Source: Armatimonadota bacterium
GTDB lineage: Bacteria > Armatimonadota > Fimbriimonadia > Fimbriimonadales > Fimbriimonadaceae
NCBI GenBank assembly: GCA_020161505.1
Contig: JAIUNY010000003.1
Span: 124,001 to 188,000 of the forward strand
Direction: 5' to 3'
DNA: 64,000 bases
The number at the start of each line of letters is the position of its first letter. Positions within the stretch are counted from its first letter, which is position 1. Made by a program: the position numbers and the translations under genes. The notes beneath the pieces were generated by a model that did no database searches, had not been told where the DNA came from, and worked only from the letters and a program-made list of their open reading frames with translations. Below are positions 1 to 64,000 of the stretch, one piece after another.

Positions 1-5
1 ATGTG

Positions 6-791
6 TTAATTTCCGTAGACCAATTGGCCTCCAAAGTGACCCGCCAGAGCGACCGCGAGAGCGGCCACAAAAAGGAGAGCGAAGTACGTCTTGCTCTGGA
101 TTTCGCCTTTGCGTCTCCAGAGGGTTGTTGAGATCATGAGTGCCGTTGCAGTTGCTGCAAAGAGTGCATGACTAAGTGCTGGGCCCGTCCACTGGTAGCC
201 GCTTCGCAGAAGGGCAGCCACTCCCGTAGGAATTGCAACAGCCGTGCTGATTGTTCCCAGGAGCAGGCCCCACCATCCGGTCGTTCGCAACCCGCTGTCT
301 TTCTTCCGTGCTCCGATCAAGTCGAACGCAACTCCAAAGAGAAAGAGTGCTATGGGGAAGTGAATGACAACAGGATGAAGCGAGTGCTTTGGAATAACTT
401 GATCCAAGCCGACACTGATACGGGCATCGGTTTGGGTCTCCTTTCGTGAACGCGACTCAGCCGGATGGTCGCCTGGATCACCTGGAAGCGTGTCCAAACG
501 AACCTCCTCACCATTCGACCATCCATCCTGGTCTGAATCGATACTGGCTAAGCGAGTCCAAATCTCGGCGTCTACTCCTGCTCGTTCAGACGACTTGATT
601 GCGCTTCTTACATCTCTGCCAAATGGATTGTGCAAAGGCACATCCGTATGGCAAGTCATGCATTCAGCTTTGAGCAGTTTGGAACTCGGCTTCAGTTCAG
701 CAACGCGATGCAACCGTTCCATCTCCTCTGGAGTTGCCACGCTAATGGCAACCCCTAGCACGAGGCAAAGACTCGAAACAATTCGTTTCAT
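6..791 (-). CDS. secreted CxxCH / EF-hand-like / DUF2231 membrane protein
   Basis: 261 aa from the ATG at 791 (an upstream ATG at 818 is possible but overlaps the preceding mini-gene). The N-terminus is a signal peptide (MKRIVSSLCLVLG). A single heme-c-type CMTCH motif sits near residues 44-48. A Ca-binding-like segment DSDQDGWSNGEE follows near residue 90. The C-terminal half is a DUF2231-type membrane domain with about four helices, opening HSLHPVVIHFPIALF. A covalently bound heme would make it a membrane-anchored electron-transfer protein, which is inferred from one motif only. It is last in a run of minus-strand genes with metal-related features, 12 bp after the mini-gene. The domain calls are good; the role is unknown. 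Confidence 0.72.
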   Translation of the reverse strand: MKRIVSSLCLVLGVAISVATPEEMERLHRVAELKPSSKLLKAECMTCHTDVPLHNPFGRDVRSAIKSSERAGVDAEIWTRLASIDSDQDGWSNGEEVRLDTLPGDPGDHPAESRSRKETQTDARISVGLDQVIPKHSLHPVVIHFPIALFLFGVAFDLIGARKKDSGLRTTGWWGLLLGTISTAVAIPTGVAALLRSGYQWTGPALSHALFAATATALMISTTLWRRKGEIQSKTYFALLFVAALAVALAGHFGGQLVYGN

Positions 792-802
792 TGACCCGCG
801 CC

Positions 803-940
803 CTATTTGGATCGGCATCGTTTAGCCCCGCAGCCGCAGTTTGGACGTCCAGCCCCGCCGACGTTAAGTCGTCGTAGAATGAGCCAGATGTACGCTGCAC
901 CTGCGAGTACCAGTAAGAACACGCTGCCCCAGTTCGCCAC
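803..940 (-). CDS. 45-aa single-helix Cys-rich membrane mini-protein
   Basis: The GTG start at 940-938 uses the last G of the TAG stop of the preceding gene, so the two are translationally coupled. The product has one hydrophobic helix (VFLLVLAGAAYIWLIL) followed by a basic stretch and a CGCGAKRC tail. This layout resembles small FeoB-associated or metal-site Cys-rich membrane proteins, but homology was not tested. The stop at 805-803 leaves 12 bp to the next ATG. The reading frame, the coupling and the hydrophobic-plus-cysteine design make it more than a chance frame. Possible role: metal binding at the membrane (inference). Confidence 0.55.
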   Translation of the reverse strand: MANWGSVFLLVLAGAAYIWLILRRLNVGGAGRPNCGCGAKRCRSK

Positions 941-2622
941 TACTTCACCTCGATAGCAAAGCCGAGAGTTCGTACTGAGCCGCGCCAGTCAAACTGGGCG
1001 TAGACCTTGTATAGACCGGGTTTGGGAAATCGACCAGTGAAGCGCATCACGCCTCGTTTCACGAGTGCTTCGCTCTCCGAATCTTCGGCGGGATGACTGT
1101 GGACCACGGTTTGCCCATCTTGATGAAAGATCATCATGTGGCCAGCCGCACCAAGCCACTTGACTGTATCCGTTGCGGGAGCACCCGACTTATCATCGAA
1201 GAGCTTCACTTCAACGATTGCTTTCTTGCCGACTTCGATGGGCTCAAGCGTGCCAAGTTCGCCACGAAGTCCGCCATCTTGGGCAGTTCGGGTGAGGGTT
1301 AGTTTGGTATCCCAAGTGGGTTTGTCCCCATGAACGCTCACCTTGGCGATCAGCACCCTGGAACCTTTTCCGGTTGGAGCGACATCTCCGTAAACCCAGT
1401 AGTCGCCACCGGCTGGAAACGTGATGGGAATCTCCCATGTTCCGTCTTCTGTCATTTCAGGATGTTCGTGGATGAACCAATTCAGGTCACGACTGGCAAT
1501 GAGAAGATGGAACAGCTTTTCATGCGCGATATCGAAGTCACGTTGAGTAGTGCCAGCTTTGACATCGATCACTCTCATGCGAAGCTTGGTTGGCTGACCC
1601 GCCATCGCATGCGTGGGCCAGTCGACTACGTCAAGGCGGTAGGGTTGCGGCCTGCTTGCATTGGCAGGACGCTCGTCTTTGACATCCACTAAGAAGCTGA
1701 TGGTCTTCTTGCCTTCGCCCGGAATATCCAAGGCTAAGTCAATCTTGTAGTCCCCGCCATGGGGGAAATACAACTCGATTCCGTAATCGCCCGGCACTCC
1801 TTCGCGATGAACGTTAGGCTTGGCCTCTGGCATGCCTTGCATACTCGGCATCGTCATGACGGCGGTGGCTGAGATGCCTCCAACGCCTTTGAATCCCTCT
1901 TCGATGGGATCCTTGGAAGTTGTATCGACGACCCGAAATTCGACATCAATCTCCTCACCCGCAAACAGGCCATCTTCAGGAACCCGAAGTTCAGCCTCGA
2001 ATTTCTCGAACTTCACCTTGGTAACCGTGTCCGCACTCGGGGCTTCAGGAGTTGAAGCTCTTTGCTTCAGCACGGACGGCACTTTCACGTACGCGAGTGC
2101 CGCTGCGGTGAGATACTTGCGAGGGTTCTTTTCAAACGGATCACCACAACCTTCACAGCACATGTACCAACGAACCCCGTCGAAATCGACGTAGTCACTT
2201 GCTTTTGCATATGTTGAGACGGCTTCCTTGCCCACGGGGCAATAAAGTGCCTCATTTTTGGGCACGGCTGAGAATTGGGAAGGAGACTTGGCGAAGGCGG
2301 TAGCTGAATCCGCCGACGCGAAATAGTACCGAATGCCGTTGTGATCCTTTGTTGAAACAGCCTTGTTCGGTTCAATTCGCTTTCGTGTTACGGGGTCGAA
2401 GAAGAACGATCCGATGGTATTTCCAGCTTTCCTCTGGGTCTCGATAAACTTGTCGGGGGCTTTCGCAAAGTTGCCTTCGCAGCCGGGGCAGCAGAAGCCA
2501 AATTGGGCTCCTTGATACTCGACGAATGTTGTATTTGATGCGACAGCACCGCCCATGACCGGGCACTTGAGTGATTGTGCCTGACCGAGCAGCACCGCCG
2601 ACAAGGCGATGATGGTAATCAT
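940..2622 (-). CDS. secreted multi-domain metal-binding protein (three YHS/TRASH-like domains)
   Basis: 560 aa with a signal peptide. Three YHS/TRASH-like modules lie in the first ~175 residues. The first has C20, C44, C45 and C48 (FCCPGC). The second (DPVTRK, residues ~74-118) has no cysteine. The third has C128, C155, C156 and C159 (MCCEGC). Next are beta-rich segments like those of copper-resistance and FixH/YtkA-type proteins, with Met/His-rich loops (AVMTMPSMQGMPE, FIHEHPEM). This suits an extracytoplasmic copper or other soft-metal binding protein. The start has AGGAAAACC just upstream. It is coupled to the mini-gene that follows. Confidence 0.7.
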   Translation of the reverse strand: MITIIALSAVLLGQAQSLKCPVMGGAVASNTTFVEYQGAQFGFCCPGCEGNFAKAPDKFIETQRKAGNTIGSFFFDPVTRKRIEPNKAVSTKDHNGIRYYFASADSATAFAKSPSQFSAVPKNEALYCPVGKEAVSTYAKASDYVDFDGVRWYMCCEGCGDPFEKNPRKYLTAAALAYVKVPSVLKQRASTPEAPSADTVTKVKFEKFEAELRVPEDGLFAGEEIDVEFRVVDTTSKDPIEEGFKGVGGISATAVMTMPSMQGMPEAKPNVHREGVPGDYGIELYFPHGGDYKIDLALDIPGEGKKTISFLVDVKDERPANASRPQPYRLDVVDWPTHAMAGQPTKLRMRVIDVKAGTTQRDFDIAHEKLFHLLIASRDLNWFIHEHPEMTEDGTWEIPITFPAGGDYWVYGDVAPTGKGSRVLIAKVSVHGDKPTWDTKLTLTRTAQDGGLRGELGTLEPIEVGKKAIVEVKLFDDKSGAPATDTVKWLGAAGHMMIFHQDGQTVVHSHPAEDSESEALVKRGVMRFTGRFPKPGLYKVYAQFDWRGSVRTLGFAIEVK

Positions 2623-2700
2623 TGGTTTTCCTGTGTTTCTGAGATGAGACTTGCGTCAAACGACGAACAGCCACGCTGAAATCAAGTTCAGCGGGCTCGA

Positions 2701-3189
2701 CTAAGCAAGTAACACAGGCGGGGCTCGCCCCAACCAGACGGAATGCGATCTTTGAGCAGGTGGCCCTGAGTCAGTTCCACGTATGCCGGGCTGGCGCAGT
2801 GAAGAAAGCTGAGGCGCGAGAGAAATCAGTTCTGGCGGCAGTAACGCCGCGAAGGGCAGGAAAGAAGATTGCGAGGATGTCGAAGCAATTGCAACTGGTG
2901 AACCGCGATTTTCCGACGGAGCCGAAATGCTGCAATCGCAGGAGCTTTTCTTTGCAGAGAACGACCCGTTTGCTGACGCCGTATGTGAGCCACACGGCTC
3001 CGGCCCAGGAGTTGCTTCGATATGACAGCTCTGGACGCTTGAATCAATAGGTGAGACCTGCGTTCGACAGCACGGCATGTCGCAATCTGAATGCTTCAGG
3101 AACATTCCAGCAAGCGCACTGGAGGGCACTTGGGCCAGAGCCAGTACCAGAGCAACGACAATTTGAATCAGTGCTCCCTTGCTTCGCAT
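2701..3189 (-). CDS. secreted Cys-rich protein of unknown function
   Basis: 162 aa from the ATG at 3189, chosen because GGTGAGT lies directly before it and a signal peptide (MRSKGALIQIVVALVLALAQ) follows. The mature part has CDMPCC and five further cysteines in its first half, then a Ser/Pro-rich tail ending RAPPVLLA. I recognise no domain. Proteins of this build occur beside copper and heavy-metal loci, so metal binding in the envelope is a reasonable guess only. It lies 78 bp before the YHS-domain gene in the same direction. Confidence 0.5.
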   Translation of the reverse strand: MRSKGALIQIVVALVLALAQVPSSALAGMFLKHSDCDMPCCRTQVSPIDSSVQSCHIEATPGPEPCGSHTASANGSFSAKKSSCDCSISAPSENRGSPVAIASTSSQSSFLPFAALLPPELISLAPQLSSLRQPGIRGTDSGPPAQRSHSVWLGRAPPVLLA

Positions 3190-3284
3190 ACTCACCAGAA
3201 CAGAATTTACCCGGAAAAAGTTCCCGCCATCAAAATTGGAGCCGCGCACAGATTCCGATTCTGGCGTTCTGAGTCAGATGTATC

Positions 3285-3872
3285 CTAGTGCATTGAGTGA
3301 TCTACCGCATTCGGTGTCTGCCCGTACTTGCTCTGAAGCCACGAGGTCAACGTTCTGATCTCGGTTTCTTGATCTCGGATTATGTTCGCGGCCAAGGTGC
3401 GAAGCTCGGGTCGCTCCGCAAACGTCGCCAGCTCTCGGGCCATGAGAACCGCATGCTCGTGGTGTCCAATCATGTCTGCGACGAAGCGTGCTTCAGCATC
3501 CTTCGGACTCAAGTTCTGTAGTGGTCGCATCATCGCCTTGTATTTCCCATCGTCGCGGTATTCGGCTTCGTACCACTGAGCGTACCAAGTTTTCATCTCC
3601 GTAATCTCTGCTTCCTGTGCTCGAATGATGTTTGATGCGAGTGTTCTGACATCAGGATCGACTACGACCGAAAGGAGCTCCTCGGAACTCGTGACAGCCT
3701 CTTGATGGTGTGGGATCATTCCGTGGATAAAGTCTCGCTCAGATGCAACAAACTCGGGTTTGGGATTAATCTGACCTTGAGAATCGTCTCGTATTGCCAT
3801 AGTCCCTCGGTAAGCCAAGAAGACTGCAACCAAGACAATGAACGCAAACAGCACCAGGTGACGTGGGTTCAT
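3285..3872 (-). CDS. DUF305 family protein
   Basis: 195 aa with an N-terminal signal anchor (LVLFAFIVLVAVFLA) and two copies of the DUF305 signature: FIHGMIPHHQEAV near residue 48 and FVADMIGHHEHAVLMA near residue 130. DUF305 folds as a ferritin-like helical bundle and commonly sits in copper or silver resistance loci. The paired His residues in both repeats are intact. Transcribed with the downstream metal-associated genes. Confidence 0.88.
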   Translation of the reverse strand: MNPRHLVLFAFIVLVAVFLAYRGTMAIRDDSQGQINPKPEFVASERDFIHGMIPHHQEAVTSSEELLSVVVDPDVRTLASNIIRAQEAEITEMKTWYAQWYEAEYRDDGKYKAMMRPLQNLSPKDAEARFVADMIGHHEHAVLMARELATFAERPELRTLAANIIRDQETEIRTLTSWLQSKYGQTPNAVDHSMH

Positions 3873-3912
3873 AGGTTTAAGTTAGGATATCGACTTTGCC
3901 AAAAGAGTTGTC

Positions 3913-4206
3913 CTAGCCATAAATGATTCGTTGGACACTTTGGAGCCATTCCAGAATTGGCACGTGAGGTGTCTCGTAGGCTAGGATCGAAAGTCTGCCT
4001 TGCAGATCGAAATCATGTCCAATGATTCGTGCCCAAGATGTCAGATTGATGCAGGTTGCTACCTGGAGTAAGTGATTGACCGGTACAGTGCTCTCGCTAA
4101 TGTACTGTAGAGCACAATCCGGGCTCGCCTCGTGGTGAACTTGCACAAGTTCACTTTTAAATGGCAACAGAGCGAAGAGCCCGAAAAGGAGGTAGCGCAA
4201 CTTCAC
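3913..4206 (-). CDS. small secreted hypothetical protein
   Basis: 97 aa from a GTG at 4206 with GGAAAA immediately upstream. The N-terminus (MKLRYLLFGLFALLPF) looks like a signal peptide, and two cysteines follow. No family is recognised. It is first in the minus-strand series and begins only 32 bp from the displaced tRNA segment at the left edge of the element, so its promoter must overlap that boundary. Confidence 0.4.
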   Translation of the reverse strand: MKLRYLLFGLFALLPFKSELVQVHHEASPDCALQYISESTVPVNHLLQVATCINLTSWARIIGHDFDLQGRLSILAYETPHVPILEWLQSVQRIIYG

Positions 4207-4237
4207 TTTTCCAGTCTAACAAATAATCACAGAATCA

Positions 4238-4283
4238 TGGCGGCCCCGGAGAGATTCGAACTCCCGACTCACTCCTTAGGACT
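4238..4283 (-). repeat. left attachment site: displaced 3' half of tRNA-Arg
   Basis: This segment repeats, in the same orientation, the 3' half of the tRNA-Arg gene at 32228-32273, from CCA through T-arm to anticodon loop. The first 14 bases (TGGCGGCCCCGGAG) and the last 11 or so (CTCCTTAGGAC) are identical, with scattered mismatches between. Similarity stops at the anticodon loop, so the crossover probably lies there. By the usual geometry this is the host's original 3' end, and the complete tRNA now ends in element DNA. Confidence 0.85.
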
Positions 4284-4356
4284 GACATTTTTTAGGTTCA
4301 ATGAGGCTGGGGTTTTGTCCGCTGTTGAACCTAGATGACCGCCGTTTTCCACCGTG

Positions 4357-4378
4357 TTGGAGAGACCTTGGAGAGACC
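4357..4378 (+). repeat. left pair of 11-bp direct repeats (arm-type site candidate)
   Basis: Two head-to-tail copies of TTGGAGAGACC at 4357-4367 and 4368-4378. The identical double repeat recurs in the same orientation at 32148-32169, just inside the other end. Position and design suit arm-type binding sites of a tyrosine integrase. Confidence 0.7.
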
Positions 4379-4401
4379 ACGGAATAGCCACGTCGAAGTA
4401 C

Positions 4402-6651
4402 CTAAGTTCGAATTGGAATCTCAATTCGAGGCGCTAGAACACGTACGTTCGCTCCAAATCGCGCCCTTACCCGGTCATACAGATCATTTACTGCTCTACA
4501 ACGAATTGTGAGAACAAGAGCGTACGGGATATCCGGTTGATTTGCTGCGCTATCCGGCTGGCCCTCCTGTCGGCGATTGTAATGAAGTTCGATAACCGGA
4601 TTGTGAAGACTCGTACCGCGCTTTGTCTTGGTTACCTTGAGAACCGTATCCCAGAGATGAGCATCACGCCGATCATCACTCGTACCATACGCACTCCCTT
4701 GATTGAAAAGCGTGTCACTCAAGACCGTGGTGCTGGGTCGCTTGCTGCCATCAGGGTCTATTATTGTTCCGAATTTCTCTGAGTGCGGCCTGAAAATCGC
4801 TTCAACCCCGGCCCGCACGTAGGTTGCTGGAAAACTAGAATCCACCGGAGAAGCAAAACAAAGTGTAGCTTTGAGCTCTACCATGCCCGCAAGATCAGGA
4901 GGTAAAGGCAACTTATGTTGCAGGTATTTTCCGGCAACAAGACTGCCTTGAAAAATTATTTTGACCTCGTTCGGGTCAGATGTGAGCAGATTTGCAATAT
5001 CTGACTCAACAAGTCCGTGCCCTACGTCTCGACGGTCCCGCTCTTCAAGGCGACAGCCATGCAGAAGGAGGGCTTTCACAGCAATCGGTGACAATTGTTC
5101 GCCCATCGTTGCTAAGATTCCTCCTGCCGTGCGCATCGCACTTGGAGATGAAAAGCTCGTGCCCTGCGTGTTGTAGCGGTCTGGAGTCGCATTTGGTCCA
5201 ATGCAGCCGAAGGGTTCATCCATTGATCCACCAAAAGTGACGCAATCTGGTTTCACTCTACAACCGTGGCGTCCCGGCCCGACGCAACTGTAGTCCGCTC
5301 GCTGCCAACTGCTTTGCCGCGAATTTGTTGCTCCAACTGCAATGCTGTTCACAGCATCAGACGGTGGCTGAATGCGGTTCAACGCTAAGTCGGTATCTAG
5401 CTCACCGTCATTTCCGACCGCCACGAAGCACAGTCGTTCGCCCGTCGAAGTTAGGTCGTCAACTACCGCCGTGAAGGGGTCAATCTCGTCGTCGTAGATT
5501 GCTCCATCCGGACCAAAGCTTAGGTTAAATAGAGGATAGTTTCCGGCTATAACCTGCTCCTTAATCGTCTTCAAAGCTGCCAGGTACCCCGATCCATCCG
5601 TGTCCACTCCGAGCACTCCATGATGGTGGAGCACATACGGTGCTCTGCCTCCCTGCAAATTGTCCAAAGGGCCAAGTGTAGCGGCAGACGCAACACATAA
5701 GCCGTGCAATCGCTCGTCAGCGTCTGCATATGGTTCGACTCCGTGCTCATGGTGGATCACATATCTGGTCAGAGCATGCTCGGCGGGCAACGGTGTATCG
5801 AAGACGGCAGCAGCTAGCCCTGTGTCAAGTGGGTCATCGCTCGGCAGAAGTACGGGGACGCCTACGGCTGCTCTGGAGATTCTCGACGGCAGAAGTGGGC
5901 GCATTCGTGGCATAGGTCGCACTCTCCTGAGAAACGAAAACAAAGCTAGATCCTCCAGTCTTTCGAAATCACCCGACACGGCAAGGAAGCAGAGTCCTGA
6001 GGCAAACAATTCGTTGTCCGAGTCAACCCGAAGCCCAAGTGACTCAGCATATCCTTCAAAGAGGCGCACAATATTCCCGTCCACCGCCGTCGGGTGCGCA
6101 TGAAGAACACACTCCAAAACTTTGGTTTCTTGACTGGGCCGAAAACCTGCAAGTCGATCCTCACGCGTCACCGCGCGAAAATCCTCAACCGCTGTCAAAT
6201 TATCGGCAACTTTGGCTGGAATGGATTCCAAGGGACGCTCTAATACTGCCGAGAGGTGTCTGAATGAATCTAGCTTTCCGGCAACGTAGACGGTCGAAGT
6301 TGCCTCCTCTCTCGGTTCTGATTTGCGATCAACCTTTTCAGGAGTCACACGACTCGGCTTGCTGCCCACCGCCCGCAATCCCACTTCTGCAAGTAATCCA
6401 CCCGGGAAGGCTGATTTGCTGAGAAATTGGGGATGCAGCGTCAATGCTGCGACAGCCTCTCCGTCCGGAAGTGCGGCACTCGGCATGGTCTGAATTGAAG
6501 CAACGATCGCGCTGGCGCGCGTGGCAATCCGATCTCTAGCTTCCGAAAGCGAATACGGCCGTCGTTCCTGCGGAGCGCGAGGTGATGGCAGTACGGTTTC
6601 AACGAGTAGCTCGCCCGCTCCAAGTATATAGTTTCGTCGATCTTGGCTCAT
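4402..6651 (-). CDS. ietS: IetS-like subtilisin-family (S8) protease of an anti-phage pair
   Basis: 749 aa. The S8 triad is visible as D285 (VFDTP), H316 (LHGLCVAS) and S499 (GTSFSSP), with the oxyanion Asn at N414 (VAVGND). A ~270-residue N-terminal region precedes the protease and a ~200-residue region follows. There is no signal peptide, so it acts in the cytosol. It overlaps the upstream AAA+ gene by four bases. Subtilase plus AAA+ ATPase pairs are known as IetAS, first described as a plasmid exclusion/toxin-antitoxin pair in Agrobacterium and later found to defend against phage. The symbol rests on architecture and context. Confidence 0.85.
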   Translation of the reverse strand: MSQDRRNYILGAGELLVETVLPSPRAPQERRPYSLSEARDRIATRASAIVASIQTMPSAALPDGEAVAALTLHPQFLSKSAFPGGLLAEVGLRAVGSKPSRVTPEKVDRKSEPREEATSTVYVAGKLDSFRHLSAVLERPLESIPAKVADNLTAVEDFRAVTREDRLAGFRPSQETKVLECVLHAHPTAVDGNIVRLFEGYAESLGLRVDSDNELFASGLCFLAVSGDFERLEDLALFSFLRRVRPMPRMRPLLPSRISRAAVGVPVLLPSDDPLDTGLAAAVFDTPLPAEHALTRYVIHHEHGVEPYADADERLHGLCVASAATLGPLDNLQGGRAPYVLHHHGVLGVDTDGSGYLAALKTIKEQVIAGNYPLFNLSFGPDGAIYDDEIDPFTAVVDDLTSTGERLCFVAVGNDGELDTDLALNRIQPPSDAVNSIAVGATNSRQSSWQRADYSCVGPGRHGCRVKPDCVTFGGSMDEPFGCIGPNATPDRYNTQGTSFSSPSAMRTAGGILATMGEQLSPIAVKALLLHGCRLEERDRRDVGHGLVESDIANLLTSDPNEVKIIFQGSLVAGKYLQHKLPLPPDLAGMVELKATLCFASPVDSSFPATYVRAGVEAIFRPHSEKFGTIIDPDGSKRPSTTVLSDTLFNQGSAYGTSDDRRDAHLWDTVLKVTKTKRGTSLHNPVIELHYNRRQEGQPDSAANQPDIPYALVLTIRCRAVNDLYDRVRARFGANVRVLAPRIEIPIRT

Positions 6652-7739
6652 GGCGTACTCTTTGCCCTCTTTCGCAACGTGTTTCTAGAGGTACCCGTGA
6701 GTTCTGAGGCTCGCCGCTGAGAGACCCCAGCTGCCACCATGCGTTCTGAAATGATATGCCTTTCTGCCTGCGGGAATCGCCGAATTACCTCCGCACAGGA
6801 CTCCAGCAGGCCATCGGCTTCTGGAACCCCAGCAAGAACTGAGAAGCGTTTTGACGAGCGAATCTGTCGCACGATGTCCGCCTGACTCATTCCGGCCATC
6901 GCCTGAGTTAAAACTGTAAGCAAACCTGCCTCGCCAATACCTTGCTGCATCAGGAGGGCCTGGCGTTCACTACCAGAAGGCAAAGTGAACTCTAGAACAC
7001 TCTCGAATCGTCGCCAAATTGCTGGATCAAGAAGGTCTGGATGATTGGTTGCAGCGAGAACAAGCGATCCTTCAGGCCATTCATCAAGCTCCTGCAGTAA
7101 CACATTTACTAATCGCTTAAGCTCGCCAAGGTCAGTTTCGTCCGCTCGTCGCTTTGCTATTGCGTCGACCTCGTCAAGGAGAAGCACGCAGTCAAACTCC
7201 TTACAAAAATCGAACAGCTGTCGGACGTTCTGTCCACTCTTTCCCAGAAACGAACTTATCGCAGTGGCCAGGTCGAGTACAACCAACGGCAAGCCAAGTT
7301 GACCAGCGATCCAATGAGCAGTCATTGTTTTGCCAACCCCCGGAGGCCCAACTAGGAGTGCTGACTTAGTTGGGCTCAGGCCCGCCAGCCTCAATTGTGA
7401 CGGGTCGCGATGCTCTGAGACAAGCTGGGAAACTCGAGTCCTCGTAATCTCATCCAGTATCGGCTCTCGGGCCAACGCAGGCTCAATCACCCTTGCGAGA
7501 GCCATTCGAGAATCAGCATCTACAGGCAATGGCCGACCAGCAGCTCTGAGGGCACCGTTTCGTACAGCCAAGAGAGCGAGCCTCTCAGCCAGCTCAGGAA
7601 TCTCATCTTTGTACTTCTGGGACATACGACGCGCGAGTGCCTTGACGTCCCGGCTCCTTCCTTCACTCCCGAATTGAACCAAGTGGATCACATCTTGAAT
7701 CAGGGCTGACATATGCTCCATATCCTTTCGAGTGCTCAT
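6648..7739 (-). CDS. ietA: IetA-like AAA+ ATPase, partner of the subtilase
   Basis: 363 aa. Walker A GPPGVGKT at 131-138, Walker B VLLLDE at 185-190, sensor-1 Asn in LAATNH at 232, arginine-finger candidates R243/R244 in IWRRF. The C-terminus (GVSQRRASELTGTSRNTLRK) looks like a helix-turn-helix, possibly for DNA binding or autoregulation. It is first gene of the two-gene operon and overlaps the protease gene by ATGA. In IetAS pairs the ATPase is thought to hold the protease in check or activate it. Its start is preceded by CATAAT only 8 bp away, suggesting a leaderless mRNA. Confidence 0.87.
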   Translation of the reverse strand: MSTRKDMEHMSALIQDVIHLVQFGSEGRSRDVKALARRMSQKYKDEIPELAERLALLAVRNGALRAAGRPLPVDADSRMALARVIEPALAREPILDEITRTRVSQLVSEHRDPSQLRLAGLSPTKSALLVGPPGVGKTMTAHWIAGQLGLPLVVLDLATAISSFLGKSGQNVRQLFDFCKEFDCVLLLDEVDAIAKRRADETDLGELKRLVNVLLQELDEWPEGSLVLAATNHPDLLDPAIWRRFESVLEFTLPSGSERQALLMQQGIGEAGLLTVLTQAMAGMSQADIVRQIRSSKRFSVLAGVPEADGLLESCAEVIRRFPQAERHIISERMVAAGVSQRRASELTGTSRNTLRKRAKSTP

Positions 7740-7747
7740 TGAACTAG

Positions 7748-7753
7748 ATTATG
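7748..7753 (-). promoter_or_regulatory. -10-like hexamer of the ietA promoter
   Basis: On the minus strand CATAAT ends 8 bp before the ietA ATG. No Shine-Dalgarno lies between, consistent with a leaderless transcript. The 119-bp gap to the divergent ubiquitin-like operon must hold promoters in both directions. Confidence 0.4.
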
Positions 7754-7858
7754 CCACAATTATTCCCGTGATGGATCACCACGTCAAATTTTGTGCTAAA
7801 GTGATCCACAGGAACCCAGTCCTCTGTGACAACCGGTTCAACGAAACAGGAGCTAACC

Positions 7859-8110
7859 ATGTCAGACAAGAAGAAAACCGTAACCATCGTCGTAAACGGG
7901 ACCGCTCACGAGTGGCCCAAAGGGGAGATCACCTATGAGGAGGTCGTCACGCTCGAAGTGCCCGATTATCCTCAGCATCCCGAGATCAGCTACTCGGTCA
8001 AGTATAAGCGGGGCCATGGTAACCGACCAGAAGGGACTCTGTCACCTGGTGGGTCTGTCCGGGTTAAGGAGGGAATGAGCTTTAGTGTTTCAGAAACTGG
8101 TCAGTCATAA
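7859..8110 (+). CDS. ubiquitin-like modifier (multiubiquitin family, single domain)
   Basis: 83 aa, start ATG at 7859 preceded by AGGAG. The pattern VTIVVNGTAHEWPKGEITYEEVVTL and a later YSVKYKRGHG / GSVRVKEGMSFSV fit the beta-grasp multiubiquitin family found in bacterial ubiquitin-like conjugation operons. Only one domain is present. There is no cysteine and no Gly-Gly end: the last residues are SETGQS. It overlaps the E1-like gene by 26 bases, so translation is coupled. Role: the small protein activated by the next gene (family knowledge); its target is unknown. Confidence 0.8.
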   Translation: MSDKKKTVTIVVNGTAHEWPKGEITYEEVVTLEVPDYPQHPEISYSVKYKRGHGNRPEGTLSPGGSVRVKEGMSFSVSETGQS

Positions 8111-9257
8111 TCCTGACTTGAAGCTCCTCGTCGAGAAAGGCTATGCCGTCGCAATTGATGGCGGATACTTGCTTGTACGCGACATTCCGTACCTTGACTC
8201 TACGAAGGCCCTCCAATGGGGGGCGTTCGTAGCAAAGCTCGTTTTTACTGATACCGAACACTTTCAGCAGGATGACCATCAGGTATTTTTCGCTGGCAGT
8301 GTTCCCCATGGACTCGACGGGAGGCCAATTCCAAATCTTGGCGGAGGCGCGGTACAAATCGAGCTCAGCGCTATAAATCAGGATGTTAAGGTTGAGCGCA
8401 GTTTCTCGAACAAGCCAAAGGCGACCGGCGCATTTGCCAACTTCTTCGAAAAGATCGAGAGCTACGTTACGATTGTTGCCGGGCCAGCTATGGAGCTACA
8501 CAACGTAACTCCCTATACATTCAGGGTCGTTGAGTCCATGCCAGATTCAGTTTTCAAGATTCATGACACTCTCTCTAGTCGCGCTGAAATTACCGACCTA
8601 GCTAAAACAGTCTCAGAAGATGTCGTTGCCGTCATTGGACTTGGTGGAACAGGCTCATATGTGCTCGACATGCTGGTTAAGACCCCCATTCGCGAAATCC
8701 GCGGGTTTGACGGTGACATGTTTCATGTTCACAATGCATTCAGGTCACCAGGTCAGCTGAACCTAGCCGATCTCGGTCAATCAAAAGCTGCGGTTTACAA
8801 CCATCGGTACGACAGCCTTCGCCACGGATTAGTGCTCAAAGCTGAACGGATTGACGAGACCAACGCAGAATTGCTTGATGGCGTAACCTTCGCCTTTGTT
8901 TGCATTGACAGTGGGACTGCGAGAGCAGAGATATTCGAGTTACTTGCAAAGCAAGGGATTCCCTTCATCGACGTTGGGATGGGACTTCAACGAAAGAACG
9001 GCTCAATCAACGGCATGCTGCGAACCACCTTCTTTTCAGCTCAAACTGCCCGGGAGACAATCGACCGGGGTTTTGCGCCCCTTAGCGATGACGCGGAAAA
9101 TATCTATAAGTCGAATATTCAGATCGCTGAGCTCAATGCACTCAACGCCTGCCTGGCGGTCATTAAGTACAAGCAACTTCGAGGCTTCTACTATGAGGAA
9201 GAGCCACTGGTACACCAACTATTTGAGATTGGTGACATGAAAATTGTCGGTGAGTAA
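8085..9257 (+). CDS. DUF6791-ThiF fusion, E1-like adenylating enzyme
   Basis: 390 aa, GTG start inside the end of the Ubl gene with AAGGAGG upstream. Residues 1-~165 match the DUF6791-type domain that accompanies these systems. Residues ~178-390 are a ThiF/E1 adenylation domain with GLGGTG at 185-190 and FDGD at 208-211. Only two cysteines exist, C273 (FVCIDS) and C356 (NACLAV), both in the nucleotide-binding core, so a classic E1 or E2 catalytic Cys is not evident. Expected role: ATP-dependent activation of the adjacent Ubl. A Ser/Thr-based transfer is possible, as reported for related bacterial pathways, but is inference here. Confidence 0.8.
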   Translation: MFQKLVSHNPDLKLLVEKGYAVAIDGGYLLVRDIPYLDSTKALQWGAFVAKLVFTDTEHFQQDDHQVFFAGSVPHGLDGRPIPNLGGGAVQIELSAINQDVKVERSFSNKPKATGAFANFFEKIESYVTIVAGPAMELHNVTPYTFRVVESMPDSVFKIHDTLSSRAEITDLAKTVSEDVVAVIGLGGTGSYVLDMLVKTPIREIRGFDGDMFHVHNAFRSPGQLNLADLGQSKAAVYNHRYDSLRHGLVLKAERIDETNAELLDGVTFAFVCIDSGTARAEIFELLAKQGIPFIDVGMGLQRKNGSINGMLRTTFFSAQTARETIDRGFAPLSDDAENIYKSNIQIAELNALNACLAVIKYKQLRGFYYEEEPLVHQLFEIGDMKIVGE

Positions 9258-9265
9258 TCCGCACC

Positions 9266-9676
9266 ATGCGTTTTGACCAGAAAGATGTCGAGTTTATGCC
9301 AGCCACTCTTGAGCCAGGGGTTCTCTATGTGTCAAGAGAGTACGAGATCGCGGTTCATCTATGCGCATGTGGATGTGGCTCAAAGATTCGAACGCCTCTA
9401 GGACCGACGGAATGGTCTGTCACGGTTACCCATAATGGACCGACACTTTCTCCTTCAATTGGAAACTGGCAACTTGAATGCCAGTCTCACTATTGGATCA
9501 GTGATGGAAGCGTTAGGTGGGCAGAAAAGTGGACAGAGGAGCAAGTTCTCCTTGGCAGGGAGGATGAGAAGCGTCGTCTCCATGAATATTTGGAAGCAAA
9601 GAATCCGCACAAATCCGGCATCGTGGAACGTGTGTGGAACTGGCTTCAGTCACTATTCTCTCGTAAGAAGCTTTAG
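9266..9676 (+). CDS. DUF6527 zinc-binding protein of the ubiquitin-like operon
   Basis: 136 aa, 8 bp after the E1-like gene. It shows CACGCG (C33, C35, C37) and CQSHYWI (C72, H75), a metal site typical of DUF6527, with SPSIG between. A charged C-terminal tail ends WLQSLFSRKKL. This family recurs as third member of multiubiquitin/ThiF operons. Its biochemical role is not settled; a ligase-adaptor or a protease-like function are both conceivable. Confidence 0.75.
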   Translation: MRFDQKDVEFMPATLEPGVLYVSREYEIAVHLCACGCGSKIRTPLGPTEWSVTVTHNGPTLSPSIGNWQLECQSHYWISDGSVRWAEKWTEEQVLLGREDEKRRLHEYLEAKNPHKSGIVERVWNWLQSLFSRKKL

Positions 9677-9713
9677 AATCCGTAGCTCAACCGCAAGCTA
9701 AGGTCCGTAGTCT

Positions 9714-12700
9714 TCATTCCAACGTCCCCCCGGAAACCAACCCCAAGAACCGCTCAAAGAACGCAATGAGCTTCGCCAAAACCCGCTGCTTCTTCTGTCC
9801 GTGTCCGCCGTCTGAGGAGAACCGGCTGGTCGGCGGCATGACCTTCGTGATAGCAGTTCCCGTGGAACGAATCACGCCGTCGCGGAAGGCTGATTCCACA
9901 AAAGCGCGGGTCTCCTCGGGTTTCAGTTTCTCCTCTTCAATGATCTGTCCGAGTTCCTCCTCGCGCTTGCGATCCACGAATGCCCTCCACTCGGCATCAA
10001 GCTCACCGGTAGCCGAGACCGAGTCAACAAAGTTTTCGATGAGGTCTTTCTTGTTTCGAAGGGTTGGCGAGGAATCGACTGCTCTCGTGATCTGGGCACG
10101 AATCTCTACATCATCGCCGTTGCCCTTCGCTTCGCGAAACTTCGCGACAAGCATCAAAATGAAGTCAACGTTGATCTCGACCTGTTTGATCAGCTCAATC
10201 TCGAAGACGATGTCGTCAAGAATCTGCTCCTTGTCCGAGTCCTTGCCGGAGCGGAAGTCAGCGTAAATATCGAGGTAGATGCTTCGGTAATCCTGACCTT
10301 CTCGGTCTGAGAGGACTGCGTTGCCTTCGAACTCGTCAAATGAAGTGAGAATATTCTGAAGCCTGAGAATCGAGCCAAAAAGCGTGACGAACTCCTTTTG
10401 AGCCTGTTCACCAACAATCCGCTCATCGAGCGGGAACTTAGCGAGTAGCTCATGCACTTTGGTTTCGTAGTCAGCAAAGTAGTCTCCATACGGCTTGAGA
10501 ATGGCAATGCCCCGAGCTTCCTTGTTGCCAAAGAGCGAGAGCGCATCGTTCGTCTCAGCTTCAAGGTCCCGGAAGCTAATGATGTTCCCGTATGCCTTCA
10601 CCGAGTTGAGAATTCGATTCGTGCGGGAGTAGGCCTGGAGTAGGCCGTGGGCGCGAAGCTGCTTGTCCACAAAGAGCGTGTTCAATGTGGTCGCATCGAA
10701 GCCAGTGAGGAACATGTTGACCACGATCACGAGGTCAATCTTTCGCTCCTTGAGCTTTAGGGAAAGGTCTTTGTAGTAATTCTGAAACTTATCAGCCGAC
10801 GTATCGAACGACGTGCCGAACATCCCGTTGTAGTCTTTGATTGCTTCATCAAGAAAGTCACGGGCCGCACCAGAGAGGTGGTTCGTCTCAAACTCCTCTT
10901 CCTCAAGTGCTCCGTCTTCAACGGCTTCATTCGCGGCATACGAGAAGATGATTCCTACCTTCAACTGCTTGTCAGGGACCAATCCAGCTTGCTGACGTTT
11001 GAACTCACCGTAATAGGTCCGGGCCGCGTCGATTGATGCGGTGGCAAAGAGCGCGTTGAAGCCTCGCAAACGACGCTCTCCAAGGGAGTACGTGCTAGTT
11101 CGCTTCGTCTTCTGATCGAAGTGCTCCAGGATGTAGCTAGTCACCAGCGCTATCCGCTCTTGAGCAAGAAGGGCCCGTTCCGTGTCGATAGCAGAGACCT
11201 TCTTATCAAGAACGTCTCCCATTTTGACCGTGTTCACGTAGTCGATCCGGAACGGAAGGACGTTCTTGTCAGTAATCGCATCGACGATTGTGTAGGTATG
11301 GAGCTTCTCGCCAAAAGCCTGCTCGGTCGTCTTGAGGTTCGGGTTTCCGCCACTCGACATGTTCGCGGTGAAAATCGGGGTTCCGGTGAAGCCAAAGAGG
11401 TTGTACCGCTTGAAGGCGCGGGTGATCGCCGTGTGCATATCACCGAATTGCGAGCGGTGGCACTCATCAAAGATCACCACAATGTGTCCGCCGAACACCT
11501 CATGCCCTTTGTTGGCGGTAATGAAGTTGGCGAGCTTCTGGATCGTCGTGATGATGATCCGCGCATTCTTGTCCTCAAGCTGTCGCTTCAGAACTGCCGT
11601 GGACGTGTTGGAGTTGGCTGCACCTTTTTCGAAGCGGTCGTACTCGCGCATCGTCTGGTAGTCGAGGTCTTTGCGGTCCACCACAAAGAGCACTTTGTCC
11701 ACGCTCGGCATCTTGCTCGCAAGTTGAGCGGTCTTAAACGAAGTAAGCGTCTTGCCTGATCCAGTGGTGTGCCAAACGTAACCTCCTGCTCGCACCGAGC
11801 CTAGCCATTTCATGTTCGACGCCACTTCGATTCGCTGGAGGATTCGTTCGGTTGCGGCGATTTGGTACGGACGCATCACCAGGAGCATCCGATCTGCCGT
11901 AAGAACACAGTAGCGAGTGAGGATGTTCAGCAAAGTGTGCTTCGCAAAGAACGTCTTGGCGAATGCTGTTAGCTCCTGAATCGGTTTGTTCTGCGAGTCG
12001 GCCCACCACGATGTGAACTCAAAAGAGTTGGAGGTCTTCTTGACCTTCTTTGCTCCGGTGGCATCGGCAATGTGCTGGCGGCGGGTGGTGTTGCTGTAAT
12101 ACTTGGTCAGTGTTCCGTTGCTGATCACGAAAAGCTGGACGTACTCAAACAGCCCCGAACCTGCCCAGAATGAGTCTCGCTGGTAGCGGTCGATCTGGTT
12201 GAACGCTTCGCGGATGTCCACCCCTCGTCGCTTCAGTTCGATGTGAACCATCGGCAAGCCGTTGACCAAAACTGTCACGTCGAACCGCGTGGCACGTGTT
12301 CCGGCAGTCTCATACTGATTGACGACTTGGAGTCGGTTGTTGTGGATGTTCTGCTTGTCGATCAGCTTGATGTTCTTCGTCGTGCCGTCGTCGCGATGGA
12401 GAAGCTGAACCGAGTCCTCCTGGATGCGAATTGTCTTTTCAGCAATGCCGTCGTTCTGCCCGGCGATGTTACTTTCAAAGAATCGCTTCCATTCGGCGAC
12501 GCTAAACTTCACATCATTCAGAGCCTCTAGCTGAGCCTGGAGGTTTGCGACGAGCTGCTCTTCCGAGGTGAACTTGAGGTAGTCGTAGGCTTGACCCTCT
12601 AGAATCCTGATGAGTTCCTTTTCCAGGGCATCTTCACTCTGGTAGCTCGTCTCACGAACCTTCGATTCTGGGATGTACTGCGCAACGACCGTGCTCTCGT

Positions 12701-12745
12701 TGGAGACGGCAATTGGATCGTAGTTGTAGGGCGTTCGATCCTCGC

Positions 12746-12749
<4 letters not shown>
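9714..12749 (-). CDS. hsdR: type I restriction enzyme R subunit (HsdR)
   Basis: 1011 aa, normal length. The N-terminal nuclease core has D157 and ELK at 171-173 (PD-(D/E)xK). The motor has Walker A TTGSGKT at 328-334, the DEAD-box-like FDECHRSQFGD and GFTGTP. It uses the ATP-driven translocation motor of a type I complex to cut DNA unmodified at the HsdS site. It is last of a five-gene operon, overlapping hsdS by four bases. No frameshift or lost motif, so the endonuclease should be active. Confidence 0.96.
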
Positions 12750-14034
<1,285 letters not shown>

Positions 14035-14038
<4 letters not shown>

Positions 14039-14958
14039 TCGAAGAAATCCTCATCCACATCCACAATAGCTAAAGTCTCTCTTACTTGAACTCCGACGCG
14101 GTACTTAACCATCAAATCAACAAGCCGTGGGCCATCAATAAGGATGATCCTCACCCGAGCATCACGTTCCGCGTACTCTCTGGCTCCTGTGCTAAATCGG
14201 CCTGTAGTAATCATGACTCCTTGCTCCGCTTTGCCACTTAGCGCACCGACGAACGCCTGTACTTCTGGTCTCCCGACAGAGTTATCCCGAGCATATCGCT
14301 TCGCTTGTACATAGACCTTACTCAACCCCAGTACATCTTGGTCAATTACTCCGTCGATTCCGCCGTCGTTAACCAAACGCGTGGCTGCCGCTTGTCCACC
14401 GGTACCCCCGTAGCCCATCGCTACAAGAAGCCGGACCACTGCCTGCTCAAAGAACGCGGGGTCTAGTGCGACTAATCGCTCAATGAGCCCGGCCCTAACA
14501 TTACTTTGGATTAGTTCTATACCCTGTGCGATCATCTCTACGGGATCCAGTGGATTCGTTACGCTCTCTACATCACTTTGCTTTGAGTGATTTTCTCTTT
14601 GCAACTTGGACTTTGATACCCACCACTGATCATCAGGCTTTGCCACTGCTCTTAGGTCTGCCTCTGTGATTGTAACCGGGTGGTCGTGAAGAAACCTTCT
14701 TCCAAATTCTGTAATGGCATACTTGCCACGTGTAGGTCGTTCGAGAGCACCTACTCGCGTCAGATAAGATGTCGCCCATCCAATTCGGTTGGCTACAACT
14801 TGTTGACCCGAAGAAAGAGACTCAGTTCGTTGATCGTGCGTTAAGCCGATAGCGTCTGACACAGCCGAGATCAAGTCTCGAAGTACTCTCACCCCGCCGT
14901 CCGCCTGAATGCGAAGAACGGGAACCATGAAGCCGTCCCAACTTGGAATTTCATTCAT
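14035..14958 (-). CDS. mrr: Mrr-like restriction endonuclease
   Basis: 307 aa. An N-terminal winged-helix (Mrr_N-like) region with EFGRRFLHDHP near residue 88 leads to a C-terminal Mrr catalytic domain: FEQAVVRLLVAMGYGG, then DGGIDGVID and VYVQAKRY as the PD-(D/E)xK-type core (D and QxK). Mrr enzymes cut DNA carrying foreign methylation. It overlaps rhuM and hsdS by four bases each, so it is made with the type I complex and could add a type IV check on incoming modified DNA. Confidence 0.85.
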
Positions 14959-16010
14959 GCTTTGCCCCCTTCGGCGTCTTCACCAGCGTCCAGGAACCGA
15001 TCAAAGTCACTCTTGAAAATCCGATCTTGGACGACGCGATACTTCTCGAATTCTGTTTCTGCGTGGAGCTTGGCTTGCTCGTGGCTAATGCGTCCAGGGC
15101 CAGTCAGTACCTCACGCTCGTTGAATTCGAGGAAGCCATCCAAACGCTTTGCCCAGTCCTCCATCGACATAGGAACCTTCCGCTTTGCTTGGTCTTCAGC
15201 GTAATCAAGGTACATCGAGACAATCCGTTCCATGTGCTCCATCTCGTCGTCGCTGAGGTAGTTCTTGGCAATCGAGACATCCGACTTGACGATCTTGCCC
15301 TTTGGGGCTGACTCCCATGTGGTGAGACCCATGTGCTCTTTCTCGGCATCTGCCCGTTCGATGATGAGTTCGGCGGCAGTGTGGCGATGAACAGCCCAGT
15401 GCATCTTGTTTTGCACCAGGGCGAAAAAGAGTTTGGTTGTCTGGGCCGTCTGGTCGTAGTCAAAGGCAGAAGCGTAGAGGTCGGTGACCTTTTGGTAGAA
15501 CTTCCGCTCCGACAGACGGATTTCTCGGATGAGTTGGAGCTGGCGGTCGAAGTACTCGTCCGTAAACATATGGCCCTTCTTGAGGCGATCCACGTCCATC
15601 ACCCATCCCTGGATGGTGTAGAGTTTCACGATCTGACCCGCCCACTTTCGGAACTGCACCGCGCGTTCGTTCTCGATCTTGAATCCCACCGCAATGATGG
15701 CCTGGAGGCTGTAGAGCTTGGTGTTGTAGCTCTTGCCGTCCGAGGCAGTTATCAAATGCTGTTTGATAACTGAAGACTCTTCCAGTTCGTGATCGGCAAA
15801 GACTCTGAGCAGGTGATGATTCACGGTTTGCACGGTGACGCCGTAGAGGGTCGCCATCATCTTCTGGGTCAACCAGAGGTTTTCTTCGAGGTAGAGCAGC
15901 TCAGTAGATTCAGATTCGCCGCCAACCGAAGCAATAAACGTCAGGTATTCCGCCGCCGAAGCGCGCACGATATCCAAGTCCTTCCGAGGCTTTTCGGGCT
16001 TGTCGCTCAT
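14955..16010 (-). CDS. rhuM: RhuM family protein
   Basis: 351 aa. Recognised by the family pattern LWLTQKMMATLYGVTVQTVN near the N-terminus (helix-turn-helix-like), KLYSLQAIIAVGFKIENERA in the middle and VSMYLDYAEDQAKR towards the end. RhuM proteins were named from a Salmonella pathogenicity island and often sit between type I restriction genes; their molecular function is unproven. Coupled by four-base overlaps to hsdM and mrr. A DNA-binding accessory or toxin-like role is a guess. Confidence 0.85.
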   Translation of the reverse strand: MSDKPEKPRKDLDIVRASAAEYLTFIASVGGESESTELLYLEENLWLTQKMMATLYGVTVQTVNHHLLRVFADHELEESSVIKQHLITASDGKSYNTKLYSLQAIIAVGFKIENERAVQFRKWAGQIVKLYTIQGWVMDVDRLKKGHMFTDEYFDRQLQLIREIRLSERKFYQKVTDLYASAFDYDQTAQTTKLFFALVQNKMHWAVHRHTAAELIIERADAEKEHMGLTTWESAPKGKIVKSDVSIAKNYLSDDEMEHMERIVSMYLDYAEDQAKRKVPMSMEDWAKRLDGFLEFNEREVLTGPGRISHEQAKLHAETEFEKYRVVQDRIFKSDFDRFLDAGEDAEGGKA

Positions 16011-17578
16011 GCTGGACTCCCTTCAAGGTCTGCCACGATGGCGTCAATCTGTGTGCGTAGCTCAGATTGGCGAGCCACGATCCCCGCGATCTTCGCGTTT
16101 AAGGCTGTAATGTCGATGGCTTCGGTCGTGTCTTCTTTCTCCACGTAGCTGGAGACCGAAATGTTGTAGTTGTTCTCCTCGATGTCTGCCGCAGTGACCA
16201 GACGTGTGAAGTGCTCCTTAGTCTGACGTTGGTTAAAGGCGTCCAGGATTCTTTCCTGGTGCTCTGGAAGGAGTCGGTTTTTGTTGCCCACACGCTGGAA
16301 GAGTGCGGAGGCGTCGATGAAGAGAATTGCGTTGTCCTTCTTCGACTTCTTGAGAACAATTATGCATGTGGCAATTGTTGTCCCGAAAAACAGGTCAGGC
16401 GGAAGCTGGATAACCGTGTCGATGTAGTTGTTGTCGATCAGGTATTTACGAATCTTCTGTTCTGCTCCACCTCGATAAAGGACACCAGGAAACTCAACGA
16501 TGGCGGCCGTTCCATTGACGGCGAGCCAATGGAGCATGTGCATTGTGAACGCTAGGTCGGCGGCTGATTTTGGAGCGAGCACACCGGCGGGCGCATAGCG
16601 CGGATCGTTGATCAGGAGCGGATTCGCGTCTCCGTCCCATTTGATGGAGTAGGGAGGATTGGAAACAATCGCTTCAAACGGCTCATCATCCCAGTGAAGC
16701 GGATCGGTCAGAGTGTCGCCGTGAGCGATGTGGAACTTCTCGTAGTTCACGTCATGCAGGAACATGTTGATCCGAGCCAGGTTGTAGGTCGTCAGGTTGA
16801 TTTCCTGCCCATAGAAACCTTGCCGGACGTTCTCCTTGCCGAGAACCTTGGCGAACTGAAGCAAAAGTGACCCGGAACCCACGGCGGGATCATACACCTT
16901 ATTGACCTGAGTCTTGCCAGCCACGGCAATTCTCGCCAAGACCTCGGAGACTTCCTGGGGGGTGAAGAACTCACCTCCTGACTTTCCTGCCTGGGAGGCG
17001 TACATAGTCATCAGGAACTCGTACGCGTCACCGAAGAGGTCAATGGAGTTATCTTCGTAGTTACCTAGCGGCAGATCACCAATGGCATCGAGGAGCTTCA
17101 CGAGCTTCTCGTTGCGCTTTGCCACCGTTGGCCCGAGCTTTGCACTGTTTATATCTAGGTCATCGAACAGACCCTTCAGGTCATCTTCGCTCTCCGTCCC
17201 TACGGCCGAGCCTTCGATGTTGTTGAAGACTCGTTCAAGGGTCTCATTGAGGTTTTCGTCGCTCTTGGCCCGTCTGCGGACGTTTACGAACAGCTCAGAC
17301 GGAAGAATGTAGAACCCTTTCTCAGCAACCGTTTCGGTGCGCCCAAACTCCGCATCCTTGTCGGACAGCTCGGCGTAGTTGAATCCTTCTTCGCCAGCCT
17401 CCTTTTCGAGCTTGTTGATATAGGAAGTCAGGTTTTCGGAGATGAACCTATAGAAGAGCATCCCGAGTACGTACGACTTAAAGTCCCAGCCATCCACCGA
17501 GCCACGAAGATCATTGGCGATTCGCCAGATGGTCTTGTGAATCTCCGCCCTCTGAGTCTCGCTGGTGGCTGGCGGCAT
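16007..17578 (-). CDS. hsdM: type I methyltransferase subunit (HsdM)
   Basis: 523 aa. HsdM_N-type helical domain at ~10-170, then the N6-adenine methylase domain: FFTPQEV (~205), SAM motif I DPAVGSGSL (230-238), catalytic NPPY (307-310). First gene of the operon, followed by rhuM with ATGA overlap. With HsdS it methylates host sites; with HsdR it forms the nuclease. All motifs are intact. Confidence 0.96.
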   Translation of the reverse strand: MPPATSETQRAEIHKTIWRIANDLRGSVDGWDFKSYVLGMLFYRFISENLTSYINKLEKEAGEEGFNYAELSDKDAEFGRTETVAEKGFYILPSELFVNVRRRAKSDENLNETLERVFNNIEGSAVGTESEDDLKGLFDDLDINSAKLGPTVAKRNEKLVKLLDAIGDLPLGNYEDNSIDLFGDAYEFLMTMYASQAGKSGGEFFTPQEVSEVLARIAVAGKTQVNKVYDPAVGSGSLLLQFAKVLGKENVRQGFYGQEINLTTYNLARINMFLHDVNYEKFHIAHGDTLTDPLHWDDEPFEAIVSNPPYSIKWDGDANPLLINDPRYAPAGVLAPKSAADLAFTMHMLHWLAVNGTAAIVEFPGVLYRGGAEQKIRKYLIDNNYIDTVIQLPPDLFFGTTIATCIIVLKKSKKDNAILFIDASALFQRVGNKNRLLPEHQERILDAFNQRQTKEHFTRLVTAADIEENNYNISVSSYVEKEDTTEAIDITALNAKIAGIVARQSELRTQIDAIVADLEGSPA

Positions 17579-17658
17579 CAGACCTGAGCCGCTCCCGGAG
17601 GAGAGCCGTTTAGCCGGTGACTGCCTTCAAATGAAATCATAATTCTAGCTTCATTTTG

Positions 17659-17702
17659 ACCCATTTGCCGGGTGCTCACATGGTAGCGAGATGCAAATGG
17701 GT
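17659..17702. promoter_or_regulatory. 10-bp inverted repeat upstream of hsdM
   Basis: ACCCATTTGC at 17659-17668 and its perfect complement GCAAATGGGT at 17693-17702 are separated by 24 bp. It lies in the 190-bp gap before hsdM, with TAGAAT/TATGAT-like sequences closer to the gene. It could be an operator controlling the restriction operon or a transcript hairpin; no U-run follows, so a terminator is less likely. Confidence 0.4.
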
Positions 17703-17768
17703 TAGAAAGGCCTTCGCACGTTCGATGTTACTTTTGGCTGACGGTTCGAATGAACCAAGAATGGGCGC

Positions 17769-18077
17769 ATGCCCCGCTGCTACCTCTGCTCAAAGCTGAT
17801 TCCGGTTGAAGACCGTCCGTTGCGGCGACGGGTTCGCGTTGGCGAAATCGAGAAGAAGAAGTACGGCGCGGAGCGAGCTCGGTTCGTGCAGAGCCAGTAC
17901 GGGATGCGGGTGGTCTGCAAGTCGTGTGCGGCATTTCAGGAGCATCGGGCACGGCAGAAGGAGCTTCTTGAGCTTCACCTTTTCCTCACGGCAGTCGTGG
18001 TGGTCGGACTGGTCTCTCTTGCTTTCTGGATACTTAGAAAAGACCCCGCTGGTGGTGCGGGGTTTGGTGGGGTGTAG
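17769..18077 (+). CDS. small zinc-ribbon-like membrane protein
   Basis: 102 aa. CYLC at residues 4-7 and CKSC near 50-53 form a likely four-Cys metal site, followed by a basic helix and one membrane segment (LFLTAVVVVGLVSLAFWIL) with a short Gly-rich tail. The family is unknown. It points away from hsdM and ends against the convergent ArdC gene with no gap. Confidence 0.5.
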   Translation: MPRCYLCSKLIPVEDRPLRRRVRVGEIEKKKYGAERARFVQSQYGMRVVCKSCAAFQEHRARQKELLELHLFLTAVVVVGLVSLAFWILRKDPAGGAGFGGV

Positions 18078-18941
18078 TTAGGAGTCGTAGGTGACTCCTC
18101 GGATATAGTCGGCGGCCCTTTGAGCCTGAGCAGCGGCAATGACCACGGCCTTGGGATCGTCACCCAGAACATCGAGCCATCCGCTGATGTAGCTGGCTGA
18201 ATCCTCGGTTAGAGAGTTATCAAGTCCCACGGTGGCGCAACAGAACGCGCTCGTGAGTTCAGCAACCAACTCCTCTCTGGAGTAGTCGTTGGAACCGAAT
18301 CGAGCGACCTCGGTCACGCCTTTGCGATTGAGCCTCGACTCGTGACCACTCGCGTGGGCCAGCTCATGAAAGAGCGTTCCGTAGTAGTGGTCCGCAGAGG
18401 CGAACCTCTCGAATGAGGGCATGTACACCGCGTCTTCCTTGGGGACGTAGTACGCTGACCGTGCCTTGCTGTGGATAGCTGGCGGGCATGGCATACTGGC
18501 GACCAGGAGTTCGGCTCGCTCGTGCCGCTGAGACTCCTCAAGTGGCTGCCCTTCGTACACAGACGCGAACTCGATACCCTCGACCTGCTCCACGTTGAAG
18601 ACGGTGAAGTAGCGAAGCATCGGAGTCCGGCGTTTGCAAACCTCTCCAGTGCTCTCGTCGATCTCCTCAAACTCCAGCTGTTTCCAGAACACCACAAGGG
18701 TGCCTTTCTCGCCCTGCCTGACCTTGCCTCCACGTTCTTGCACCTGCTTGAACGTGAGCCAGCGATGGTCGGCGTATGGCGCAAGGCCAAGGAGGAACAC
18801 GTTGATTCCCCGGTACGCCTTGCCACTGGCGACGTTGATCGGCAAAGCGTGGGCATCTTTCCAGGGCTTTCGCCAAGGCACGACCCCACGCTTGAGTGAC
18901 TCTACGATTTTCTCAGTGACGGTCTCGTACAGGCGGCTCAT
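18078..18941 (-). CDS. ardC: ArdC-like antirestriction protein
   Basis: 287 aa. The N-terminal ssDNA-binding domain (VPWRKPW, GKAYRGINVFLL, FKQVQERGGKVRQGEKG) is joined to a zinc-metallopeptidase-like domain with FHELAHASGHE at ~190 and a downstream REELVAELTSAF. This is the ArdC/DUF1738 layout carried by conjugative elements to protect incoming single-stranded DNA from host restriction. Here it sits beside the element's own type I system. Zinc ligands look intact. Confidence 0.88.
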   Translation of the reverse strand: MSRLYETVTEKIVESLKRGVVPWRKPWKDAHALPINVASGKAYRGINVFLLGLAPYADHRWLTFKQVQERGGKVRQGEKGTLVVFWKQLEFEEIDESTGEVCKRRTPMLRYFTVFNVEQVEGIEFASVYEGQPLEESQRHERAELLVASMPCPPAIHSKARSAYYVPKEDAVYMPSFERFASADHYYGTLFHELAHASGHESRLNRKGVTEVARFGSNDYSREELVAELTSAFCCATVGLDNSLTEDSASYISGWLDVLGDDPKAVVIAAAQAQRAADYIRGVTYDS

Positions 18942-19094
18942 ACACCGCCTCCCGCCTTGCTTCTAGTTTCCATGCGTTCTCACCTGAGGGCGGGAGAACT
19001 CGAACGTCCGCGCCCTCCGGGTGAGAATCTGCGCTCCGGTCCTAATAGGGCAAAAACACTTTCACTGAAGCAAGCGGGATTTGATTGATACTGT

Positions 19095-19217
19095 ATGGAA
19101 GTGATCACCAAGTCTGAGTTTCTTCTTTACCGAAAGCACCTGACTTGGGTGAATACTGCAAGTTGGACACACTTTTGCAATGGCCCGCATTCTAGAGCGC
19201 ATCTACCGTCTAGCTAG
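19095..19217 (+). pseudogene. possible gene fragment (40 codons)
   Basis: An ATG at 19095 begins MEVITKSEFLLYRKHLTW, which resembles the opening of PD-(D/E)xK nuclease-like proteins that start with a KSxFLxY motif, then runs to a stop at 19217. Nothing matching such a protein continues. It may be the stump of a deleted gene. Its end overlaps the convergent propeller gene by 15 bp. Weak call. Confidence 0.2.
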
Positions 19218-20099
19218 TTGAACAATGTCACCAATACCGGCGAACATCTTGAAGGTGAATCCCAGATGTGAGTGGGCCGGTGAAAGTACTAGCTGCTCTA
19301 TGTTGTCGCCTACAGAGAAACTAGCCAAGTCCACGATCTGATCTCCGGTTACGGCCAGGAGTTTACAGTTTCGTCCCTCGCTCACGACCATGAGCCCTCC
19401 AAGAGGTGAGACATCCATGAACTTAATTTCCCTACTTGGAAAAGGTATTGCAGAGACCATTGTCTTTGAGGTCAAGTTTTCGACTCTAAGTTCGGAACCA
19501 ACGCTCCAAAAACAGTAAACGTCTCCAGTTTTTAGATGCTGAATTAGGTTCGAAGGGCGATAGACTTTCCGTTTCAGCACAGCAATTCTTGACTTAGTCT
19601 GAATAGAGTAGATCGAACTCTTGTATCCAAACATCGTCTCGCCGCCAAGCAAGATGCTATTTCCAGTGTCTGTAAACCGGGCTTCAGCGTAGCCCCCCTT
19701 TAACGCAAAAAGCTCTTTGCCGTCCTGGGAAGAGTGAATACTTACTTCTTTGTCTTGACGAAATGCAAAAAAGACGCCGTTCTTTGCACAAGTAAATCTA
19801 TTGCCGAGTTTGGGTGATCGAAGCAGAATTGTCCTGGACTGGAGTCGATTGTCCCAAACTTCGATGCCAAATGGCGAGCAAACTAAGAGACCATTATCGG
19901 GTGTAAAAGCGAAGTCCCAGGTATCACCGTGATTTGGAATTGCCCCGACCCGACTTCCTGTTTCGCAGTTGAACACGATTATTTCGCTTAACTCCGCAAT
20001 CGCGATGAGCTTTCCGTTATGGTTGAACACAACTCCCTGAAATGATGGGTGGTTGAACCAAGGAACTAGTACCTTCAATTTTAACTCATCGCCGTTCAT
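19203..20099 (-). CDS. beta-propeller-like protein paired with an XRE regulator
   Basis: 298 aa from the ATG at 20099, whose ATGA overlaps the stop of the XRE gene. The sequence is a series of beta-strand-rich repeats with WD40-like turns (FNHNGKLIAIAELSEIIVFN, FTPDNGLLVCSPFGIEVWD, VSPLGGLMVVSEG), at least five blades. No signal peptide, no catalytic motif. A cytosolic scaffold or sensor is likely; the coupled regulator suggests joint function. Confidence 0.6.
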   Translation of the reverse strand: MNGDELKLKVLVPWFNHPSFQGVVFNHNGKLIAIAELSEIIVFNCETGSRVGAIPNHGDTWDFAFTPDNGLLVCSPFGIEVWDNRLQSRTILLRSPKLGNRFTCAKNGVFFAFRQDKEVSIHSSQDGKELFALKGGYAEARFTDTGNSILLGGETMFGYKSSIYSIQTKSRIAVLKRKVYRPSNLIQHLKTGDVYCFWSVGSELRVENLTSKTMVSAIPFPSREIKFMDVSPLGGLMVVSEGRNCKLLAVTGDQIVDLASFSVGDNIEQLVLSPAHSHLGFTFKMFAGIGDIVQLARR

Positions 20100-20359
20100 C
20101 CGGGGCTTTCTCCGACTGCTGTTTCTACTCGACAAATTAGGCTGGAGGCACTGGAGCCAAGAACATTTGCGAGATCAATTAGGGTTGGGATGTCGAGGTG
20201 CTGTATGCCTTGCTCGACCTTCCAAACGAACGCCTGGGTTCGGTCGAGCTTCCTGGCAAGTTCTCGTTGGGAGAGCCCCTGAGACTCCCGAAGCTCGCGC
20301 AGAAGCCCGCCTAAGATGGCATGCTCCTCCCGCGCCGCGCTTCGAACCGTTCGTCTCAA
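20096..20359 (-). CDS. XRE-family DNA-binding regulator
   Basis: 87 aa from a TTG at 20359. Helix-turn-helix LRELRESQGLSQRELARKLDRTQAFVWKVEQG is a standard Cro/C1 fold, followed by IPTLIDLANVLGSS. Coupled by ATGA to the propeller gene. Divergent from the secreted-protein gene at 20434, so it may repress both directions from the 74-bp gap. Confidence 0.85.
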   Translation of the reverse strand: MRRTVRSAAREEHAILGGLLRELRESQGLSQRELARKLDRTQAFVWKVEQGIQHLDIPTLIDLANVLGSSASSLICRVETAVGESPG

Positions 20360-20433
20360 TACTCAAATCCCTGGTCAGATGACTCTAGGGTAGAGTTGCA
20401 CGAGAGGTAGACTCTTGCGAGGAGTCAGCAGCT

Positions 20434-21390
20434 ATGAGACCAACGCGTATGCTTATCTTGCTTGCCACCGCACTCGGAGCGAGTTCGGCGCAGGCCGACA
20501 TCGTAGGCAAAGTGAAGACGATCGATCAAACCGGAGTCACGCTTGATATCGGGCCAAAGCACCCGTGGGGCCCATCCATTACGGCCCAAAGGCGCGGCGA
20601 GATCATCCGGCAGCTTCCAAGCGGAAGCCTCGTTAGGCTTCGACTCGAATCTGGAAAGATTGTGAGCGCACGGGCTACACGCATTCAGCCAGAGCAAATT
20701 AAGACTACGAACCTTCAGGCATTGAAACCGTACAGTGGCGGCTACAAGTTTGAAGATGGTCACCAGTTTTGGGGCTACATTCCGCGTAGTGTCGGGATCA
20801 GTTACGGGCGTGACACAACCGTTTTTGAACTCAATCGTTCATTCGACTCCATTCGCTTCAAGTTTCTAGCTATGGATCACGAGAATCCCGTCGCGACAAA
20901 AGTCTTTTGGAGGCTAGATGGAGGTGAAGTAGTCACGCGTGATACCTCTGCAACTTCACTGACCGAGGTCTTGATAGACCTTAGGGGAGCCAGAAGCCTT
21001 CAAATTTGGTCAGAGAACCGGACGAATAACTTTCAAGCAGACCCTAACTTCATCATCGACGCCGAGCTCTTGCAGCTTCCTTCAAGCATTCCCGTGCTCT
21101 CTTCTCCCGCCACCAAGGAGTCTGTCCAGTCCAACGAGGAACTTCGTTGGCGACCTGTGCCTGATGCACTTGGGTACCGTGTGGAACTTGAGTGTATTCG
21201 CCTCTACAACACCGATGACTCGATGAAACAGAGGTTCTTCACAATCCAAACGAACTCTGAGACGCGGGTAGTGAAACTCTCTGAACTCAAGCTACCGCTG
21301 GGCGAGTACCGCTGGCGAGTTCACTCACTGGACGATATTGGCGTGATGGGTCAGATGAACGAGTGGTGGTCGTTTACGCTCTCAAAATGA
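20434..21390 (+). CDS. secreted protein with NPCBM-like and fibronectin-like domains
   Basis: 318 aa. Signal peptide MRPTRMLILLATALGASSAQA. The central region (FWGYIPRSVGISYGRDTTVFELN, KVFWRLDGGEV, LIDLRGARSLQIW) resembles NPCBM carbohydrate-binding modules. The C-terminal part (PSSIPVLSSPATKES ... LGEYRWRVHSLDDIG) looks like a fibronectin-type repeat. It overlaps the next gene by ATGA. An outer-surface binding role is suggested; cargo function in the element is unclear. Confidence 0.6.
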   Translation: MRPTRMLILLATALGASSAQADIVGKVKTIDQTGVTLDIGPKHPWGPSITAQRRGEIIRQLPSGSLVRLRLESGKIVSARATRIQPEQIKTTNLQALKPYSGGYKFEDGHQFWGYIPRSVGISYGRDTTVFELNRSFDSIRFKFLAMDHENPVATKVFWRLDGGEVVTRDTSATSLTEVLIDLRGARSLQIWSENRTNNFQADPNFIIDAELLQLPSSIPVLSSPATKESVQSNEELRWRPVPDALGYRVELECIRLYNTDDSMKQRFFTIQTNSETRVVKLSELKLPLGEYRWRVHSLDDIGVMGQMNEWWSFTLSK

Positions 21391-22535
21391 ACCGGAGAAC
21401 ACATTCCCTAGTTCTTGGACTGACCGCTGCAATGATCCTTGTGGGTTGTGGCAGGTCAGGGCCAAGTGGGGAAAGCCAGAAGGCGCTCTCGCTGCTTGAA
21501 TCCAATATGACAGAGGATGCGCTCGCACTCCTTGAGAAGCGCATTCAAAACGAACCCGGTGACCAATCCGCAGTGTTTCTGTTAAAGGTTGTTCGCACCG
21601 ATTCCACCGCATCGGAGTTAATCAAACTTGCGGACGAAAATGCCTGGGTAAGCAAAACTATGGCTGACGCAGTAGCCTCAGCACTTGAGGCTTCCGTTCC
21701 AACAGAGTTCGATCTTAAGACATTCACCCAAGACTCGATTGATGGAGACGCGAATGAAGCTGAGTCCGAAGCAAAGAGTGGTGGCTTAAGCCGTTATATG
21801 TCTCCCTACACCACTGAGCTTCTCGAATGGTGGTTGAAATTGAACCCGGAGGCACTGTCAGACATCAAAACCCGGTTTGCCCTTTACATGCGCTTTGACT
21901 ATGGGCATGCCTCAAAGGACGTGAAAGTTAAGGAGTTCGCACAGGCATTCCAGGGCGATTTAGTAGATCTGGCATATTGGGAGACTTCGGCAAGGTACTA
22001 TCATGAAGATAACAGAGATATGGCGCTGAATGTGCTCAAACTCTTGAAAGGCCGCTCGAAATCTGAGGTGACCCAGAGGGCCATAGCGGAAGCTCTAGGT
22101 TCTTGGAGAGCCGTCATGCTTCTGGAAGTGCCAGTTTCGGAGTCCGGAACCGGAATGGAGGTTAACCCGCGTCGACCCCAGGAGGTTTCACTCTTTGTGC
22201 CAGCAAAGGGAGATGTCGAAGTTCAGGTTCTAAACTCAATCGCGGTACGTCCATGGGGTAGAGAGCAGGTTGTGTATCCATCTGATGAGTTGACCATAGT
22301 CGACGTTGAGGGGTATGAAATTGACCAATGGTGGGAAGCGAGGCGTAAGAAGTCGCTCCTTTTCGGAAAGGACATTCCCTTCCCAGGCCAGTTCAGGAAA
22401 CTTCCCACAGGCGAACGACCTGCGGGTGTGGTGACTTGCACGTCTGGCTTTCTCTGGTTCAGTAGTACGCTGCCGTCACCACGCTCAGAAGATGTCTGGA
22501 AATTGAGGCTAGAATTTCTTGACCCACAGACCTAA
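21387..22535 (+). CDS. lipoprotein of unknown function
   Basis: 382 aa from the ATG at 21387. Signal and lipobox end LVGCG, so Cys ~22 would be lipidated. The first ~70 mature residues look like a TPR-type helical repeat (ALSLLESNMTEDALALLEKRI). The rest is not recognised. Translation is coupled to the secreted protein before it, so the two probably work together at the cell envelope. Confidence 0.6.
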   Translation: MNRRTHSLVLGLTAAMILVGCGRSGPSGESQKALSLLESNMTEDALALLEKRIQNEPGDQSAVFLLKVVRTDSTASELIKLADENAWVSKTMADAVASALEASVPTEFDLKTFTQDSIDGDANEAESEAKSGGLSRYMSPYTTELLEWWLKLNPEALSDIKTRFALYMRFDYGHASKDVKVKEFAQAFQGDLVDLAYWETSARYYHEDNRDMALNVLKLLKGRSKSEVTQRAIAEALGSWRAVMLLEVPVSESGTGMEVNPRRPQEVSLFVPAKGDVEVQVLNSIAVRPWGREQVVYPSDELTIVDVEGYEIDQWWEARRKKSLLFGKDIPFPGQFRKLPTGERPAGVVTCTSGFLWFSSTLPSPRSEDVWKLRLEFLDPQT

Positions 22536-22566
22536 GTAGTTCCCACCCGCCACCCTGTGTGTTTGT

Positions 22567-22606
22567 CTCGACTAGGGTCGAGGTAACTTCCGGGGCTTCC
22601 GGAAGT
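22567..22606. terminator. two adjacent hairpins between convergent genes
   Basis: CTCGAC-TAGG-GTCGAG at 22567-22582, then ACTTCCGG-GGCTT-CCGGAAGT at 22586-22606, both perfect. They sit between the convergent lipoprotein and replication-type genes and may end transcription both ways, though T-runs are short. Confidence 0.45.
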
Positions 22607-22719
22607 CGTTTGTCGAGGGTCGCTACTCGGAGCAGTGGATAACTTCTCGCGCGCGCTTTTCTTTCAGTATTTCTTTCTTGTTATTGTTACGCGCGTGGTT
22701 GAGGTGGACACAAATCGTC

Positions 22720-23028
22720 TCATTTTGAAGCGTCAAATTCGTTTAGCTGTGGAAAAGTCAGGTCGAGTCTTATGAGGTCACGCGAAGCCAGCCGGGTCAG
22801 TCCGCGATGAACGCTGGAGCGCTTGATTCCCGACCATGCCTCAAGCTGCTCATAAGTGGCGGTCATAGGAATGTGAAACCGTCGCAAACCGTATGCGCGG
22901 CGGGAGATTACCAGGAGGAGCCGGAGTTCAGGGTTCGAGAGGATCGGGAGCAGACGGTCCAAATGCGAGTTCGGGATCTTCGTCCACTCGGTCACGGGTG
23001 GCGGGAACCTCGGGGAGATACTTGGCAT
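22720..23028 (-). CDS. phage replication O-like winged-helix protein
   Basis: 102 aa. TEWTKIPNSHLDRLLPILSN followed by LRLLLVISRRAYGLRR matches the N-terminal winged helix of phage replication O-type initiators, with a second helix-turn-helix-like stretch (TYEQLEAWSGIKRSSVHRGL). It overlaps the upstream gene by 101 bp in another frame. The protein is only the DNA-binding part, with no helicase-interaction region, so it may be regulatory rather than an initiator. Confidence 0.6.
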   Translation of the reverse strand: MPSISPRFPPPVTEWTKIPNSHLDRLLPILSNPELRLLLVISRRAYGLRRFHIPMTATYEQLEAWSGIKRSSVHRGLTRLASRDLIRLDLTFPQLNEFDASK

Positions 23029-23239
23029 AAGTGAACTCTTTAGGAGGTGAGTAGTTGCCCCGAACCGCCTCGATGATGAAGGCGTTCGGGCGCTTGGCTT
23101 TGCGATACGGCAGGTACATCAGTTGTCGTTCAATCTCTTCAACCGGGTGATCCCGAAGGAGTTGCGCTACCCCAGCATTCGAGACGTTGAGCTTGAAGAG
23201 CTCGGTGGCGACCGCCGTCATGCGCTCAAGGTTAGTCAT
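22928..23239 (-). CDS. small hypothetical protein of the XRE/Mrr-like operon
   Basis: 103 aa, start overlapping the stop of the nuclease-like gene by ATGA. Helical N-terminus (ERMTAVATELFKLNVSNAGVAQLL) and VEEIERQLMYLPYRKAKRPNAFIIEAVRGNY resemble short helical proteins paired with replication O-like genes in other elements. No catalytic motif. Its 3' end is shared with the next gene in a different frame. Confidence 0.5.
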   Translation of the reverse strand: MTNLERMTAVATELFKLNVSNAGVAQLLRDHPVEEIERQLMYLPYRKAKRPNAFIIEAVRGNYSPPKEFTYAKYLPEVPATRDRVDEDPELAFGPSAPDPLEP

Positions 23240-23745
23240 CGCACGGCTTCGATGAAGCGGCTGACCTGACGACTCATTCGGTCGAGGTGGCGGAAGAACG
23301 GCTCATCCACTTCGAGCGTTGGCACTTCGCGGACCCCGATCTTGTGCTGGATCAGGAGCTTGGCGAACTCGGTTCCAGTGACCACCCGAATGCGAATCGG
23401 CTCGTGGCTTCCAAGGTGGAACTCGGCGGAACTCGTGAGGCTGTGGGTGGAGATCAGGATTCCATAGTCGGAGCCAGTGCGCCGCACAACTCCGGCAAGC
23501 TCATCGAGCATCCGAACCCGAACCTCTTGGCCGACGAACTTCACGACGGTCTGCACATCGAACAGCCCGAGGCGGTCATCAGCCGTAAACTCGTGGCCGC
23601 CTAGATAGCTTTTCTCCTTGCGCTCCCGCCGACCCATGAACTGAATCTGCTTGTATCCAAGTCGGTCGAGGAGTTGCCGGACGAGGAGCATCTGAACGTG
23701 GAATGAAGACACGCGAATAACAGAGAGAAGGTCTTGCTCAAGCAT
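23236..23745 (-). CDS. restriction-endonuclease-like protein
   Basis: 169 aa from the ATG at 23745, since an earlier start would lie inside the XRE gene. LVRQLLDRLGYKQIQFMGRRER, then DRLGLFDVQTVVKF and a VRRTGSDYGILISTHSLT strand-helix are like the Mrr/RecB-type nuclease core. The canonical QxK is replaced by QTVVKF, so catalysis is uncertain. The end (PTLEVDEPFF) echoes the VDVDEDFFE end of the element's Mrr. It follows the XRE gene by 10 bp. Confidence 0.5.
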   Translation of the reverse strand: MLEQDLLSVIRVSSFHVQMLLVRQLLDRLGYKQIQFMGRRERKEKSYLGGHEFTADDRLGLFDVQTVVKFVGQEVRVRMLDELAGVVRRTGSDYGILISTHSLTSSAEFHLGSHEPIRIRVVTGTEFAKLLIQHKIGVREVPTLEVDEPFFRHLDRMSRQVSRFIEAVR

Positions 23746-23755
23746 GGCAGTGGGC

Positions 23756-24178
23756 TTAGTTCTGAGTTGAGGAAGAAGTGACGCCGCGAGGATGACGACT
23801 TGAGACCCACTTACCAGGCTCAATTCCAGCAAAGGAAGGCTTGAGGTCTCCGAACTCGTCGTAGGCGGTGTCAGGAAGGCTTGGCTGACTCCGGGTCACG
23901 TCACAGCAGAAGGGCGTTGGGAAGCGACCGCCTTCAGCGATCAGGTCGCGTGGGTCTATACGAAATCCTAATTCGCGCTCAATGGCCTCCGTAATCCGGG
24001 TGACCGTGAGGAACGACGGGTTTCCACCGCCGCGAAGGATTCGAAACACCGAGGCTGGATGCACTCCGGCGTCTTGAGACAGCCGAGAAGGAGCTTTGAA
24101 GCTGTACCGCTTGGTATGGGCGAGCACATCCGCGAGGCGAGAAATCGTTTGGTCAAAGTGGTGGGGTGATGGTGTCAT
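23756..24178 (-). CDS. XRE-like helix-turn-helix regulator
   Basis: 140 aa. RLSQDAGVHPASVFRILRGGGNPSFLTVTRITEAIERELG is a Cro/C1-type helix-turn-helix. The C-terminal 60 residues are low-complexity. First in a four-gene minus-strand operon (regulator, nuclease-like, small protein, replication O-like); likely autoregulates from the long gap upstream. Confidence 0.7.
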   Translation of the reverse strand: MTPSPHHFDQTISRLADVLAHTKRYSFKAPSRLSQDAGVHPASVFRILRGGGNPSFLTVTRITEAIERELGFRIDPRDLIAEGGRFPTPFCCDVTRSQPSLPDTAYDEFGDLKPSFAGIEPGKWVSSRHPRGVTSSSTQN

Positions 24179-24579
24179 GGCGGTAGTCTCGCTCGGGTTG
24201 TGTTGTTAGCTCACAAATCCTCGCCCGAACGAAAACCGAACGCAAGAGCGAGTGTTTTTGCACGTTGCTGAAATGCATTGCAGGAGCGAAATTCAATTCA
24301 CTCGCGACTCCTAGAGCCGGTTTTCACCCCGGTCAGACCCCCGGCTAGAGGGGCGGTCAGGTCTAGTCTAGGTATTTGAACCTGCGCACGGCGGTTCGAA
24401 TACTCAACCCTCTTGCTTCGCAATCGGTCTTTCTTGATCCTTCTGCTTTCGTTCACTCCCGTTCAGCTCAATCAGCAGCTCCAATCTTTCCCGATGGTCA
24501 AACCATCGAGGCTCTATCCCGAGCGGGGTAGGTCGCAGGGATGTTTTGAAAGCTGATTGACCTGTGAAGGCTAGAGACC
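24179..24579. other. 400-bp non-coding gap between divergent operons
   Basis: No convincing gene in either strand. It holds a perfect hairpin CGATGGT-CAA-ACCATCG at 24492-24508 and a weaker AGCCGG/CCGGCT pair near 24310-24355. Placed between a regulator operon and the RadC/recombinase genes, it could contain promoters, an origin or a transfer origin; sequence alone does not decide. Confidence 0.4.
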
Positions 24580-25044
24580 GTGGAAGTCATGAGACATGAC
24601 CTTTCACATCCAGAGTTCCCGGTGATCAGGGTCCAACTCGTTCGCGAGTCGAGCGAGCGGCGAGAAACCATTTCGGGTCCAGCTAAAGCGACAGAAGTTG
24701 CCGAGCACTTCCTTGGTCTCTGTGACCGGGAGCAACTGATCGTGCTGATGCTTACCGCAAAAAACGACCTGATTGGTGTCCACGTTGCGAGCATCGGCAA
24801 CCTCACGAGCGCCATCGTCTGCCCGCGCGAAGTGTTCAAAGCCGCGATCCTGGCAAACGCCTGCTCGATTATTGTCGCGCATAACCACCCGTCTGGCGAC
24901 CCCGAACCCTCTCCTGAGGACTATGAGGTCACAAGGACACTCAAAGCCGCTGGAAAGCTTCTTGGGATTCCACTTGAAGATCACATAGTTATCGGAAGTC
25001 CGGGCCGGCACGTGAGCTTCAGAGACCTTGGGGAGCTACCGTGA
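24580..25044 (+). CDS. RadC-like JAB-domain protein
   Basis: 154 aa from a GTG with GAAGG 9 bp upstream (an ATG three codons later is possible). The JAB/RadC core is clear: AIVCPREVFKAAI, then HNHPSGDPEPSPED as the metal motif (HxHx7-10SxxD). No N-terminal helix-hairpin-helix domain, as usual for RadC copies on mobile elements. Function of such copies is unknown; JAB domains can be metalloproteases, and this element also carries a ubiquitin-like operon far upstream. Confidence 0.85.
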   Translation: MEVMRHDLSHPEFPVIRVQLVRESSERRETISGPAKATEVAEHFLGLCDREQLIVLMLTAKNDLIGVHVASIGNLTSAIVCPREVFKAAILANACSIIVAHNHPSGDPEPSPEDYEVTRTLKAAGKLLGIPLEDHIVIGSPGRHVSFRDLGELP

Positions 25045-25148
25045 CAACAGAGCGAGCACAAGCCCATCCGCGAGTGCAATTGCTGGCAGTTCCATGCCCC
25101 GGTGCACAGTGCCGATCACGCCAAGTCCATTGGCGAGGAACCCCATGA
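25041..25148 (+). CDS. coupled 35-aa mini-gene
   Basis: A GTG overlaps the RadC-like stop (GTGA), and its own TGA overlaps the next ATG (ATGA). The product has CPGAQC and many Arg/His residues. Overlaps at both ends argue for real translation, at least to carry ribosomes to the next gene. No homology is claimed. Confidence 0.4.
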   Translation: MTTERAQAHPRVQLLAVPCPGAQCRSRQVHWRGTP

Positions 25149-25357
25149 GCACTAACACCAAACATGCAGACTTTGAAGTCGAATACCACGGAACGATCTT
25201 CCTCATTCGCCCGACCTCCGAAGCGGGAGAGGATCACTTTGCGGAACTTGATCCGTGGCAGCACACCTTCTTTGGAAGGAGCCTCTGTGTTGAGCACCGA
25301 TTCATTGACGAGGTGGTGGAGAGGCTTTCTGAGTCCTTCACCATCGCCCAATCTTAA
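25145..25357 (+). CDS. 70-aa hypothetical protein
   Basis: Starts ATG at 25145. Acidic, with DFEVEYHGTIFLIRPTSEAG and FIDEVVERLSESF; the pattern of two strands, a turn and a helix is typical of small proteins next to RadC on mobile elements. The function is unknown. Confidence 0.6.
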   Translation: MSTNTKHADFEVEYHGTIFLIRPTSEAGEDHFAELDPWQHTFFGRSLCVEHRFIDEVVERLSESFTIAQS

Positions 25358-25390
25358 CCCAGACCCCGCCCGCGCGGGGTCTTCCGCCTA

Positions 25391-25570
25391 ATGTGGCTCC
25401 CAATGCCCTCAAGTCGCGTCGCGGCCGACTTTCAGCAGTTTCTGCGGTCCACATACGACATTGAATGCGATACCGTAACCGCGACGAAGGTTGCGACATT
25501 CCTCATCCAACTCACCTACGTCAGAGCCTATGCAGTACGTCATCTACACTCGAAAATCGACGGAGAGTGA
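25391..25570 (+). CDS. 59-aa hypothetical protein overlapping the recombinase start
   Basis: ATG at 25391; product SSRVAADFQQFLRSTYDIEC then TATKVATFLIQLTYVRAYAV has an amphipathic, protein-like composition. It overlaps the recombinase gene by 41 bp in another frame. It could be a small accessory protein or only a coupling leader. Confidence 0.35.
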   Translation: MWLPMPSSRVAADFQQFLRSTYDIECDTVTATKVATFLIQLTYVRAYAVRHLHSKIDGE

Positions 25571-27113
25571 AGACCGCCAGGTTCAGAGCTTGGAGGATCA
25601 GCTAGGCGTCCTCCGTGTGCTTTCAGAGCACAACGGTCACAAGATCAGTCAGGTCATATCTGAGTCAAAGAGCGCAAAGGACCCGTACTCGCGACCTGCG
25701 TTTGAGAAGCTCATGCTCCAAGTTGATGGTGGGAAGATTGCGGGAATTTACACTTGGTCTCTCAACCGTCTATCTAGGAACCTAGTTGACGGCGGTCGCC
25801 TTGCTCACGCTCTTCAAATCGGCAAAATCGGCGCACTCATCACTCCTTCGCGCACCTACACCAGTGAAGACAGCGCGCTACTTCTTGCCGTTGAAAATGG
25901 AATGGCGACGGCTTACATCCAGGACCTGCGGCGGAATGTATCTCGCGGAATGGATGGAAAAGCGGCTCGCGGATGGCTTCCTGCTAAGGCTCCCATGGGT
26001 TACAAGAACAACGCTGAAACCCGCGAAATCGATCCGCACCCGGTCAGCTTCAATCTTGTGCGACAAGTGTTTGAACTGGCTGCAACTGGTCATTACTCCT
26101 TCGCCGAACTTCGAGCAGAGGCGAACAAGCTTGGACTTCGATCGACGAGGAAAGGGCATCACGGAGAGCCGATCTCAAAGTCGGGCCTTCACAAAATCCT
26201 TGGGAACCCATTCTATGCCGGGCTCTTAACCTACAAAGGCCGTCTCACCCCCGGGAAGCATCAACCGATGATAACTCAAGCGCTGTTTGACCAAGTGCAG
26301 ACCGTGCTTCGTCGCAAGCTCGACGTTCGCAAGCCAGAACCCCAGTTCGCCCTGAGCGGTGGCATCACGTGCAAGGCATGCGGATGTGCGGTGGTAGGTG
26401 AACGAAAGTCGAAAACGCTCGCCGATGGCACGGTTAGGGTCTACACCTACTACCACTGTAGCGGTGCTAAGGGATGTAAGCGAAGCGCAATCTCAGAGGA
26501 GCAAGCCCTCCGACAGGTCGCCTCACATCTCAAGGAGGTAGCGATTTCTCCTGAAGTAGGGGCTTGGATTCTTCGTGCGATGGGAATGATTGTCGAGGAG
26601 GAGACGCTCGTTCGTGCCCAAACGGCTTCAATGGTTGAGGCAGACTGCAAAGCCCTTGAAGGTAAGTTGGAGAGGTTGCTTGCCCTACGACTCGATGGAG
26701 AGCTTGATCCAGAGGAATATGCAACTCAGAAATCGGTGCTGCGCCATAAGCTAGAGACGCTGAGGGAGACGGCCCGAAAAGCCAGCAGTGCAGTTGCCGC
26801 GCTCTTGGACTATGGAGACTCCCGCATCAAGTTTGCCGTCGAGGCATTTAGCTACGGAAACAACTTTCCGACTGTGTTTCTTCGAAATGCCATTCGAACT
26901 GGCTTCCAGAGCGCACAGATGCAGGGTTCGACTCTAGTCTTGGCTCATGATCCAGTGCTTCAGAAAATCGCTTCATTCGAACCGCTGAGAAATGGCTCTC
27001 AGTGCCCCGAACAAAGCGATCTGTTTAACCGAAATTCCGTTTGGTGGACTCTCGTGCACGATATTCGAACCGTCGCTCATGCGGAGCTCGGCATCGAATC
27101 AACGTCAAGTTAG
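25530..27113 (+). CDS. large serine recombinase
   Basis: 527 aa from the ATG at 25530 (a TTG at 25491 is an alternative). Resolvase domain YVIYTRKSTESEDRQVQSLE with the catalytic Ser in RKS, followed by WSLNRLSRN; recombinase domain from GYKNNAETREIDP; zinc ribbon CKACGC ... YHCSGAKGCKR; then a coiled-coil region (VEADCKALEGKLERLLALR). It has the full large-serine-integrase layout and is intact. This element already has a tyrosine integrase at its end, so this may belong to a nested element or serve another recombination. Confidence 0.92.
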   Translation: MQYVIYTRKSTESEDRQVQSLEDQLGVLRVLSEHNGHKISQVISESKSAKDPYSRPAFEKLMLQVDGGKIAGIYTWSLNRLSRNLVDGGRLAHALQIGKIGALITPSRTYTSEDSALLLAVENGMATAYIQDLRRNVSRGMDGKAARGWLPAKAPMGYKNNAETREIDPHPVSFNLVRQVFELAATGHYSFAELRAEANKLGLRSTRKGHHGEPISKSGLHKILGNPFYAGLLTYKGRLTPGKHQPMITQALFDQVQTVLRRKLDVRKPEPQFALSGGITCKACGCAVVGERKSKTLADGTVRVYTYYHCSGAKGCKRSAISEEQALRQVASHLKEVAISPEVGAWILRAMGMIVEEETLVRAQTASMVEADCKALEGKLERLLALRLDGELDPEEYATQKSVLRHKLETLRETARKASSAVAALLDYGDSRIKFAVEAFSYGNNFPTVFLRNAIRTGFQSAQMQGSTLVLAHDPVLQKIASFEPLRNGSQCPEQSDLFNRNSVWWTLVHDIRTVAHAELGIESTSS

Positions 27114-27144
27114 CCGCGTACGAACCCGCTGTCCCAATTTTGAT

Positions 27145-28311
27145 TCATTGAAGCTCGGCATCAAAAAGATACTTCTCCCCAAGCTCAGCGATCCGAAGCT
27201 GAGCAACTCTAGCGCGGGCGTAATCCTGAAAGGACATTGAGGTTTGGTAGAGCTGGCGCAGTTGCAGGAACATATCCTCGTACTGATCCTCTTCCACCTT
27301 CGCCAGGGCTTGAAGGGTTGCCACATGCCGAAGCATATGGATGTCTGGATTCCCGTCGGCTACGAAGTCAGAGAGTTCCTCAACCAGGGCCGCGTATTTA
27401 CCGGTCACGCCGTAGAGTCTGGCTCGCAACAGCGTGAGAGTTCTCTTTGCTGATGGGTCGCGGGAGAACCAGGCTTCGATCTCACTGTGGATCCGAGTGG
27501 CCAGTTCCTTTGACAGCTGGAAATAGCCTTGCTCACTAGCTCCAATCATTACCGCGTAGCGGGTATGCCACAAGTAGAAATCGGTAGGGATCAGAATACG
27601 CTTATCGTTAAGTTCTGCCGGAGGTAGAAGTTGGAGACGTTGCCTTAAAGTTTCGAACTCTTCCGCGACATCTCCGACTGCAAACCGAGGACACCTAGCC
27701 TTGATCCGAAGCCTCATCGAATGCCCATAAATCTCTCGGTACTCGTCTCCGATTTCCTTCGCTAGCTCAATAATCTTGAACGCCATTCGGTGGGCGAATC
27801 CGTACTGGGCGAGGGTCTCCCGGAGCTGGAACGCTTGGAAGTACATGAAGAACTTGAACTCGGTGCTGGTGCTTTTCTCTGCAGCGGCCACGCAGAGCGT
27901 ATCGGCGGTGATGAGTCGCCCCTGATTCTTGAGGAGCTTAATCTGTGCCCTGATTTCGCCTGGAGTCTCATCGCCGAGCTTATATTCTCGTTGCCTATCG
28001 GCGATGAAGTCCTCGTCAAGAGATTCCAAGAGGTAGGCCCGAAGCAAGTACCGCCGGTGATCTGGATGCTCAAACTGATCGAGGATGGTTCGAATCGTTG
28101 CAAGCGTCAGTTCAGAAGGGTTCTTGAGGCACTGAGAGAGCCTGGACTCGGTCATACCAAGGCGAACCGCGACCGCCTTATTGGAACTCAGGCCGTGAAT
28201 CTTCTTAAACAGGAGGCGAAAGAGCTGCTTGAACGAGTAGTTTCCAAGATTGTGTTTAGCCCCAGCTAAATAATCCTCGAAGTCAAAGTCGGTGGCTTGC
28301 TCTTTCTTCAT
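27145..28311 (-). CDS. XRE regulator with TPR-like C-terminal domain (RRNPP-like)
   Basis: 388 aa. An N-terminal helix-turn-helix (NKAVAVRLGMTESRLSQCLKNPSELTLATIRTIL) is followed by ~300 residues of helical repeats typical of TPR peptide-binding domains. This is the overall design of Rgg/PlcR/PrgX-type quorum regulators that bind short peptides, several of which control transfer of mobile elements. It is divergent from the coupling-ATPase gene 20 bp away, so it should control the transfer genes. The peptide ligand, if any, is not seen. Confidence 0.6.
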   Translation of the reverse strand: MKKEQATDFDFEDYLAGAKHNLGNYSFKQLFRLLFKKIHGLSSNKAVAVRLGMTESRLSQCLKNPSELTLATIRTILDQFEHPDHRRYLLRAYLLESLDEDFIADRQREYKLGDETPGEIRAQIKLLKNQGRLITADTLCVAAAEKSTSTEFKFFMYFQAFQLRETLAQYGFAHRMAFKIIELAKEIGDEYREIYGHSMRLRIKARCPRFAVGDVAEEFETLRQRLQLLPPAELNDKRILIPTDFYLWHTRYAVMIGASEQGYFQLSKELATRIHSEIEAWFSRDPSAKRTLTLLRARLYGVTGKYAALVEELSDFVADGNPDIHMLRHVATLQALAKVEEDQYEDMFLQLRQLYQTSMSFQDYARARVAQLRIAELGEKYLFDAELQ

Positions 28312-28331
28312 GATCCTCTGTATAGACGATC

Positions 28332-29708
28332 ATGAACCTACATCCGGCAAATCAATCTTCACACGAGCGACCCGAGCATTGGATCGGGATCGAGGCTGAC
28401 TATCAGTCTCACGACGACCATCCGGCAAACCGACTGGTCTCGATTTCTCGCCGTGATTTGGGGCATCACAACTTGATCTTGGGCCGTACGGGATCGGGAA
28501 AAACGGTGGCGCTGACACACCTGATCTCAGGCGCGATCCTTCGAGGCGACTCATTTGTAGTCATTGATCCTAGGGGCGATCAAGTCAATGACGTCCTGAC
28601 CCTGCTCGCGGGAAGAGTTGATCCGAGCCTCGTCAAGGTAATCAATTTGCGGGATTCGTCGCCCCTCATGGGTTTTGATCCGCTTAGTGGTTCTGGGCTG
28701 CCGCACCAGCGAGCCCTCAACGTTTTGAGCACCGTTAAGGCGAATGCGGATTCTTTCGGGGTCCAACTTGAAGAGACCGCGAGGTACTTCCTTGAGGCTC
28801 TCACCGAAGCCGGTGAGCCCCTCACCCAGCTGGAACCCGCCTTTTACGACGACGGATACCGCTCTTGGCTTCTCACAAAGATTGAGACTGTCAGCACAGG
28901 AAACTTCATCGCTCGGTATCACGAGATGCGAGACGACCGCAAAGCCACTCTCGCAAGCCCCGTGATGAACAAATTCTCAGGGCTCTTTGCCACGAGAAAG
29001 CTGCGAGCGATCCTGAGCGACCTAAACCCCATTGACCTGTACAGCCACCTTAATCAAGACGGCAGCATTCTCTTGGTGTCACTGGCGATAGACGAGACCT
29101 CTCTTGCAGGGCGAGCGATGGGGAGCATGATTTTTGGCTCACTCGTTCAGGCGATGTACTCACGGATTGAAATCCCTGAACTTCAGCGAAACCCGGTTCT
29201 CCTGGTGCTCGATGAGTTCTCGCACTTCGCAACCGAGGACATTGATTCGGTTCTGATTGAAGGCAGAAAGTTCGGGTGTCACGCGATCCTCGCTCATCAG
29301 TCCCTCTGCCAACTCTCACCGAAGCTCAAGTCTTTGGCCCTTGGTAATGTCGGGCAGAAGCTCATTTTCGGACTTGGCAGGGACGACGCGCAAATGCTGT
29401 CTGCTGACCTCACGGGTGACCGGAAGGCTATCGACTTCACCAAACTCCCGGTCGGTTCGTGCATCTTGAAGCGTGGGAACAAGGAACTTGTCGGGGTCGA
29501 GATCAACACTCCCATTGGCAACGGTGGGGTACTTGACGCAGATGGTCGGAGATTCCTGGCGCAGATTCACGACTCCCATCCAAACAAGCCGTACCAGACT
29601 CCAGAATTTCCTACTGGGCAGCACACTGAGAAGAAGGGACCGCGAACAAGCGTATCTGAGCGACCTAAGAGCTCAAGAACAGAAACATCACTGGAGGATT
29701 GGTTCTGA
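28332..29708 (+). CDS. VirD4/TraG-like coupling ATPase
   Basis: 458 aa. Walker A GRTGSGKT near residue 56; FVVIDPRGD as the first strand after the P-loop; Walker B LLVLDEFSHF; AILAHQSLCQL as sensor; IFGLGRDDAQML late. It matches the cytosolic ATPase of conjugal coupling proteins but lacks N-terminal membrane segments, as in some mobilization elements. The stop overlaps the next ATG (TGATG). Likely drives DNA transfer or mobilization together with the next gene. Confidence 0.8.
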   Translation: MNLHPANQSSHERPEHWIGIEADYQSHDDHPANRLVSISRRDLGHHNLILGRTGSGKTVALTHLISGAILRGDSFVVIDPRGDQVNDVLTLLAGRVDPSLVKVINLRDSSPLMGFDPLSGSGLPHQRALNVLSTVKANADSFGVQLEETARYFLEALTEAGEPLTQLEPAFYDDGYRSWLLTKIETVSTGNFIARYHEMRDDRKATLASPVMNKFSGLFATRKLRAILSDLNPIDLYSHLNQDGSILLVSLAIDETSLAGRAMGSMIFGSLVQAMYSRIEIPELQRNPVLLVLDEFSHFATEDIDSVLIEGRKFGCHAILAHQSLCQLSPKLKSLALGNVGQKLIFGLGRDDAQMLSADLTGDRKAIDFTKLPVGSCILKRGNKELVGVEINTPIGNGGVLDADGRRFLAQIHDSHPNKPYQTPEFPTGQHTEKKGPRTSVSERPKSSRTETSLEDWF

Positions 29709-30391
29709 TGATCCTCACCGAAAGGGATCGAAAGCTCGTGTATGAGATCGCAATGAGCCACGTCATGAGCCGTGACCAGATTCTCGCCCTAGGCCTCTTT
29801 GGCTCCATCACAAGGGTGAACACGAGGCTTCGAGTTCTCCGTGAACTTGGGCTCGTGCGACTTCTGGAGACGCCGTACTTTGCTGGAAGCCTGTACGTCG
29901 CTGGATGCAATGCCCCCGAAGTCGTGAGCGGCAGAGTGGCCCGGTTGATCACGAACCGCCAACCTTCGCCTCGGTTCCTGCGCCACGCGATTTCAGTCAC
30001 AAACATTCGCCTGGCCCTGATGACCAAAGGAGCAACTGAATGGCGATTTGAGCCAATGCTCTGGCGCACCTTTGAGTCCGGCGGCAAGACACTCGAAGTC
30101 CGGCCCGATGGCATGATGATTACCGCCAAAGGTGCTCTCATTGTCGAGTGTGACCTGGGGCACGTTTCACCCCAAAAGTTCGCCGCGAAGCTCGCCGTTT
30201 ACCACGAGTTCCTGAAAGGTGGTCACGCGAAGCGTCTCTGGGGCATCAACGATTTCAACCTCATCACCGTCACGACTGGAAAGCTCAGAGCCGAGAGGCT
30301 GCGGGAGCTGGCTCCGTCGAACTGCTCCTACGGATTCCTCGTGCAGACGTTCGAGGAACTTGGAGCCGGAATGGTGGGAGGTTGGAGCTAG
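29708..30391 (+). CDS. replication-relaxation / MobC-like protein
   Basis: 227 aa, ATG at 29708. The start is a winged helix (LTERDRKLVYEIAMSHVMSRDQIL ALG) with a following nuclease-like fold (EVRPDGMMI, ALIVECDLGHVS, KFAAKLAVYHEFL). These are the marks of the replication-relaxation family (PF13814), found beside VirD4-like genes in actinobacterial-type mobilizable elements. The D...E-D core may nick DNA. Coupled to the ATPase. Confidence 0.8.
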   Translation: MILTERDRKLVYEIAMSHVMSRDQILALGLFGSITRVNTRLRVLRELGLVRLLETPYFAGSLYVAGCNAPEVVSGRVARLITNRQPSPRFLRHAISVTNIRLALMTKGATEWRFEPMLWRTFESGGKTLEVRPDGMMITAKGALIVECDLGHVSPQKFAAKLAVYHEFLKGGHAKRLWGINDFNLITVTTGKLRAERLRELAPSNCSYGFLVQTFEELGAGMVGGWS

Positions 30392-30401
30392 GGAAAAACC
30401 T

Positions 30402-30761
30402 ATGGCAGAACTACAATCACTCCCCGCAAGCGTTACGCAGCTTCTTGATGGAGCCCGAAACGCCATCGCTCGTTCCGATCAAGCTCTCGCCTACGGCGAC
30501 GGGTACACCGCCAGAAACGAGGCTCAGTACTCGATGGCACTCATCGTTGAGGCGGTGAAGTGTCTTGCCCCTCATGACCCGATGGGAGCCTTGGCGCTCA
30601 TCGGAGCGCATCTTGGACACCAGGGCATTGAGCTTGAGGAGATGTTCGAGGATGAGCAAATCACCTATCAGTGGAAAGAGCTGTTCGGCGTGAAGTACGC
30701 GGCTGACGTGACTCGCGTTGTGAACCGCCGCTCCAACCGCAAGCGCATGGGATTCTATTGA
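30402..30761 (+). CDS. small helical hypothetical protein
   Basis: 119 aa from the ATG at 30402, 10 bp after the relaxation gene. Helical throughout (VTQLLDGARNAIARSD, ALIVEAVKCLAP) with a basic end (RRSNRKRMGFY). No family recognised. It is likely co-transcribed with the mobilization genes. Confidence 0.55.
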   Translation: MAELQSLPASVTQLLDGARNAIARSDQALAYGDGYTARNEAQYSMALIVEAVKCLAPHDPMGALALIGAHLGHQGIELEEMFEDEQITYQWKELFGVKYAADVTRVVNRRSNRKRMGFY

Positions 30762-30777
30762 TCCTCGGTGACGCCCC

Positions 30778-30966
30778 ATGAATCAGCAACCCCAAAAACT
30801 CGCATACACGGTGGCAGAAGCGGCGAAGCTCATGTCACTCTCGCGGAGCTTCTTGTATGAAGCGATTCAGGCAGGAAAACTCCAGTCATTCAAAGTCGGA
30901 GGGGCCAGGCGGATTTCCGCCCGGCAACTCCAGGACTACCTTGAGAAGCAGGAACGAAGTTCGTGA
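30778..30966 (+). CDS. xis: excisionase-type helix-turn-helix protein
   Basis: 62 aa. AYTVAEAAKLMSLSRSFLY then QAGKLQSFKVGGARRI is the MerR/excisionase-like DNA-binding fold (PF12728). It directly precedes the convergent integrase, as in many integrative elements, so it probably directs excision. Confidence 0.8.
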   Translation: MNQQPQKLAYTVAEAAKLMSLSRSFLYEAIQAGKLQSFKVGGARRISARQLQDYLEKQERSS

Positions 30967-30967
30967 C

Positions 30968-32113
30968 CTACGACGTGCCATCGACAAACAGAGCATTGAG
31001 CGCGGTGCGCAAGATGCTCTGTGACATCGCGAGGGGTCTGGTGTAGTTGACCTCGGTTACACCGCTTGCAGCATGTCCAACGTGTTCCTTGAGCGTGGTC
31101 GCGGAGACATCAGGACACAGTTTCTCGATCCAATTGATGTGCGTGAGCCGACAGTCGTGCGGACTCATGTCTTCTGGCAGTCCCGCCTCCTTGCGTATTC
31201 GACGCCACGTTGCGTAGGTGAGTGCCTTCATTCGCGGTTTGTTCTCCTCTGCCGCTGACCACAGGTAGTCCCCTGAACTCTTACCTTCGCAAAGTGGGCG
31301 AAGTATTGCCGCCAGAGTGTCGCACATCACCGAGAGGCGAACCTTGTCCCCCTTCGGTAACCCAACGGTCTGTGCGCTCTTCTCGGTCAGCTTCACAGCC
31401 CGGTCAACAAGAATCGTGTTCTCTTTGAAATTGACTTGCCCAACGGTGAGCGCCATTTGCTCTCCGAGCCGAAGACCGGACAGCAAGTACACCGCCAGGA
31501 TTCCTCTTCGCTTTTCATCCAGTTCCTTGCTGGACAGTGCCTTCTTCGCTTCCTTGGGCGTCAACGCAACTGCCACGCGCCTCGGTGGTGTTTTGAGTTC
31601 CAATGCGAATGGATTGCGCCAGAAGTGCGGGACTCGACCATATGGAGTGATAGCCTGGTTGAACGCCCTTACGAGGAGCACTCTAAGCGCAATGATGGTG
31701 TGCTGCCCAACTCCAGTTTCTCGAAGGTGGGTGTAGAAGGACTTTACGTCAACTGGATCGATCCGGGTTAAGGGTACGTCGGCCCAACGAGCCTTTGCGT
31801 ACTTCTCATAGCGGGCTTTGCGATCCCTCACCGTTTTCGGATCGAGTGACTCGCTCCAATCATTCTTGATGAGCCAGTCGAGCCAGTCACCAAACGTGAG
31901 GTCATGGGTGATCTGATGAGCCGCAGGACTCCCGTCTTTGCGAAGCGACCGGAGAAACTCCAGCCCTTCCTTCTGAGTTGAGAACACCCTGGAAACTCGT
32001 TTCTGAGACCCGTCAGGCTTTCTCAGGCGGTACTGCACCCGCCACTTACCGGAGAGTTTTCCGCTTTGGATTTTTCGGCAGGAACCCTCTCCGCTGTCCG
32101 CTCTAGTCGCCAT
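30968..32113 (-). CDS. int: tyrosine integrase of the element
   Basis: 381 aa from the ATG at 32113 (a GTG at 32131 is possible). Catalytic residues are visible: Arg in LLSGLRLGEQ, HDCRLTH for the HxxR box, GHAASGV, and the nucleophile Tyr in EVNYTRPL. The N-terminal region has SAM-like and core-binding helices. It sits 114 bp from the tRNA-Arg 3' end, and the double 11-bp repeat lies just upstream of its start, which may give autoregulation. All catalytic positions are intact. Confidence 0.93.
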   Translation of the reverse strand: MATRADSGEGSCRKIQSGKLSGKWRVQYRLRKPDGSQKRVSRVFSTQKEGLEFLRSLRKDGSPAAHQITHDLTFGDWLDWLIKNDWSESLDPKTVRDRKARYEKYAKARWADVPLTRIDPVDVKSFYTHLRETGVGQHTIIALRVLLVRAFNQAITPYGRVPHFWRNPFALELKTPPRRVAVALTPKEAKKALSSKELDEKRRGILAVYLLSGLRLGEQMALTVGQVNFKENTILVDRAVKLTEKSAQTVGLPKGDKVRLSVMCDTLAAILRPLCEGKSSGDYLWSAAEENKPRMKALTYATWRRIRKEAGLPEDMSPHDCRLTHINWIEKLCPDVSATTLKEHVGHAASGVTEVNYTRPLAMSQSILRTALNALFVDGTS

Positions 32114-32147
32114 AGTTCCAAGAGTGTACACCGCTTTGGAGTGCGTT

Positions 32148-32169
32148 TTGGAGAGACCTTGGAGAGACC
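32148..32169 (+). repeat. right pair of 11-bp direct repeats (arm-type site candidate)
   Basis: Two head-to-tail TTGGAGAGACC copies at 32148-32158 and 32159-32169, the same double repeat and orientation as at 4357-4378. A degenerate TTTGGAGTGCG lies a few bases to the left. Confidence 0.7.
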
Positions 32170-32227
32170 TGGGCTTTTCGAGTTGCTCTCAGAGAGGGCT
32201 TAATGGTCTATTTTAAGTTCAAAATCT

Positions 32228-32303
32228 TGGCGGCCCCGGAGGGAATCGAACCCCCGACGCCCTCCTTAGGACGGAGGCGCTCTATCCACTGAGCTACGAG
32301 GCC
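32228..32303 (-). tRNA. tRNA-Arg (anticodon CCT), integration target
   Basis: 76 nt folding as a full cloverleaf: acceptor GGCCTCG/CGGGGCC, D-arm GCTC/GAGC, anticodon stem CCTCC/GGAGG with loop GTCCTAA (U33, A37), T-arm GGGGG-TTCGATT-CCCTC, discriminator G and encoded CCA. The 3' half from the anticodon loop on is now supplied by the element. Confidence 0.95.
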
Positions 32304-32356
32304 GCGCGATGCCGGAACAGTTTACCGGGTGGAAGCGGACAACCACCCGCCGCCCT

Positions 32357-32878
32357 TCACCCCGCGAACGACTTCACCACCCCGTGCAGAGTCACGCGGC
32401 CGGATTCGCATTCCACCGACTGCAACTCCACCGGAACCGGCAGATCGCTCACCGTCAGCACGGGGTTCACTTTTTCGATCTGAGATTCCACCAGGTTCTT
32501 GGCTGCGCCGCCCATCACATCCACGCTCTCCAGGCGCACGTACACCGAATGCCCTCCCACGATCTCCAGGAAGCACACCGCCTTCACGGGAATCGTCACG
32601 ATCACCTGGGCCTTGGCGGTCACGTAAATCTTGCCGCCACTGATCGACACCTCAAAATCCTTGACCTGCGGCGGAGCCTGGGCCGCCAAGAGCTGACCAA
32701 TCGCCCGCTCGGTGACCACCGCCACCGCCTTGCCGGGAGTCGCCATATCCAGGGCCAAAGGATCAAGCACCACCGAGGCGCGATCTGCCGTGACCTCGAA
32801 ACTCTCCACCACCAACCCAAAATCCAACTCGATATCCCGAAAAACGGCCTTCAGCGATCCCACTTTCAACGATTTCAT
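32357..32878 (-). CDS. DUF2993 (LmeA-like) protein
   Basis: 173 aa, GGAGGACACT before the ATG. The alternating beta pattern (VSISGGKIYVTAKAQVIVTIPV) and overall build fit DUF2993 lipid-binding-like proteins. No signal peptide, which is unusual for the family, so the call is moderate. Divergent from the glycosylhydrolase gene. Confidence 0.55.
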   Translation of the reverse strand: MKSLKVGSLKAVFRDIELDFGLVVESFEVTADRASVVLDPLALDMATPGKAVAVVTERAIGQLLAAQAPPQVKDFEVSISGGKIYVTAKAQVIVTIPVKAVCFLEIVGGHSVYVRLESVDVMGGAAKNLVESQIEKVNPVLTVSDLPVPVELQSVECESGRVTLHGVVKSFAG

Positions 32879-32935
32879 AGTGTCCTCCTCACCCTACCCG
32901 TGGCGGGCACCGCAGGTTTTGGGTAGCTTAGAAAA

Positions 32936-34396
32936 ATGTTCGGACTTCTGCTTGCCGCAACGATGCCGCAAAACGGCCACTCCGCCCCTCCGCCTGCCAT
33001 GGAAGAGTTCCGCGCCGCCTGGGTCGCCACCGTCGATAACATCGACTACCCCAGCAAGCCGGGCCTTCCCGTCAGCCAGATGAAGGCCGAGATGGACGCG
33101 ATTCTCAACCGCTGCGCCGAGCTGAACATGAACGCGATCATCTTTCAGGTGCGCCCCTCCGCCGATGCCCTCTACCAAAGTTCGTACGAGCCGTGGTCGT
33201 GGTATCTCACCGGGCAACAGGGCAAAGCGCCCGAAGGCGGGTTCGATCCCCTGGCCTACACGATCGCCGAATCGCACAAGCGTGGCATCGAAGTCCATGT
33301 CTGGCTGAACCCGTATCGGGCTCTGCACCCCGCCCAAACTGGCCCGGTGACCGAGGATCACATCAGCGTGACCGCGCCGAATGCGGTGAAGAAATACGGA
33401 CGGTTCCTCTGGATGGATCCGGGCGAGAAGGTCATCCAAGATCGGTCGTTCAACGTCTTCATGGAACTCGTCGAAAAGTACGATCTCGACGGAATCCACA
33501 TCGACGACTATTTCTATCCGTACCCCGTCACCGAAGCGGGTAAGAAAGTCGACTTCCCGGATGATCTGAGCTGGAACGCCTATGTCCGTGGCGGAGGTCG
33601 GCTCTCGCGAGGAGATTGGCGACGTAAGAACGTGGATGACTTCGTCAAGCGTGTCCACGAAGGCGTGAAGAAGCGTAAGAGCTGGGTCAAGTTTGGGATC
33701 AGCCCGTTCGGCATCTATCGCCCGGGAGTCCCCGAGGGAATCGCCGCAGGCATCGACCAATACGACGAACTCTACGCGGATGCCCTCAAGTGGTACCGCG
33801 AAGGCTGGTGCGATTACTTCACGCCGCAGCTCTACTGGCCGATCGCCCAGACCAAGCAGTCGTTCCCGGTTCTGCTCAACTGGTGGGCCAGCCAAAACCC
33901 GAAGAAAATCCACCTGTGGCCAGGGCAGTTCACGAGCAGAACCAATCCCAACGATGGCAACTGGCTGGCCTCGGAAGTCACGGATCAAATCAAGCTCGTG
34001 CGCGAAAGCGATGGGGCCTCCGGAACTGTTCACTTCAGCATGAAAGCCATCCAGCGCAACTGGAATGGGATCGGCGATGCACTCCAAAAGGCGTATGCAA
34101 CGCCCGCCGTGGTGCCCCCGTCGCCTTGGATGAAAGCTCCGAATCCGGGCAAGCTGGAGGTCACGTTCGGCAGTCCCCAGGGCCAGAGCGTCGCTTGGCT
34201 CCAATGCGAAGTCGCTACTCCGGATGCGGTTCGGTTCTATCTCTACCGAGACAGCGAGGGCCGGTTCCAACGCACGAGTGCGAGCCAGGTTCGCGCCGAA
34301 AAGGTCTCGACCGGATGGTTGACCGTGCAGACTATCGACAAAGCTGGTCGCATTTCCGAACCGGCTAAGCTGGAAGGCCTTCGGCTCAATCCTTAG
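32936..34396 (+). CDS. glycosylhydrolase family-10-like (DUF187/YngK) protein
   Basis: 486 aa. TIM-barrel features of the GHL10 family: EEFRAAWVATVDNIDYPSKPG, ELNMNAIIFQVRPSADALY, VHVWLNPYRALHPA, YDLDGIHIDDYFYPYP, WVKFGISPFGIYRPG and a fibronectin-like C-terminal part. Acid residues in GIHIDDYF are likely catalytic. It should cleave extracellular polysaccharide or peptidoglycan-like substrates. A signal peptide is short (MFGLLLAATMPQ). TAGCTT lies 6 bp before the ATG. The 3' end overlaps the convergent kinase gene by 11 bp. Confidence 0.85.
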   Translation: MFGLLLAATMPQNGHSAPPPAMEEFRAAWVATVDNIDYPSKPGLPVSQMKAEMDAILNRCAELNMNAIIFQVRPSADALYQSSYEPWSWYLTGQQGKAPEGGFDPLAYTIAESHKRGIEVHVWLNPYRALHPAQTGPVTEDHISVTAPNAVKKYGRFLWMDPGEKVIQDRSFNVFMELVEKYDLDGIHIDDYFYPYPVTEAGKKVDFPDDLSWNAYVRGGGRLSRGDWRRKNVDDFVKRVHEGVKKRKSWVKFGISPFGIYRPGVPEGIAAGIDQYDELYADALKWYREGWCDYFTPQLYWPIAQTKQSFPVLLNWWASQNPKKIHLWPGQFTSRTNPNDGNWLASEVTDQIKLVRESDGASGTVHFSMKAIQRNWNGIGDALQKAYATPAVVPPSPWMKAPNPGKLEVTFGSPQGQSVAWLQCEVATPDAVRFYLYRDSEGRFQRTSASQVRAEKVSTGWLTVQTIDKAGRISEPAKLEGLRLNP

Positions 34397-35633
34397 GCAA
34401 TACAACCGCGAAGGTCGAGCCTTTGTTCAGTTCACTCTGAACCGAGACTCGACCTCCGTGGCCTTCCACCAAGTGGCGGACAATGCTGAGTCCGAGTCCC
34501 GTGCCACCCGAGGCGCGTGAGCGCCCTTTGTCCACGCGATAGAATCTCTCGAACACTCGTGACAGGTGCTCGCTCCCAATCCCGATCCCGGTATCTTCGA
34601 CCACAAGGTTGATTTCGGATTCCCCATCCTCCAAGCGCACCACCACAGAACCCTCGCTCGTGTAGTTGATCGCGTTATCCACGAGGTTGAGAGCTATCTG
34701 GCTGAGTTGTGTCTCGTTGGCGCGCATCGGGAGCTTGTCCGGGCCTTGGTAGCTCAGGTGCAAGCCCTTCGCCTCGGCTTTGCTCATCAGTTGCTGAACA
34801 ATGCTCCGCACCAGTTCGGCGGCATTGCAATCGGTCTTCGTGATGTTCCCGGAGTCAGCGATGCTGAGGGTGAGAAGGTCGTCGGTGATCCGGGTCAAGC
34901 GATCGACTTCCTTGATAATCCGACCCAGATAGCGACGCTGAAACTCCTCATCCTCCGTGCCCTCTTCGAGCGTCTCCGCCATCGCGCGGATGGTTGTCAT
35001 CGGGGTGCGGAGTTCGTGCGAGACATTCGCCACGAAGTCCCGGCGAACTCGCTCCAGCCTGCGCAGATCAGAAATGTCGTGGATGGACAGGAAGTAGCGG
35101 TCCTTGTTCGACGAATCCTGCCAGGCGTGCAGCCGCACGATTCGCTCTTCCGGCTGACGGAGAGTCATCTCCGCGCTCACCGGCGAGGCATCCGATACAA
35201 CCTTCTGCAGCATCTCCATCACCTCGTTCGAAAAGACAACGCTGAGCAAGGTCTGCCCCCGAGGATCCACGGTCTGGAAGAGATCGCAGGCCAGGGAGTT
35301 CGCATAGAGCACGCGCAGGTTCTGATCCACGAGAAAGATGCCGATCTCGAGCCCTTCGGCCAGGTCATCGAGCGCATCGCGGTGCCGGCGGACCTCGCCT
35401 TGAAGCTGCTCGACTCGGGTCTCAAGAGCCGCCGAATCTCGCTCCAGTTCGCCCATCAGAGATTGAGCTCGGAGCCACGTTCCCATGCCTCCTATTCCAA
35501 AAACAAGCGAAGCGACCATCGCCCCCGACCTTGCCGATGGCGCAATGAGGCCCGTGAGTCCAGCCACTACCGCCACGATCAACAAGGCCACCGCCACGCG
35601 ATTCCACGCCATCCAAGCTACCGGACGAACCAT
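34386..35633 (-). CDS. PhoR-like sensor histidine kinase
   Basis: 415 aa. Two adjacent membrane helices at ~10-50 with almost no periplasmic loop, a coiled linker, a PAS domain (~85-180), HisKA with FVANVSHELRTPM (phospho-His), and HATPase with N-box LVDNAIN and DTGIGIG. Architecture matches PhoR. No response regulator neighbour, so its partner is elsewhere. Confidence 0.9.
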   Translation of the reverse strand: MVRPVAWMAWNRVAVALLIVAVVAGLTGLIAPSARSGAMVASLVFGIGGMGTWLRAQSLMGELERDSAALETRVEQLQGEVRRHRDALDDLAEGLEIGIFLVDQNLRVLYANSLACDLFQTVDPRGQTLLSVVFSNEVMEMLQKVVSDASPVSAEMTLRQPEERIVRLHAWQDSSNKDRYFLSIHDISDLRRLERVRRDFVANVSHELRTPMTTIRAMAETLEEGTEDEEFQRRYLGRIIKEVDRLTRITDDLLTLSIADSGNITKTDCNAAELVRSIVQQLMSKAEAKGLHLSYQGPDKLPMRANETQLSQIALNLVDNAINYTSEGSVVVRLEDGESEINLVVEDTGIGIGSEHLSRVFERFYRVDKGRSRASGGTGLGLSIVRHLVEGHGGRVSVQSELNKGSTFAVVLPKD

Positions 35634-35698
35634 CCGCCCGGATCGGTTGCACCCTGAAGCAACTTCATCAGCCCCGTAAGACCCTTGGCACGCAGGGG

Positions 35699-35704
35699 CA
35701 TAAT
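35699..35704 (+). promoter_or_regulatory. -10-like hexamer before the HAD gene
   Basis: CATAAT ends 6 bp before the ATG at 35711; no Shine-Dalgarno is present, suggesting a leaderless mRNA. Confidence 0.4.
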
Positions 35705-35710
35705 CAACCC

Positions 35711-36469
35711 ATGCCGCTTGTCCCCCTGTTCGCCGATGTCAAAGGCATCTACTTCGACCTCGACGACACCCTCTGCGGCTACTGGGACGCGGCGAAAGCG
35801 GGGCTTCGACGAGCCTTCGAGCAGCACCCGGAGCACGGCCAAGAAGTCGATGTGCTGCTGCGCGAATGGGCGGTGGCTTTCGGCGCGTTCATCCAAACCA
35901 TCGGCCAAACCCACTGGTACGAAAAGTACAAGCAGAGCGGCGAAATCACGCGGGCCGAGCTGATGCGCCGGATGCTGGAGCGCGTGGGGATCTTTGATGA
36001 GGAACTGGCCCATCGACTGAGCCACACGTATCATGTCGAACGTCAGGCAGCCCTCGTGCTCTTCCCGGAGGCCCTTGAGGTCATCCAAGCGCTACACGCC
36101 GACTTCCCACTTGGGCTCATCACCAACGGCCCGGCGGATATCCAGCGCCAGGAGATTCAGAAGCTCAACATCGGGCCATTTTTTAGCCACGTCTTCATCG
36201 AGGGCGAGTTCGGCATCGGCAAGCCGGATCCAAGCATCATGCAAGCCGCTCAAGACGCAATGGCGTTGGAACCTCACGAGATTCTCTTCGTGGGCAACAG
36301 CTTCAAGCACGATGTCATCCCGGCTCAGGAGGCGGGATGGCGCACGGTCTGGATTCGCCGCCCGAGCGACGTCTCACCCAGTTCCCGCACGGGTGTCCCT
36401 GAGGATATGCCGGAAGGCGCCACCCCTCCCGATCTCGTGATCCACGATCTCCGCGAGTTGCTGGGCTGA
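35711..36469 (+). CDS. HAD-family hydrolase (YjjG-like)
   Basis: 252 aa. Motif I FDLDDTLC near residue 13, motif II LITNG, motif III GIGKPDPSI, motif IV FVGNSFKHDV: all four HAD boxes. Cap domain is helical as in YjjG-type nucleotidases and 2-haloacid dehalogenase-like phosphatases. Substrate not predictable. Confidence 0.92.
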   Translation: MPLVPLFADVKGIYFDLDDTLCGYWDAAKAGLRRAFEQHPEHGQEVDVLLREWAVAFGAFIQTIGQTHWYEKYKQSGEITRAELMRRMLERVGIFDEELAHRLSHTYHVERQAALVLFPEALEVIQALHADFPLGLITNGPADIQRQEIQKLNIGPFFSHVFIEGEFGIGKPDPSIMQAAQDAMALEPHEILFVGNSFKHDVIPAQEAGWRTVWIRRPSDVSPSSRTGVPEDMPEGATPPDLVIHDLRELLG

Positions 36470-36492
36470 GTGATGTACCATGGAGGGGAACA

Positions 36493-36735
36493 ATGACGAT
36501 TCCCAACGAACTAAGCCATGTTCTCTCGAGTGACCCCGAGGTCATGCACGGGGAATTATGCTTCGCGGGAACCAGAGTTCCCCTAGGCGTCCTGCTTGAC
36601 AATCTTGCGGAAGGAATGGGCCTCGACGAATTTCTCCAGGATTACCCGACCGTGTCTCGACTGCAAGCCGAGACAATTGTGCGGTGGGGCAATTCTGCAA
36701 TCCTTGCCGCACTCTCGGGCCGACTAGCAGGCTAA
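36493..36735 (+). CDS. DUF433 antitoxin-like protein
   Basis: 80 aa, preceded by GGAGGGG. DPEVMHGELCFAGTRVPLGVLLDNLAEG is the DUF433 signature of VapB-type partners. Ends TAATG with the toxin-like gene. Confidence 0.9.
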   Translation: MTIPNELSHVLSSDPEVMHGELCFAGTRVPLGVLLDNLAEGMGLDEFLQDYPTVSRLQAETIVRWGNSAILAALSGRLAG

Positions 36736-37067
36736 TGCAGATCCTCTTCGACGAGAATATCCCTGAGTCGTTGGCTGACCACCTGGAGAGTCACGAGTGT
36801 TCAAGCGTTGGGAGCCTGGGTTGGAAAGGGATCTCGAACGGCGTCTTGCTCCGAAAAGCTGAGGAAGCCGGCCACGACGCGCTCATTACCTTCGACAAAA
36901 ACCTCGTGTACCAAAACGACCTCAAGGGGCAAGGAATTGCGATCTATGTTCTGCGTTTGCGTGGTCATGGTGCGAAGGCCCTCGGCGAGGCTCTTCCCCA
37001 GTTGCTAAAGGCCCTGAGTGAGCATCAGCCCGGTCGTGTTTTCCTCATCAAGCAGTCAGAGTCCTAA
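36735..37067 (+). CDS. DUF5615 PIN-like toxin candidate
   Basis: 110 aa from the ATG overlapping the DUF433 stop. LFDENIPESLADHL, GHDALITFDKNL and late RLRGHG are PIN-like (DUF5615) signatures with acidic residues D7 and D58 in place. This DUF433/DUF5615 pair is a common predicted type II toxin-antitoxin arrangement. The 3' end overlaps the convergent DUF2330 gene by 4 bp. Confidence 0.88.
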   Translation: MQILFDENIPESLADHLESHECSSVGSLGWKGISNGVLLRKAEEAGHDALITFDKNLVYQNDLKGQGIAIYVLRLRGHGAKALGEALPQLLKALSEHQPGRVFLIKQSES

Positions 37068-38041
37068 GCTTCGAGCTTCGTCTTCCCCTTCCGGGCGGCC
37101 GCTACGGCACCCAAACTGATCGCGACTGCGACCAACGCAATCGGCAGCGCCGAGACGTTCGCGCGCTGCTTTTGCAAGAAAATGTCCTCAGTCGCTTCCC
37201 TTGGGAATCTGGAATCTTGGAAATAGCTCAGGCTTGACCGCTTGGGAATAGCGTCGGCAGGAAGATCAAGTGCCTGGGCCAGCCCCACCATCTCACTCCG
37301 GGTGAGGCCCTCTGGTTTATATTTTGTCTTACAAACACGCCCACCACCGAGAGTACCTTCGTAACCTCCGTTGGCAATCATGAACACCTCCAACCCCTGA
37401 TCCGCACCCAGATCAACCGTGCTTTTGGGCACATAGTAAGGATTGAAAGGCTTGTCGGTTTTGAAACTCATCCGCACCAGCCCGGTCTGACCCGACCCCT
37501 CACTGCCCTTGACTTTGAAGGCGGTGAAATACCACCCCTTCCCGACGTAAGGCTTGGCCCAGGCTTCAATTTCCGGGCTCGAAACAAAGCCGTTTGATTT
37601 CAGCCAGTTTTTCAGCGCATTGGGATCGGTCGCTTTCAGGACAACCGCCTGATATCCCGCGACCTCCTGCTCCTTCACCACTGCGACACCTGCGGCGGCG
37701 GCCGCCGCCATCTCCGTACCTTTCGACCGTGCGGCCAGTTCTGCGGCTTCCCTCTGCGCCGCGCGCGCCCGGATTTCCCGAACGATCTTCAGGGCTTCAG
37801 GATCCGCCTCCGCCAAGTCCGGCATGCTCGGACTGGGGGCGATAAATCCAAATGATTCGGGTGTGTCTTCGAACGAGGCATTCCTGACAAAATGCTGAAT
37901 CTTCCGCTCGGCATCCCAAACAATGATGTTCTCCTGCTTGGAAAACTGAATCGCCCGTCCATCCGGCCCCGCCGGGCAACAGGGCGAACCCAATGCCACC
38001 AAACACGCCAAGCCCAATGCCGAAGATACAATTCGCCGCAT
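37064..38041 (-). CDS. DUF2330 secreted/membrane-anchored protein
   Basis: 325 aa. Signal peptide MRRIVSSALGLACLVALGS, then the DUF2330 pattern GRAIQFSKQENIIVWDAERKIQHFVR and FGFIAPSPSMPDLAEA. An Ala-rich stretch near residue 110 and a C-terminal helix (PIALVAVAISLGAVAAA) with KGKTKLEA tail. The family is of unknown function. Confidence 0.85.
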   Translation of the reverse strand: MRRIVSSALGLACLVALGSPCCPAGPDGRAIQFSKQENIIVWDAERKIQHFVRNASFEDTPESFGFIAPSPSMPDLAEADPEALKIVREIRARAAQREAAELAARSKGTEMAAAAAAGVAVVKEQEVAGYQAVVLKATDPNALKNWLKSNGFVSSPEIEAWAKPYVGKGWYFTAFKVKGSEGSGQTGLVRMSFKTDKPFNPYYVPKSTVDLGADQGLEVFMIANGGYEGTLGGGRVCKTKYKPEGLTRSEMVGLAQALDLPADAIPKRSSLSYFQDSRFPREATEDIFLQKQRANVSALPIALVAVAISLGAVAAARKGKTKLEA

Positions 38042-38088
38042 AGACTCCCTAACGCGTCAAGCCGTGCCAAAGATTCTTCGCGAAGGAG

Positions 38089-38589
38089 CTAGTGCGCGTG
38101 CTGTTCGAGGATTCCTTCCGCGACGAAGATCGGAGCATCCGCCCGAACCGCCAGCGCAATTGCATCACTTGGACGAGAGTCGATCACGATCTCCTCGTCG
38201 CCTTGCATGATGAAAATCTTCGCGTAATACGTGCCGCTCATCAAGTCGTCGATCACAATCTTGTCGATCTCTGCCCCCAGGCGATCCATGACCTTCTTGA
38301 ACAGATCGTGGGTCATCGGGCGATCGGGCTGCTGGCCTTCCAGCGAATAGGTAATCGAAGTCGCCTCGAATGGGCCAATGATAATCGGCAACTTTCGGGT
38401 GCCATCGCTGAGCAAAACGAAGCGTTGAATCGTGTCGTTGGCCTGAGCGGCGTACACCGCCTCCACCCGAACCTCGACCGGCTCGCCAGGTTCAAATTCG
38501 CTCTCTTCTTCTCCCAAAAGCTCATCCAGCGGGAAGAATGAGGGAGGCTTCTCCATATCGTCGAAATCGTCCTGACGCTCCTCGGGCAT
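38089..38589 (-). CDS. bifunctional nuclease family (DUF151) protein
   Basis: 166 aa. VLLSDGTRKLPIIIGPFEATSI, THDLFKKVMDRLGAEI, and IDSRPSDAIALAVRADAPIFVAEGIL are the DUF151 marks. Family members have reported DNase/RNase activity. TAGGCT lies 8 bp before the ATG with no Shine-Dalgarno. Confidence 0.92.
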   Translation of the reverse strand: MPEERQDDFDDMEKPPSFFPLDELLGEEESEFEPGEPVEVRVEAVYAAQANDTIQRFVLLSDGTRKLPIIIGPFEATSITYSLEGQQPDRPMTHDLFKKVMDRLGAEIDKIVIDDLMSGTYYAKIFIMQGDEEIVIDSRPSDAIALAVRADAPIFVAEGILEQHAH

Positions 38590-38595
38590 ACCGTC

Positions 38596-40269
38596 TTAGC
38601 CTACCACGGATTCGCGTCCCGCGACGTACTCCGTCACTGTGCGACATACCGCAAGTTCTGCATTCTCGAACACGTCCAAGGCGCGGGCCAGAGCTTGCGC
38701 GGTGTCGATACTCGTGACACAAGCGACCCCCGTCTCGATGCACGCCCGCCGAATCCGCGCGGCATCCGAACCCGCTCGCTGCCCTGGAGTCGGTGTATTA
38801 ATCATCAAGCTGACTTCGCCCGCGAAGAGCCGATCCAAGAGATTCGGAGAGCCCTCTTGAACCTTGTTGAGCCGCTCTGCGGGAATCCCGGCGGCGCTGA
38901 GAGCATCGCAGGTTCCGCCGGTCGCCCCCAGGGCGTAGCCCCGCTCATGGAATGCCCGGCCGATCTCGACCGCGATCTCTTTATCGGCTGGCTGAACCGT
39001 CAGAATGACCTGACCACGAGGCTTGAACACAATCCCGCTCGCAATCATGGCCTTGTAAAGCGCAGCTTCGTAGCTCACGTCGATCCCCAGGACTTCCCCG
39101 GTCGACTTCATCTCCGGCCCGAGCGATGGCTCCACCTGCCCCAGCTTCTGGAAGCTGAAGACCGGCGCCTTGACCGCGTAGAGCCTGGGCTGACCAAGAC
39201 CGTGAGCCACCTGAGTGACCGTGCGGATGCTGCCATCAGCCTTGGGCGCGTGGTCGCCGCTGACGCTCGCTCCATCCGTTGACCCAAGCTCCCAGAGACC
39301 GCTGGAGTAGCCCATGTCCGCCAGCTTTTCGCCCATCATGCAGCGGCTCGCGAGCTTCACCATCTGGATGCCCGTCACTTTGCTCAGATACGGAACGGTT
39401 CGGCTGGCCCGCGGATTGACTTCCAGCACGTAGGCCTCCTCATCCACGATCACAAACTGGATGTTCATGACCCCCTTGATGCCCAGATCTCGGGCAATCA
39501 GGCATGCTCGCTCCACGATCTGCGCTTGAACCCTCGCGCTCAGAGAGACCGGCGGGAACACGGCCATCGAGTCGCCGCTGTGGATCCCCGCACGCTCCAC
39601 GTGCTCCATGATCCCGGGCACAAGGGTATCGACGCCATCCGAGATCACATCGACTTCCGCCTCTTGCCCAAGGAAATACTTGTCCACGAGCACCGGTTGG
39701 CCTGGGTTCGCATCTTCGGCTTCTTGATAGAAACCGCGCAGGTGATCGGCATCGTGGATGATCTCCATCGCCCGACCACCGAGGACAAAACTGGGGCGGA
39801 CGAGCACGGGGTAGCCGACTTCTTCGGCCACGACCAAGGCTTCATCCAGGCTCTTGACAGCGCGTCCGGGAGGCTTGGGGATGCTGAGGCGATCCAGGAG
39901 GCGCTCGAATTGGTTTCGGTCCTCGGCTTGGGCAATCGCGGCGGGGCTCGTGCCGAGAATCTTGACGCCCTGTTTGTCCAAGGCTTCCGCGAGGTTGATC
40001 GCGGTCTGCCCGCCGAACTGGACCACCACGCCATACGGCCTCTCGTGCTGGATGATGTCCATGACATCGGCATGAGTGACCGGTTCAAAGTAGAGCCCAT
40101 CCCCTGTGTCGAAATCCGTGCTGACGGTTTCGGGGTTGTTGTTGGCGATAATCGCCCGATAGCCCATTTCCTGCAAAGCCCACACGCAGTGAACGCAGGA
40201 ATAGTCGAACTCGATCCCTTGGCCAATCCGAATCGGCCCGGAGCCCAAAACAAGCACGGTCTCGCTCAT
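38596..40269 (-). CDS. carB: C-terminal half of carbamoyl-phosphate synthase large chain
   Basis: 557 aa equal to residues ~550-1073 of the usual CarB: it opens VLVLGSGPIRIGQGIEFDYS (second ATP-grasp half) and ends with the MGS-like allosteric domain (GATGGTCDALSAAGIPAERLNKV). No N-terminal half lies upstream; the next feature is tRNA-fMet. Split CarB proteins exist (for example Aquifex and methanogens), so a second gene elsewhere is expected. The gene is clean, which argues against decay. The enzyme makes carbamoyl phosphate for arginine and pyrimidines. Confidence 0.93.
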   Translation of the reverse strand: MSETVLVLGSGPIRIGQGIEFDYSCVHCVWALQEMGYRAIIANNNPETVSTDFDTGDGLYFEPVTHADVMDIIQHERPYGVVVQFGGQTAINLAEALDKQGVKILGTSPAAIAQAEDRNQFERLLDRLSIPKPPGRAVKSLDEALVVAEEVGYPVLVRPSFVLGGRAMEIIHDADHLRGFYQEAEDANPGQPVLVDKYFLGQEAEVDVISDGVDTLVPGIMEHVERAGIHSGDSMAVFPPVSLSARVQAQIVERACLIARDLGIKGVMNIQFVIVDEEAYVLEVNPRASRTVPYLSKVTGIQMVKLASRCMMGEKLADMGYSSGLWELGSTDGASVSGDHAPKADGSIRTVTQVAHGLGQPRLYAVKAPVFSFQKLGQVEPSLGPEMKSTGEVLGIDVSYEAALYKAMIASGIVFKPRGQVILTVQPADKEIAVEIGRAFHERGYALGATGGTCDALSAAGIPAERLNKVQEGSPNLLDRLFAGEVSLMINTPTPGQRAGSDAARIRRACIETGVACVTSIDTAQALARALDVFENAELAVCRTVTEYVAGRESVVG

Positions 40270-40394
40270 GAAGTCTGCCGTGTTTACCCGCTCAGGGCCG
40301 ATTCACCGGTGTTTTTGGGGTGGTTCCCCGCCGTTTGGCAACTCTGACCCAGGACCGGCACTGTTAAGAATCGCGTCTCGGTCATACTCTCGTT

Positions 40395-40471
<77 letters not shown>

Positions 40472-40508
40472 AGCACCCATCCCCTCTGACTGCGCTGTGG
40501 AGAGCGTC

Positions 40509-40850
40509 TTACTTCAACGCACAGTCCCCGCGTTCGCCGGTGCGAATCCGAATGGCTTCGGCAACCTCGCTGACGAAAATTTTCCCGTCCCCGAGTTCAC
40601 CAGTCTGCGCTGCTTGTACAATCGCCGACACCGCAACCTCCAAATCCTCATCACAAACCACCACCTCCAGACGCAACTTCGGGACCAGGTTCAGCGCGTA
40701 GGTAGATCCTCGGAAGGTCTCACTCTGCCCCTGCTGCGCTCCGAATCCGCGCGTTTCCTCCACGCTCATCCCCAGAATTCCGTGATCTTCTAGCGCGGCT
40801 TTCACCTCCTCCAGCTTATTGATCCGAATGTATGCCTGGATACGCTTCAT
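40509..40850 (-). CDS. glnB: nitrogen regulatory PII protein
   Basis: 113 aa. MKRIQAYIRINKLEEVKAAL start, T-loop GSTYALNLVPK with uridylylation-type Y51, GDGKIFV near residue 88 and RIRTGERG near the end. Senses 2-oxoglutarate and ATP/ADP and controls nitrogen enzymes. TACACT lies 8 bp before the ATG. No amt neighbour. Confidence 0.95.
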   Translation of the reverse strand: MKRIQAYIRINKLEEVKAALEDHGILGMSVEETRGFGAQQGQSETFRGSTYALNLVPKLRLEVVVCDEDLEVAVSAIVQAAQTGELGDGKIFVSEVAEAIRIRTGERGDCALK

Positions 40851-40858
40851 GGTCAGGC

Positions 40859-40864
40859 AGTGTA
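40859..40864 (-). promoter_or_regulatory. -10-like hexamer of glnB
   Basis: Minus-strand TACACT (in GGATACACT) ends 8 bp before the glnB ATG, and faces the divergent dinB-like TAGAGT. No Shine-Dalgarno. Confidence 0.45.
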
Positions 40865-40869
40865 TCCGG

Positions 40870-40875
40870 TAGAGT
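40870..40875 (+). promoter_or_regulatory. -10-like hexamer of the DinB-like gene
   Basis: TAGAGT ends 7 bp before the ATG at 40883. The same hexamer stands before two other genes at similar spacing. Confidence 0.45.
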
Positions 40876-40882
40876 CCAAGGC

Positions 40883-41338
40883 ATGAACCACCTCATCGAA
40901 ATGACCCGCTCCTCCCAAGATATGCTCTTTCAATCTGCGCGCAAAATGCCCGCTGACAAGCTCACCTGGAAGCCACTCGACACCGGACGCTCCGCTCTCG
41001 AACAACTTCAGGAATGCGCCCTGAGTGTCGATCTGTACATCGGTCATATCGATTCCACCTACACGCCGCACTTCGCCAACTACGACGAGCAATTTGCCGC
41101 GATGGCCCAACTCGACACCCTCGACAAATGCGAAGACGCCTGCCGACGCATGACCGAGCGACTCTGCGAAGGCATCGCCCGCATGACCCCGGAAGATGCT
41201 GCAAAGATCCACGAAATGCCCTGGGGGCAATCGTTCCCAGGAGCCGTCGTCGCCGGATTCCACGACTGGAACATGGTCTACCACCTCGGTCAGATCAACT
41301 ACATCCAGACCCTGTACGGCGACAACGACATGTTCTGA
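40883..41338 (+). CDS. DinB-like protein
   Basis: 151 aa. Four-helix bundle with likely metal ligands in VDLYIGHI, GFHDWNMVYHLGQI. DinB/YfiT superfamily proteins bind metal and act in stress or thiol-transfer reactions. The specific reaction is unknown. Confidence 0.8.
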   Translation: MNHLIEMTRSSQDMLFQSARKMPADKLTWKPLDTGRSALEQLQECALSVDLYIGHIDSTYTPHFANYDEQFAAMAQLDTLDKCEDACRRMTERLCEGIARMTPEDAAKIHEMPWGQSFPGAVVAGFHDWNMVYHLGQINYIQTLYGDNDMF

Positions 41339-41344
41339 AAACGC

Positions 41345-41382
41345 AACGAAGCCCGGAGCAAGTATCGTCTCCGGGCTTCGTT
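41345..41382. terminator. strong bidirectional terminator hairpin
   Basis: Perfect 14-bp stem AACGAAGCCCGGAG / CTCCGGGCTTCGTT with a 10-nt loop, followed by a T-rich run on the plus strand. It lies between the convergent DinB-like and PEP-CTERM genes. Confidence 0.85.
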
Positions 41383-41400
41383 CCGTTTGTTTTCGCGAGG

Positions 41401-41970
41401 TCACCGTCGGCGACGAATCGCAACCGCGGCGAGTCCGAGCAGAGCCAGCGTCGCGGGCTCAGGAACCGCATCGATCCGAGTCGTGAAGTAGTGCTCGCCG
41501 TTCGTCTGAGTCGACCAGATTCGCTCGGCGCTCAACGAAATGTTCCCTTGAGTTCCCCACGGCCCGGTGCCGTTGTTTCCAATCACCGTCGGGGTCAGGT
41601 CATTCACGCCAAAGCCGGTCAGGCTCAGCGTCCAATCGGTGGAGTTGGTCAGCAGACTTTGGGTGCTGTTGGCAAACTGGAAGTTTGCATCGCTCAGGCT
41701 CAACTGCCCGACCAGCATCGACGGCGCACCAAAAATGTCTCGAGCTCGGACGTGCAGGTAATGCGTCACGTTGGGCGTCAGAACCACGGATCCCGTGGTT
41801 GTTCCATTCTGCCAGGTTCCCGACTGTTGAGCGACAAGCACGCCTTGCACCGCATCAGACGTCGAAATGTAAGCCTCAAATGTGTCATCGGCGACCATCG
41901 CCAAGTTCAACGTGGTTCCGAAACTAGCTGCCACTCCAGCGACGCACAAACAAGATACGAAAAATCGCAT
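41401..41970 (-). CDS. PEP-CTERM sorted secreted protein
   Basis: 189 aa. Signal peptide at the N-terminus; the C-terminus is VPEPATLALLGLAAVAIRRRR, the PEP-CTERM sorting signal (PEP box, hydrophobic helix, Arg cluster). The mature part is Thr/Ser/Asn-rich beta structure. Processed by an exosortase, which is not in this window. TAGAGT stands 6 bp before the ATG. Confidence 0.9.
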   Translation of the reverse strand: MRFFVSCLCVAGVAASFGTTLNLAMVADDTFEAYISTSDAVQGVLVAQQSGTWQNGTTTGSVVLTPNVTHYLHVRARDIFGAPSMLVGQLSLSDANFQFANSTQSLLTNSTDWTLSLTGFGVNDLTPTVIGNNGTGPWGTQGNISLSAERIWSTQTNGEHYFTTRIDAVPEPATLALLGLAAVAIRRRR

Positions 41971-41976
41971 AAGGCC

Positions 41977-41982
41977 ACTCTA
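41977..41982 (-). promoter_or_regulatory. -10-like hexamer of the PEP-CTERM gene
   Basis: Minus-strand TAGAGT ends 6 bp before the ATG at 41970. Confidence 0.45.
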
Positions 41983-42068
41983 CAGGAGATTGATTGCTTT
42001 GTCAAGAGGGCGCGGCGGCTCCGCACTGATCGCACGGCGCTCGGCACCGCGGGCAGAATGAAGCGATG

Positions 42069-42201
42069 CAAAAGCCGACCAACAAGTGTTTTGTCAGGTC
42101 GGCGAGCGGGGGCGGGAGAGGTTCGCGCCGCTGGTTGAGCCCTCGCCGCGCTTTCCCTCGCGAACCTCCGGGGAATCGGCATTGGGCCCGCTCGCCGACC
42201 T
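42069..42201 (-). ncRNA. candidate structured RNA ending in a terminator
   Basis: A 15-bp perfect inverted repeat (AGGTCGGCGAGCGGG at 42096-42110 with 42187-42201) encloses a second 10-bp one (GAGGTTCGCG at 42118-42127 with 42159-42168). On the minus strand, GCCGACC at 42097-42103 can instead pair with 42074-42080 to make a terminator stem followed by TTTT. A minus-strand RNA of ~130 nt from the aspS upstream gap would fit. No SRP, 6S, RNase P or T-box signature was found. Family unknown. Confidence 0.4.
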
Positions 42202-42253
42202 CACCATGCCCCGGGAAGCCCCCAGCCCCGCAGGTATCCTCCCCCCAATCACC

Positions 42254-44080
42254 ATGAGTTTTCAGCAGCGGACCATCAACTGCGGCGAACCCCGAGCCAG
42301 CCACGCCGGACAGACCGTCACCATCAACGGATGGGCGCACAAAGTCCGCGATCTCGGCGGACTCCTTTTCGTCGATGTCCGCGACCGAACCGGACTCCTC
42401 CAGGTCATCTTCCCGGAGAACACCAAGGCGGAAATCCGCAGCGAAACCTGCCTCAGCATCACCGGCACCATCGCTCCGCGCGATGCCAGCAACGTGAACC
42501 CCAACCAACCCACCGGCGAGGTTGAGCTCCGCGTCACCGATTTCGAAATCCTCAACCAAGCCGCCGTGCTCCCCTTCCCACTCAGCGACGAAAAGTCGAT
42601 GGAGCGCGTGAATGAAGAGCTTCGCATGAAGTACCGCTACGTCGATCTTCGCCGACCCAGCGTGTATCAACGCATGGCCCTGCGCGCGGCCGCCGTCAAG
42701 GGCATCCGTGCCTACCTCGACAACGAAACCTTCCTCGAAATCGAGACCCCGATCATCACCAAATCCACCCCCGAAGGCGCACGCGACTACTTGGTTCCCT
42801 ATCGAATCGAGCCAGGCAAGTTCTACGCGCTTCCCCAGAGCCCGCAGCAGTACAAGCAGCTTCTCATGGTCGGTGGTCTGGAGCGGTACTACCAAATCGC
42901 CAAGTGCTTCCGCGATGAAAGCCAGCGCGCCGACCGCCAACCCGAATTCACTCAGCTCGACATCGAGATGAGCTTCATCACCCAAGAGGACATCCTTGGG
43001 TTGATTGAGCGGATGACGGTGAAGGTCGTGAACGATCTCATCGCCGACTTTGCCCTCGACATCGAGCCAATCTCCAGCTTTGAGCGACTGACCTACGATG
43101 AAAGTCTTGCTCTCTACGGCAGCGACAAGCCCGATCTGCGCTTTGGGCTGACCATCTTCAATGCGGCCGAGGCTCTGGCGAACACCGAGTTTTCGGTCTT
43201 CAAGAACACACTTGAAGCGGGCAATTTCATCCGAGGCCTGCGCTATCCCGGCGGAGCCGAACTCTCGCGCAAGCAGATCACGGAGTTCGAAGATCTCGCG
43301 AAGTCGTTCGGGGCCAAGGGACTCGCCACCTTCTCGCTCATCAATCCGAGCGAGGAAGCCGAAGGCAGTCGCCTCACCGCCAGCGGGCTGCGCGTAAAGG
43401 GCGGTATCAGCAAGTTCCTCAGCGATGCCGAAGTCGATGCTCTCGTCGCGCTCAGCGGAGCCGAGGCGGGAGACCTCCTCTGTTTCGTCGCCGACAACTG
43501 GGCGGTCACCAACGACGGCCTGTGCCGGATTCGCCTCAAGATCGGCAGCGATCTCGGACTGCGCGATCCGCGAAAGCTCGCGTTTGGCTTCGTCGTGGAC
43601 TTCCCGCTTGTCGAGTGGAACGAAGACGAACAGCGATGGGATCCTTCGCACCACCCCTTCACCAGCCCGAAGTCCGCCGATATCCCCCTCCTCGATACCG
43701 ATCCGGGCAAGATTCGCGCGGACTGCTACGATGTGGTGTGCAACGGCTACGAATGGGGTTCAGGATCGATCCGGATCCACCGACCCGACCTGCAAGCCAA
43801 GATCTTCACGCTCATCGGTGTCACGCCCGAGCAACAGGAAGAGCGATTTGCCCACATCCTCGAGGCCTTCACCTACGGCGCACCGCCGCACGGAGGAATC
43901 GCGACGGGCATCGACCGGCTCATCATGCTCCTCCTCAACGAGGAAAACATCCGCGAAGTCATGGCCTTCCCGAAGATGGGCAACGGTTACGATCCTCTGA
44001 TGGACGCCCCGAGCACCGTCGATGAAAAGCAGTGGGAAGAGATGGGGCTGATGCTCCGACCGGCTCCGCCCAAGAGCTAA
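42254..44080 (+). CDS. aspS: aspartyl-tRNA synthetase
   Basis: 608 aa from the ATG at 42254 (the frame is open further upstream, but that stretch forms the hairpin and is not protein-like). Anticodon-binding OB fold at ~15-105 (VTINGWAHKVRDLGGLLFVDVRDRTG), class II motif 2 CFRDESQRADRQPEFTQLD, bacterial GAD insert, motif 3 GIATGIDRLIM. TATCCT 13 bp before the ATG may be the -10. Full bacterial-type length. Confidence 0.96.
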   Translation: MSFQQRTINCGEPRASHAGQTVTINGWAHKVRDLGGLLFVDVRDRTGLLQVIFPENTKAEIRSETCLSITGTIAPRDASNVNPNQPTGEVELRVTDFEILNQAAVLPFPLSDEKSMERVNEELRMKYRYVDLRRPSVYQRMALRAAAVKGIRAYLDNETFLEIETPIITKSTPEGARDYLVPYRIEPGKFYALPQSPQQYKQLLMVGGLERYYQIAKCFRDESQRADRQPEFTQLDIEMSFITQEDILGLIERMTVKVVNDLIADFALDIEPISSFERLTYDESLALYGSDKPDLRFGLTIFNAAEALANTEFSVFKNTLEAGNFIRGLRYPGGAELSRKQITEFEDLAKSFGAKGLATFSLINPSEEAEGSRLTASGLRVKGGISKFLSDAEVDALVALSGAEAGDLLCFVADNWAVTNDGLCRIRLKIGSDLGLRDPRKLAFGFVVDFPLVEWNEDEQRWDPSHHPFTSPKSADIPLLDTDPGKIRADCYDVVCNGYEWGSGSIRIHRPDLQAKIFTLIGVTPEQQEERFAHILEAFTYGAPPHGGIATGIDRLIMLLLNEENIREVMAFPKMGNGYDPLMDAPSTVDEKQWEEMGLMLRPAPPKS

Positions 44081-44089
44081 CGAATCACC

Positions 44090-45115
44090 ATGGCCGGGGA
44101 AACCCCATCGGAATCTTGGAAAAAGCTGGTGCTGCGCTCGATGCCGGCACCAGCTTGGCTGAAAGTCGATGCTCCCGAGGGCGACATTGTCGTCAGCACT
44201 CGCCACCGCATGGCTCGAAACCTGACGGGATTCCACTTCCCCAGCCATGCCACCTCCGAAGATCTGCGCGCTGTGATGCAGCAGATCAAAAGTGCCGCCG
44301 AACGCTCCCCCCTCAAGCTGAACCCGATGACCCGGCTGACCGAGGCCGAGCGGGATTTCCTGCTCGGGGCTCGCCTCATCTCGCCCGATTTCCAGCATCG
44401 CGAACCTGGGCGTATGGCTCTACTCGATGAAGAGAGGGTGGTGAGCGTGATGGTCAACGAAGAGGATCACCTGCGCATCCAAGCCCTCACCGCCGGGTGG
44501 TCGCCGGAGAGTGCCGATCACGCCGCCACCGAGGTGCTTAGGAACCTCACCCCCTATCTCAAGTTCATGTCGCATCCTGGGCTCGGGCCGCTCACGGCGA
44601 GCCCAGCCAACCTCCCCGGAGGCGAGCGGCGATCCGCGCTCTTCCACCTCATCGGCCTCGGAACCATCGGCAAGCTCCCCCGCATGCTCCGATCGCTCAG
44701 TCTGATGGGACTCACCACGCGAGGGCTCTATGGGGAATCGAGCCGCGGGGTCGCCGCGTTCATCCAGGTCAGTTCCACCAAGGCGAGTGAGGCGGATTTC
44801 AAGGGAGCGTGCGTGCAACTCATTCGCGAGGAGCGCATGGCCCGACGCGAAGTCCGGCGCGATCAAGTCTTGGACAAAGTCGCCCCCGCCGTTGACTTCG
44901 CGATTGCGAGCAAAGAAATCTCCTTGCGCGATGCCCTCCTCGTGATCGGCTACGTGAGGTGGGCAGCCAGTATCGACCTCGAAGGCTATCGAACCGAACC
45001 CCGCGCCGCCGACCTCTGGACGGCTACGATGGAGTTTTTCGGCACTCAAGACCCGAAAGTCGCGGCTCGGCACCGCGCCGACTTCCTCCGAACCCGACTC
45101 GAAAACCTCTTTTGA
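44090..45115 (+). CDS. mcsB: McsB-like protein arginine kinase
   Basis: 341 aa. Phosphagen-kinase fold: VVSTRHRMARNLTGFHFP, VMVNEEDHLRIQAL, LTASPANLPGGERRSALFHL and RGLYGESSRGV. McsB phosphorylates arginines on proteins to mark them for ClpCP. It lies 9 bp after aspS, without the McsA, CtsR and ClpC genes that accompany it in Firmicutes. Confidence 0.88.
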   Translation: MAGETPSESWKKLVLRSMPAPAWLKVDAPEGDIVVSTRHRMARNLTGFHFPSHATSEDLRAVMQQIKSAAERSPLKLNPMTRLTEAERDFLLGARLISPDFQHREPGRMALLDEERVVSVMVNEEDHLRIQALTAGWSPESADHAATEVLRNLTPYLKFMSHPGLGPLTASPANLPGGERRSALFHLIGLGTIGKLPRMLRSLSLMGLTTRGLYGESSRGVAAFIQVSSTKASEADFKGACVQLIREERMARREVRRDQVLDKVAPAVDFAIASKEISLRDALLVIGYVRWAASIDLEGYRTEPRAADLWTATMEFFGTQDPKVAARHRADFLRTRLENLF

Positions 45116-45137
45116 CTTTTCTCCGTAAGAACCAGCG

Positions 45138-45629
45138 ATGAATCCCATCATCTACCGGCCCGCCGACGTCCTGCATTGGTTCGACACCGATGCCAAACGA
45201 TCTTCCGATATCGCCAAATCGAAGAGCAAGAACGTCGCCAAGAAGGCCTCGGAAGAAGGGATCATCCCGAGCCTGAAAGAAGCGGCGGGAGCCGCGCTCT
45301 CCTTCGGTCGAGGAGCCGTGGGGGGAATCATTCAACGCGCCGCCGAAGAAACTCGATACGAACTCCACGAGAACGGTTTTGAAGTCATCGACCTCACGAA
45401 AAAGCTGAAAATCGACTACTCACAAATCCGCCAGATCATCAGCAAACCCAACGACCGATTTCACCTGCTCTACAACGGCGGCAGCCTGACGATCAAGCCT
45501 GTCGCTCACCTCGTGGCTGGGCGATATCGCGCTCCGGTGGGCTGGATGCGCAACGGAATGGAAGTTCCGTATGCCATGCTCATCGAGGAGCTTGCGGCCC
45601 GTTCGAGCCGCGATATCGAAGCGGAATGA
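45138..45629 (+). CDS. hypothetical protein of the aspS-nadC operon
   Basis: 163 aa. Helical first half (KSKSKNVAKKASEEGIIPSLKEAAGAALSFGRG), then a beta part (RFHLLYNGGSLTIKPVAHL) that resembles a PH-like or DUF2096-type strand set. It overlaps nadC by four bases. No function assigned. Confidence 0.65.
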   Translation: MNPIIYRPADVLHWFDTDAKRSSDIAKSKSKNVAKKASEEGIIPSLKEAAGAALSFGRGAVGGIIQRAAEETRYELHENGFEVIDLTKKLKIDYSQIRQIISKPNDRFHLLYNGGSLTIKPVAHLVAGRYRAPVGWMRNGMEVPYAMLIEELAARSSRDIEAE

Positions 45630-46483
45630 GCTTAGGTTGGAAGAGACCAGTCCCTGAAGGCTGGATGGAAATACTCTGGGAAGCGATGGCCGAAGACCTC
45701 GGCGCGATGGATCCCAGCGCAGCAATTTTTGAACCCGATCACATGAGTGATTGGTACATCGAAGCCCAAGCCGAAGGAGTTGTCTGCGGCGCGGGCCTCG
45801 CCTTCTCCCTCCTCCAGCCCGAGGCCGATGATGCCGAAAGCGCGCGAACCGAAGTGCTGGTAACGGACGGCGATCGTGTCCAGCGAGGCACGATGATCCT
45901 TCGTGGCAAAGCCCAAACCTCCCGTTTGCTCAGCAAAGAGCGCACTGCGCTCAACTTCCTGATGATGCTGAGCGGCACCTCAACTCTCACGGCGCAGTTT
46001 GTCGAGAAGCTCCAGGGGCTCGAGACAAAGGTCGTCGACACCCGTAAAACCGCTCCCGGACTCCGCGCTCTGCAGAAGTACGCCGTGCGATGCGGAGGGG
46101 GAGTGAACCACCGAATGGGACTCTACGACGGCATCATGATCAAGGACAACCACATCCGCGCGATGGGCGGAATCAAGCCTGCAGTCGCCCGAGCCAAGGA
46201 ACTCGCTGGTCACATGACGATGATCGAAGTCGAGTGTGAGACCCCTCAGCAGGTCGAGGAAGCGATCCGCGCGGGAGCCGATATTGTGATGCTGGACAAC
46301 ATGGACCCATTCACCATGCAGGACGTCGTGAGACAGCATGGCAAAAAAGTTCGTCTAGAAGCGAGCGGCGGAATCACCCTGGAAACCGCGCGAGGCGTTG
46401 CCCAAACCGGAGTCCATGCGGTCTCGGTGGGGGCTCTTACTCACAGCGCTCCCAGTCTGCCGTTCCACCTCGAAATCGCATGA
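45626..46483 (+). CDS. nadC: nicotinate-nucleotide pyrophosphorylase
   Basis: 285 aa. RKTAPGLRALQKYAV, GGGVNHRMGLYDGIMIKDNH and VEVECETPQQVEEA are QPRTase signatures, including the substrate-binding Arg, His and Lys. Makes nicotinate mononucleotide from quinolinate. Coupled by ATGA overlap with birA. Confidence 0.95.
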   Translation: MSLGWKRPVPEGWMEILWEAMAEDLGAMDPSAAIFEPDHMSDWYIEAQAEGVVCGAGLAFSLLQPEADDAESARTEVLVTDGDRVQRGTMILRGKAQTSRLLSKERTALNFLMMLSGTSTLTAQFVEKLQGLETKVVDTRKTAPGLRALQKYAVRCGGGVNHRMGLYDGIMIKDNHIRAMGGIKPAVARAKELAGHMTMIEVECETPQQVEEAIRAGADIVMLDNMDPFTMQDVVRQHGKKVRLEASGGITLETARGVAQTGVHAVSVGALTHSAPSLPFHLEIA

Positions 46484-47187
46484 AATCACCGACCGGCCCG
46501 ATCCGAACCTACGCCCAAGTAGCCTCGACCCAAGATATCGCCAAGGAACTCCTGGATGCCGGCGAACCTGTGGGCGCGGTTTTGGCAATGGATCAAACCG
46601 AGGGTCGTGGTCGGTTTCAGCGCGAGTGGCATTCTCGGCCCGGCGAGTCTCTCACCATCTCCTGGGTGATGGATCAGCAGGCCGATCATCCCCGACCTTG
46701 GCTCGTCGGGATGGCGGTGGCCTTGGTCGCGGTCGGGGTGATCCGGTGCCAAATCCAGTGGCCCAACGACCTCACCATCGGCCCCAAGAAGGTCGGAGGG
46801 ATCCTCACCGAGATTCATGTGACCCCCGATGGACGCAAGATTCCGATCGTCGGGATGGGGATCAATCTGAATCAGTCCGCTTTCCCTGAGGAGATTGCCC
46901 ACCGCGCGATTTCGCTCAAAATGGCCCGCGGGCATGAGGTGGATGCCGAGGCCCTCGCCCGGGCTATCCTCGCGCGGATGCCGGAGTGCCCTGAACCCGA
47001 TTCGTGGGACTGCCTCGCGGACGTGTGGAATCTCTTTGACCACACGGCTGGTAAACAGTACGATTTGGGAGATGGGGAAACAGCGGTCGGCATCGGAGTC
47101 GGCCCCGACGGCCAGCTCATCTGCAGCGTCGCCGGCGAAACCCGCTCGATCCTCGCCGCCGATGCGATCTTCGGGACCCAATCGTAG
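46480..47187 (+). CDS. birA: biotin-[acetyl-CoA-carboxylase] ligase
   Basis: 235 aa. VASTQDIAKELL, QTEGRGRFQREWHS and IQWPNDLTIGPKKVGGIL form the catalytic core; no N-terminal DNA-binding domain, so it is a monofunctional class I ligase. Start overlaps nadC. Confidence 0.94.
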   Translation: MKSPTGPIRTYAQVASTQDIAKELLDAGEPVGAVLAMDQTEGRGRFQREWHSRPGESLTISWVMDQQADHPRPWLVGMAVALVAVGVIRCQIQWPNDLTIGPKKVGGILTEIHVTPDGRKIPIVGMGINLNQSAFPEEIAHRAISLKMARGHEVDAEALARAILARMPECPEPDSWDCLADVWNLFDHTAGKQYDLGDGETAVGIGVGPDGQLICSVAGETRSILAADAIFGTQS

Positions 47188-47226
47188 AGCAGGCGAGCCG
47201 AAAAATCGACCCTGACAAACAAAAAA

Positions 47227-47301
<75 letters not shown>

Positions 47302-47381
47302 TCGCGGTTCAGAAAATATACCACACCCTCGACCCAACGCGCCAAACTGGGCCGGGTGTCCTGGGACGGACAGCGAGCGGG

Positions 47382-47387
47382 CATAAT
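47382..47387 (+). promoter_or_regulatory. -10-like hexamer of the inositol phosphatase gene
   Basis: CATAAT ends 10 bp before the ATG at 47398; no Shine-Dalgarno between. Confidence 0.4.
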
Positions 47388-47397
47388 TGAACCAGTC

Positions 47398-48165
47398 ATG
47401 GATGAGGCCGCCCTGCTCAGCGAAACCGTCAGACTCCTGCGCGAGTCGGCCAAAATCGCCCAGCACGGCAGAAGCTCGTTCCAAATTGAAGTCAAGGGCG
47501 ATACATCTCTCGTCACCAACATCGACCGAGAAGTCGAAACGCTCCTGAAAGCGGAACTCCTCAAGCTCACGCCCGGAGCAGGGTTCTGGGGAGAAGAGTA
47601 CGGGCACTCTCCTGCCACGGAAGCCGGATACTGGGTTGTGGATCCCATCGATGGTACGAGCAACTTCGCCTACCATCAGCCACTTTGGGGCATCACGATT
47701 GGGTTCGTCAAAGACGGCAAGCTGCTGCTCGGCGCCTTTAACTTGCCCGACCTCAACGAGGAATACACCGCGATCTCCGGCCACGGCGCGTTCCTCAACG
47801 GAACCCCGATGCCGATGATCCCGCCCGGAATCATCGCCCCAACTCACATCGTCGGGCATGGCGATAGCGATCTCCAACTCATGGGCCGTGCCCCAGGCAA
47901 GGTTCGACACATTGGAGCATTTGTGGTGGAAGCCGCCTTCGTGGCCACTCAGCGGTACCGAGCCATGACCACCGGACGAGTCAGCCTCTACGATGCAGCC
48001 GCCGGGATTCTCGTGTGCCGCGAACTGGGAGCCGAGATTCGACACTGGGATGGACGCGCGTTCGATGAAGCCGAGAACCTCGGTCACCAGCGATGCGAGC
48101 CCATGGTGATTTGCCCCGCCGACTCCAATTTTCCCTTCGGCTCAGAGTTGGCGAGCCTCTCGTAG
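47398..48165 (+). CDS. inositol monophosphatase family phosphatase
   Basis: 255 aa. WGEEYGH and WVVDPIDGTSNFAY are the metal-binding motifs of the family, with AAGILVCRELGAE late. Could be HisN-type histidinol phosphatase, inositol phosphatase or CysQ; sequence does not decide. Ends 3 bp before the convergent peroxiredoxin-like stop. Confidence 0.9.
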   Translation: MDEAALLSETVRLLRESAKIAQHGRSSFQIEVKGDTSLVTNIDREVETLLKAELLKLTPGAGFWGEEYGHSPATEAGYWVVDPIDGTSNFAYHQPLWGITIGFVKDGKLLLGAFNLPDLNEEYTAISGHGAFLNGTPMPMIPPGIIAPTHIVGHGDSDLQLMGRAPGKVRHIGAFVVEAAFVATQRYRAMTTGRVSLYDAAAGILVCRELGAEIRHWDGRAFDEAENLGHQRCEPMVICPADSNFPFGSELASLS

Positions 48166-48168
48166 AGG

Positions 48169-48702
48169 CTACGAGCGAAAAACCGGTGCTTCGGGCATCC
48201 CATGGGTGCGGAGAATTCCTCCGACTTCCTCAGCCAGAGCAATATCCCCGGCATGCTCATCGACGTGCTCGTACACCACTTCCCCACCCGGGCGCAAGAT
48301 GAAGGTGCCCGACATCTGGAACGGATCACCAACCGGTCGCCCGACGCGATGCCCCTTCCCCCATGCCTGCGCACCTGCCTTCCACACCGCTGGGCCGAAG
48401 AGTTGTTTCGAGTTACCCCGCTTCAGGCCAAACGCGGCATAGAGTTCTGCCTGAGGATCACAGATAAATCGGTGCGGCGAGGACATGAACGCCCGGAACT
48501 CCTCCGAGGCCTCGACGCTTCCCATCGAAACAAAGACGATGTTCCACTCGGGATGCTCCCGGTACTCCGCCACGGCTTCACGACAGAAGATGCACCCAAA
48601 GTGACGCAGAAAGACAAGCGCCACCGGGCCACTTTCGCACAAAGCGTGAAGAGTTGTCTTCTCTCCCGTGCTGAGAATGAGATGCTGATCCGCCGCTTTC
48701 AT
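48169..48702 (-). CDS. peroxiredoxin-like (AhpC/TSA, PRXL2-type) protein
   Basis: 177 aa from the ATG at 48702; TAGAGT stands 5 bp before it, which fixes the start. Thioredoxin fold with VALVFLRHFGCIFCREAV carrying a CxxC, and GDPFQMSGTFILRPGGEVVYEH. The CxxC points to redox activity like Prx-like 2 proteins. Confidence 0.85.
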   Translation of the reverse strand: MKAADQHLILSTGEKTTLHALCESGPVALVFLRHFGCIFCREAVAEYREHPEWNIVFVSMGSVEASEEFRAFMSSPHRFICDPQAELYAAFGLKRGNSKQLFGPAVWKAGAQAWGKGHRVGRPVGDPFQMSGTFILRPGGEVVYEHVDEHAGDIALAEEVGGILRTHGMPEAPVFRS

Positions 48703-48707
48703 GCTGG

Positions 48708-48713
48708 ACTCTA
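48708..48713 (-). promoter_or_regulatory. -10-like hexamer of the peroxiredoxin-like gene
   Basis: Minus-strand TAGAGT ends 5 bp before the ATG at 48702. Confidence 0.45.
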
Positions 48714-48753
48714 CGAGACCATGAGACAAAGATGCGCAGAGTCCTTGCGGGAT

Positions 48754-49647
48754 TTACGACAGAAACGCGAGGTCAAGAGTCTTCAATTTTTTGAGCCCCT
48801 TCTGCTCAATTTGCCTCACCCGTTCGCGGGTGATCTGGAGGGCATGAGCAACTTCTTCCAGCGTATGAGGGTTGCCATCCCGGAACCCAAAGCGCAGGAT
48901 CAGCACCTCTCGCTCTCGGTCTTCCAGAGTTTCGAGGGCGTGCATCACGGTCTGGCGCACGTTGTTGCGCTCGATATCGACTTCCGTACAGTGGACATCG
49001 CCGACCACGTCCTGCAGCGTGGACTCGTCGCTTTCGCCAAACGGGGTCTCCAGAGAAACAGCGTCGGGGACGGTTTGGAGGCATTGCCGCACTTTGACCA
49101 GATCAATACCGGTTCGTTCCGCAATCTCTTCGTCCGATGGCTCGCGACCGAGCTCCTGCTGCATCGCCGCCGAAATCCGATTGATCCGAGCCGCCATCTC
49201 CGCAACATGAACCGGGACGCGGATCGTTCGGCCTTGGTCGGAGATTGCCCGCGTGATCGCTTGGCGAATCCACCAGGTGGCATAGGTGGAGAATCTGAAT
49301 CCTTTGCGGTAGTCAAACTTCTTCGCCGCGCGCATCAGGCCAATGTTGCCTTCTTGAATCAAGTCCGGGAGGGAGAGGCCGCGTCCCGAGTATTTTTTTG
49401 CGATGCTCACGACCAATCGGAGGTTTGCGGTCACAAGCCTTCGCCGCGAATCTTCGCAGCCTTCCGCCGATTCTCGAGCGACTTCGGCTTCCTGTTCGGA
49501 AGTCAGGAGGGCGGTGCGACCGATTTGATGGAGCCACAGGCGCAGTGAATCATCGACGCCCAAACGCGCCGAATCCCATTCCACAACCTCTCCATGGTCA
49601 ACTCGGACATCCTTGGCAAGCGGAGCTTGAATGCTCTCCTGAATCAC
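48754..49647 (-). CDS. sigma-70 family RNA polymerase sigma factor
   Basis: 297 aa. Region 1.2 from [11 protein letters not shown], 2.1-2.4 with [21 protein letters not shown] and [13 protein letters not shown], region 3, and 4.2 with [23 protein letters not shown]. No region 1.1. It lies just downstream of dnaG, the classical place of rpoD, so it may be the housekeeping factor or a close group 2 copy. A GTG start with GGAAGG upstream. Confidence 0.93.
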
Positions 49648-49767
49648 GCCAACAACCTTCCGGAATCTCTGTATATTGTGCTCTAGAGGCTTGCATTTTC
49701 AAAGAGTTCAGTGGTGAATTTATTCACACCTTGATCTTTTCGTGCAGTTTTACGGGCTGAATCTTGG

Positions 49768-51537
49768 TCATTGGTCCCCTTTCAACTTCCGCAAACGATC
49801 GTTCAGTTCGCGCAACGCATCGTCGCTGGAAGAATCGGCAGAAGCCGCGAGCTCGCGAGCTTCGCGGTGCTCTGCCGCGCGGAGGAGTCTCTCCTGGGCC
49901 TCGGCGAGCGCTTCTTCCGTAACCGGCTCGTTGTCTTCTCCCATCCCCAGATCGGTGAAGGCCATGGCCGCGTCCTCATCTTTGATCTCAAAAATCCATG
50001 CGCTCGGATTCCCGCTCGGAGGCTTTTCGAGCACGAGCAAAGCCGCGGCGGCCATTCTCGCCCCAGCATCCGTGGCAAAGAGATGGGGTAGACCGCACGC
50101 CTTCCATGCCGCTGCCGAGAGCATCGGCTCGAAAAGCGCTCTCAAGATGACCCGCTCCGGCCCAATGAGCTGCTTCAACAGTTCCTCGTTCGCTTGAATC
50201 GTGTGAGCGACCGGAACGTCCTCATGCCACGTACGACCAGACTTTTCCGCCGCAGCGCGCTTTCTCTCGGCCTGAACCATGCGCTCGAGGGCCTTCGTGG
50301 CCGCGTTCCGATCCCGAATCCCCGGATATTCCGACGCAATAGGGAGCAGGTACTTCTGAAGCTCCAGCGGGCTCTCCGCCGTGGCCAACACCCTCGGAAC
50401 TTCTCGCCAATACTCCTCGCTGGCCGGATCAAACTTTGCCTTCAGTTGCCCGATCCGAAACTCCATCGGACTGATTCCGCGCTCGGTGGCCTTTTGCACC
50501 GCACCGGGGCCTTGGGTACGCAGAAGGGTGTCCGGATCCTCGCCATCCGGCATCAAGGCGATCTTCACTTGGATCCCTTGAGCCGTCAAGAGTTCCGCCG
50601 CGCGATCAGCGGCTTTCTGACCAGCCGCATCGCTGTCGTAGAGAACCACCACTTTTTCGCACCAGCGCTTCAGGAGCCGAACTTGCTCGTCGGCGAGCGC
50701 CGTGCCGAGGCTCGCGACCGCGTCGGTCACCCCCGCGCGATGGCAAGCAATGACATCCAAGTAGCCTTCCACCAGCACCGCGCGCTTGCCCTTGGCCATG
50801 GCTTCCTTCGCCTTGTGCATGCCGTACAGCACCCGGCTCTTGCTGTAGAGCGGCGTATCACTGCTATTGATGTACTTAGGGATTCCCGTGCCAATGATTC
50901 GGCCGCCAAACGCGACGAGCTTTCCGCGCTCATCACGAATGGGGAACATCAGTCGAGACCGGAAGCGGTCGTAATAGCCTCCACTCGGATCCTGATCCAC
51001 CAGAAAAAGCGACTTGCATTCGGGAAGAGCGAAGCCCTTTTTCTTGAGCCGCATCGCCAGTGCCTCTCCGATATCCGGGCCGTATCCGAGCTCCCAATTG
51101 AGCACAGTCTCTTCATCCAAGTCCCGCTCCTTCAGATAATCTCGGGCAAGGGGAGACTTGCCAAGTTCCTCCTTAAAGAAGGCGAGGGCTTCGATCATCG
51201 CGGCCTCGTAGTCGAGCGATTCTTCGCCGCGCTTTTCACCAAACTTGGGGAGGTCGATCCCTGCTTCCTTGGCAAGAATCTTGAGGGCCTCGAAGAAATC
51301 GACCCGCTGGGTTTCCATCACCCAAGTGAAGACATCTCCCTTCGCCCCGCACGACCAACAGCGATAGCTCCCAAACTCTGGATTGACGGTGAAAGAAGGG
51401 GTCTTATCATCATGAAACGGGCAGAGGCCCTTGAAAGAGCGCCCTGCCCGCTTCAGAGAAACACGTTGGCCGACGAGTTCGACGATGTCGGAGCGACGAC
51501 GGATGTCGTCTTTGACACGATCAAGCTCGCCGGCCAC
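49768..51537 (-). CDS. dnaG: DNA primase
   Basis: 589 aa. Zinc-binding CPFHDDKTPSF ... CWSCGAKGD, catalytic core, Toprim with VEGYLDVIA and YDSDAAGQKAA, then a helicase-binding C-terminal part. Start is GTG. Makes RNA primers at the replication fork. Precedes the sigma gene. Confidence 0.96.
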   Translation of the reverse strand: MAGELDRVKDDIRRRSDIVELVGQRVSLKRAGRSFKGLCPFHDDKTPSFTVNPEFGSYRCWSCGAKGDVFTWVMETQRVDFFEALKILAKEAGIDLPKFGEKRGEESLDYEAAMIEALAFFKEELGKSPLARDYLKERDLDEETVLNWELGYGPDIGEALAMRLKKKGFALPECKSLFLVDQDPSGGYYDRFRSRLMFPIRDERGKLVAFGGRIIGTGIPKYINSSDTPLYSKSRVLYGMHKAKEAMAKGKRAVLVEGYLDVIACHRAGVTDAVASLGTALADEQVRLLKRWCEKVVVLYDSDAAGQKAADRAAELLTAQGIQVKIALMPDGEDPDTLLRTQGPGAVQKATERGISPMEFRIGQLKAKFDPASEEYWREVPRVLATAESPLELQKYLLPIASEYPGIRDRNAATKALERMVQAERKRAAAEKSGRTWHEDVPVAHTIQANEELLKQLIGPERVILRALFEPMLSAAAWKACGLPHLFATDAGARMAAAALLVLEKPPSGNPSAWIFEIKDEDAAMAFTDLGMGEDNEPVTEEALAEAQERLLRAAEHREARELAASADSSSDDALRELNDRLRKLKGDQ

Positions 51538-51561
51538 GGGTTCCGGTTGAGTTTCCTATGC

Positions 51562-52434
51562 TTAGGTCTTGCCGGCAGCCACGACAACACCCGTCACTTG
51601 GTGGGGCTTGTCGGCTTTCAGCTTAGAGAGTCGGAACGCCACTCGGTCGCGAACGAGGAAGCGAACAACCAGGTTGTCGCCGTTGATCTCGTATCCGTCC
51701 GGAGCGTTGTACGCTTTGATGACGCTTCCGAAAGAGCTACCAAAGGTGATGCCTCGGCGCGTCTTCACGCTGCGGTTCTCAAGACCGACCGCTTCGATTT
51801 GGATGACGCGGTTGAACTTGTCGAGAACGAATGCATAGCGAGCCTTCTTCGTGTTGTAGATCCAACGGGTGAAGGTGACGCGGGTCGATTGACCGCCACC
51901 AGCTGCACCGTCGTTTCCGCCCCGTCCAGGAGCACCGCCACCAGGGCCGCCCTGACCAGCTGGTGGTCCGAACGAGGAAGGTCGAGGAGCATCCGGCGAA
52001 CCAGGAGCAGCTTGGTTCAGATCGCGCCACTCGCCGCCGGGGCCGAACGGATCGCCGACCATCAGCTCTTGCGGGAGGGTATCACGGTTTTGATCCGTGG
52101 CCGCGCCTTGAGGGCCGCCGCCACCGCCACCACGACCGCCGCCTCCGGGGCCAGTCGCGGGAGCACCAGCTCCGCCGCCACCGCCACCACCGCCGCCGCC
52201 AGCAGCGGCACCGCCGCCTACCGTCAGAGCTTGGATTTGGTCAGGCGAGCCATAGCTCGAAATCACTTTGGTGCCCGGATCGTAAAGGGCGATCCCGATC
52301 AGGCCCCGCTCAGCGGTGCCACGACGGGCCTGCGGCGCAGTGCTTTGACTGTGTACCAAAAGCACACTGCCCAGCGTCATCGCCGCCACGGTCGTCAGCA
52401 GAATGGTCTTCTTCACTTGACTTGAGTTCCTCAA
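51562..52434 (-). CDS. secreted Gly-rich hypothetical protein
   Basis: 290 aa. Signal peptide, then a short conserved stretch (LIGIALYDPGTKVISSYGSPDQIQAL), a ~45-residue Gly-rich linker (runs of up to ten Gly), a Gly/Pro region, and a beta domain (VTFTRWIYNTKKARYAFVLDKFNRVIQIEAVGL). Similar outer segments around a Gly linker suggest two halves of one beta-domain type. The function is unknown. Confidence 0.7.
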   Translation of the reverse strand: MRNSSQVKKTILLTTVAAMTLGSVLLVHSQSTAPQARRGTAERGLIGIALYDPGTKVISSYGSPDQIQALTVGGGAAAGGGGGGGGGGAGAPATGPGGGGRGGGGGGPQGAATDQNRDTLPQELMVGDPFGPGGEWRDLNQAAPGSPDAPRPSSFGPPAGQGGPGGGAPGRGGNDGAAGGGQSTRVTFTRWIYNTKKARYAFVLDKFNRVIQIEAVGLENRSVKTRRGITFGSSFGSVIKAYNAPDGYEINGDNLVVRFLVRDRVAFRLSKLKADKPHQVTGVVVAAGKT

Positions 52435-52638
52435 CCAGAATTGGTGTCGCTATTATGACGTACCCGCGACGCAAGATGGTTACAAGAAGGTTCGGAACTT
52501 ATCCCTCTCCGGAAACGGCGCGCAATCTCACTCCCGAAACGGTGATCGAAAATGTTCATGACCGACACCGGGCATTCCTTCTCATTCCTGGTATACCCAA
52601 ACCACAACCCGCCGACCCTCGGCGTAAAGGAAAATATC

Positions 52639-52962
52639 ATGGGAGCCGATCTCGCACTCGCCGCAACAGATTTTGAAGCCAACGTTCTGAAATCAGACGT
52701 TCCCGTCCTCGTGGACTTCTGGGCCACTTGGTGCCCTCCGTGCGTGGCCATCTCCCCACACATCGAAGCCATCGCGGGAGAAGTGGATGGTCAGGCTAAG
52801 GTCTACAAAGTCGACGTCGATGCCAACGGAGATCTCGCTTCGGACTACGGCATCATGAGCATCCCCGCTCTGCTCGTCTTCAAGGATGGCAAAGTGGTTG
52901 ATCGCATGGGCTTTGGCTCCAAGGATCAAATCAAGAACTTCCTGATGCAGCACGCGAAGTAA
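52639..52962 (+). CDS. trxA: thioredoxin
   Basis: 107 aa from the ATG at 52639 with AAAGGA before it. VLVDFWATWCPPCVAISPH is the active site: WCPPC in place of the usual WCGPC, which tends to shift redox behaviour. IMSIPALLVFKDGKVV carries the cis-Pro. Confidence 0.93.
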   Translation: MGADLALAATDFEANVLKSDVPVLVDFWATWCPPCVAISPHIEAIAGEVDGQAKVYKVDVDANGDLASDYGIMSIPALLVFKDGKVVDRMGFGSKDQIKNFLMQHAK

Positions 52963-52982
52963 GCGCGAATCCAACAGACAGC

Positions 52983-53024
52983 AAGCGGGCGAACCTCACC
53001 AGGCCTCGCCCGCTTTCCTTTTGA
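52983..53024 (+). terminator. terminator after trxA
   Basis: AAGCGGGCGA pairs with TCGCCCGCTT across a 13-nt loop and runs into TTCCTTTT. Confidence 0.8.
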
Positions 53025-53062
53025 GACGATCCGTTTTCCGGATCGACCCCGAAGCGACCAGC

Positions 53063-53068
53063 TATACT
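53063..53068 (+). promoter_or_regulatory. -10-like hexamer of murJ
   Basis: TATACT ends 11 bp before the GTG start; no Shine-Dalgarno. Confidence 0.45.
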
Positions 53069-53079
53069 CCCTTTGCTTC

Positions 53080-54687
53080 GTGAGCAATTCTCTGACCCCC
53101 AACATCGCCAAAGCTGGGCTCATCATGACGGCGAGCCTCCTGCTCAGCCGAGTGCTCGGAATCATCCGAGAAATGATCATCGGCGCGATGTTTGGGCAGA
53201 GCACGATGACGGATGCGTACAACTACGCCTTCAGCATCCCCGACATCCTTTTCTATCTCGTCGCCGGAGGAGCGTTGAGCTCGGCGTTTATTCCCGTCTT
53301 CTCGGAATATCTCCACACCGGTAAAGAGGAGGATGCGTGGCACGTTTTCAGCAGTGTCGCCACCATCATGGCGATCTTCGTGACCGCCTTCATCGCCCTG
53401 GCGATGGTGTTCACGCCGCAACTGGCTCGAATCGTCGCCCCGGGCCTCAGCGGGCCAGATGCCACCCAAACTTACGAGCTCATTACCTACATGAGCCGGA
53501 TTGTGCTGCCCGCCCAGTTCGCCTTCTTCATGGGAGGATTGCTCTTCGGAACGCTGTACGCACGCCAGGTTTTCTCGGTTCCTGGCCTCGGGCCGAACAT
53601 CTATAACCTGGGGATCATCTTCGGTGCCGTGGTGGTTTCACACTCCCTGACCATCCCGGTCGCCGGAATGAGCTGGGGCGCGACGGTCGGAGCTTTCCTC
53701 GGGAACATCATTGTTCCGATCTGGGCGATGCGCAAAATCGGAGCCCGGTACCGCTTTGTTATCGACTTCAAGCATCCTGGCGTGCGCAAGGTCTTCCGAT
53801 TGATGGGGCCAGTCGTCTTTGGGCTCTCCCTGCCCGGGGTGTTTGCCCTCTTCCTGATGACCTTCAGCTCCTACTTCGGAGGCAATGGCATCGCGACCGC
53901 TTTTCGGAACGCCAACCAGCTGATGCAGGCTCCCCTCGGCGTCTTCGGCCAATCGATGGCCCTCGCGATCTTCCCCGCTCTGAGTCAGTTCGTGGCCCAG
54001 CAGCGGATGGACATGTTCCGAGATCAGCTGGTGAAGACTCTCCGAACGGTGGTGTATCTCACCGTCCCGATTGCGTTGCTGCTCCTGGTGGCTCCCGCTC
54101 CGATTATCTCCGCGATTTTCGAGCGGAGGCAATTCTCTGCCGAGGACACGATGCGCACCGCTCCATTGCTCGCTGGGTTTGCCGTGGGAGTTCCGTTCTG
54201 GTGCCTGCAGCCGATCCTGATGCGGGCATTCTTCTCGTTGCAGAACACAAAGCGTCCCATCCTTCTCGGCACCCTCACGACCTTCATCTTCTTGGGAATG
54301 GTGGCGGGCGTGCTCGTGCTGAAGCTACCCGCGTGGACTCTGGCGGCGGCTGGCTCGGTAGCCTCGATTATCCTCGTTGCGATGCTGACTCGGGCGATCG
54401 GCAAGGATGTAGAAGGGCTGAAGTTCGGATCAGTTGGTCGAACCGCCGCACGCGCGACCGTCGCGGCCTTGCCTGGCACCGCTCTGTTCTTCGGTGCCTT
54501 CTGGGTTCTCGATCAAACCACCGCTGCCCATGCCAACCTCGCCAAGGTCGCAGTTCTCTTTGTCGCCGGATGCTCATCAGCATGGCTTTACTACTTCATC
54601 AGCAAGGCCATGAATATGAGCGAGGCCGCCTACTTTGAGCGCGCGTTGAAACGACGCCGTGGCGGCAAATCCGACGAAACGACTTAA
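53080..54687 (+). CDS. murJ: lipid II flippase MurJ
   Basis: 535 aa from a GTG. Fourteen-helix MOP-family membrane protein: GLIMTASLLLSRVLGIIREMIIGAMFG at the start, RNANQLMQAPLGVFGQSMALAIFPALSQ in the middle. Moves lipid II across the membrane for peptidoglycan synthesis. Ends overlapping the convergent trypsin-like gene by 4 bp. Confidence 0.93.
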   Translation: MSNSLTPNIAKAGLIMTASLLLSRVLGIIREMIIGAMFGQSTMTDAYNYAFSIPDILFYLVAGGALSSAFIPVFSEYLHTGKEEDAWHVFSSVATIMAIFVTAFIALAMVFTPQLARIVAPGLSGPDATQTYELITYMSRIVLPAQFAFFMGGLLFGTLYARQVFSVPGLGPNIYNLGIIFGAVVVSHSLTIPVAGMSWGATVGAFLGNIIVPIWAMRKIGARYRFVIDFKHPGVRKVFRLMGPVVFGLSLPGVFALFLMTFSSYFGGNGIATAFRNANQLMQAPLGVFGQSMALAIFPALSQFVAQQRMDMFRDQLVKTLRTVVYLTVPIALLLLVAPAPIISAIFERRQFSAEDTMRTAPLLAGFAVGVPFWCLQPILMRAFFSLQNTKRPILLGTLTTFIFLGMVAGVLVLKLPAWTLAAAGSVASIILVAMLTRAIGKDVEGLKFGSVGRTAARATVAALPGTALFFGAFWVLDQTTAAHANLAKVAVLFVAGCSSAWLYYFISKAMNMSEAAYFERALKRRRGGKSDETT

Positions 54688-55493
54688 AGCGCGCCGAGAT
54701 TGAGGAACCCGTCCCATTCATTCCGAACGACGCCATTCAGGATCTCGCGGCTGAACGGGGACAGCCACAACACCTTGGTTTCATCGGATTGGCCAGGCTG
54801 AATCAGCCCAGCGAGCCGCCATTCTCCCGATTCCCGAAAGAACACCGCTCCGCCTTCATCGCCGCGCGCGGCGACCCCCGCAAGCTCTCCTTGAGGGGCG
54901 ACGCCCGTTCGGCGCACCACGCCGCGGAACGCCAGAGCCTGAATTGGTTCGTCTCCAAAACCGGCTCCAAATTGAGTGACCTGCGCGCCCTTGCCCAACA
55001 GACCCCGGTGCCCGAATCCACTCAGGATCACCTCCGCACCAGACGTGGGAAGCTCAAAACCAAGTATCGCCGGGTCGATTCCGTAGGGCGCAGGCCGCTC
55101 ATCGAGACGCAAGATCGCGAGGTTGTGTCGCTCGGCTCGAGGGGCGTCCGCACTTTCTCGGGCAATGATAAACCCCTTCGGGAGATACCAACTCGCTCCT
55201 CGAAAGGCGAGCTCGTTGCCGAACTCATCGGGGATCACAAACTCGACTTCGGCAGGGGCGTAGAGAGAGCCGTCGGGCTTGAAAGCCGCATCCGCAGTCG
55301 TCAGGATGTACCCCCGATAAAACCAAACCCCGGAAACTCGCGCCCCTTGGCGAAACATCCCCACGCTCCGAAACCACGGCTCCCGCGCCAGAGCCAAGTG
55401 ACGGTCGAAGCCATGAACCTCATGCTCCTTGGGATCGACGATGCCAGCGGGCACCAGGGTCGAAAGGATTGCACAAACAAGGGAAGCTGTCAT
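54684..55493 (-). CDS. catalytically dead trypsin-fold protein
   Basis: 269 aa with a signal peptide. The chymotrypsin-family landmarks are present but each catalytic residue is replaced: ILTTADA where ILTAAHC is usual (His to Asp), HNLAILRL where DIALLRL is usual (Asp to Asn), GDEGGAV where GDSGGP is usual (Ser to Glu). The fold otherwise looks kept, so a binding rather than cutting role is likely. Confidence 0.7.
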   Translation of the reverse strand: MTASLVCAILSTLVPAGIVDPKEHEVHGFDRHLALAREPWFRSVGMFRQGARVSGVWFYRGYILTTADAAFKPDGSLYAPAEVEFVIPDEFGNELAFRGASWYLPKGFIIARESADAPRAERHNLAILRLDERPAPYGIDPAILGFELPTSGAEVILSGFGHRGLLGKGAQVTQFGAGFGDEPIQALAFRGVVRRTGVAPQGELAGVAARGDEGGAVFFRESGEWRLAGLIQPGQSDETKVLWLSPFSREILNGVVRNEWDGFLNLGAL

Positions 55494-55543
55494 CGATGTA
55501 TACGCTCGATAGACGCGTCTGTCCGGTCATGCGTTCCGAGGGA

Positions 55544-58447
<2,904 letters not shown>

Positions 58448-58511
58448 GCAGGACGAGAATACCTAGCCCGAGTAGACGTATTTCCACTACTCGGGCCAAA
58501 GTTTTCCGAAC

Positions 58512-60386
58512 TTATTTCGGCAGGTCGCTGATTCTGATGCGTGTGCCTTGCCGCTCGTAAAAGTCCACTCGCGTGATTTCCTCCAGCGTGGAATAGCTGA
58601 GGAATGCCTGGACATCCGATGTCCCAGATTCTCGGTACTGCACCGAGCTCAGGCTCGTAATCTCACCGTCCGCACCATAGATCACCACCTTCCGATCCTC
58701 CGCCTCCTGACCAGGCCCGAGAGCCTCTACCAACACTGCCGATTTCGCCCCCACCGTCTCTTTGCTGAGGATATCGGGGTTGTGCAGGTTTGTGAATTCA
58801 TCCGTCCCCGCAACCCTGCGGTCGATAGCTTTGAGCTTTTCCGAAACCGCCCAGGCATCCCACTGCTCCAACCTCAGTTGCGTGTACCGCCCGATGTGGA
58901 AGGGAATCGGTGTGCCAGCCTTCCATGATCCCACTTTTTTCCACGGAGCATCGCTCAAGATCAGCTCCACCGATCCTTTCTTGACTTGCTCTGGCGTCAG
59001 CGAAATCGGAATTCGACGCTCGGGATCGATGAAGAGACCATACGGTTTCACCTCTCCCCGCAACCACGCTGGATTGGTTTCGTTCTTGCCCTTTGTCCAG
59101 GTCAGAAACATCACGCGCTTGCCACCGCTCAGTTGATCTTTATTCAAGAGCCACGTCTTCTCTGGCGTCCACAATCCATTTTCAGCTCGCTGAACCAGGG
59201 ATGCACCCCCTTCCATGCTCCATGTTTCTTGATAGGCGAGTTGCGATCCAGAGGGGAGGTTCACTCCTTGGGCTGGAGTCAGTCGCAATGCCGTGGCTTG
59301 ATCCTTGGTCGTATAGGCATAGCGACCAGGATCGGTGGATACATAGGCTCCATACTGCCGACCCATTGCGAACATCACCAGAATCATTGGCACCAGCGAG
59401 AGCACACCGATCCCTGGGCTATAGAACTCACGGCCAGCTTGGGTGCTCGCTACCGCCGAGCGGATTCGATGCTCCAGCCGCCCACCGTTCCCCATCGAGA
59501 GTCCGAGTAACGGCGTGGCGGCGCGGCGTGATCCCACCTTCAACAGTGCATCAGCGTAGTCACTGGCTTTCACGCCACCCTGAATCACACGCTGATCCGC
59601 CCATAGCTCAACGTTCTTGCGCACCAGCCCAGGGATGAACCATGCCCACGGGGCGATCCACGTCATCACCCGAACCATCTCTGCAAAGACCACTGGGAAG
59701 AGATCGTTCTGCCGGATGTGTTCCACTTCGTGGCGAATCACGATTTCGCGAAGCCCCTCCGGCCAGTCTCGTGAGGCTTCGGGGAGAAAAATCGTCCATC
59801 GCCCGTTGTGGGTGGCAATGCACGGCACCTCAAGCGTGGGGTGAATCCAAACTCCCAAGGGCTTCGCGGCGGTGCCCTTGGCTCTCTCACCGAGGTAGTT
59901 GAGTGCGAATTTCTGCCAATCTTCTGATGCCCGAACACTGCCCTTAAACATCTTGTGAACATTACGCAAACGGAGATATGAGAAGAAGACGCCCAAAAAC
60001 ATGCCGCCGACCAGGGCCCAAGAAATCCAAAGACGCCAAGCACTCCGTCGATCCATGACCGCGCTGTAGGCTTTAATCTCATCAAGCTTCTCCCGTCGCG
60101 GCATGGCTCGCACTTCTGACCAGGACTTTTGCGACTCCAGATCTCTCAACTCGGATCTTGTCGGCCCTGGACGCCATGTGGGGGCTTCGGTTTTGTAGAA
60201 GCTCAGGGCATACCAGCCTGGAATCACGGCACCGATCATCGCCGCGAAGAGCCCCCAGCGGGCAATGATTACCTTCGTGCGTGGGCTGAACCAGGGGAAG
60301 ATCAAGAGAAGGAAGATCACCAGGGTTGCGCCGATGTAGCCGAGTGTATGCGGCTGCAGAATGTCCATCGCGTAGCTCCACCACAT
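58512..60386 (-). CDS. BlaR1/MecR-like M56 metallopeptidase
   Basis: 624 aa. Multiple membrane helices at the N-terminus, then IVIRHEVEHIRQNDL (HExxH zinc site) of the M56 family, helices around 310-345, and a ~280-residue extracytoplasmic part with no penicillin-binding motif visible. Follows the BlaI-type repressor by 2 bp. Such pairs sense an outside signal and cleave the repressor; the signal here need not be a beta-lactam. Confidence 0.88.
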   Translation of the reverse strand: MWWSYAMDILQPHTLGYIGATLVIFLLLIFPWFSPRTKVIIARWGLFAAMIGAVIPGWYALSFYKTEAPTWRPGPTRSELRDLESQKSWSEVRAMPRREKLDEIKAYSAVMDRRSAWRLWISWALVGGMFLGVFFSYLRLRNVHKMFKGSVRASEDWQKFALNYLGERAKGTAAKPLGVWIHPTLEVPCIATHNGRWTIFLPEASRDWPEGLREIVIRHEVEHIRQNDLFPVVFAEMVRVMTWIAPWAWFIPGLVRKNVELWADQRVIQGGVKASDYADALLKVGSRRAATPLLGLSMGNGGRLEHRIRSAVASTQAGREFYSPGIGVLSLVPMILVMFAMGRQYGAYVSTDPGRYAYTTKDQATALRLTPAQGVNLPSGSQLAYQETWSMEGGASLVQRAENGLWTPEKTWLLNKDQLSGGKRVMFLTWTKGKNETNPAWLRGEVKPYGLFIDPERRIPISLTPEQVKKGSVELILSDAPWKKVGSWKAGTPIPFHIGRYTQLRLEQWDAWAVSEKLKAIDRRVAGTDEFTNLHNPDILSKETVGAKSAVLVEALGPGQEAEDRKVVIYGADGEITSLSSVQYRESGTSDVQAFLSYSTLEEITRVDFYERQGTRIRISDLPK

Positions 60387-60388
60387 GG

Positions 60389-60793
60389 TTAGCGTCCCTC
60401 CGCCCGAGCTTTCGCGATCAAGGCTTCCAGCTCATCAATCTGAGCGGGAGATAGATTCATGTCCTTCTCGCTCATCAAGCTCAGGACAGCCGCCGATCGC
60501 GAACCATCAAAGAAGGCATCAACTACCCGGGTCAGCATCGATTTCGCCGCAGCCTGCCGCTCTGCCACGGGCTGGTAGATGAACTTCGTCCCCTCCTCGC
60601 GGTGGGAGAGATGCCCTTTTTCCTCTAAAATCCTGAGTTGCGCCCGCACCGAGGAATAGCTTGGAGGGTTGGGGATTGCATCGAGCACCTCGCTTACCGT
60701 GCCCTCGCCCAGTCGGTAGAGAGCCTCCATGATCTGTGTTTCGCGTTTGCTGAGATACTCCATCTCGGTTCCGTCGTGCTCATTTCTTAGCAC
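60389..60793 (-). CDS. BlaI/MecI-family repressor
   Basis: 134 aa from a GTG at 60793 (ATG at 60760 is the alternative). Winged helix LSKRETQIMEALYRLGEGTVSEVLDAI and SSVRAQLRILEEKGHL, C-terminal dimer helices. Partner of the M56 peptidase. The inverted repeat TTAGCAGTGCTAA overlaps its start. Confidence 0.92.
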   Translation of the reverse strand: MLRNEHDGTEMEYLSKRETQIMEALYRLGEGTVSEVLDAIPNPPSYSSVRAQLRILEEKGHLSHREEGTKFIYQPVAERQAAAKSMLTRVVDAFFDGSRSAAVLSLMSEKDMNLSPAQIDELEALIAKARAEGR

Positions 60794-60799
60794 TGCTAA
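60787..60799. promoter_or_regulatory. putative BlaI-type operator
   Basis: Perfect dyad TTAGCACTGCTAA (6-bp arms around one base) at the start of the repressor gene; a half-like TTTTAGCACT recurs at 60844-60853, in front of the divergent lipoprotein gene. Confidence 0.5.
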
Positions 60800-60888
60800 A
60801 AAGATAGCACGATCCGTGCCGTTTCACAAGGGGTGTGCGAACTTTTTAGCACTTTTTCCGCGAAGGCCCGTTTCCTTGCCAGGTCGGA

Positions 60889-60894
60889 TACACT
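60889..60894 (+). promoter_or_regulatory. -10-like hexamer of the lipoprotein gene
   Basis: TACACT (within GGATACACT, the same string as before glnB) ends 6 bp before the ATG at 60901. Confidence 0.45.
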
Positions 60895-60900
60895 CCGCTC

Positions 60901-61245
60901 ATGCGTAGATTCTCCGCTTTGGCCCTTCTCGCCGCCCTCTGCATCGGTCTCGTCGGATGTGGCAACCCCGAACCCGAAGGCAAGCTCCCTGGCGATGCGA
61001 CCCCCGACACTACGAGTTCTCCAGAGCAAGTCGAGTCCACCTCAACCCCTGCGCCGAGCGGCGGCGGCAGCGTTGGCATCCAAGGGGGCGGCGCCGGAGC
61101 CAGTGGCCTCGCCCCCGTCACCGGAACCGAGAATCTTCAAGGCGGAGGCTCTGGAGTCGGTGCCGCAGCCAAGGATCAAGCACGGGATGTTGCTGGTTCG
61201 ATGGGCACGGGCTCGGCTGGCCAAATGGGCACCGAAGGCGAGTAA
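60901..61245 (+). CDS. small lipoprotein
   Basis: 114 aa. Lipobox in IGLVGCGN, so Cys ~20 is lipidated. The mature part is low-complexity Gly/Ser/Thr/Pro. It may be unstructured at the surface. It is divergent from the BlaI gene and shares its possible operator region. Confidence 0.65.
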   Translation: MRRFSALALLAALCIGLVGCGNPEPEGKLPGDATPDTTSSPEQVESTSTPAPSGGGSVGIQGGGAGASGLAPVTGTENLQGGGSGVGAAAKDQARDVAGSMGTGSAGQMGTEGE

Positions 61246-61275
61246 GCGCGCTCTTATCATTCCGACCCTGAAAGA

Positions 61276-61314
61276 ATCGGGGCACCCATCGATCAAGAGT
61301 TTGGGTGCCCCGAT
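61276..61314. terminator. hairpin between the lipoprotein and xer genes
   Basis: ATCGGGGCACCCA / TGGGTGCCCCGAT perfect 13-bp stem; the minus strand continues with TTCTTTC, so it best serves the xer transcript. Confidence 0.75.
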
Positions 61315-61340
61315 CTCATTGGGTTGGTGGGAAATGCGCC

Positions 61341-62198
61341 TCAACCCCTGGGGTGAGACTTCTCCACTGCATCTCTCAGCCGCTCGATGCTGACGTGGGT
61401 ATAAACCTGAGTCGTTGCAAGGCTCTCGTGCCCCAACAGCTGCTGGACAGACTTCAAATCCGCGCCGCCATCGAGGAGATGCGTGGCAAAACTGTGCCGC
61501 AAGGTATGCGGACTCACATCGGGAGGAAGCCCCGCCGCAACCGCCCAGCGCCTGACAATGTTGTGCACGGAGCGAACACCCAGCCGCGCGCCTCTCGGAT
61601 TCACGAACAAAGCATCGCTTCCGTCCACCGGCACAACTCGCTCCTTCTGAACGTATTCCTGAATCGCACGCGCGCACGGCTCGCCAAACACCACCACCCG
61701 CTCCTTACTCCCTTTGCCGAACACCCGGAGTTCCCGCCGCGCAAAATCGAAATCCCCAACATTCACCCCGACCAATTCGCTCGCCCGAAGCCCAGAGGAA
61801 TAAGCCAGCTCGAGCAGCGCCTGGTCGCGAAGGGGATACCGATGCTGCGGCTCTGCCCCCAAAAGATCCTCGGCCTGAGCCTGGCTGACCGCTTTGGGCA
61901 ATGATCTCCGCCGAAACGGAGCCTCCAAGGATTCAGTGGGGTCGCTTTCCAGCCAACCCAGCATCCGGAGAAACTTCACAAACCCGCGGAGGGTCGAGAG
62001 CTTACGCGCGCGGGTAATCGGGGTATTGCCGTAGGTGCGCAGATACTGACGCAGAACTTCCGGCGACCAACGCCACTCGCCCTGCATTGTCACCGAGAGC
62101 TGAGCCAAGTCGGCTCCGTACGACTTGACGGTGTTGAGCGATCGCCGCGTTGCTGTGTGGTCGAGGAACTTCTGAATGGCCTCGTCCAGGTTCGGCAT
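61341..62198 (-). CDS. xerC: XerC/XerD tyrosine recombinase
   Basis: 285 aa from the ATG at 62198 (GGAG upstream). SSGLRASELVGV, SPHTLRHSFATHLLDGG and LGHESLATTQVYTHV carry the R-H-R-H-Y residues. Resolves chromosome dimers at dif. XerC versus XerD cannot be separated with certainty by eye. Starts 4 bp after fabF. Confidence 0.93.
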   Translation of the reverse strand: MPNLDEAIQKFLDHTATRRSLNTVKSYGADLAQLSVTMQGEWRWSPEVLRQYLRTYGNTPITRARKLSTLRGFVKFLRMLGWLESDPTESLEAPFRRRSLPKAVSQAQAEDLLGAEPQHRYPLRDQALLELAYSSGLRASELVGVNVGDFDFARRELRVFGKGSKERVVVFGEPCARAIQEYVQKERVVPVDGSDALFVNPRGARLGVRSVHNIVRRWAVAAGLPPDVSPHTLRHSFATHLLDGGADLKSVQQLLGHESLATTQVYTHVSIERLRDAVEKSHPRG

Positions 62199-62202
62199 CC
62201 GT

Positions 62203-63459
62203 CTACTCCGTGATTCGCCGGAACGCCAATGTACCGTTGTGACCGCCGAATCCAAAGGAGTTCGTCATCGCGACGTCGATCTGAGCTTTGCGCGCCTCGT
62301 TCGGCACATAGTCCAGGTCGCACTCCGGATCGGGAGTCGAATAGTTGATCGTCGGCGGCATGATCTGATCGCGCATCGCAAGAAGGCAAATGACCGATTC
62401 GATCGCCCCGGCCGCCCCCAAACAGTGCCCGATACTCGACTTGGTGCTGCTCACGGGGGTGGAATGTGCTTCCTCACCAAAGGCCCGCTTGATCGCCATC
62501 GTCTCGAACTTGTCGTTGTACGGAGTCGAGGTGCCGTGGGCGTTCACGTAGTCGATATCCTTCGGAGTGAGCCCGCCTGACTTGAGACACTTCAACATCG
62601 AGCGATAAGCACCATCTCCATTCGGAGCGGGCATCGTGATGTGGTGAGCGTCGCCGCTCATGCCGTAGCCAATCACTTCACCGTAGATCTTGGCTCCGCG
62701 AGCCTTGGCAAACTCGTAATCTTCGAGCACCAAAACGCCCGCGCCTTCACCCAGGATAAAACCGTCGCGTGTGGCATCAAACGGACGACTGGCTGTGGCA
62801 CCAGCCTCGTTTTTCGTGGTCATCGCGCGCGCTGCGCAGAATCCCGCCATCCCAATCGGGTTGATCGAAGCCTCGGTTCCGCCCGCAATCATCGCAATGG
62901 CATCGCCTCGCTTGATGATGTGATACGCATCGCCAATCGAGTGAACACCGGTGGCACAAGCCGTGACGACGCACGTATTCGGCCCTTTGAACCCATAGCG
63001 AATCGAGGTGTATCCGCTCGCCATGTCCGGGATCATGTAGGGCACAAGGAACGGGGAAACCCGATCCGGGCCCTCACGCCACAGCTTTTGAGTCTGCTCG
63101 GTCATGGTGTTCAGCCCTCCAATGCCCGACCCGATCAAGCAACCAACCTCATACTTGAGGTCTTCATCGTCCATCGGGAAATTGGCATCATCGAGAGCCA
63201 TCTGGGAAGCCGCCACCGCGAACGCCATAAAGCGATCAATCCGGCGAGCTTCCTTTTTGTCCACATAGACACTGGCGTCGAAGTCTTTGACCTCAGCGGC
63301 AATCTTCGTGGGATACTCGGTCGTGTCCATCAAGGTCACGGAACCGATGCCACTCTCGCCCGCGAGCATGCGCGGCCAGAACTCATCTACTGAAAGACCA
63401 AGAGGGGTGACGGCTCCAAGACCCGTCACCACCACTCGACCCGAAGGCTGAAACGACAT
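62203..63459 (-). CDS. fabF: 3-oxoacyl-ACP synthase II
   Basis: 418 aa. Active Cys in VVTACATGVHS, His in NAHGTSTPYND and KSSIGHCLGAAGAIE. Chain elongation of fatty acids. Between acpP and xerC. Confidence 0.96.
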   Translation of the reverse strand: MSFQPSGRVVVTGLGAVTPLGLSVDEFWPRMLAGESGIGSVTLMDTTEYPTKIAAEVKDFDASVYVDKKEARRIDRFMAFAVAASQMALDDANFPMDDEDLKYEVGCLIGSGIGGLNTMTEQTQKLWREGPDRVSPFLVPYMIPDMASGYTSIRYGFKGPNTCVVTACATGVHSIGDAYHIIKRGDAIAMIAGGTEASINPIGMAGFCAARAMTTKNEAGATASRPFDATRDGFILGEGAGVLVLEDYEFAKARGAKIYGEVIGYGMSGDAHHITMPAPNGDGAYRSMLKCLKSGGLTPKDIDYVNAHGTSTPYNDKFETMAIKRAFGEEAHSTPVSSTKSSIGHCLGAAGAIESVICLLAMRDQIMPPTINYSTPDPECDLDYVPNEARKAQIDVAMTNSFGFGGHNGTLAFRRITE

Positions 63460-63480
63460 GATTTTTCGAGAGATGAAAGC

Positions 63481-63717
63481 TTAGTTCTTGCTTTCGATGT
63501 AGGTGACCGCGTCGCCCACAGTCTTCATGTTCGCGACATCATCATCGGGGATCTCCACGCCGAACTCTTCTTCCAGCGCCATGACCAATTCCACAACATC
63601 GAGCGAGTCGGCGCCAAGGTCTTCCTGGAAGCTCTTGTCCATTTCGACTTCGGTCTCGGTCACGCCGAGCTCTTCACAGGTCACCTTGCGGACACGCTCA
63701 AAAACGGTTGCTGACAT
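63481..63717 (-). CDS. acpP: acyl carrier protein
   Basis: 78 aa. [26 protein letters not shown] with the phosphopantetheine Ser in DSLD. Carries acyl chains for FabF and FabG. Confidence 0.97.
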
Positions 63718-63846
63718 ATTTCGTCTTACCTTCCTAACTTGGGAGACTCAGAGAGCCCCCGCGCTATATTACTCTCAAACTTGCCAGGTGGATGCACAGG
63801 CTTTTCCAGTCCTAAGCCAACTGTCTCAGGACTCTCCCCCGAAAAC

Positions 63847-64000
63847 TCAGAGGAAAAGGCCGCCATCCACTTCCAGGCACTGCCCGGTGATGAACCCAGA
63901 TTCCGGCGCAGCAAGGAACAGAACCGCCGCCGCAATATCCTCCGGCTTGCCCAATCGACCCGCCGGGGCATCCGCGATGGCGCGTGCCTTGAAGTCCTCG
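63847..64000 (-). CDS. fabG: 3-oxoacyl-ACP reductase, C-terminal end only
   Basis: The last ~50 codons of a short-chain dehydrogenase: [19 protein letters not shown] then [13 protein letters not shown], ending at 63847. The rest is beyond the window edge. Its place before acpP and fabF supports fabG. Confidence 0.9.

Follow-up and report, generated by a model that had tools for sequence, protein, structure and literature searches.

Three co-directional genes, all on the forward strand, occupy positions 7859–9676 of the window, the stretch of 64,000 nucleotides from an Armatimonadota bacterium that was analyzed here. The same limits had been given for this operon in the initial annotation and are correct. 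The first gene (7859–8110) encodes a ubiquitin-like modifier (Ubl) of 83 amino acids, which had been described as a single domain ending in SETGQS; it does contain one Multi_ubiq β-grasp domain (PF14452, 1e-17), and its C-terminus reads ...VSETGQS. The second gene (8085–9257) begins with a GTG start codon and encodes an E1-like protein of 390 amino acids with Pfam matches to DUF6791 (3e-42) and ThiF (8e-14). The DUF6791 domain, a proposed E2-like module, covers about residues 10–162 (8112–8570), and the ThiF adenylation domain covers about residues 170–390. The third gene (9266–9676) encodes a DUF6527 protein of 136 amino acids (PF20137, 7e-25), which is proposed to be a Ser-His peptidase. The end of the Ubl gene, stop codon included, overlaps the start of the E1-like gene by 26 nt (8085–8110).

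Related operons were collected from 108 loci (L001–L108), of which 80 came from genome contigs, 6 from whole genomes, and 22 from plasmids. The 80 contig loci were obtained with an alignment-based scan; a scan of the same contigs with a single protein provided none. The E1-like protein matches 116 plasmid records, and no homologue of it was found in the phage records searched. The triad of Ubl, E1-like protein, and DUF6527 is present in nearly all of the 108 loci, with truncated contigs accounting for several of the exceptions, and the operon pattern is therefore real and not a product of chance or artifact. The family is spread over many phyla, and the aligned E1-like relatives are 30–65% identical in sequence. 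Both the DUF6527 gene and DUF6791 are absent from seven congeners of the window organism. In L009, L015, L027, L112, L024, and L025, genes for small DUF2188 or DUF3892 proteins precede the Ubl gene, often lying between it and a regulator gene.

The window operon sits between an IetAS pair and a type I restriction-modification (RM) system. The gene for the IetA-like AAA ATPase (6648–7739, reverse strand; PADLOC IetA, 1.5e-79) is the divergent neighboring defense gene, and it is accompanied by a gene for an IetS-like S8 peptidase (4402–6651, reverse strand; PADLOC IetS, 2.6e-44). Four loci have an IetA-like AAA ATPase adjacent to or in the vicinity of a DUF6791-type operon (4402–7739 of the window, 5914–9176 of L008, and in L079 and L102); the IetA-like gene of L008 is followed by one for an S8 peptidase. 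These genes belong to a low-GC island at 1–32303 of the window, with a GC content of 0.51–0.56 versus about 0.60 to its right. The island ends in a gene for a phage-type integrase (30968–32131), which adjoins tRNA-Arg(cct) (32228–32303). Its cargo includes the type I RM system, Mrr, a RhuM-family protein, an ArdC-like anti-restriction protein, a serine recombinase, a T4SS coupling protein, and IetAS. A search with a 26-nt pattern from the end of the tRNA did not find a second att site. Homologues of the operon occur with HTH plus ImmA/IrrE-type or WYL regulators, which are CapH/CapP- or CapW-like; no regulator of either kind was seen beside the window operon. The IetAS/RM island setting and the regulators in relatives together support, but do not prove, a role of the operon in defense or DNA damage.

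It had been claimed initially that the operon holds no separate E2 or peptidase gene. The claim stands for the E2: the operon contains neither a separate E2 gene nor a JAB gene, and the genome as a whole (99.94% complete) provided no match to Prok-E2_E or to Prok-JAB, the latter of which did give matches in control genomes. No Prok-E2_E match was found in L001–L108. The sole JAB-like match in the 108 loci is a weak one near a DUF6791-type operon (L078, a 222-aa frame around 2042–2710, E 5e-4). The part of the claim concerning the peptidase is doubtful, as DUF6527 probably is one.

The sequence of the E1-like protein bears out C273 and C356 as its only cysteines. These two residues, or a cysteine at position 75 that has been lost in the window protein, could in principle serve an ordinary thioester cascade, since C273 is a cysteine in 85 of the 102 aligned E1-like proteins and position 75 is one in 39. 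No cysteine column is invariant in this alignment, however. C273, part of the core strand FVCID, is replaced by Ser, Ala, or Asn in the other 17 proteins, and C356 is a cysteine in 40 of the 102. Position 75 is occupied by His (42, the window protein among them), Cys (39), Tyr (19), or Phe (2), with at least 23 changes of state on the tree, and was rejected as the site of a lost catalytic cysteine. A thioester cascade of this kind is accordingly very unlikely. A conserved cysteine or a separate E2 that is present in homologues and lost only here was looked for among the 102 E1-like proteins and in L001–L108 and was not found.

An alignment of homologues had been proposed as the means of finding a conserved Ser/Thr or Cys. 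S108 and K110 of DUF6791 and R313, Y341, and Q346 of the E1 part are invariant in all 102 proteins. The codons of S108, a candidate E2-type nucleophile, and of Y341, a candidate E1 nucleophile, lie at 8406–8408 and 9105–9107, respectively. T315 (99/102) was also considered as the E1 nucleophile and was ranked under Y341, on the grounds that the latter does not vary and plausibly has a counterpart in the Bub (bacterial ubiquitination-like) pathway, possibly BubCD Y370.

Three of the adenylation residues (G188, R220, and K234) do not vary among the 102 proteins, and a fourth, D275, is conserved in 101 of them. They appear to correspond to MoeB G41, R73, K86, and D130 as named in PMC12355090. Activation by ATP is expected, since these residues are intact. 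Their conservation at 30–65% identity bears against a degenerate or non-enzymatic system in which the E1-like protein only binds the Ubl and a nucleotide as a sensor. This reading would agree with the literature, in which no reported activity was found for DUF6791-type operons, but it is highly improbable. The likeness of the E1 core to ThiF and MoeB could also be taken to mean that the Ubl is a sulfur carrier of the ThiS/MoaD kind. The C-terminal Gly is absent from the Ubl, however, no rhodanese or sulfur-metabolism neighbors were seen, the setting is one of defense genes, and the genome encodes another protein with a much stronger match to the ThiF family; a sulfur carrier is the least credible of the readings weighed here.

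A PDB search with the single E1-like sequence provided only weak matches, which were resolved with the family profile. The best solved relative of the profile is BubCD of Citrobacter, and a profile-profile comparison with it gives an E of 5e-18. The Citrobacter proteins BubA, BubB, and BubCD (PDB 9ea4, 9ea5, 9ea8, 9eae, and 9eav) were used as the Bub reference. The AlphaFold2 model of the E1-like protein (pLDDT 91.5) matches BubCD best among solved structures, with a Foldseek E of 5e-14 and a VIA-align Z of 24.5 (rmsd 2.8, 217 aligned, residues 167–390); ThiF (1zud) reaches a Z of 23.7, within 1 of BubCD, and the two are tied by this measure. The E1 core is homologous to BubD.

Y370 in BubCD numbering is the invariant Tyr of its loop in 7/7 Bub E1s. 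The solved Bub complex 9eav carries Y370F, which suggests that Y370 is catalytic. Y341 of the window family and Y370 of BubCD have the same Y-x4-Q spacing, although the assignment of the matching BubCD Tyr hinges on gap placement, because the loop lengths differ and an automatic alignment can shift Y341. The catalytic Cys of UBA5 lies in the same loop region as Y341. The initial annotation had argued that conjugation, if active, must use a nucleophile other than cysteine or a C-terminal chemistry not seen in eukaryotes. This may hold, but the chemistry seems not to be new to bacteria, since the Bub pathway reportedly works via oxyesters.

The predicted order of DUF6791 in the AlphaFold2 model consists of helices, strands at 20–25, 28–37, 43–54, and 66–70, a long loop ending at S108, and a helix at 120–139. 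This order fits the E2 plan, in which a four-strand meander is flanked by helices and the active site precedes the next helix. Comparison of DUF6791 with E2 profiles by hhalign gave weak matches with probabilities of 1.5–25%, which do not support homology statistically; the best, at 25%, covers 26 columns with an E of 8e-4. One of these weak runs places S108 on the Ser of the Bub E2 motif QRWSRH. The fold search bore mainly on residues 167–390, the span of the BubCD match, and barely on this domain. Its predicted order of secondary structure makes DUF6791 the natural candidate for an E2, fused to the E1 and replacing a separate protein.

In 106 of 107 loci the Ubl stops directly after a Ser, which in the window is Ser83 (codon 8105–8107). 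A T-x-x-S tail is nearly universal and is independent of the number of β-grasp domains. The solved relative 9cd2, named "ZDHYS365 multi-ubiquitin domain protein", ends in TDKS (profile E 4e-22). The Ubl of L092 is the sole one of the 107 to end in Ala (TGQA).

In 100 loci the end of the Ubl gene overlaps the start of the E1-like gene, and the overlap is 26 nt long in 86 of them, a length conserved across phyla. The E1 codon that overlaps the final codon of the Ubl has T as its third base in 99 of the 100 overlapping loci. On average T makes up only 0.42 of the C/T-ending codons in the same genes, and the shared codon has its T even in all 25 loci with the lowest share of T (under 0.3); these codon counts come from related sequences and are hence non-independent, but their direction is clear. 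The E1 residue after the shared codon varies among His, Arg, Leu, and Pro, and every one of its codons starts in C, because the Ser codon TCN requires it. The count of loci without an overlap is seven, of which L051 and L086 appear to have a broken E1 frame; in the other five (L066, L068, L071, L087, and L099) the Ubl frame closes before the E1 frame opens and the Ser end is kept. The variable E1 residue and these five loci led to the rejection of the idea that the terminal Ser is a side effect of the E1 frame that overlaps it. The codon pattern indicates that selection acts on the terminal Ser itself. The mature Ubl, whether full-length or cut back, for instance to the conserved Thr, would lack a conserved Gly end. 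The initial description of an operon that lacks both a catalytic cysteine and a Gly tail thus extends from the window to the whole family. The features of a eukaryote-type ubiquitin cascade that were looked for, a catalytic Cys in E1 and E2 and a C-terminal Gly, are absent.

A selected Ser in place of Gly would also suit an E1-like protein that modified the C-terminus of the Ubl itself, by forming a Ser-adenylate, by cyclizing or amidating the end, or by passing it to a small molecule, with DUF6527 acting on the product. MccB and PaaA are E1-like enzymes that act on non-Gly peptide ends. Both are among the profile and fold matches of the E1-like protein, and the lack of a separate E2 would be accounted for. 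BubCD outscores both enzymes, however, and the invariant Ser and Lys of DUF6791, along with a DUF6527 gene that Bub has as well, suggest that the Ubl is conjugated and deconjugated. Modification of the Ubl's own end is therefore considered a rather unlikely alternative.

DUF6527, with its CxCxC...CxxH site, had been named as the only candidate helper. The site is present in the window copy (CACGC at 33–37, with C33, C35, and C37, and C72..H75), but the protein is better read as a peptidase with an invariant Ser-His pair, and DUF6791 joins it as the candidate E2. Ser64 and His75 were found in 109/109 DUF6527 copies, 103/103 of the window type and 6/6 of the Bub type. The four cysteines are invariant in the 103 window-type copies and are partly lost in some Bub-type copies, most clearly in L112 and L135, where Ser64 and His75 are kept. 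The persistence of this pair where the cysteines are lost favors catalysis by the Ser and His, supported by a zinc site. From its sequence, DUF6527 is better described as a putative Ser-His peptidase and is probably the missing peptidase of the operon. Bub is likewise said to have a Ser-His protease.

It has also been weighed whether conjugation proceeds as proposed while DUF6527 serves as a zinc-binding E3 or in target recognition, in keeping with the older Zn-finger idea of Iyer et al. 2006. The invariance of C33, C35, C37, and C72 in the DUF6791-type copies would suit such a protein, as would the predicted model (pLDDT 91), for which a fold search provided no significant match among solved structures. 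Ser64 and His75 are nevertheless kept in all Bub-type copies examined, even where L112 and L135 have lost Cys ligands, and the E3 reading is judged unlikely.

The conserved residues can be assembled into a pathway for a modifier whose encoded C-terminus is T-x-x-Ser and not Gly. The ThiF domain would adenylate the C-terminal carboxylate of the Ubl with ATP. An E1 hydroxyl, most probably on Tyr341, would then take up the acyl group as an oxyester and hand it on to Ser108, with the fused DUF6791 domain standing in for an E2. Transfer from Ser108 to an amine or hydroxyl of the target would complete the conjugation. DUF6527, with Ser64, His75, and usually a zinc-type Cys site, would remove or process the Ubl. 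The lack of a conserved reactive Cys and the fixed Ser end suggest tagging via oxygen esters and not sulfur chemistry.

The chances appear about even that the operon encodes a minimal Bub-like, ubiquitin-type conjugation system without a catalytic cysteine, probably anti-phage or stress related. The full scheme, in which a modifier is activated and conjugated via its C-terminal Ser by one polypeptide with E1 and E2 functions, hydroxyl nucleophiles alone (Tyr341 and then Ser108) hold every enzyme intermediate as an oxyester, and a zinc-supported Ser-His protease of new fold performs the removal, is put forward tentatively, as a possibility with the balance against it. If it is right, three short genes suffice for ubiquitin-type conjugation that has neither a catalytic cysteine nor a Gly-ended modifier; the system would be very small for its kind, and a wider chemistry becomes a possible origin of ubiquitin signaling. 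S108, Y341, and the TxxS tail would be defined targets for mutation, and the TGQA end in L092 would be a natural test of the terminal Ser.

Among known systems, Bub is the closest relative of the operon. A Multi_ubiq modifier, a ThiF E1 core, and DUF6527 as the last gene are common to both, as are plasmid settings and CapH/CapP- or CapW-like regulators in relatives of the window operon; such regulators are reported with Bub operons in PMC13373217. Cysteine-free chemistry, as reported for Bub, may be a further likeness, given the invariant S108 and Y341 and the lack of an invariant Cys in the window family. The Bub operons differ in having a Prok-E2_E E2 (BubB), either separate or fused to the Ubl, and an E1 that bears JAB (BubC) in the place of DUF6791. 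In L109, a Citrobacter locus that closely matches BubCD, the Ubl is fused to Prok-E2_E and JAB is fused to ThiF, and DUF6527 is present. The Bub E2s conserve QRWSRH or close variants. Prok-E2_E proteins split into this Ser type, which occurs with Bub (L109–L115 and L133–L135), and a group with mostly GWTACCLH (L116–L130), apparently a different, Cys-type system. The modifiers differ as well: most Bub-type Ubl ends examined, four of six in one comparison, point to Gly, whereas the window type ends in TxxS. TTTEG ends the Ubl in L110 and L112 and precedes the fused E2 in L134, NNG takes that place in L111 and in L109 (the point at which solved BubA ends), and other ends are found in L133 and L135. 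Because of this difference, the two systems may not share all steps.

The Bil (bacterial ISG15-like) system resembles the operon in its E1, its Ubl, and its defense setting, but it works via a thioester cascade and has its E2 and JAB in genes of their own. UBA5, ThiF, MoeB, and MccB have the adenylation fold in common with the window E1 and act on different substrates. Cap2 of type II CBASS uses cysteines. It carries an E2-like domain N-terminal to the E1 in one chain (PMC12355090), the arrangement proposed here for DUF6791, but it conjugates a CD-NTase, and its sequence match to the window E1 is marginal.

The operon also matches operon class 6e in its "domain X" version, and in this respect the operon was partly anticipated by Iyer et al. 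2006 (PMC1779556). The portion of that source compared here lists a polyubiquitin-like protein, with a solo-Ubl case noted, an E1 in which domain X replaces JAB, and a metal-binding protein Y. This content matches the Ubl, E1-like, and DUF6527 genes of the window, except that an inactive E2/RWD protein is also listed and is absent from the loci examined here. Domain X is probably DUF6791, and from the class 6e table we infer that Y is DUF6527. The same portion gives no residue-level mechanism for the class. As far as the compared literature shows, with Gong 2025 and Ye et al. (NSMB 2026) outside it, the new elements are the lack of a conserved Cys in 102 E1-like proteins, the invariant S108 and Y341, a Ser end that appears to be selected, and the persistence of Ser64 and His75 in DUF6527.

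Follow-up and report, generated by a model that had tools for sequence, protein, structure and literature searches.

A 64,000-nucleotide stretch of a Fimbriimonadaceae genome (phylum Armatimonadota; class and phylum after PMC4072686), here called the window, encodes a remote relative of the trypsin (S1) proteases in which Asp68, Asn124, and Glu213 stand at the positions of the catalytic His, Asp, and Ser. The gene, at positions 54684 to 55493 of the minus strand, is an intact open reading frame (ORF) of 269 codons that begins with ATG and has a single stop at its end. Judged from sequence, its product, which we refer to as the pseudoprotease, is a real, lineage-specific, and fast-evolving S1 pseudoprotease and most likely a binding protein. 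Because all three catalytic residues are exchanged, we infer binding rather than cutting: the pseudoprotease probably cannot act as a serine protease, and its cleft would bind a ligand without cleaving it.

Relationship to the S1 proteases

Two profiles with shuffle controls, together with fold matches, substantiate the trypsin relationship proposed in the first-pass annotation. A profile of 16 S1 homologs from the same order, built without the window protein, scored the pseudoprotease at 36.5 bits; the best of 2,000 shuffles of its sequence reached 6.9 bits, and no other ORF among the 488 in the window exceeded 4.2 bits. The significant stretch comprises residues 118 to 232 and includes the Asp and Ser boxes, and the His box lies in a separate, insignificant stretch (residues 32 to 67) that stops before D68. 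As 15 of the 16 rows in this profile had come from tblastn matches to the pseudoprotease itself, a second profile was built from homologs of other phyla. It used 53 of 73 usable references, the remainder being Fimbriimonadaceae sequences or at least 300 amino acids long, and gave the pseudoprotease 33.1 bits versus no more than 4.6 bits in 2,000 shuffles. Here, a single domain at residues 40 to 236 spans all three boxes and places the His column on D68. Searches of the family genomes by tblastn with the pseudoprotease returned short matches, of which the better fell on the Ser box in S1 proteases.

Structure prediction, which had been proposed as a check, also returned the chymotrypsin fold. 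The AlphaFold2 model built with 70 homologs has a mean pLDDT of 70.5 and a pTM of 0.73 and relies on the S1 homologs in its input alignment. Its blocks with pLDDT of at least 90 are residues 41 to 100 and 211 to 230, and it is unreliable at residues 1 to 17, 167 to 183, and 238 to 261. A single-sequence model (pLDDT, 37) was meaningless and was set aside. All 50 PDB matches listed for the model with homologs are S1 proteins. The best Foldseek match to the PDB is an S1 protein with an E value of 3e-9, and the best VIA-align match (Z, 17.8; 186 residues; 2.9 Å) is SMIPP-S-D1 of the scabies mite (3h7t), by its title an inactivated S1 protein. That match is an animal protein with 12% identity, and its Z score is tied with those of many active proteases. 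The trypsin-like domain of the pseudoprotease extends to about residue 236 or to the C-terminal end.

Residues at the catalytic positions

The replacement of all three catalytic residues, which the first-pass annotation had read from short motifs, is confirmed. In alignment A5, which holds 70 of the 73 usable references (three with long inserts were left out), residues 68, 124, and 213 of the pseudoprotease are D, N, and E, and the other 70 rows all carry H, D, and S. The other-phyla profile likewise aligns TTADA with the His box, HNLAILRL with the Asp box, and GDEGG with the Ser box. The three codons, all on the minus strand, are GAT for Asp68 (55290 to 55292), AAC for Asn124 (55122 to 55124), and GAA for Glu213 (54855 to 54857), the last within a kept G-D-x-G-G loop. 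GAA is two base changes away from the nearest Ser codon, so a single sequencing error does not explain it. An intact triad elsewhere in the protein was sought and not found; the only histidines, at residues 24, 27, 32, 123, and 162, are not aligned to the catalytic His. Lacking His-Asp-Ser, the pseudoprotease falls outside the S1 serine peptidases as enzymes, and its S1 homology, chymotrypsin double-barrel fold, and loss of catalytic residues place it with the S1 non-peptidase homologs.

The scaffold had also been described as conserved, a description that holds in the sense of recognizable and fails in the strict sense. Eighteen columns are at least 90% identical in the 70 homologs and filled in the pseudoprotease, which keeps 8 of them, six being glycine. 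The 10 lost columns comprise the triad plus 7 of the 15 near-invariant columns outside it; three further ones fall in gaps of the pseudoprotease. The oxyanion-loop pattern of G211, D212, G214, and G215 is kept.

Three other readings of these residues deserve attention. The identity of the pseudoprotease to S1 homologs is low (14 to 28%), which makes local alignment unsure, and of its boxes the His box is aligned least firmly: A5 and the other-phyla profile place the His column on D68, and the remaining two of the four alignments, including A1, leave it in a gap next to that residue. An ordinary serine protease with a misaligned triad nevertheless seems very improbable, since every one of the four alignments agrees on where the Asp and Ser boxes lie and no His is suitably located. 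That the protein is not trypsin-like at all and resembles the motifs by chance would fit the absence of any Pfam family up to an E value of 10 (the PF00089 cut-off was not reached), the lack of an NCBIfam match up to an E value of 1, and a PDB sequence search in which the top row was a non-S1 protein and the best S1 chain had an E value of 0.78; the shuffle controls and fold matches leave this reading scarcely credible. A changed enzyme might instead use an Asp68-Glu213 carboxylate pair, or a metal site completed by Asn124, for a new hydrolytic or metal-dependent activity. Two of the three replacements are acidic and lie at the His and Ser positions, and the catalytic His and Ser of S1 enzymes face each other. 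MamO is reported as a bacterial trypsin fold that has come to bind metal, although the site is a different one. None of the three replacements, however, is common to any homolog examined, and we regard a new activity of this kind as unlikely.

Distribution, descent, and constraint

A survey of homologs, proposed as a way to learn whether the replacements are fixed, recovered no ortholog of the pseudoprotease. In search sets that overlap, and some of which may omit the genome of the window or its very close relatives, the gene was present at an E value of 1e-3 in 1 of 291 genomes of the phylum, its own, and a search of 61 relatives at the same threshold again recovered just the gene itself. Extending the threshold to an E value of 1 across 85 family genomes yielded matches in 31 others, all with E values of 0.0014 or worse and the better ones on the S1 Ser box. 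Genome-contig and viral-contig collections returned the gene itself or nothing, and plasmids and phages contained no match.

The triad is intact in every other complete S1 domain read from the order. Besides the pseudoprotease, we read 96 aligned S1 stretches at 90 loci of the same order, which are part of the places located by a search with A1, a profile of triad-bearing proteins; this search covered 113 genomes of the order and found a match in 75. His-Asp-Ser is present in 91 of the stretches (89 distinct), and the other five are fragments with one or more triad columns missing, so that none is substituted. A separate set selected for the His box, which supplied the references for A5 and the other-phyla profile and is thus weaker evidence than the 96 stretches, has His-Asp-Ser in 68 of 84 rows, the other 16 being split or partial and again none substituted. 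With the triad kept in every complete S1 domain read from the order and a single protein lacking all three residues, the pseudoprotease is well suited to the question of what role a trypsin fold can have once catalysis is gone.

A tree of 118 rows does not place the pseudoprotease, which has the longest end branch (2.05 versus a median of 0.36) and no supported neighbor. Constraining it with three different parent groups led to no rejection (p-AU, 0.62 to 0.82); all three constrained trees scored better than the unconstrained one from a quick search, so that this search was incomplete. The nearest proteins are the RHDV/PEP-CTERM proteases by pairwise score and L137 by identity (28%). The same genome encodes one other protein of the pseudoprotease's S1 group, with an intact triad, as well as proteins that are HtrA-like by eye.

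The reading frame bears the marks of a coding sequence. Its codon score of 0.105 lies within the range of the neighboring genes (0.094 to 0.277), which themselves contributed to the codon table by which they were scored. The other five frames score no more than 0.074, the maximum belonging to the antisense frame, itself open across the gene; an antisense ORF of 324 codons over the gene scores 0.053. Random synonymous codons for the same protein average -0.235, and the best of 500 such sequences (-0.096) is far below the ORF. Position-specific G+C shows the coding pattern and resembles that of the neighbors. We also simulated neutral change with the second S1 domain of this genome (246 codons) as the starting sequence and 300 simulations per identity level: 19% remained without a stop at 80% identity, 3% at 60%, 1% at 40%, and 0% at 25%. 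An open frame at a divergence where neutral sequence gains stops argues for constraint through most of that divergence and is compatible with a recent loss. With no ortholog available for comparison, there is no direct sign of selection on the pseudoprotease, and selection for binding, as put forward in the first-pass annotation, is a candidate explanation.

These observations bear on the alternative that the gene is a dead S1 protease gene, functionless and drifting toward loss. Its presence in one genome only, the very long tree branch, and the loss of near-invariant residues beyond the triad all fit such decay, as does its position between uvrA and murJ, two genes that in the seven genus-mates are widely separated or belong to different contigs. 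Against simple decay stand the open frame and the codon use: 269 codons carry no stop at levels of identity where almost no neutral simulation stays open, codon use and position-specific G+C resemble those of the neighbors, and one of the triad exchanges requires two base changes. We consider a dead gene unlikely overall, while granting it appreciable weight.

Gene neighborhood and possible role

The pseudoprotease gene is the last in a colinear row of minus-strand genes with short gaps (60793 to 54684). The row opens with a BlaI-type repressor (60389 to 60793, minus strand; Pfam PF03965, E value of 4e-26) and a BlaR1-type M56 membrane peptidase (58512 to 60386, minus strand; PF05569, E value of 8e-14), followed by uvrA (55544 to 58447, minus strand; 967 amino acids, identified from its translation and relatives), which lies 50 bp upstream of the pseudoprotease gene. 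A scan of these 50 bp for promoters and terminators found nothing, and without a promoter- or terminator-like site after uvrA, the pseudoprotease gene may be cotranscribed with the row. On the other side, murJ (53080 to 54687, plus strand; PF03023, E value of 1e-79) is convergent and overlaps the end of the gene by 4 bp. Comparison of the pseudoprotease by blastp with ORFs of at least 80 amino acids around uvrA, in eight stretches from the seven genus-mates, gave nothing at an E value of 0.01, and no S1 box was noticed in the ORFs listed beside murJ at eight loci. In four of the seven genus-mates, a related M56 gene (26 to 33% identity) lies no more than about 1.1 kb from uvrA.

Two features of the adjoining genes are recorded here in their own right. 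The uvrA gene is a single 967-codon gene in the window and is split into at least two ORFs in all seven genus-mates examined, with the break between residues 621 and 632; among the matches listed, a break at approximately the same residue occurs in many other family genomes. An ORF with the motif MAKK(T/S)WA(E/Q)K lies between the uvrA halves in five of the seven genus-mates (G001 to G004 and G006), and two of these five ORFs, when scanned, matched no Pfam family above the cut-off. The protein encoded at 51562 to 52434 (minus strand), adjoining thioredoxin and murJ, contains a long glycine/proline-rich stretch, and by eye it has an ortholog beside the same genes in G004.

The N-terminus suggests that the pseudoprotease may be exported. 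Residues 1 to 17 are hydrophobic and are followed by Ile-Val, much as homologs show, by eye, Ile or Val after their signal peptides; the first 20 residues contain no Lys or Arg, which is unusual for a signal peptide. Pfam and NCBIfam scans matched no C-terminal sorting signal. Fimbriimonadaceae S1 proteases with PEP-CTERM or dockerin ends share the domain and the box layout (20 to 28% identity in A1) but keep His-Asp-Ser; L032, for example, ends in a PEP-CTERM signal and L035 in a dockerin domain, neither of which was matched in the pseudoprotease by the Pfam and NCBIfam scans.

Under the binding reading, the exported protein would have neither a nucleophile nor a general base and so could not perform the acyl-enzyme step. 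The kept G211-D212-x-G214-G215 loop would maintain the shape of the cleft, now acidic and polar through Asp, Asn, and Glu, and this cleft would bind a peptide or other ligand and leave it uncut. Located in the envelope or outside the cell, the pseudoprotease may thereby be a partner or decoy. The nearest candidates for what it would serve are the genome's other S1-group protein, with its intact triad, and cell wall stress signaling through the upstream BlaI-BlaR1 pair. A more specific version is a doubtful proposition: that in one lineage the whole triad shifted to Asp/Asn/Glu, with rapid change elsewhere, to form an acidic cleft for a ligand or divalent metal in a noncatalytic partner of the intact-triad S1 protein or of the BlaI-BlaR1 row. 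If true, it would represent an independent birth of a pseudoprotease in bacteria and a new kind of active-site remnant.

Noncatalytic roles of this fold have precedents. S1 pseudoproteases are a recognized group, and a recent paper sums up serine pseudoproteases as ligands, cofactors, or scaffolds (PMC13194640, 2026). The bacterial trypsin-fold cases that we found in the literature are UmbA and MamO, and the papers listed included none on such a protein in Fimbriimonadaceae. According to the UmbA report, none of the UmbA proteins of Streptomyces coelicolor has a complete triad, and the fold binds UmbB without cleavage (PMC11062931). UmbA of the Streptomyces umbrella particles is likewise a bacterial, secreted trypsin fold in that account, as the pseudoprotease would be if exported, and umbrella particle chains rank 6, 7, and 14 among the Foldseek matches to our model. 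As described there, UmbA carries a lectin domain, whereas the pseudoprotease has no Pfam match and its 269 amino acids are mostly one S1 domain. The MamO report describes lost protease activity and metal binding through two surface His residues (PMC4794232). MamO coexists in that account with its active paralog MamE in one organism, and the pseudoprotease genome similarly has one intact-triad protein of the same S1 group. By the same source, MamO has Thr in place of Ser and keeps His and Asp, in contrast to the exchange of all three residues here, and it possesses a C-terminal TauE-type transporter domain, for which the pseudoprotease, with no Pfam match, is too short at 269 amino acids. With bacterial S1 pseudoproteases already known from UmbA and MamO, the present protein is a one-genome addition, and the reach of the finding is limited as long as the gene stays in one genome.

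Elsewhere, the window contains several defense-like genes. A subtilase and AAA ATPase pair at 4402 to 7739 (minus strand) matches the PADLOC models IetS and IetA, and beside it, at 8085 to 9257 (plus strand), lies a gene whose E1-like product gave weak E1-E2 matches. Type I restriction and methylation genes follow at 9714 to 17578 (minus strand), and their row also includes a type IV-like restriction gene at 14035 to 14958. Two further ORFs, named by eye, resemble a serine recombinase (25491 to 27113, plus strand) and a tyrosine integrase (30968 to 32131, minus strand), and their occurrence near the defense genes suggests a putative integrated element.
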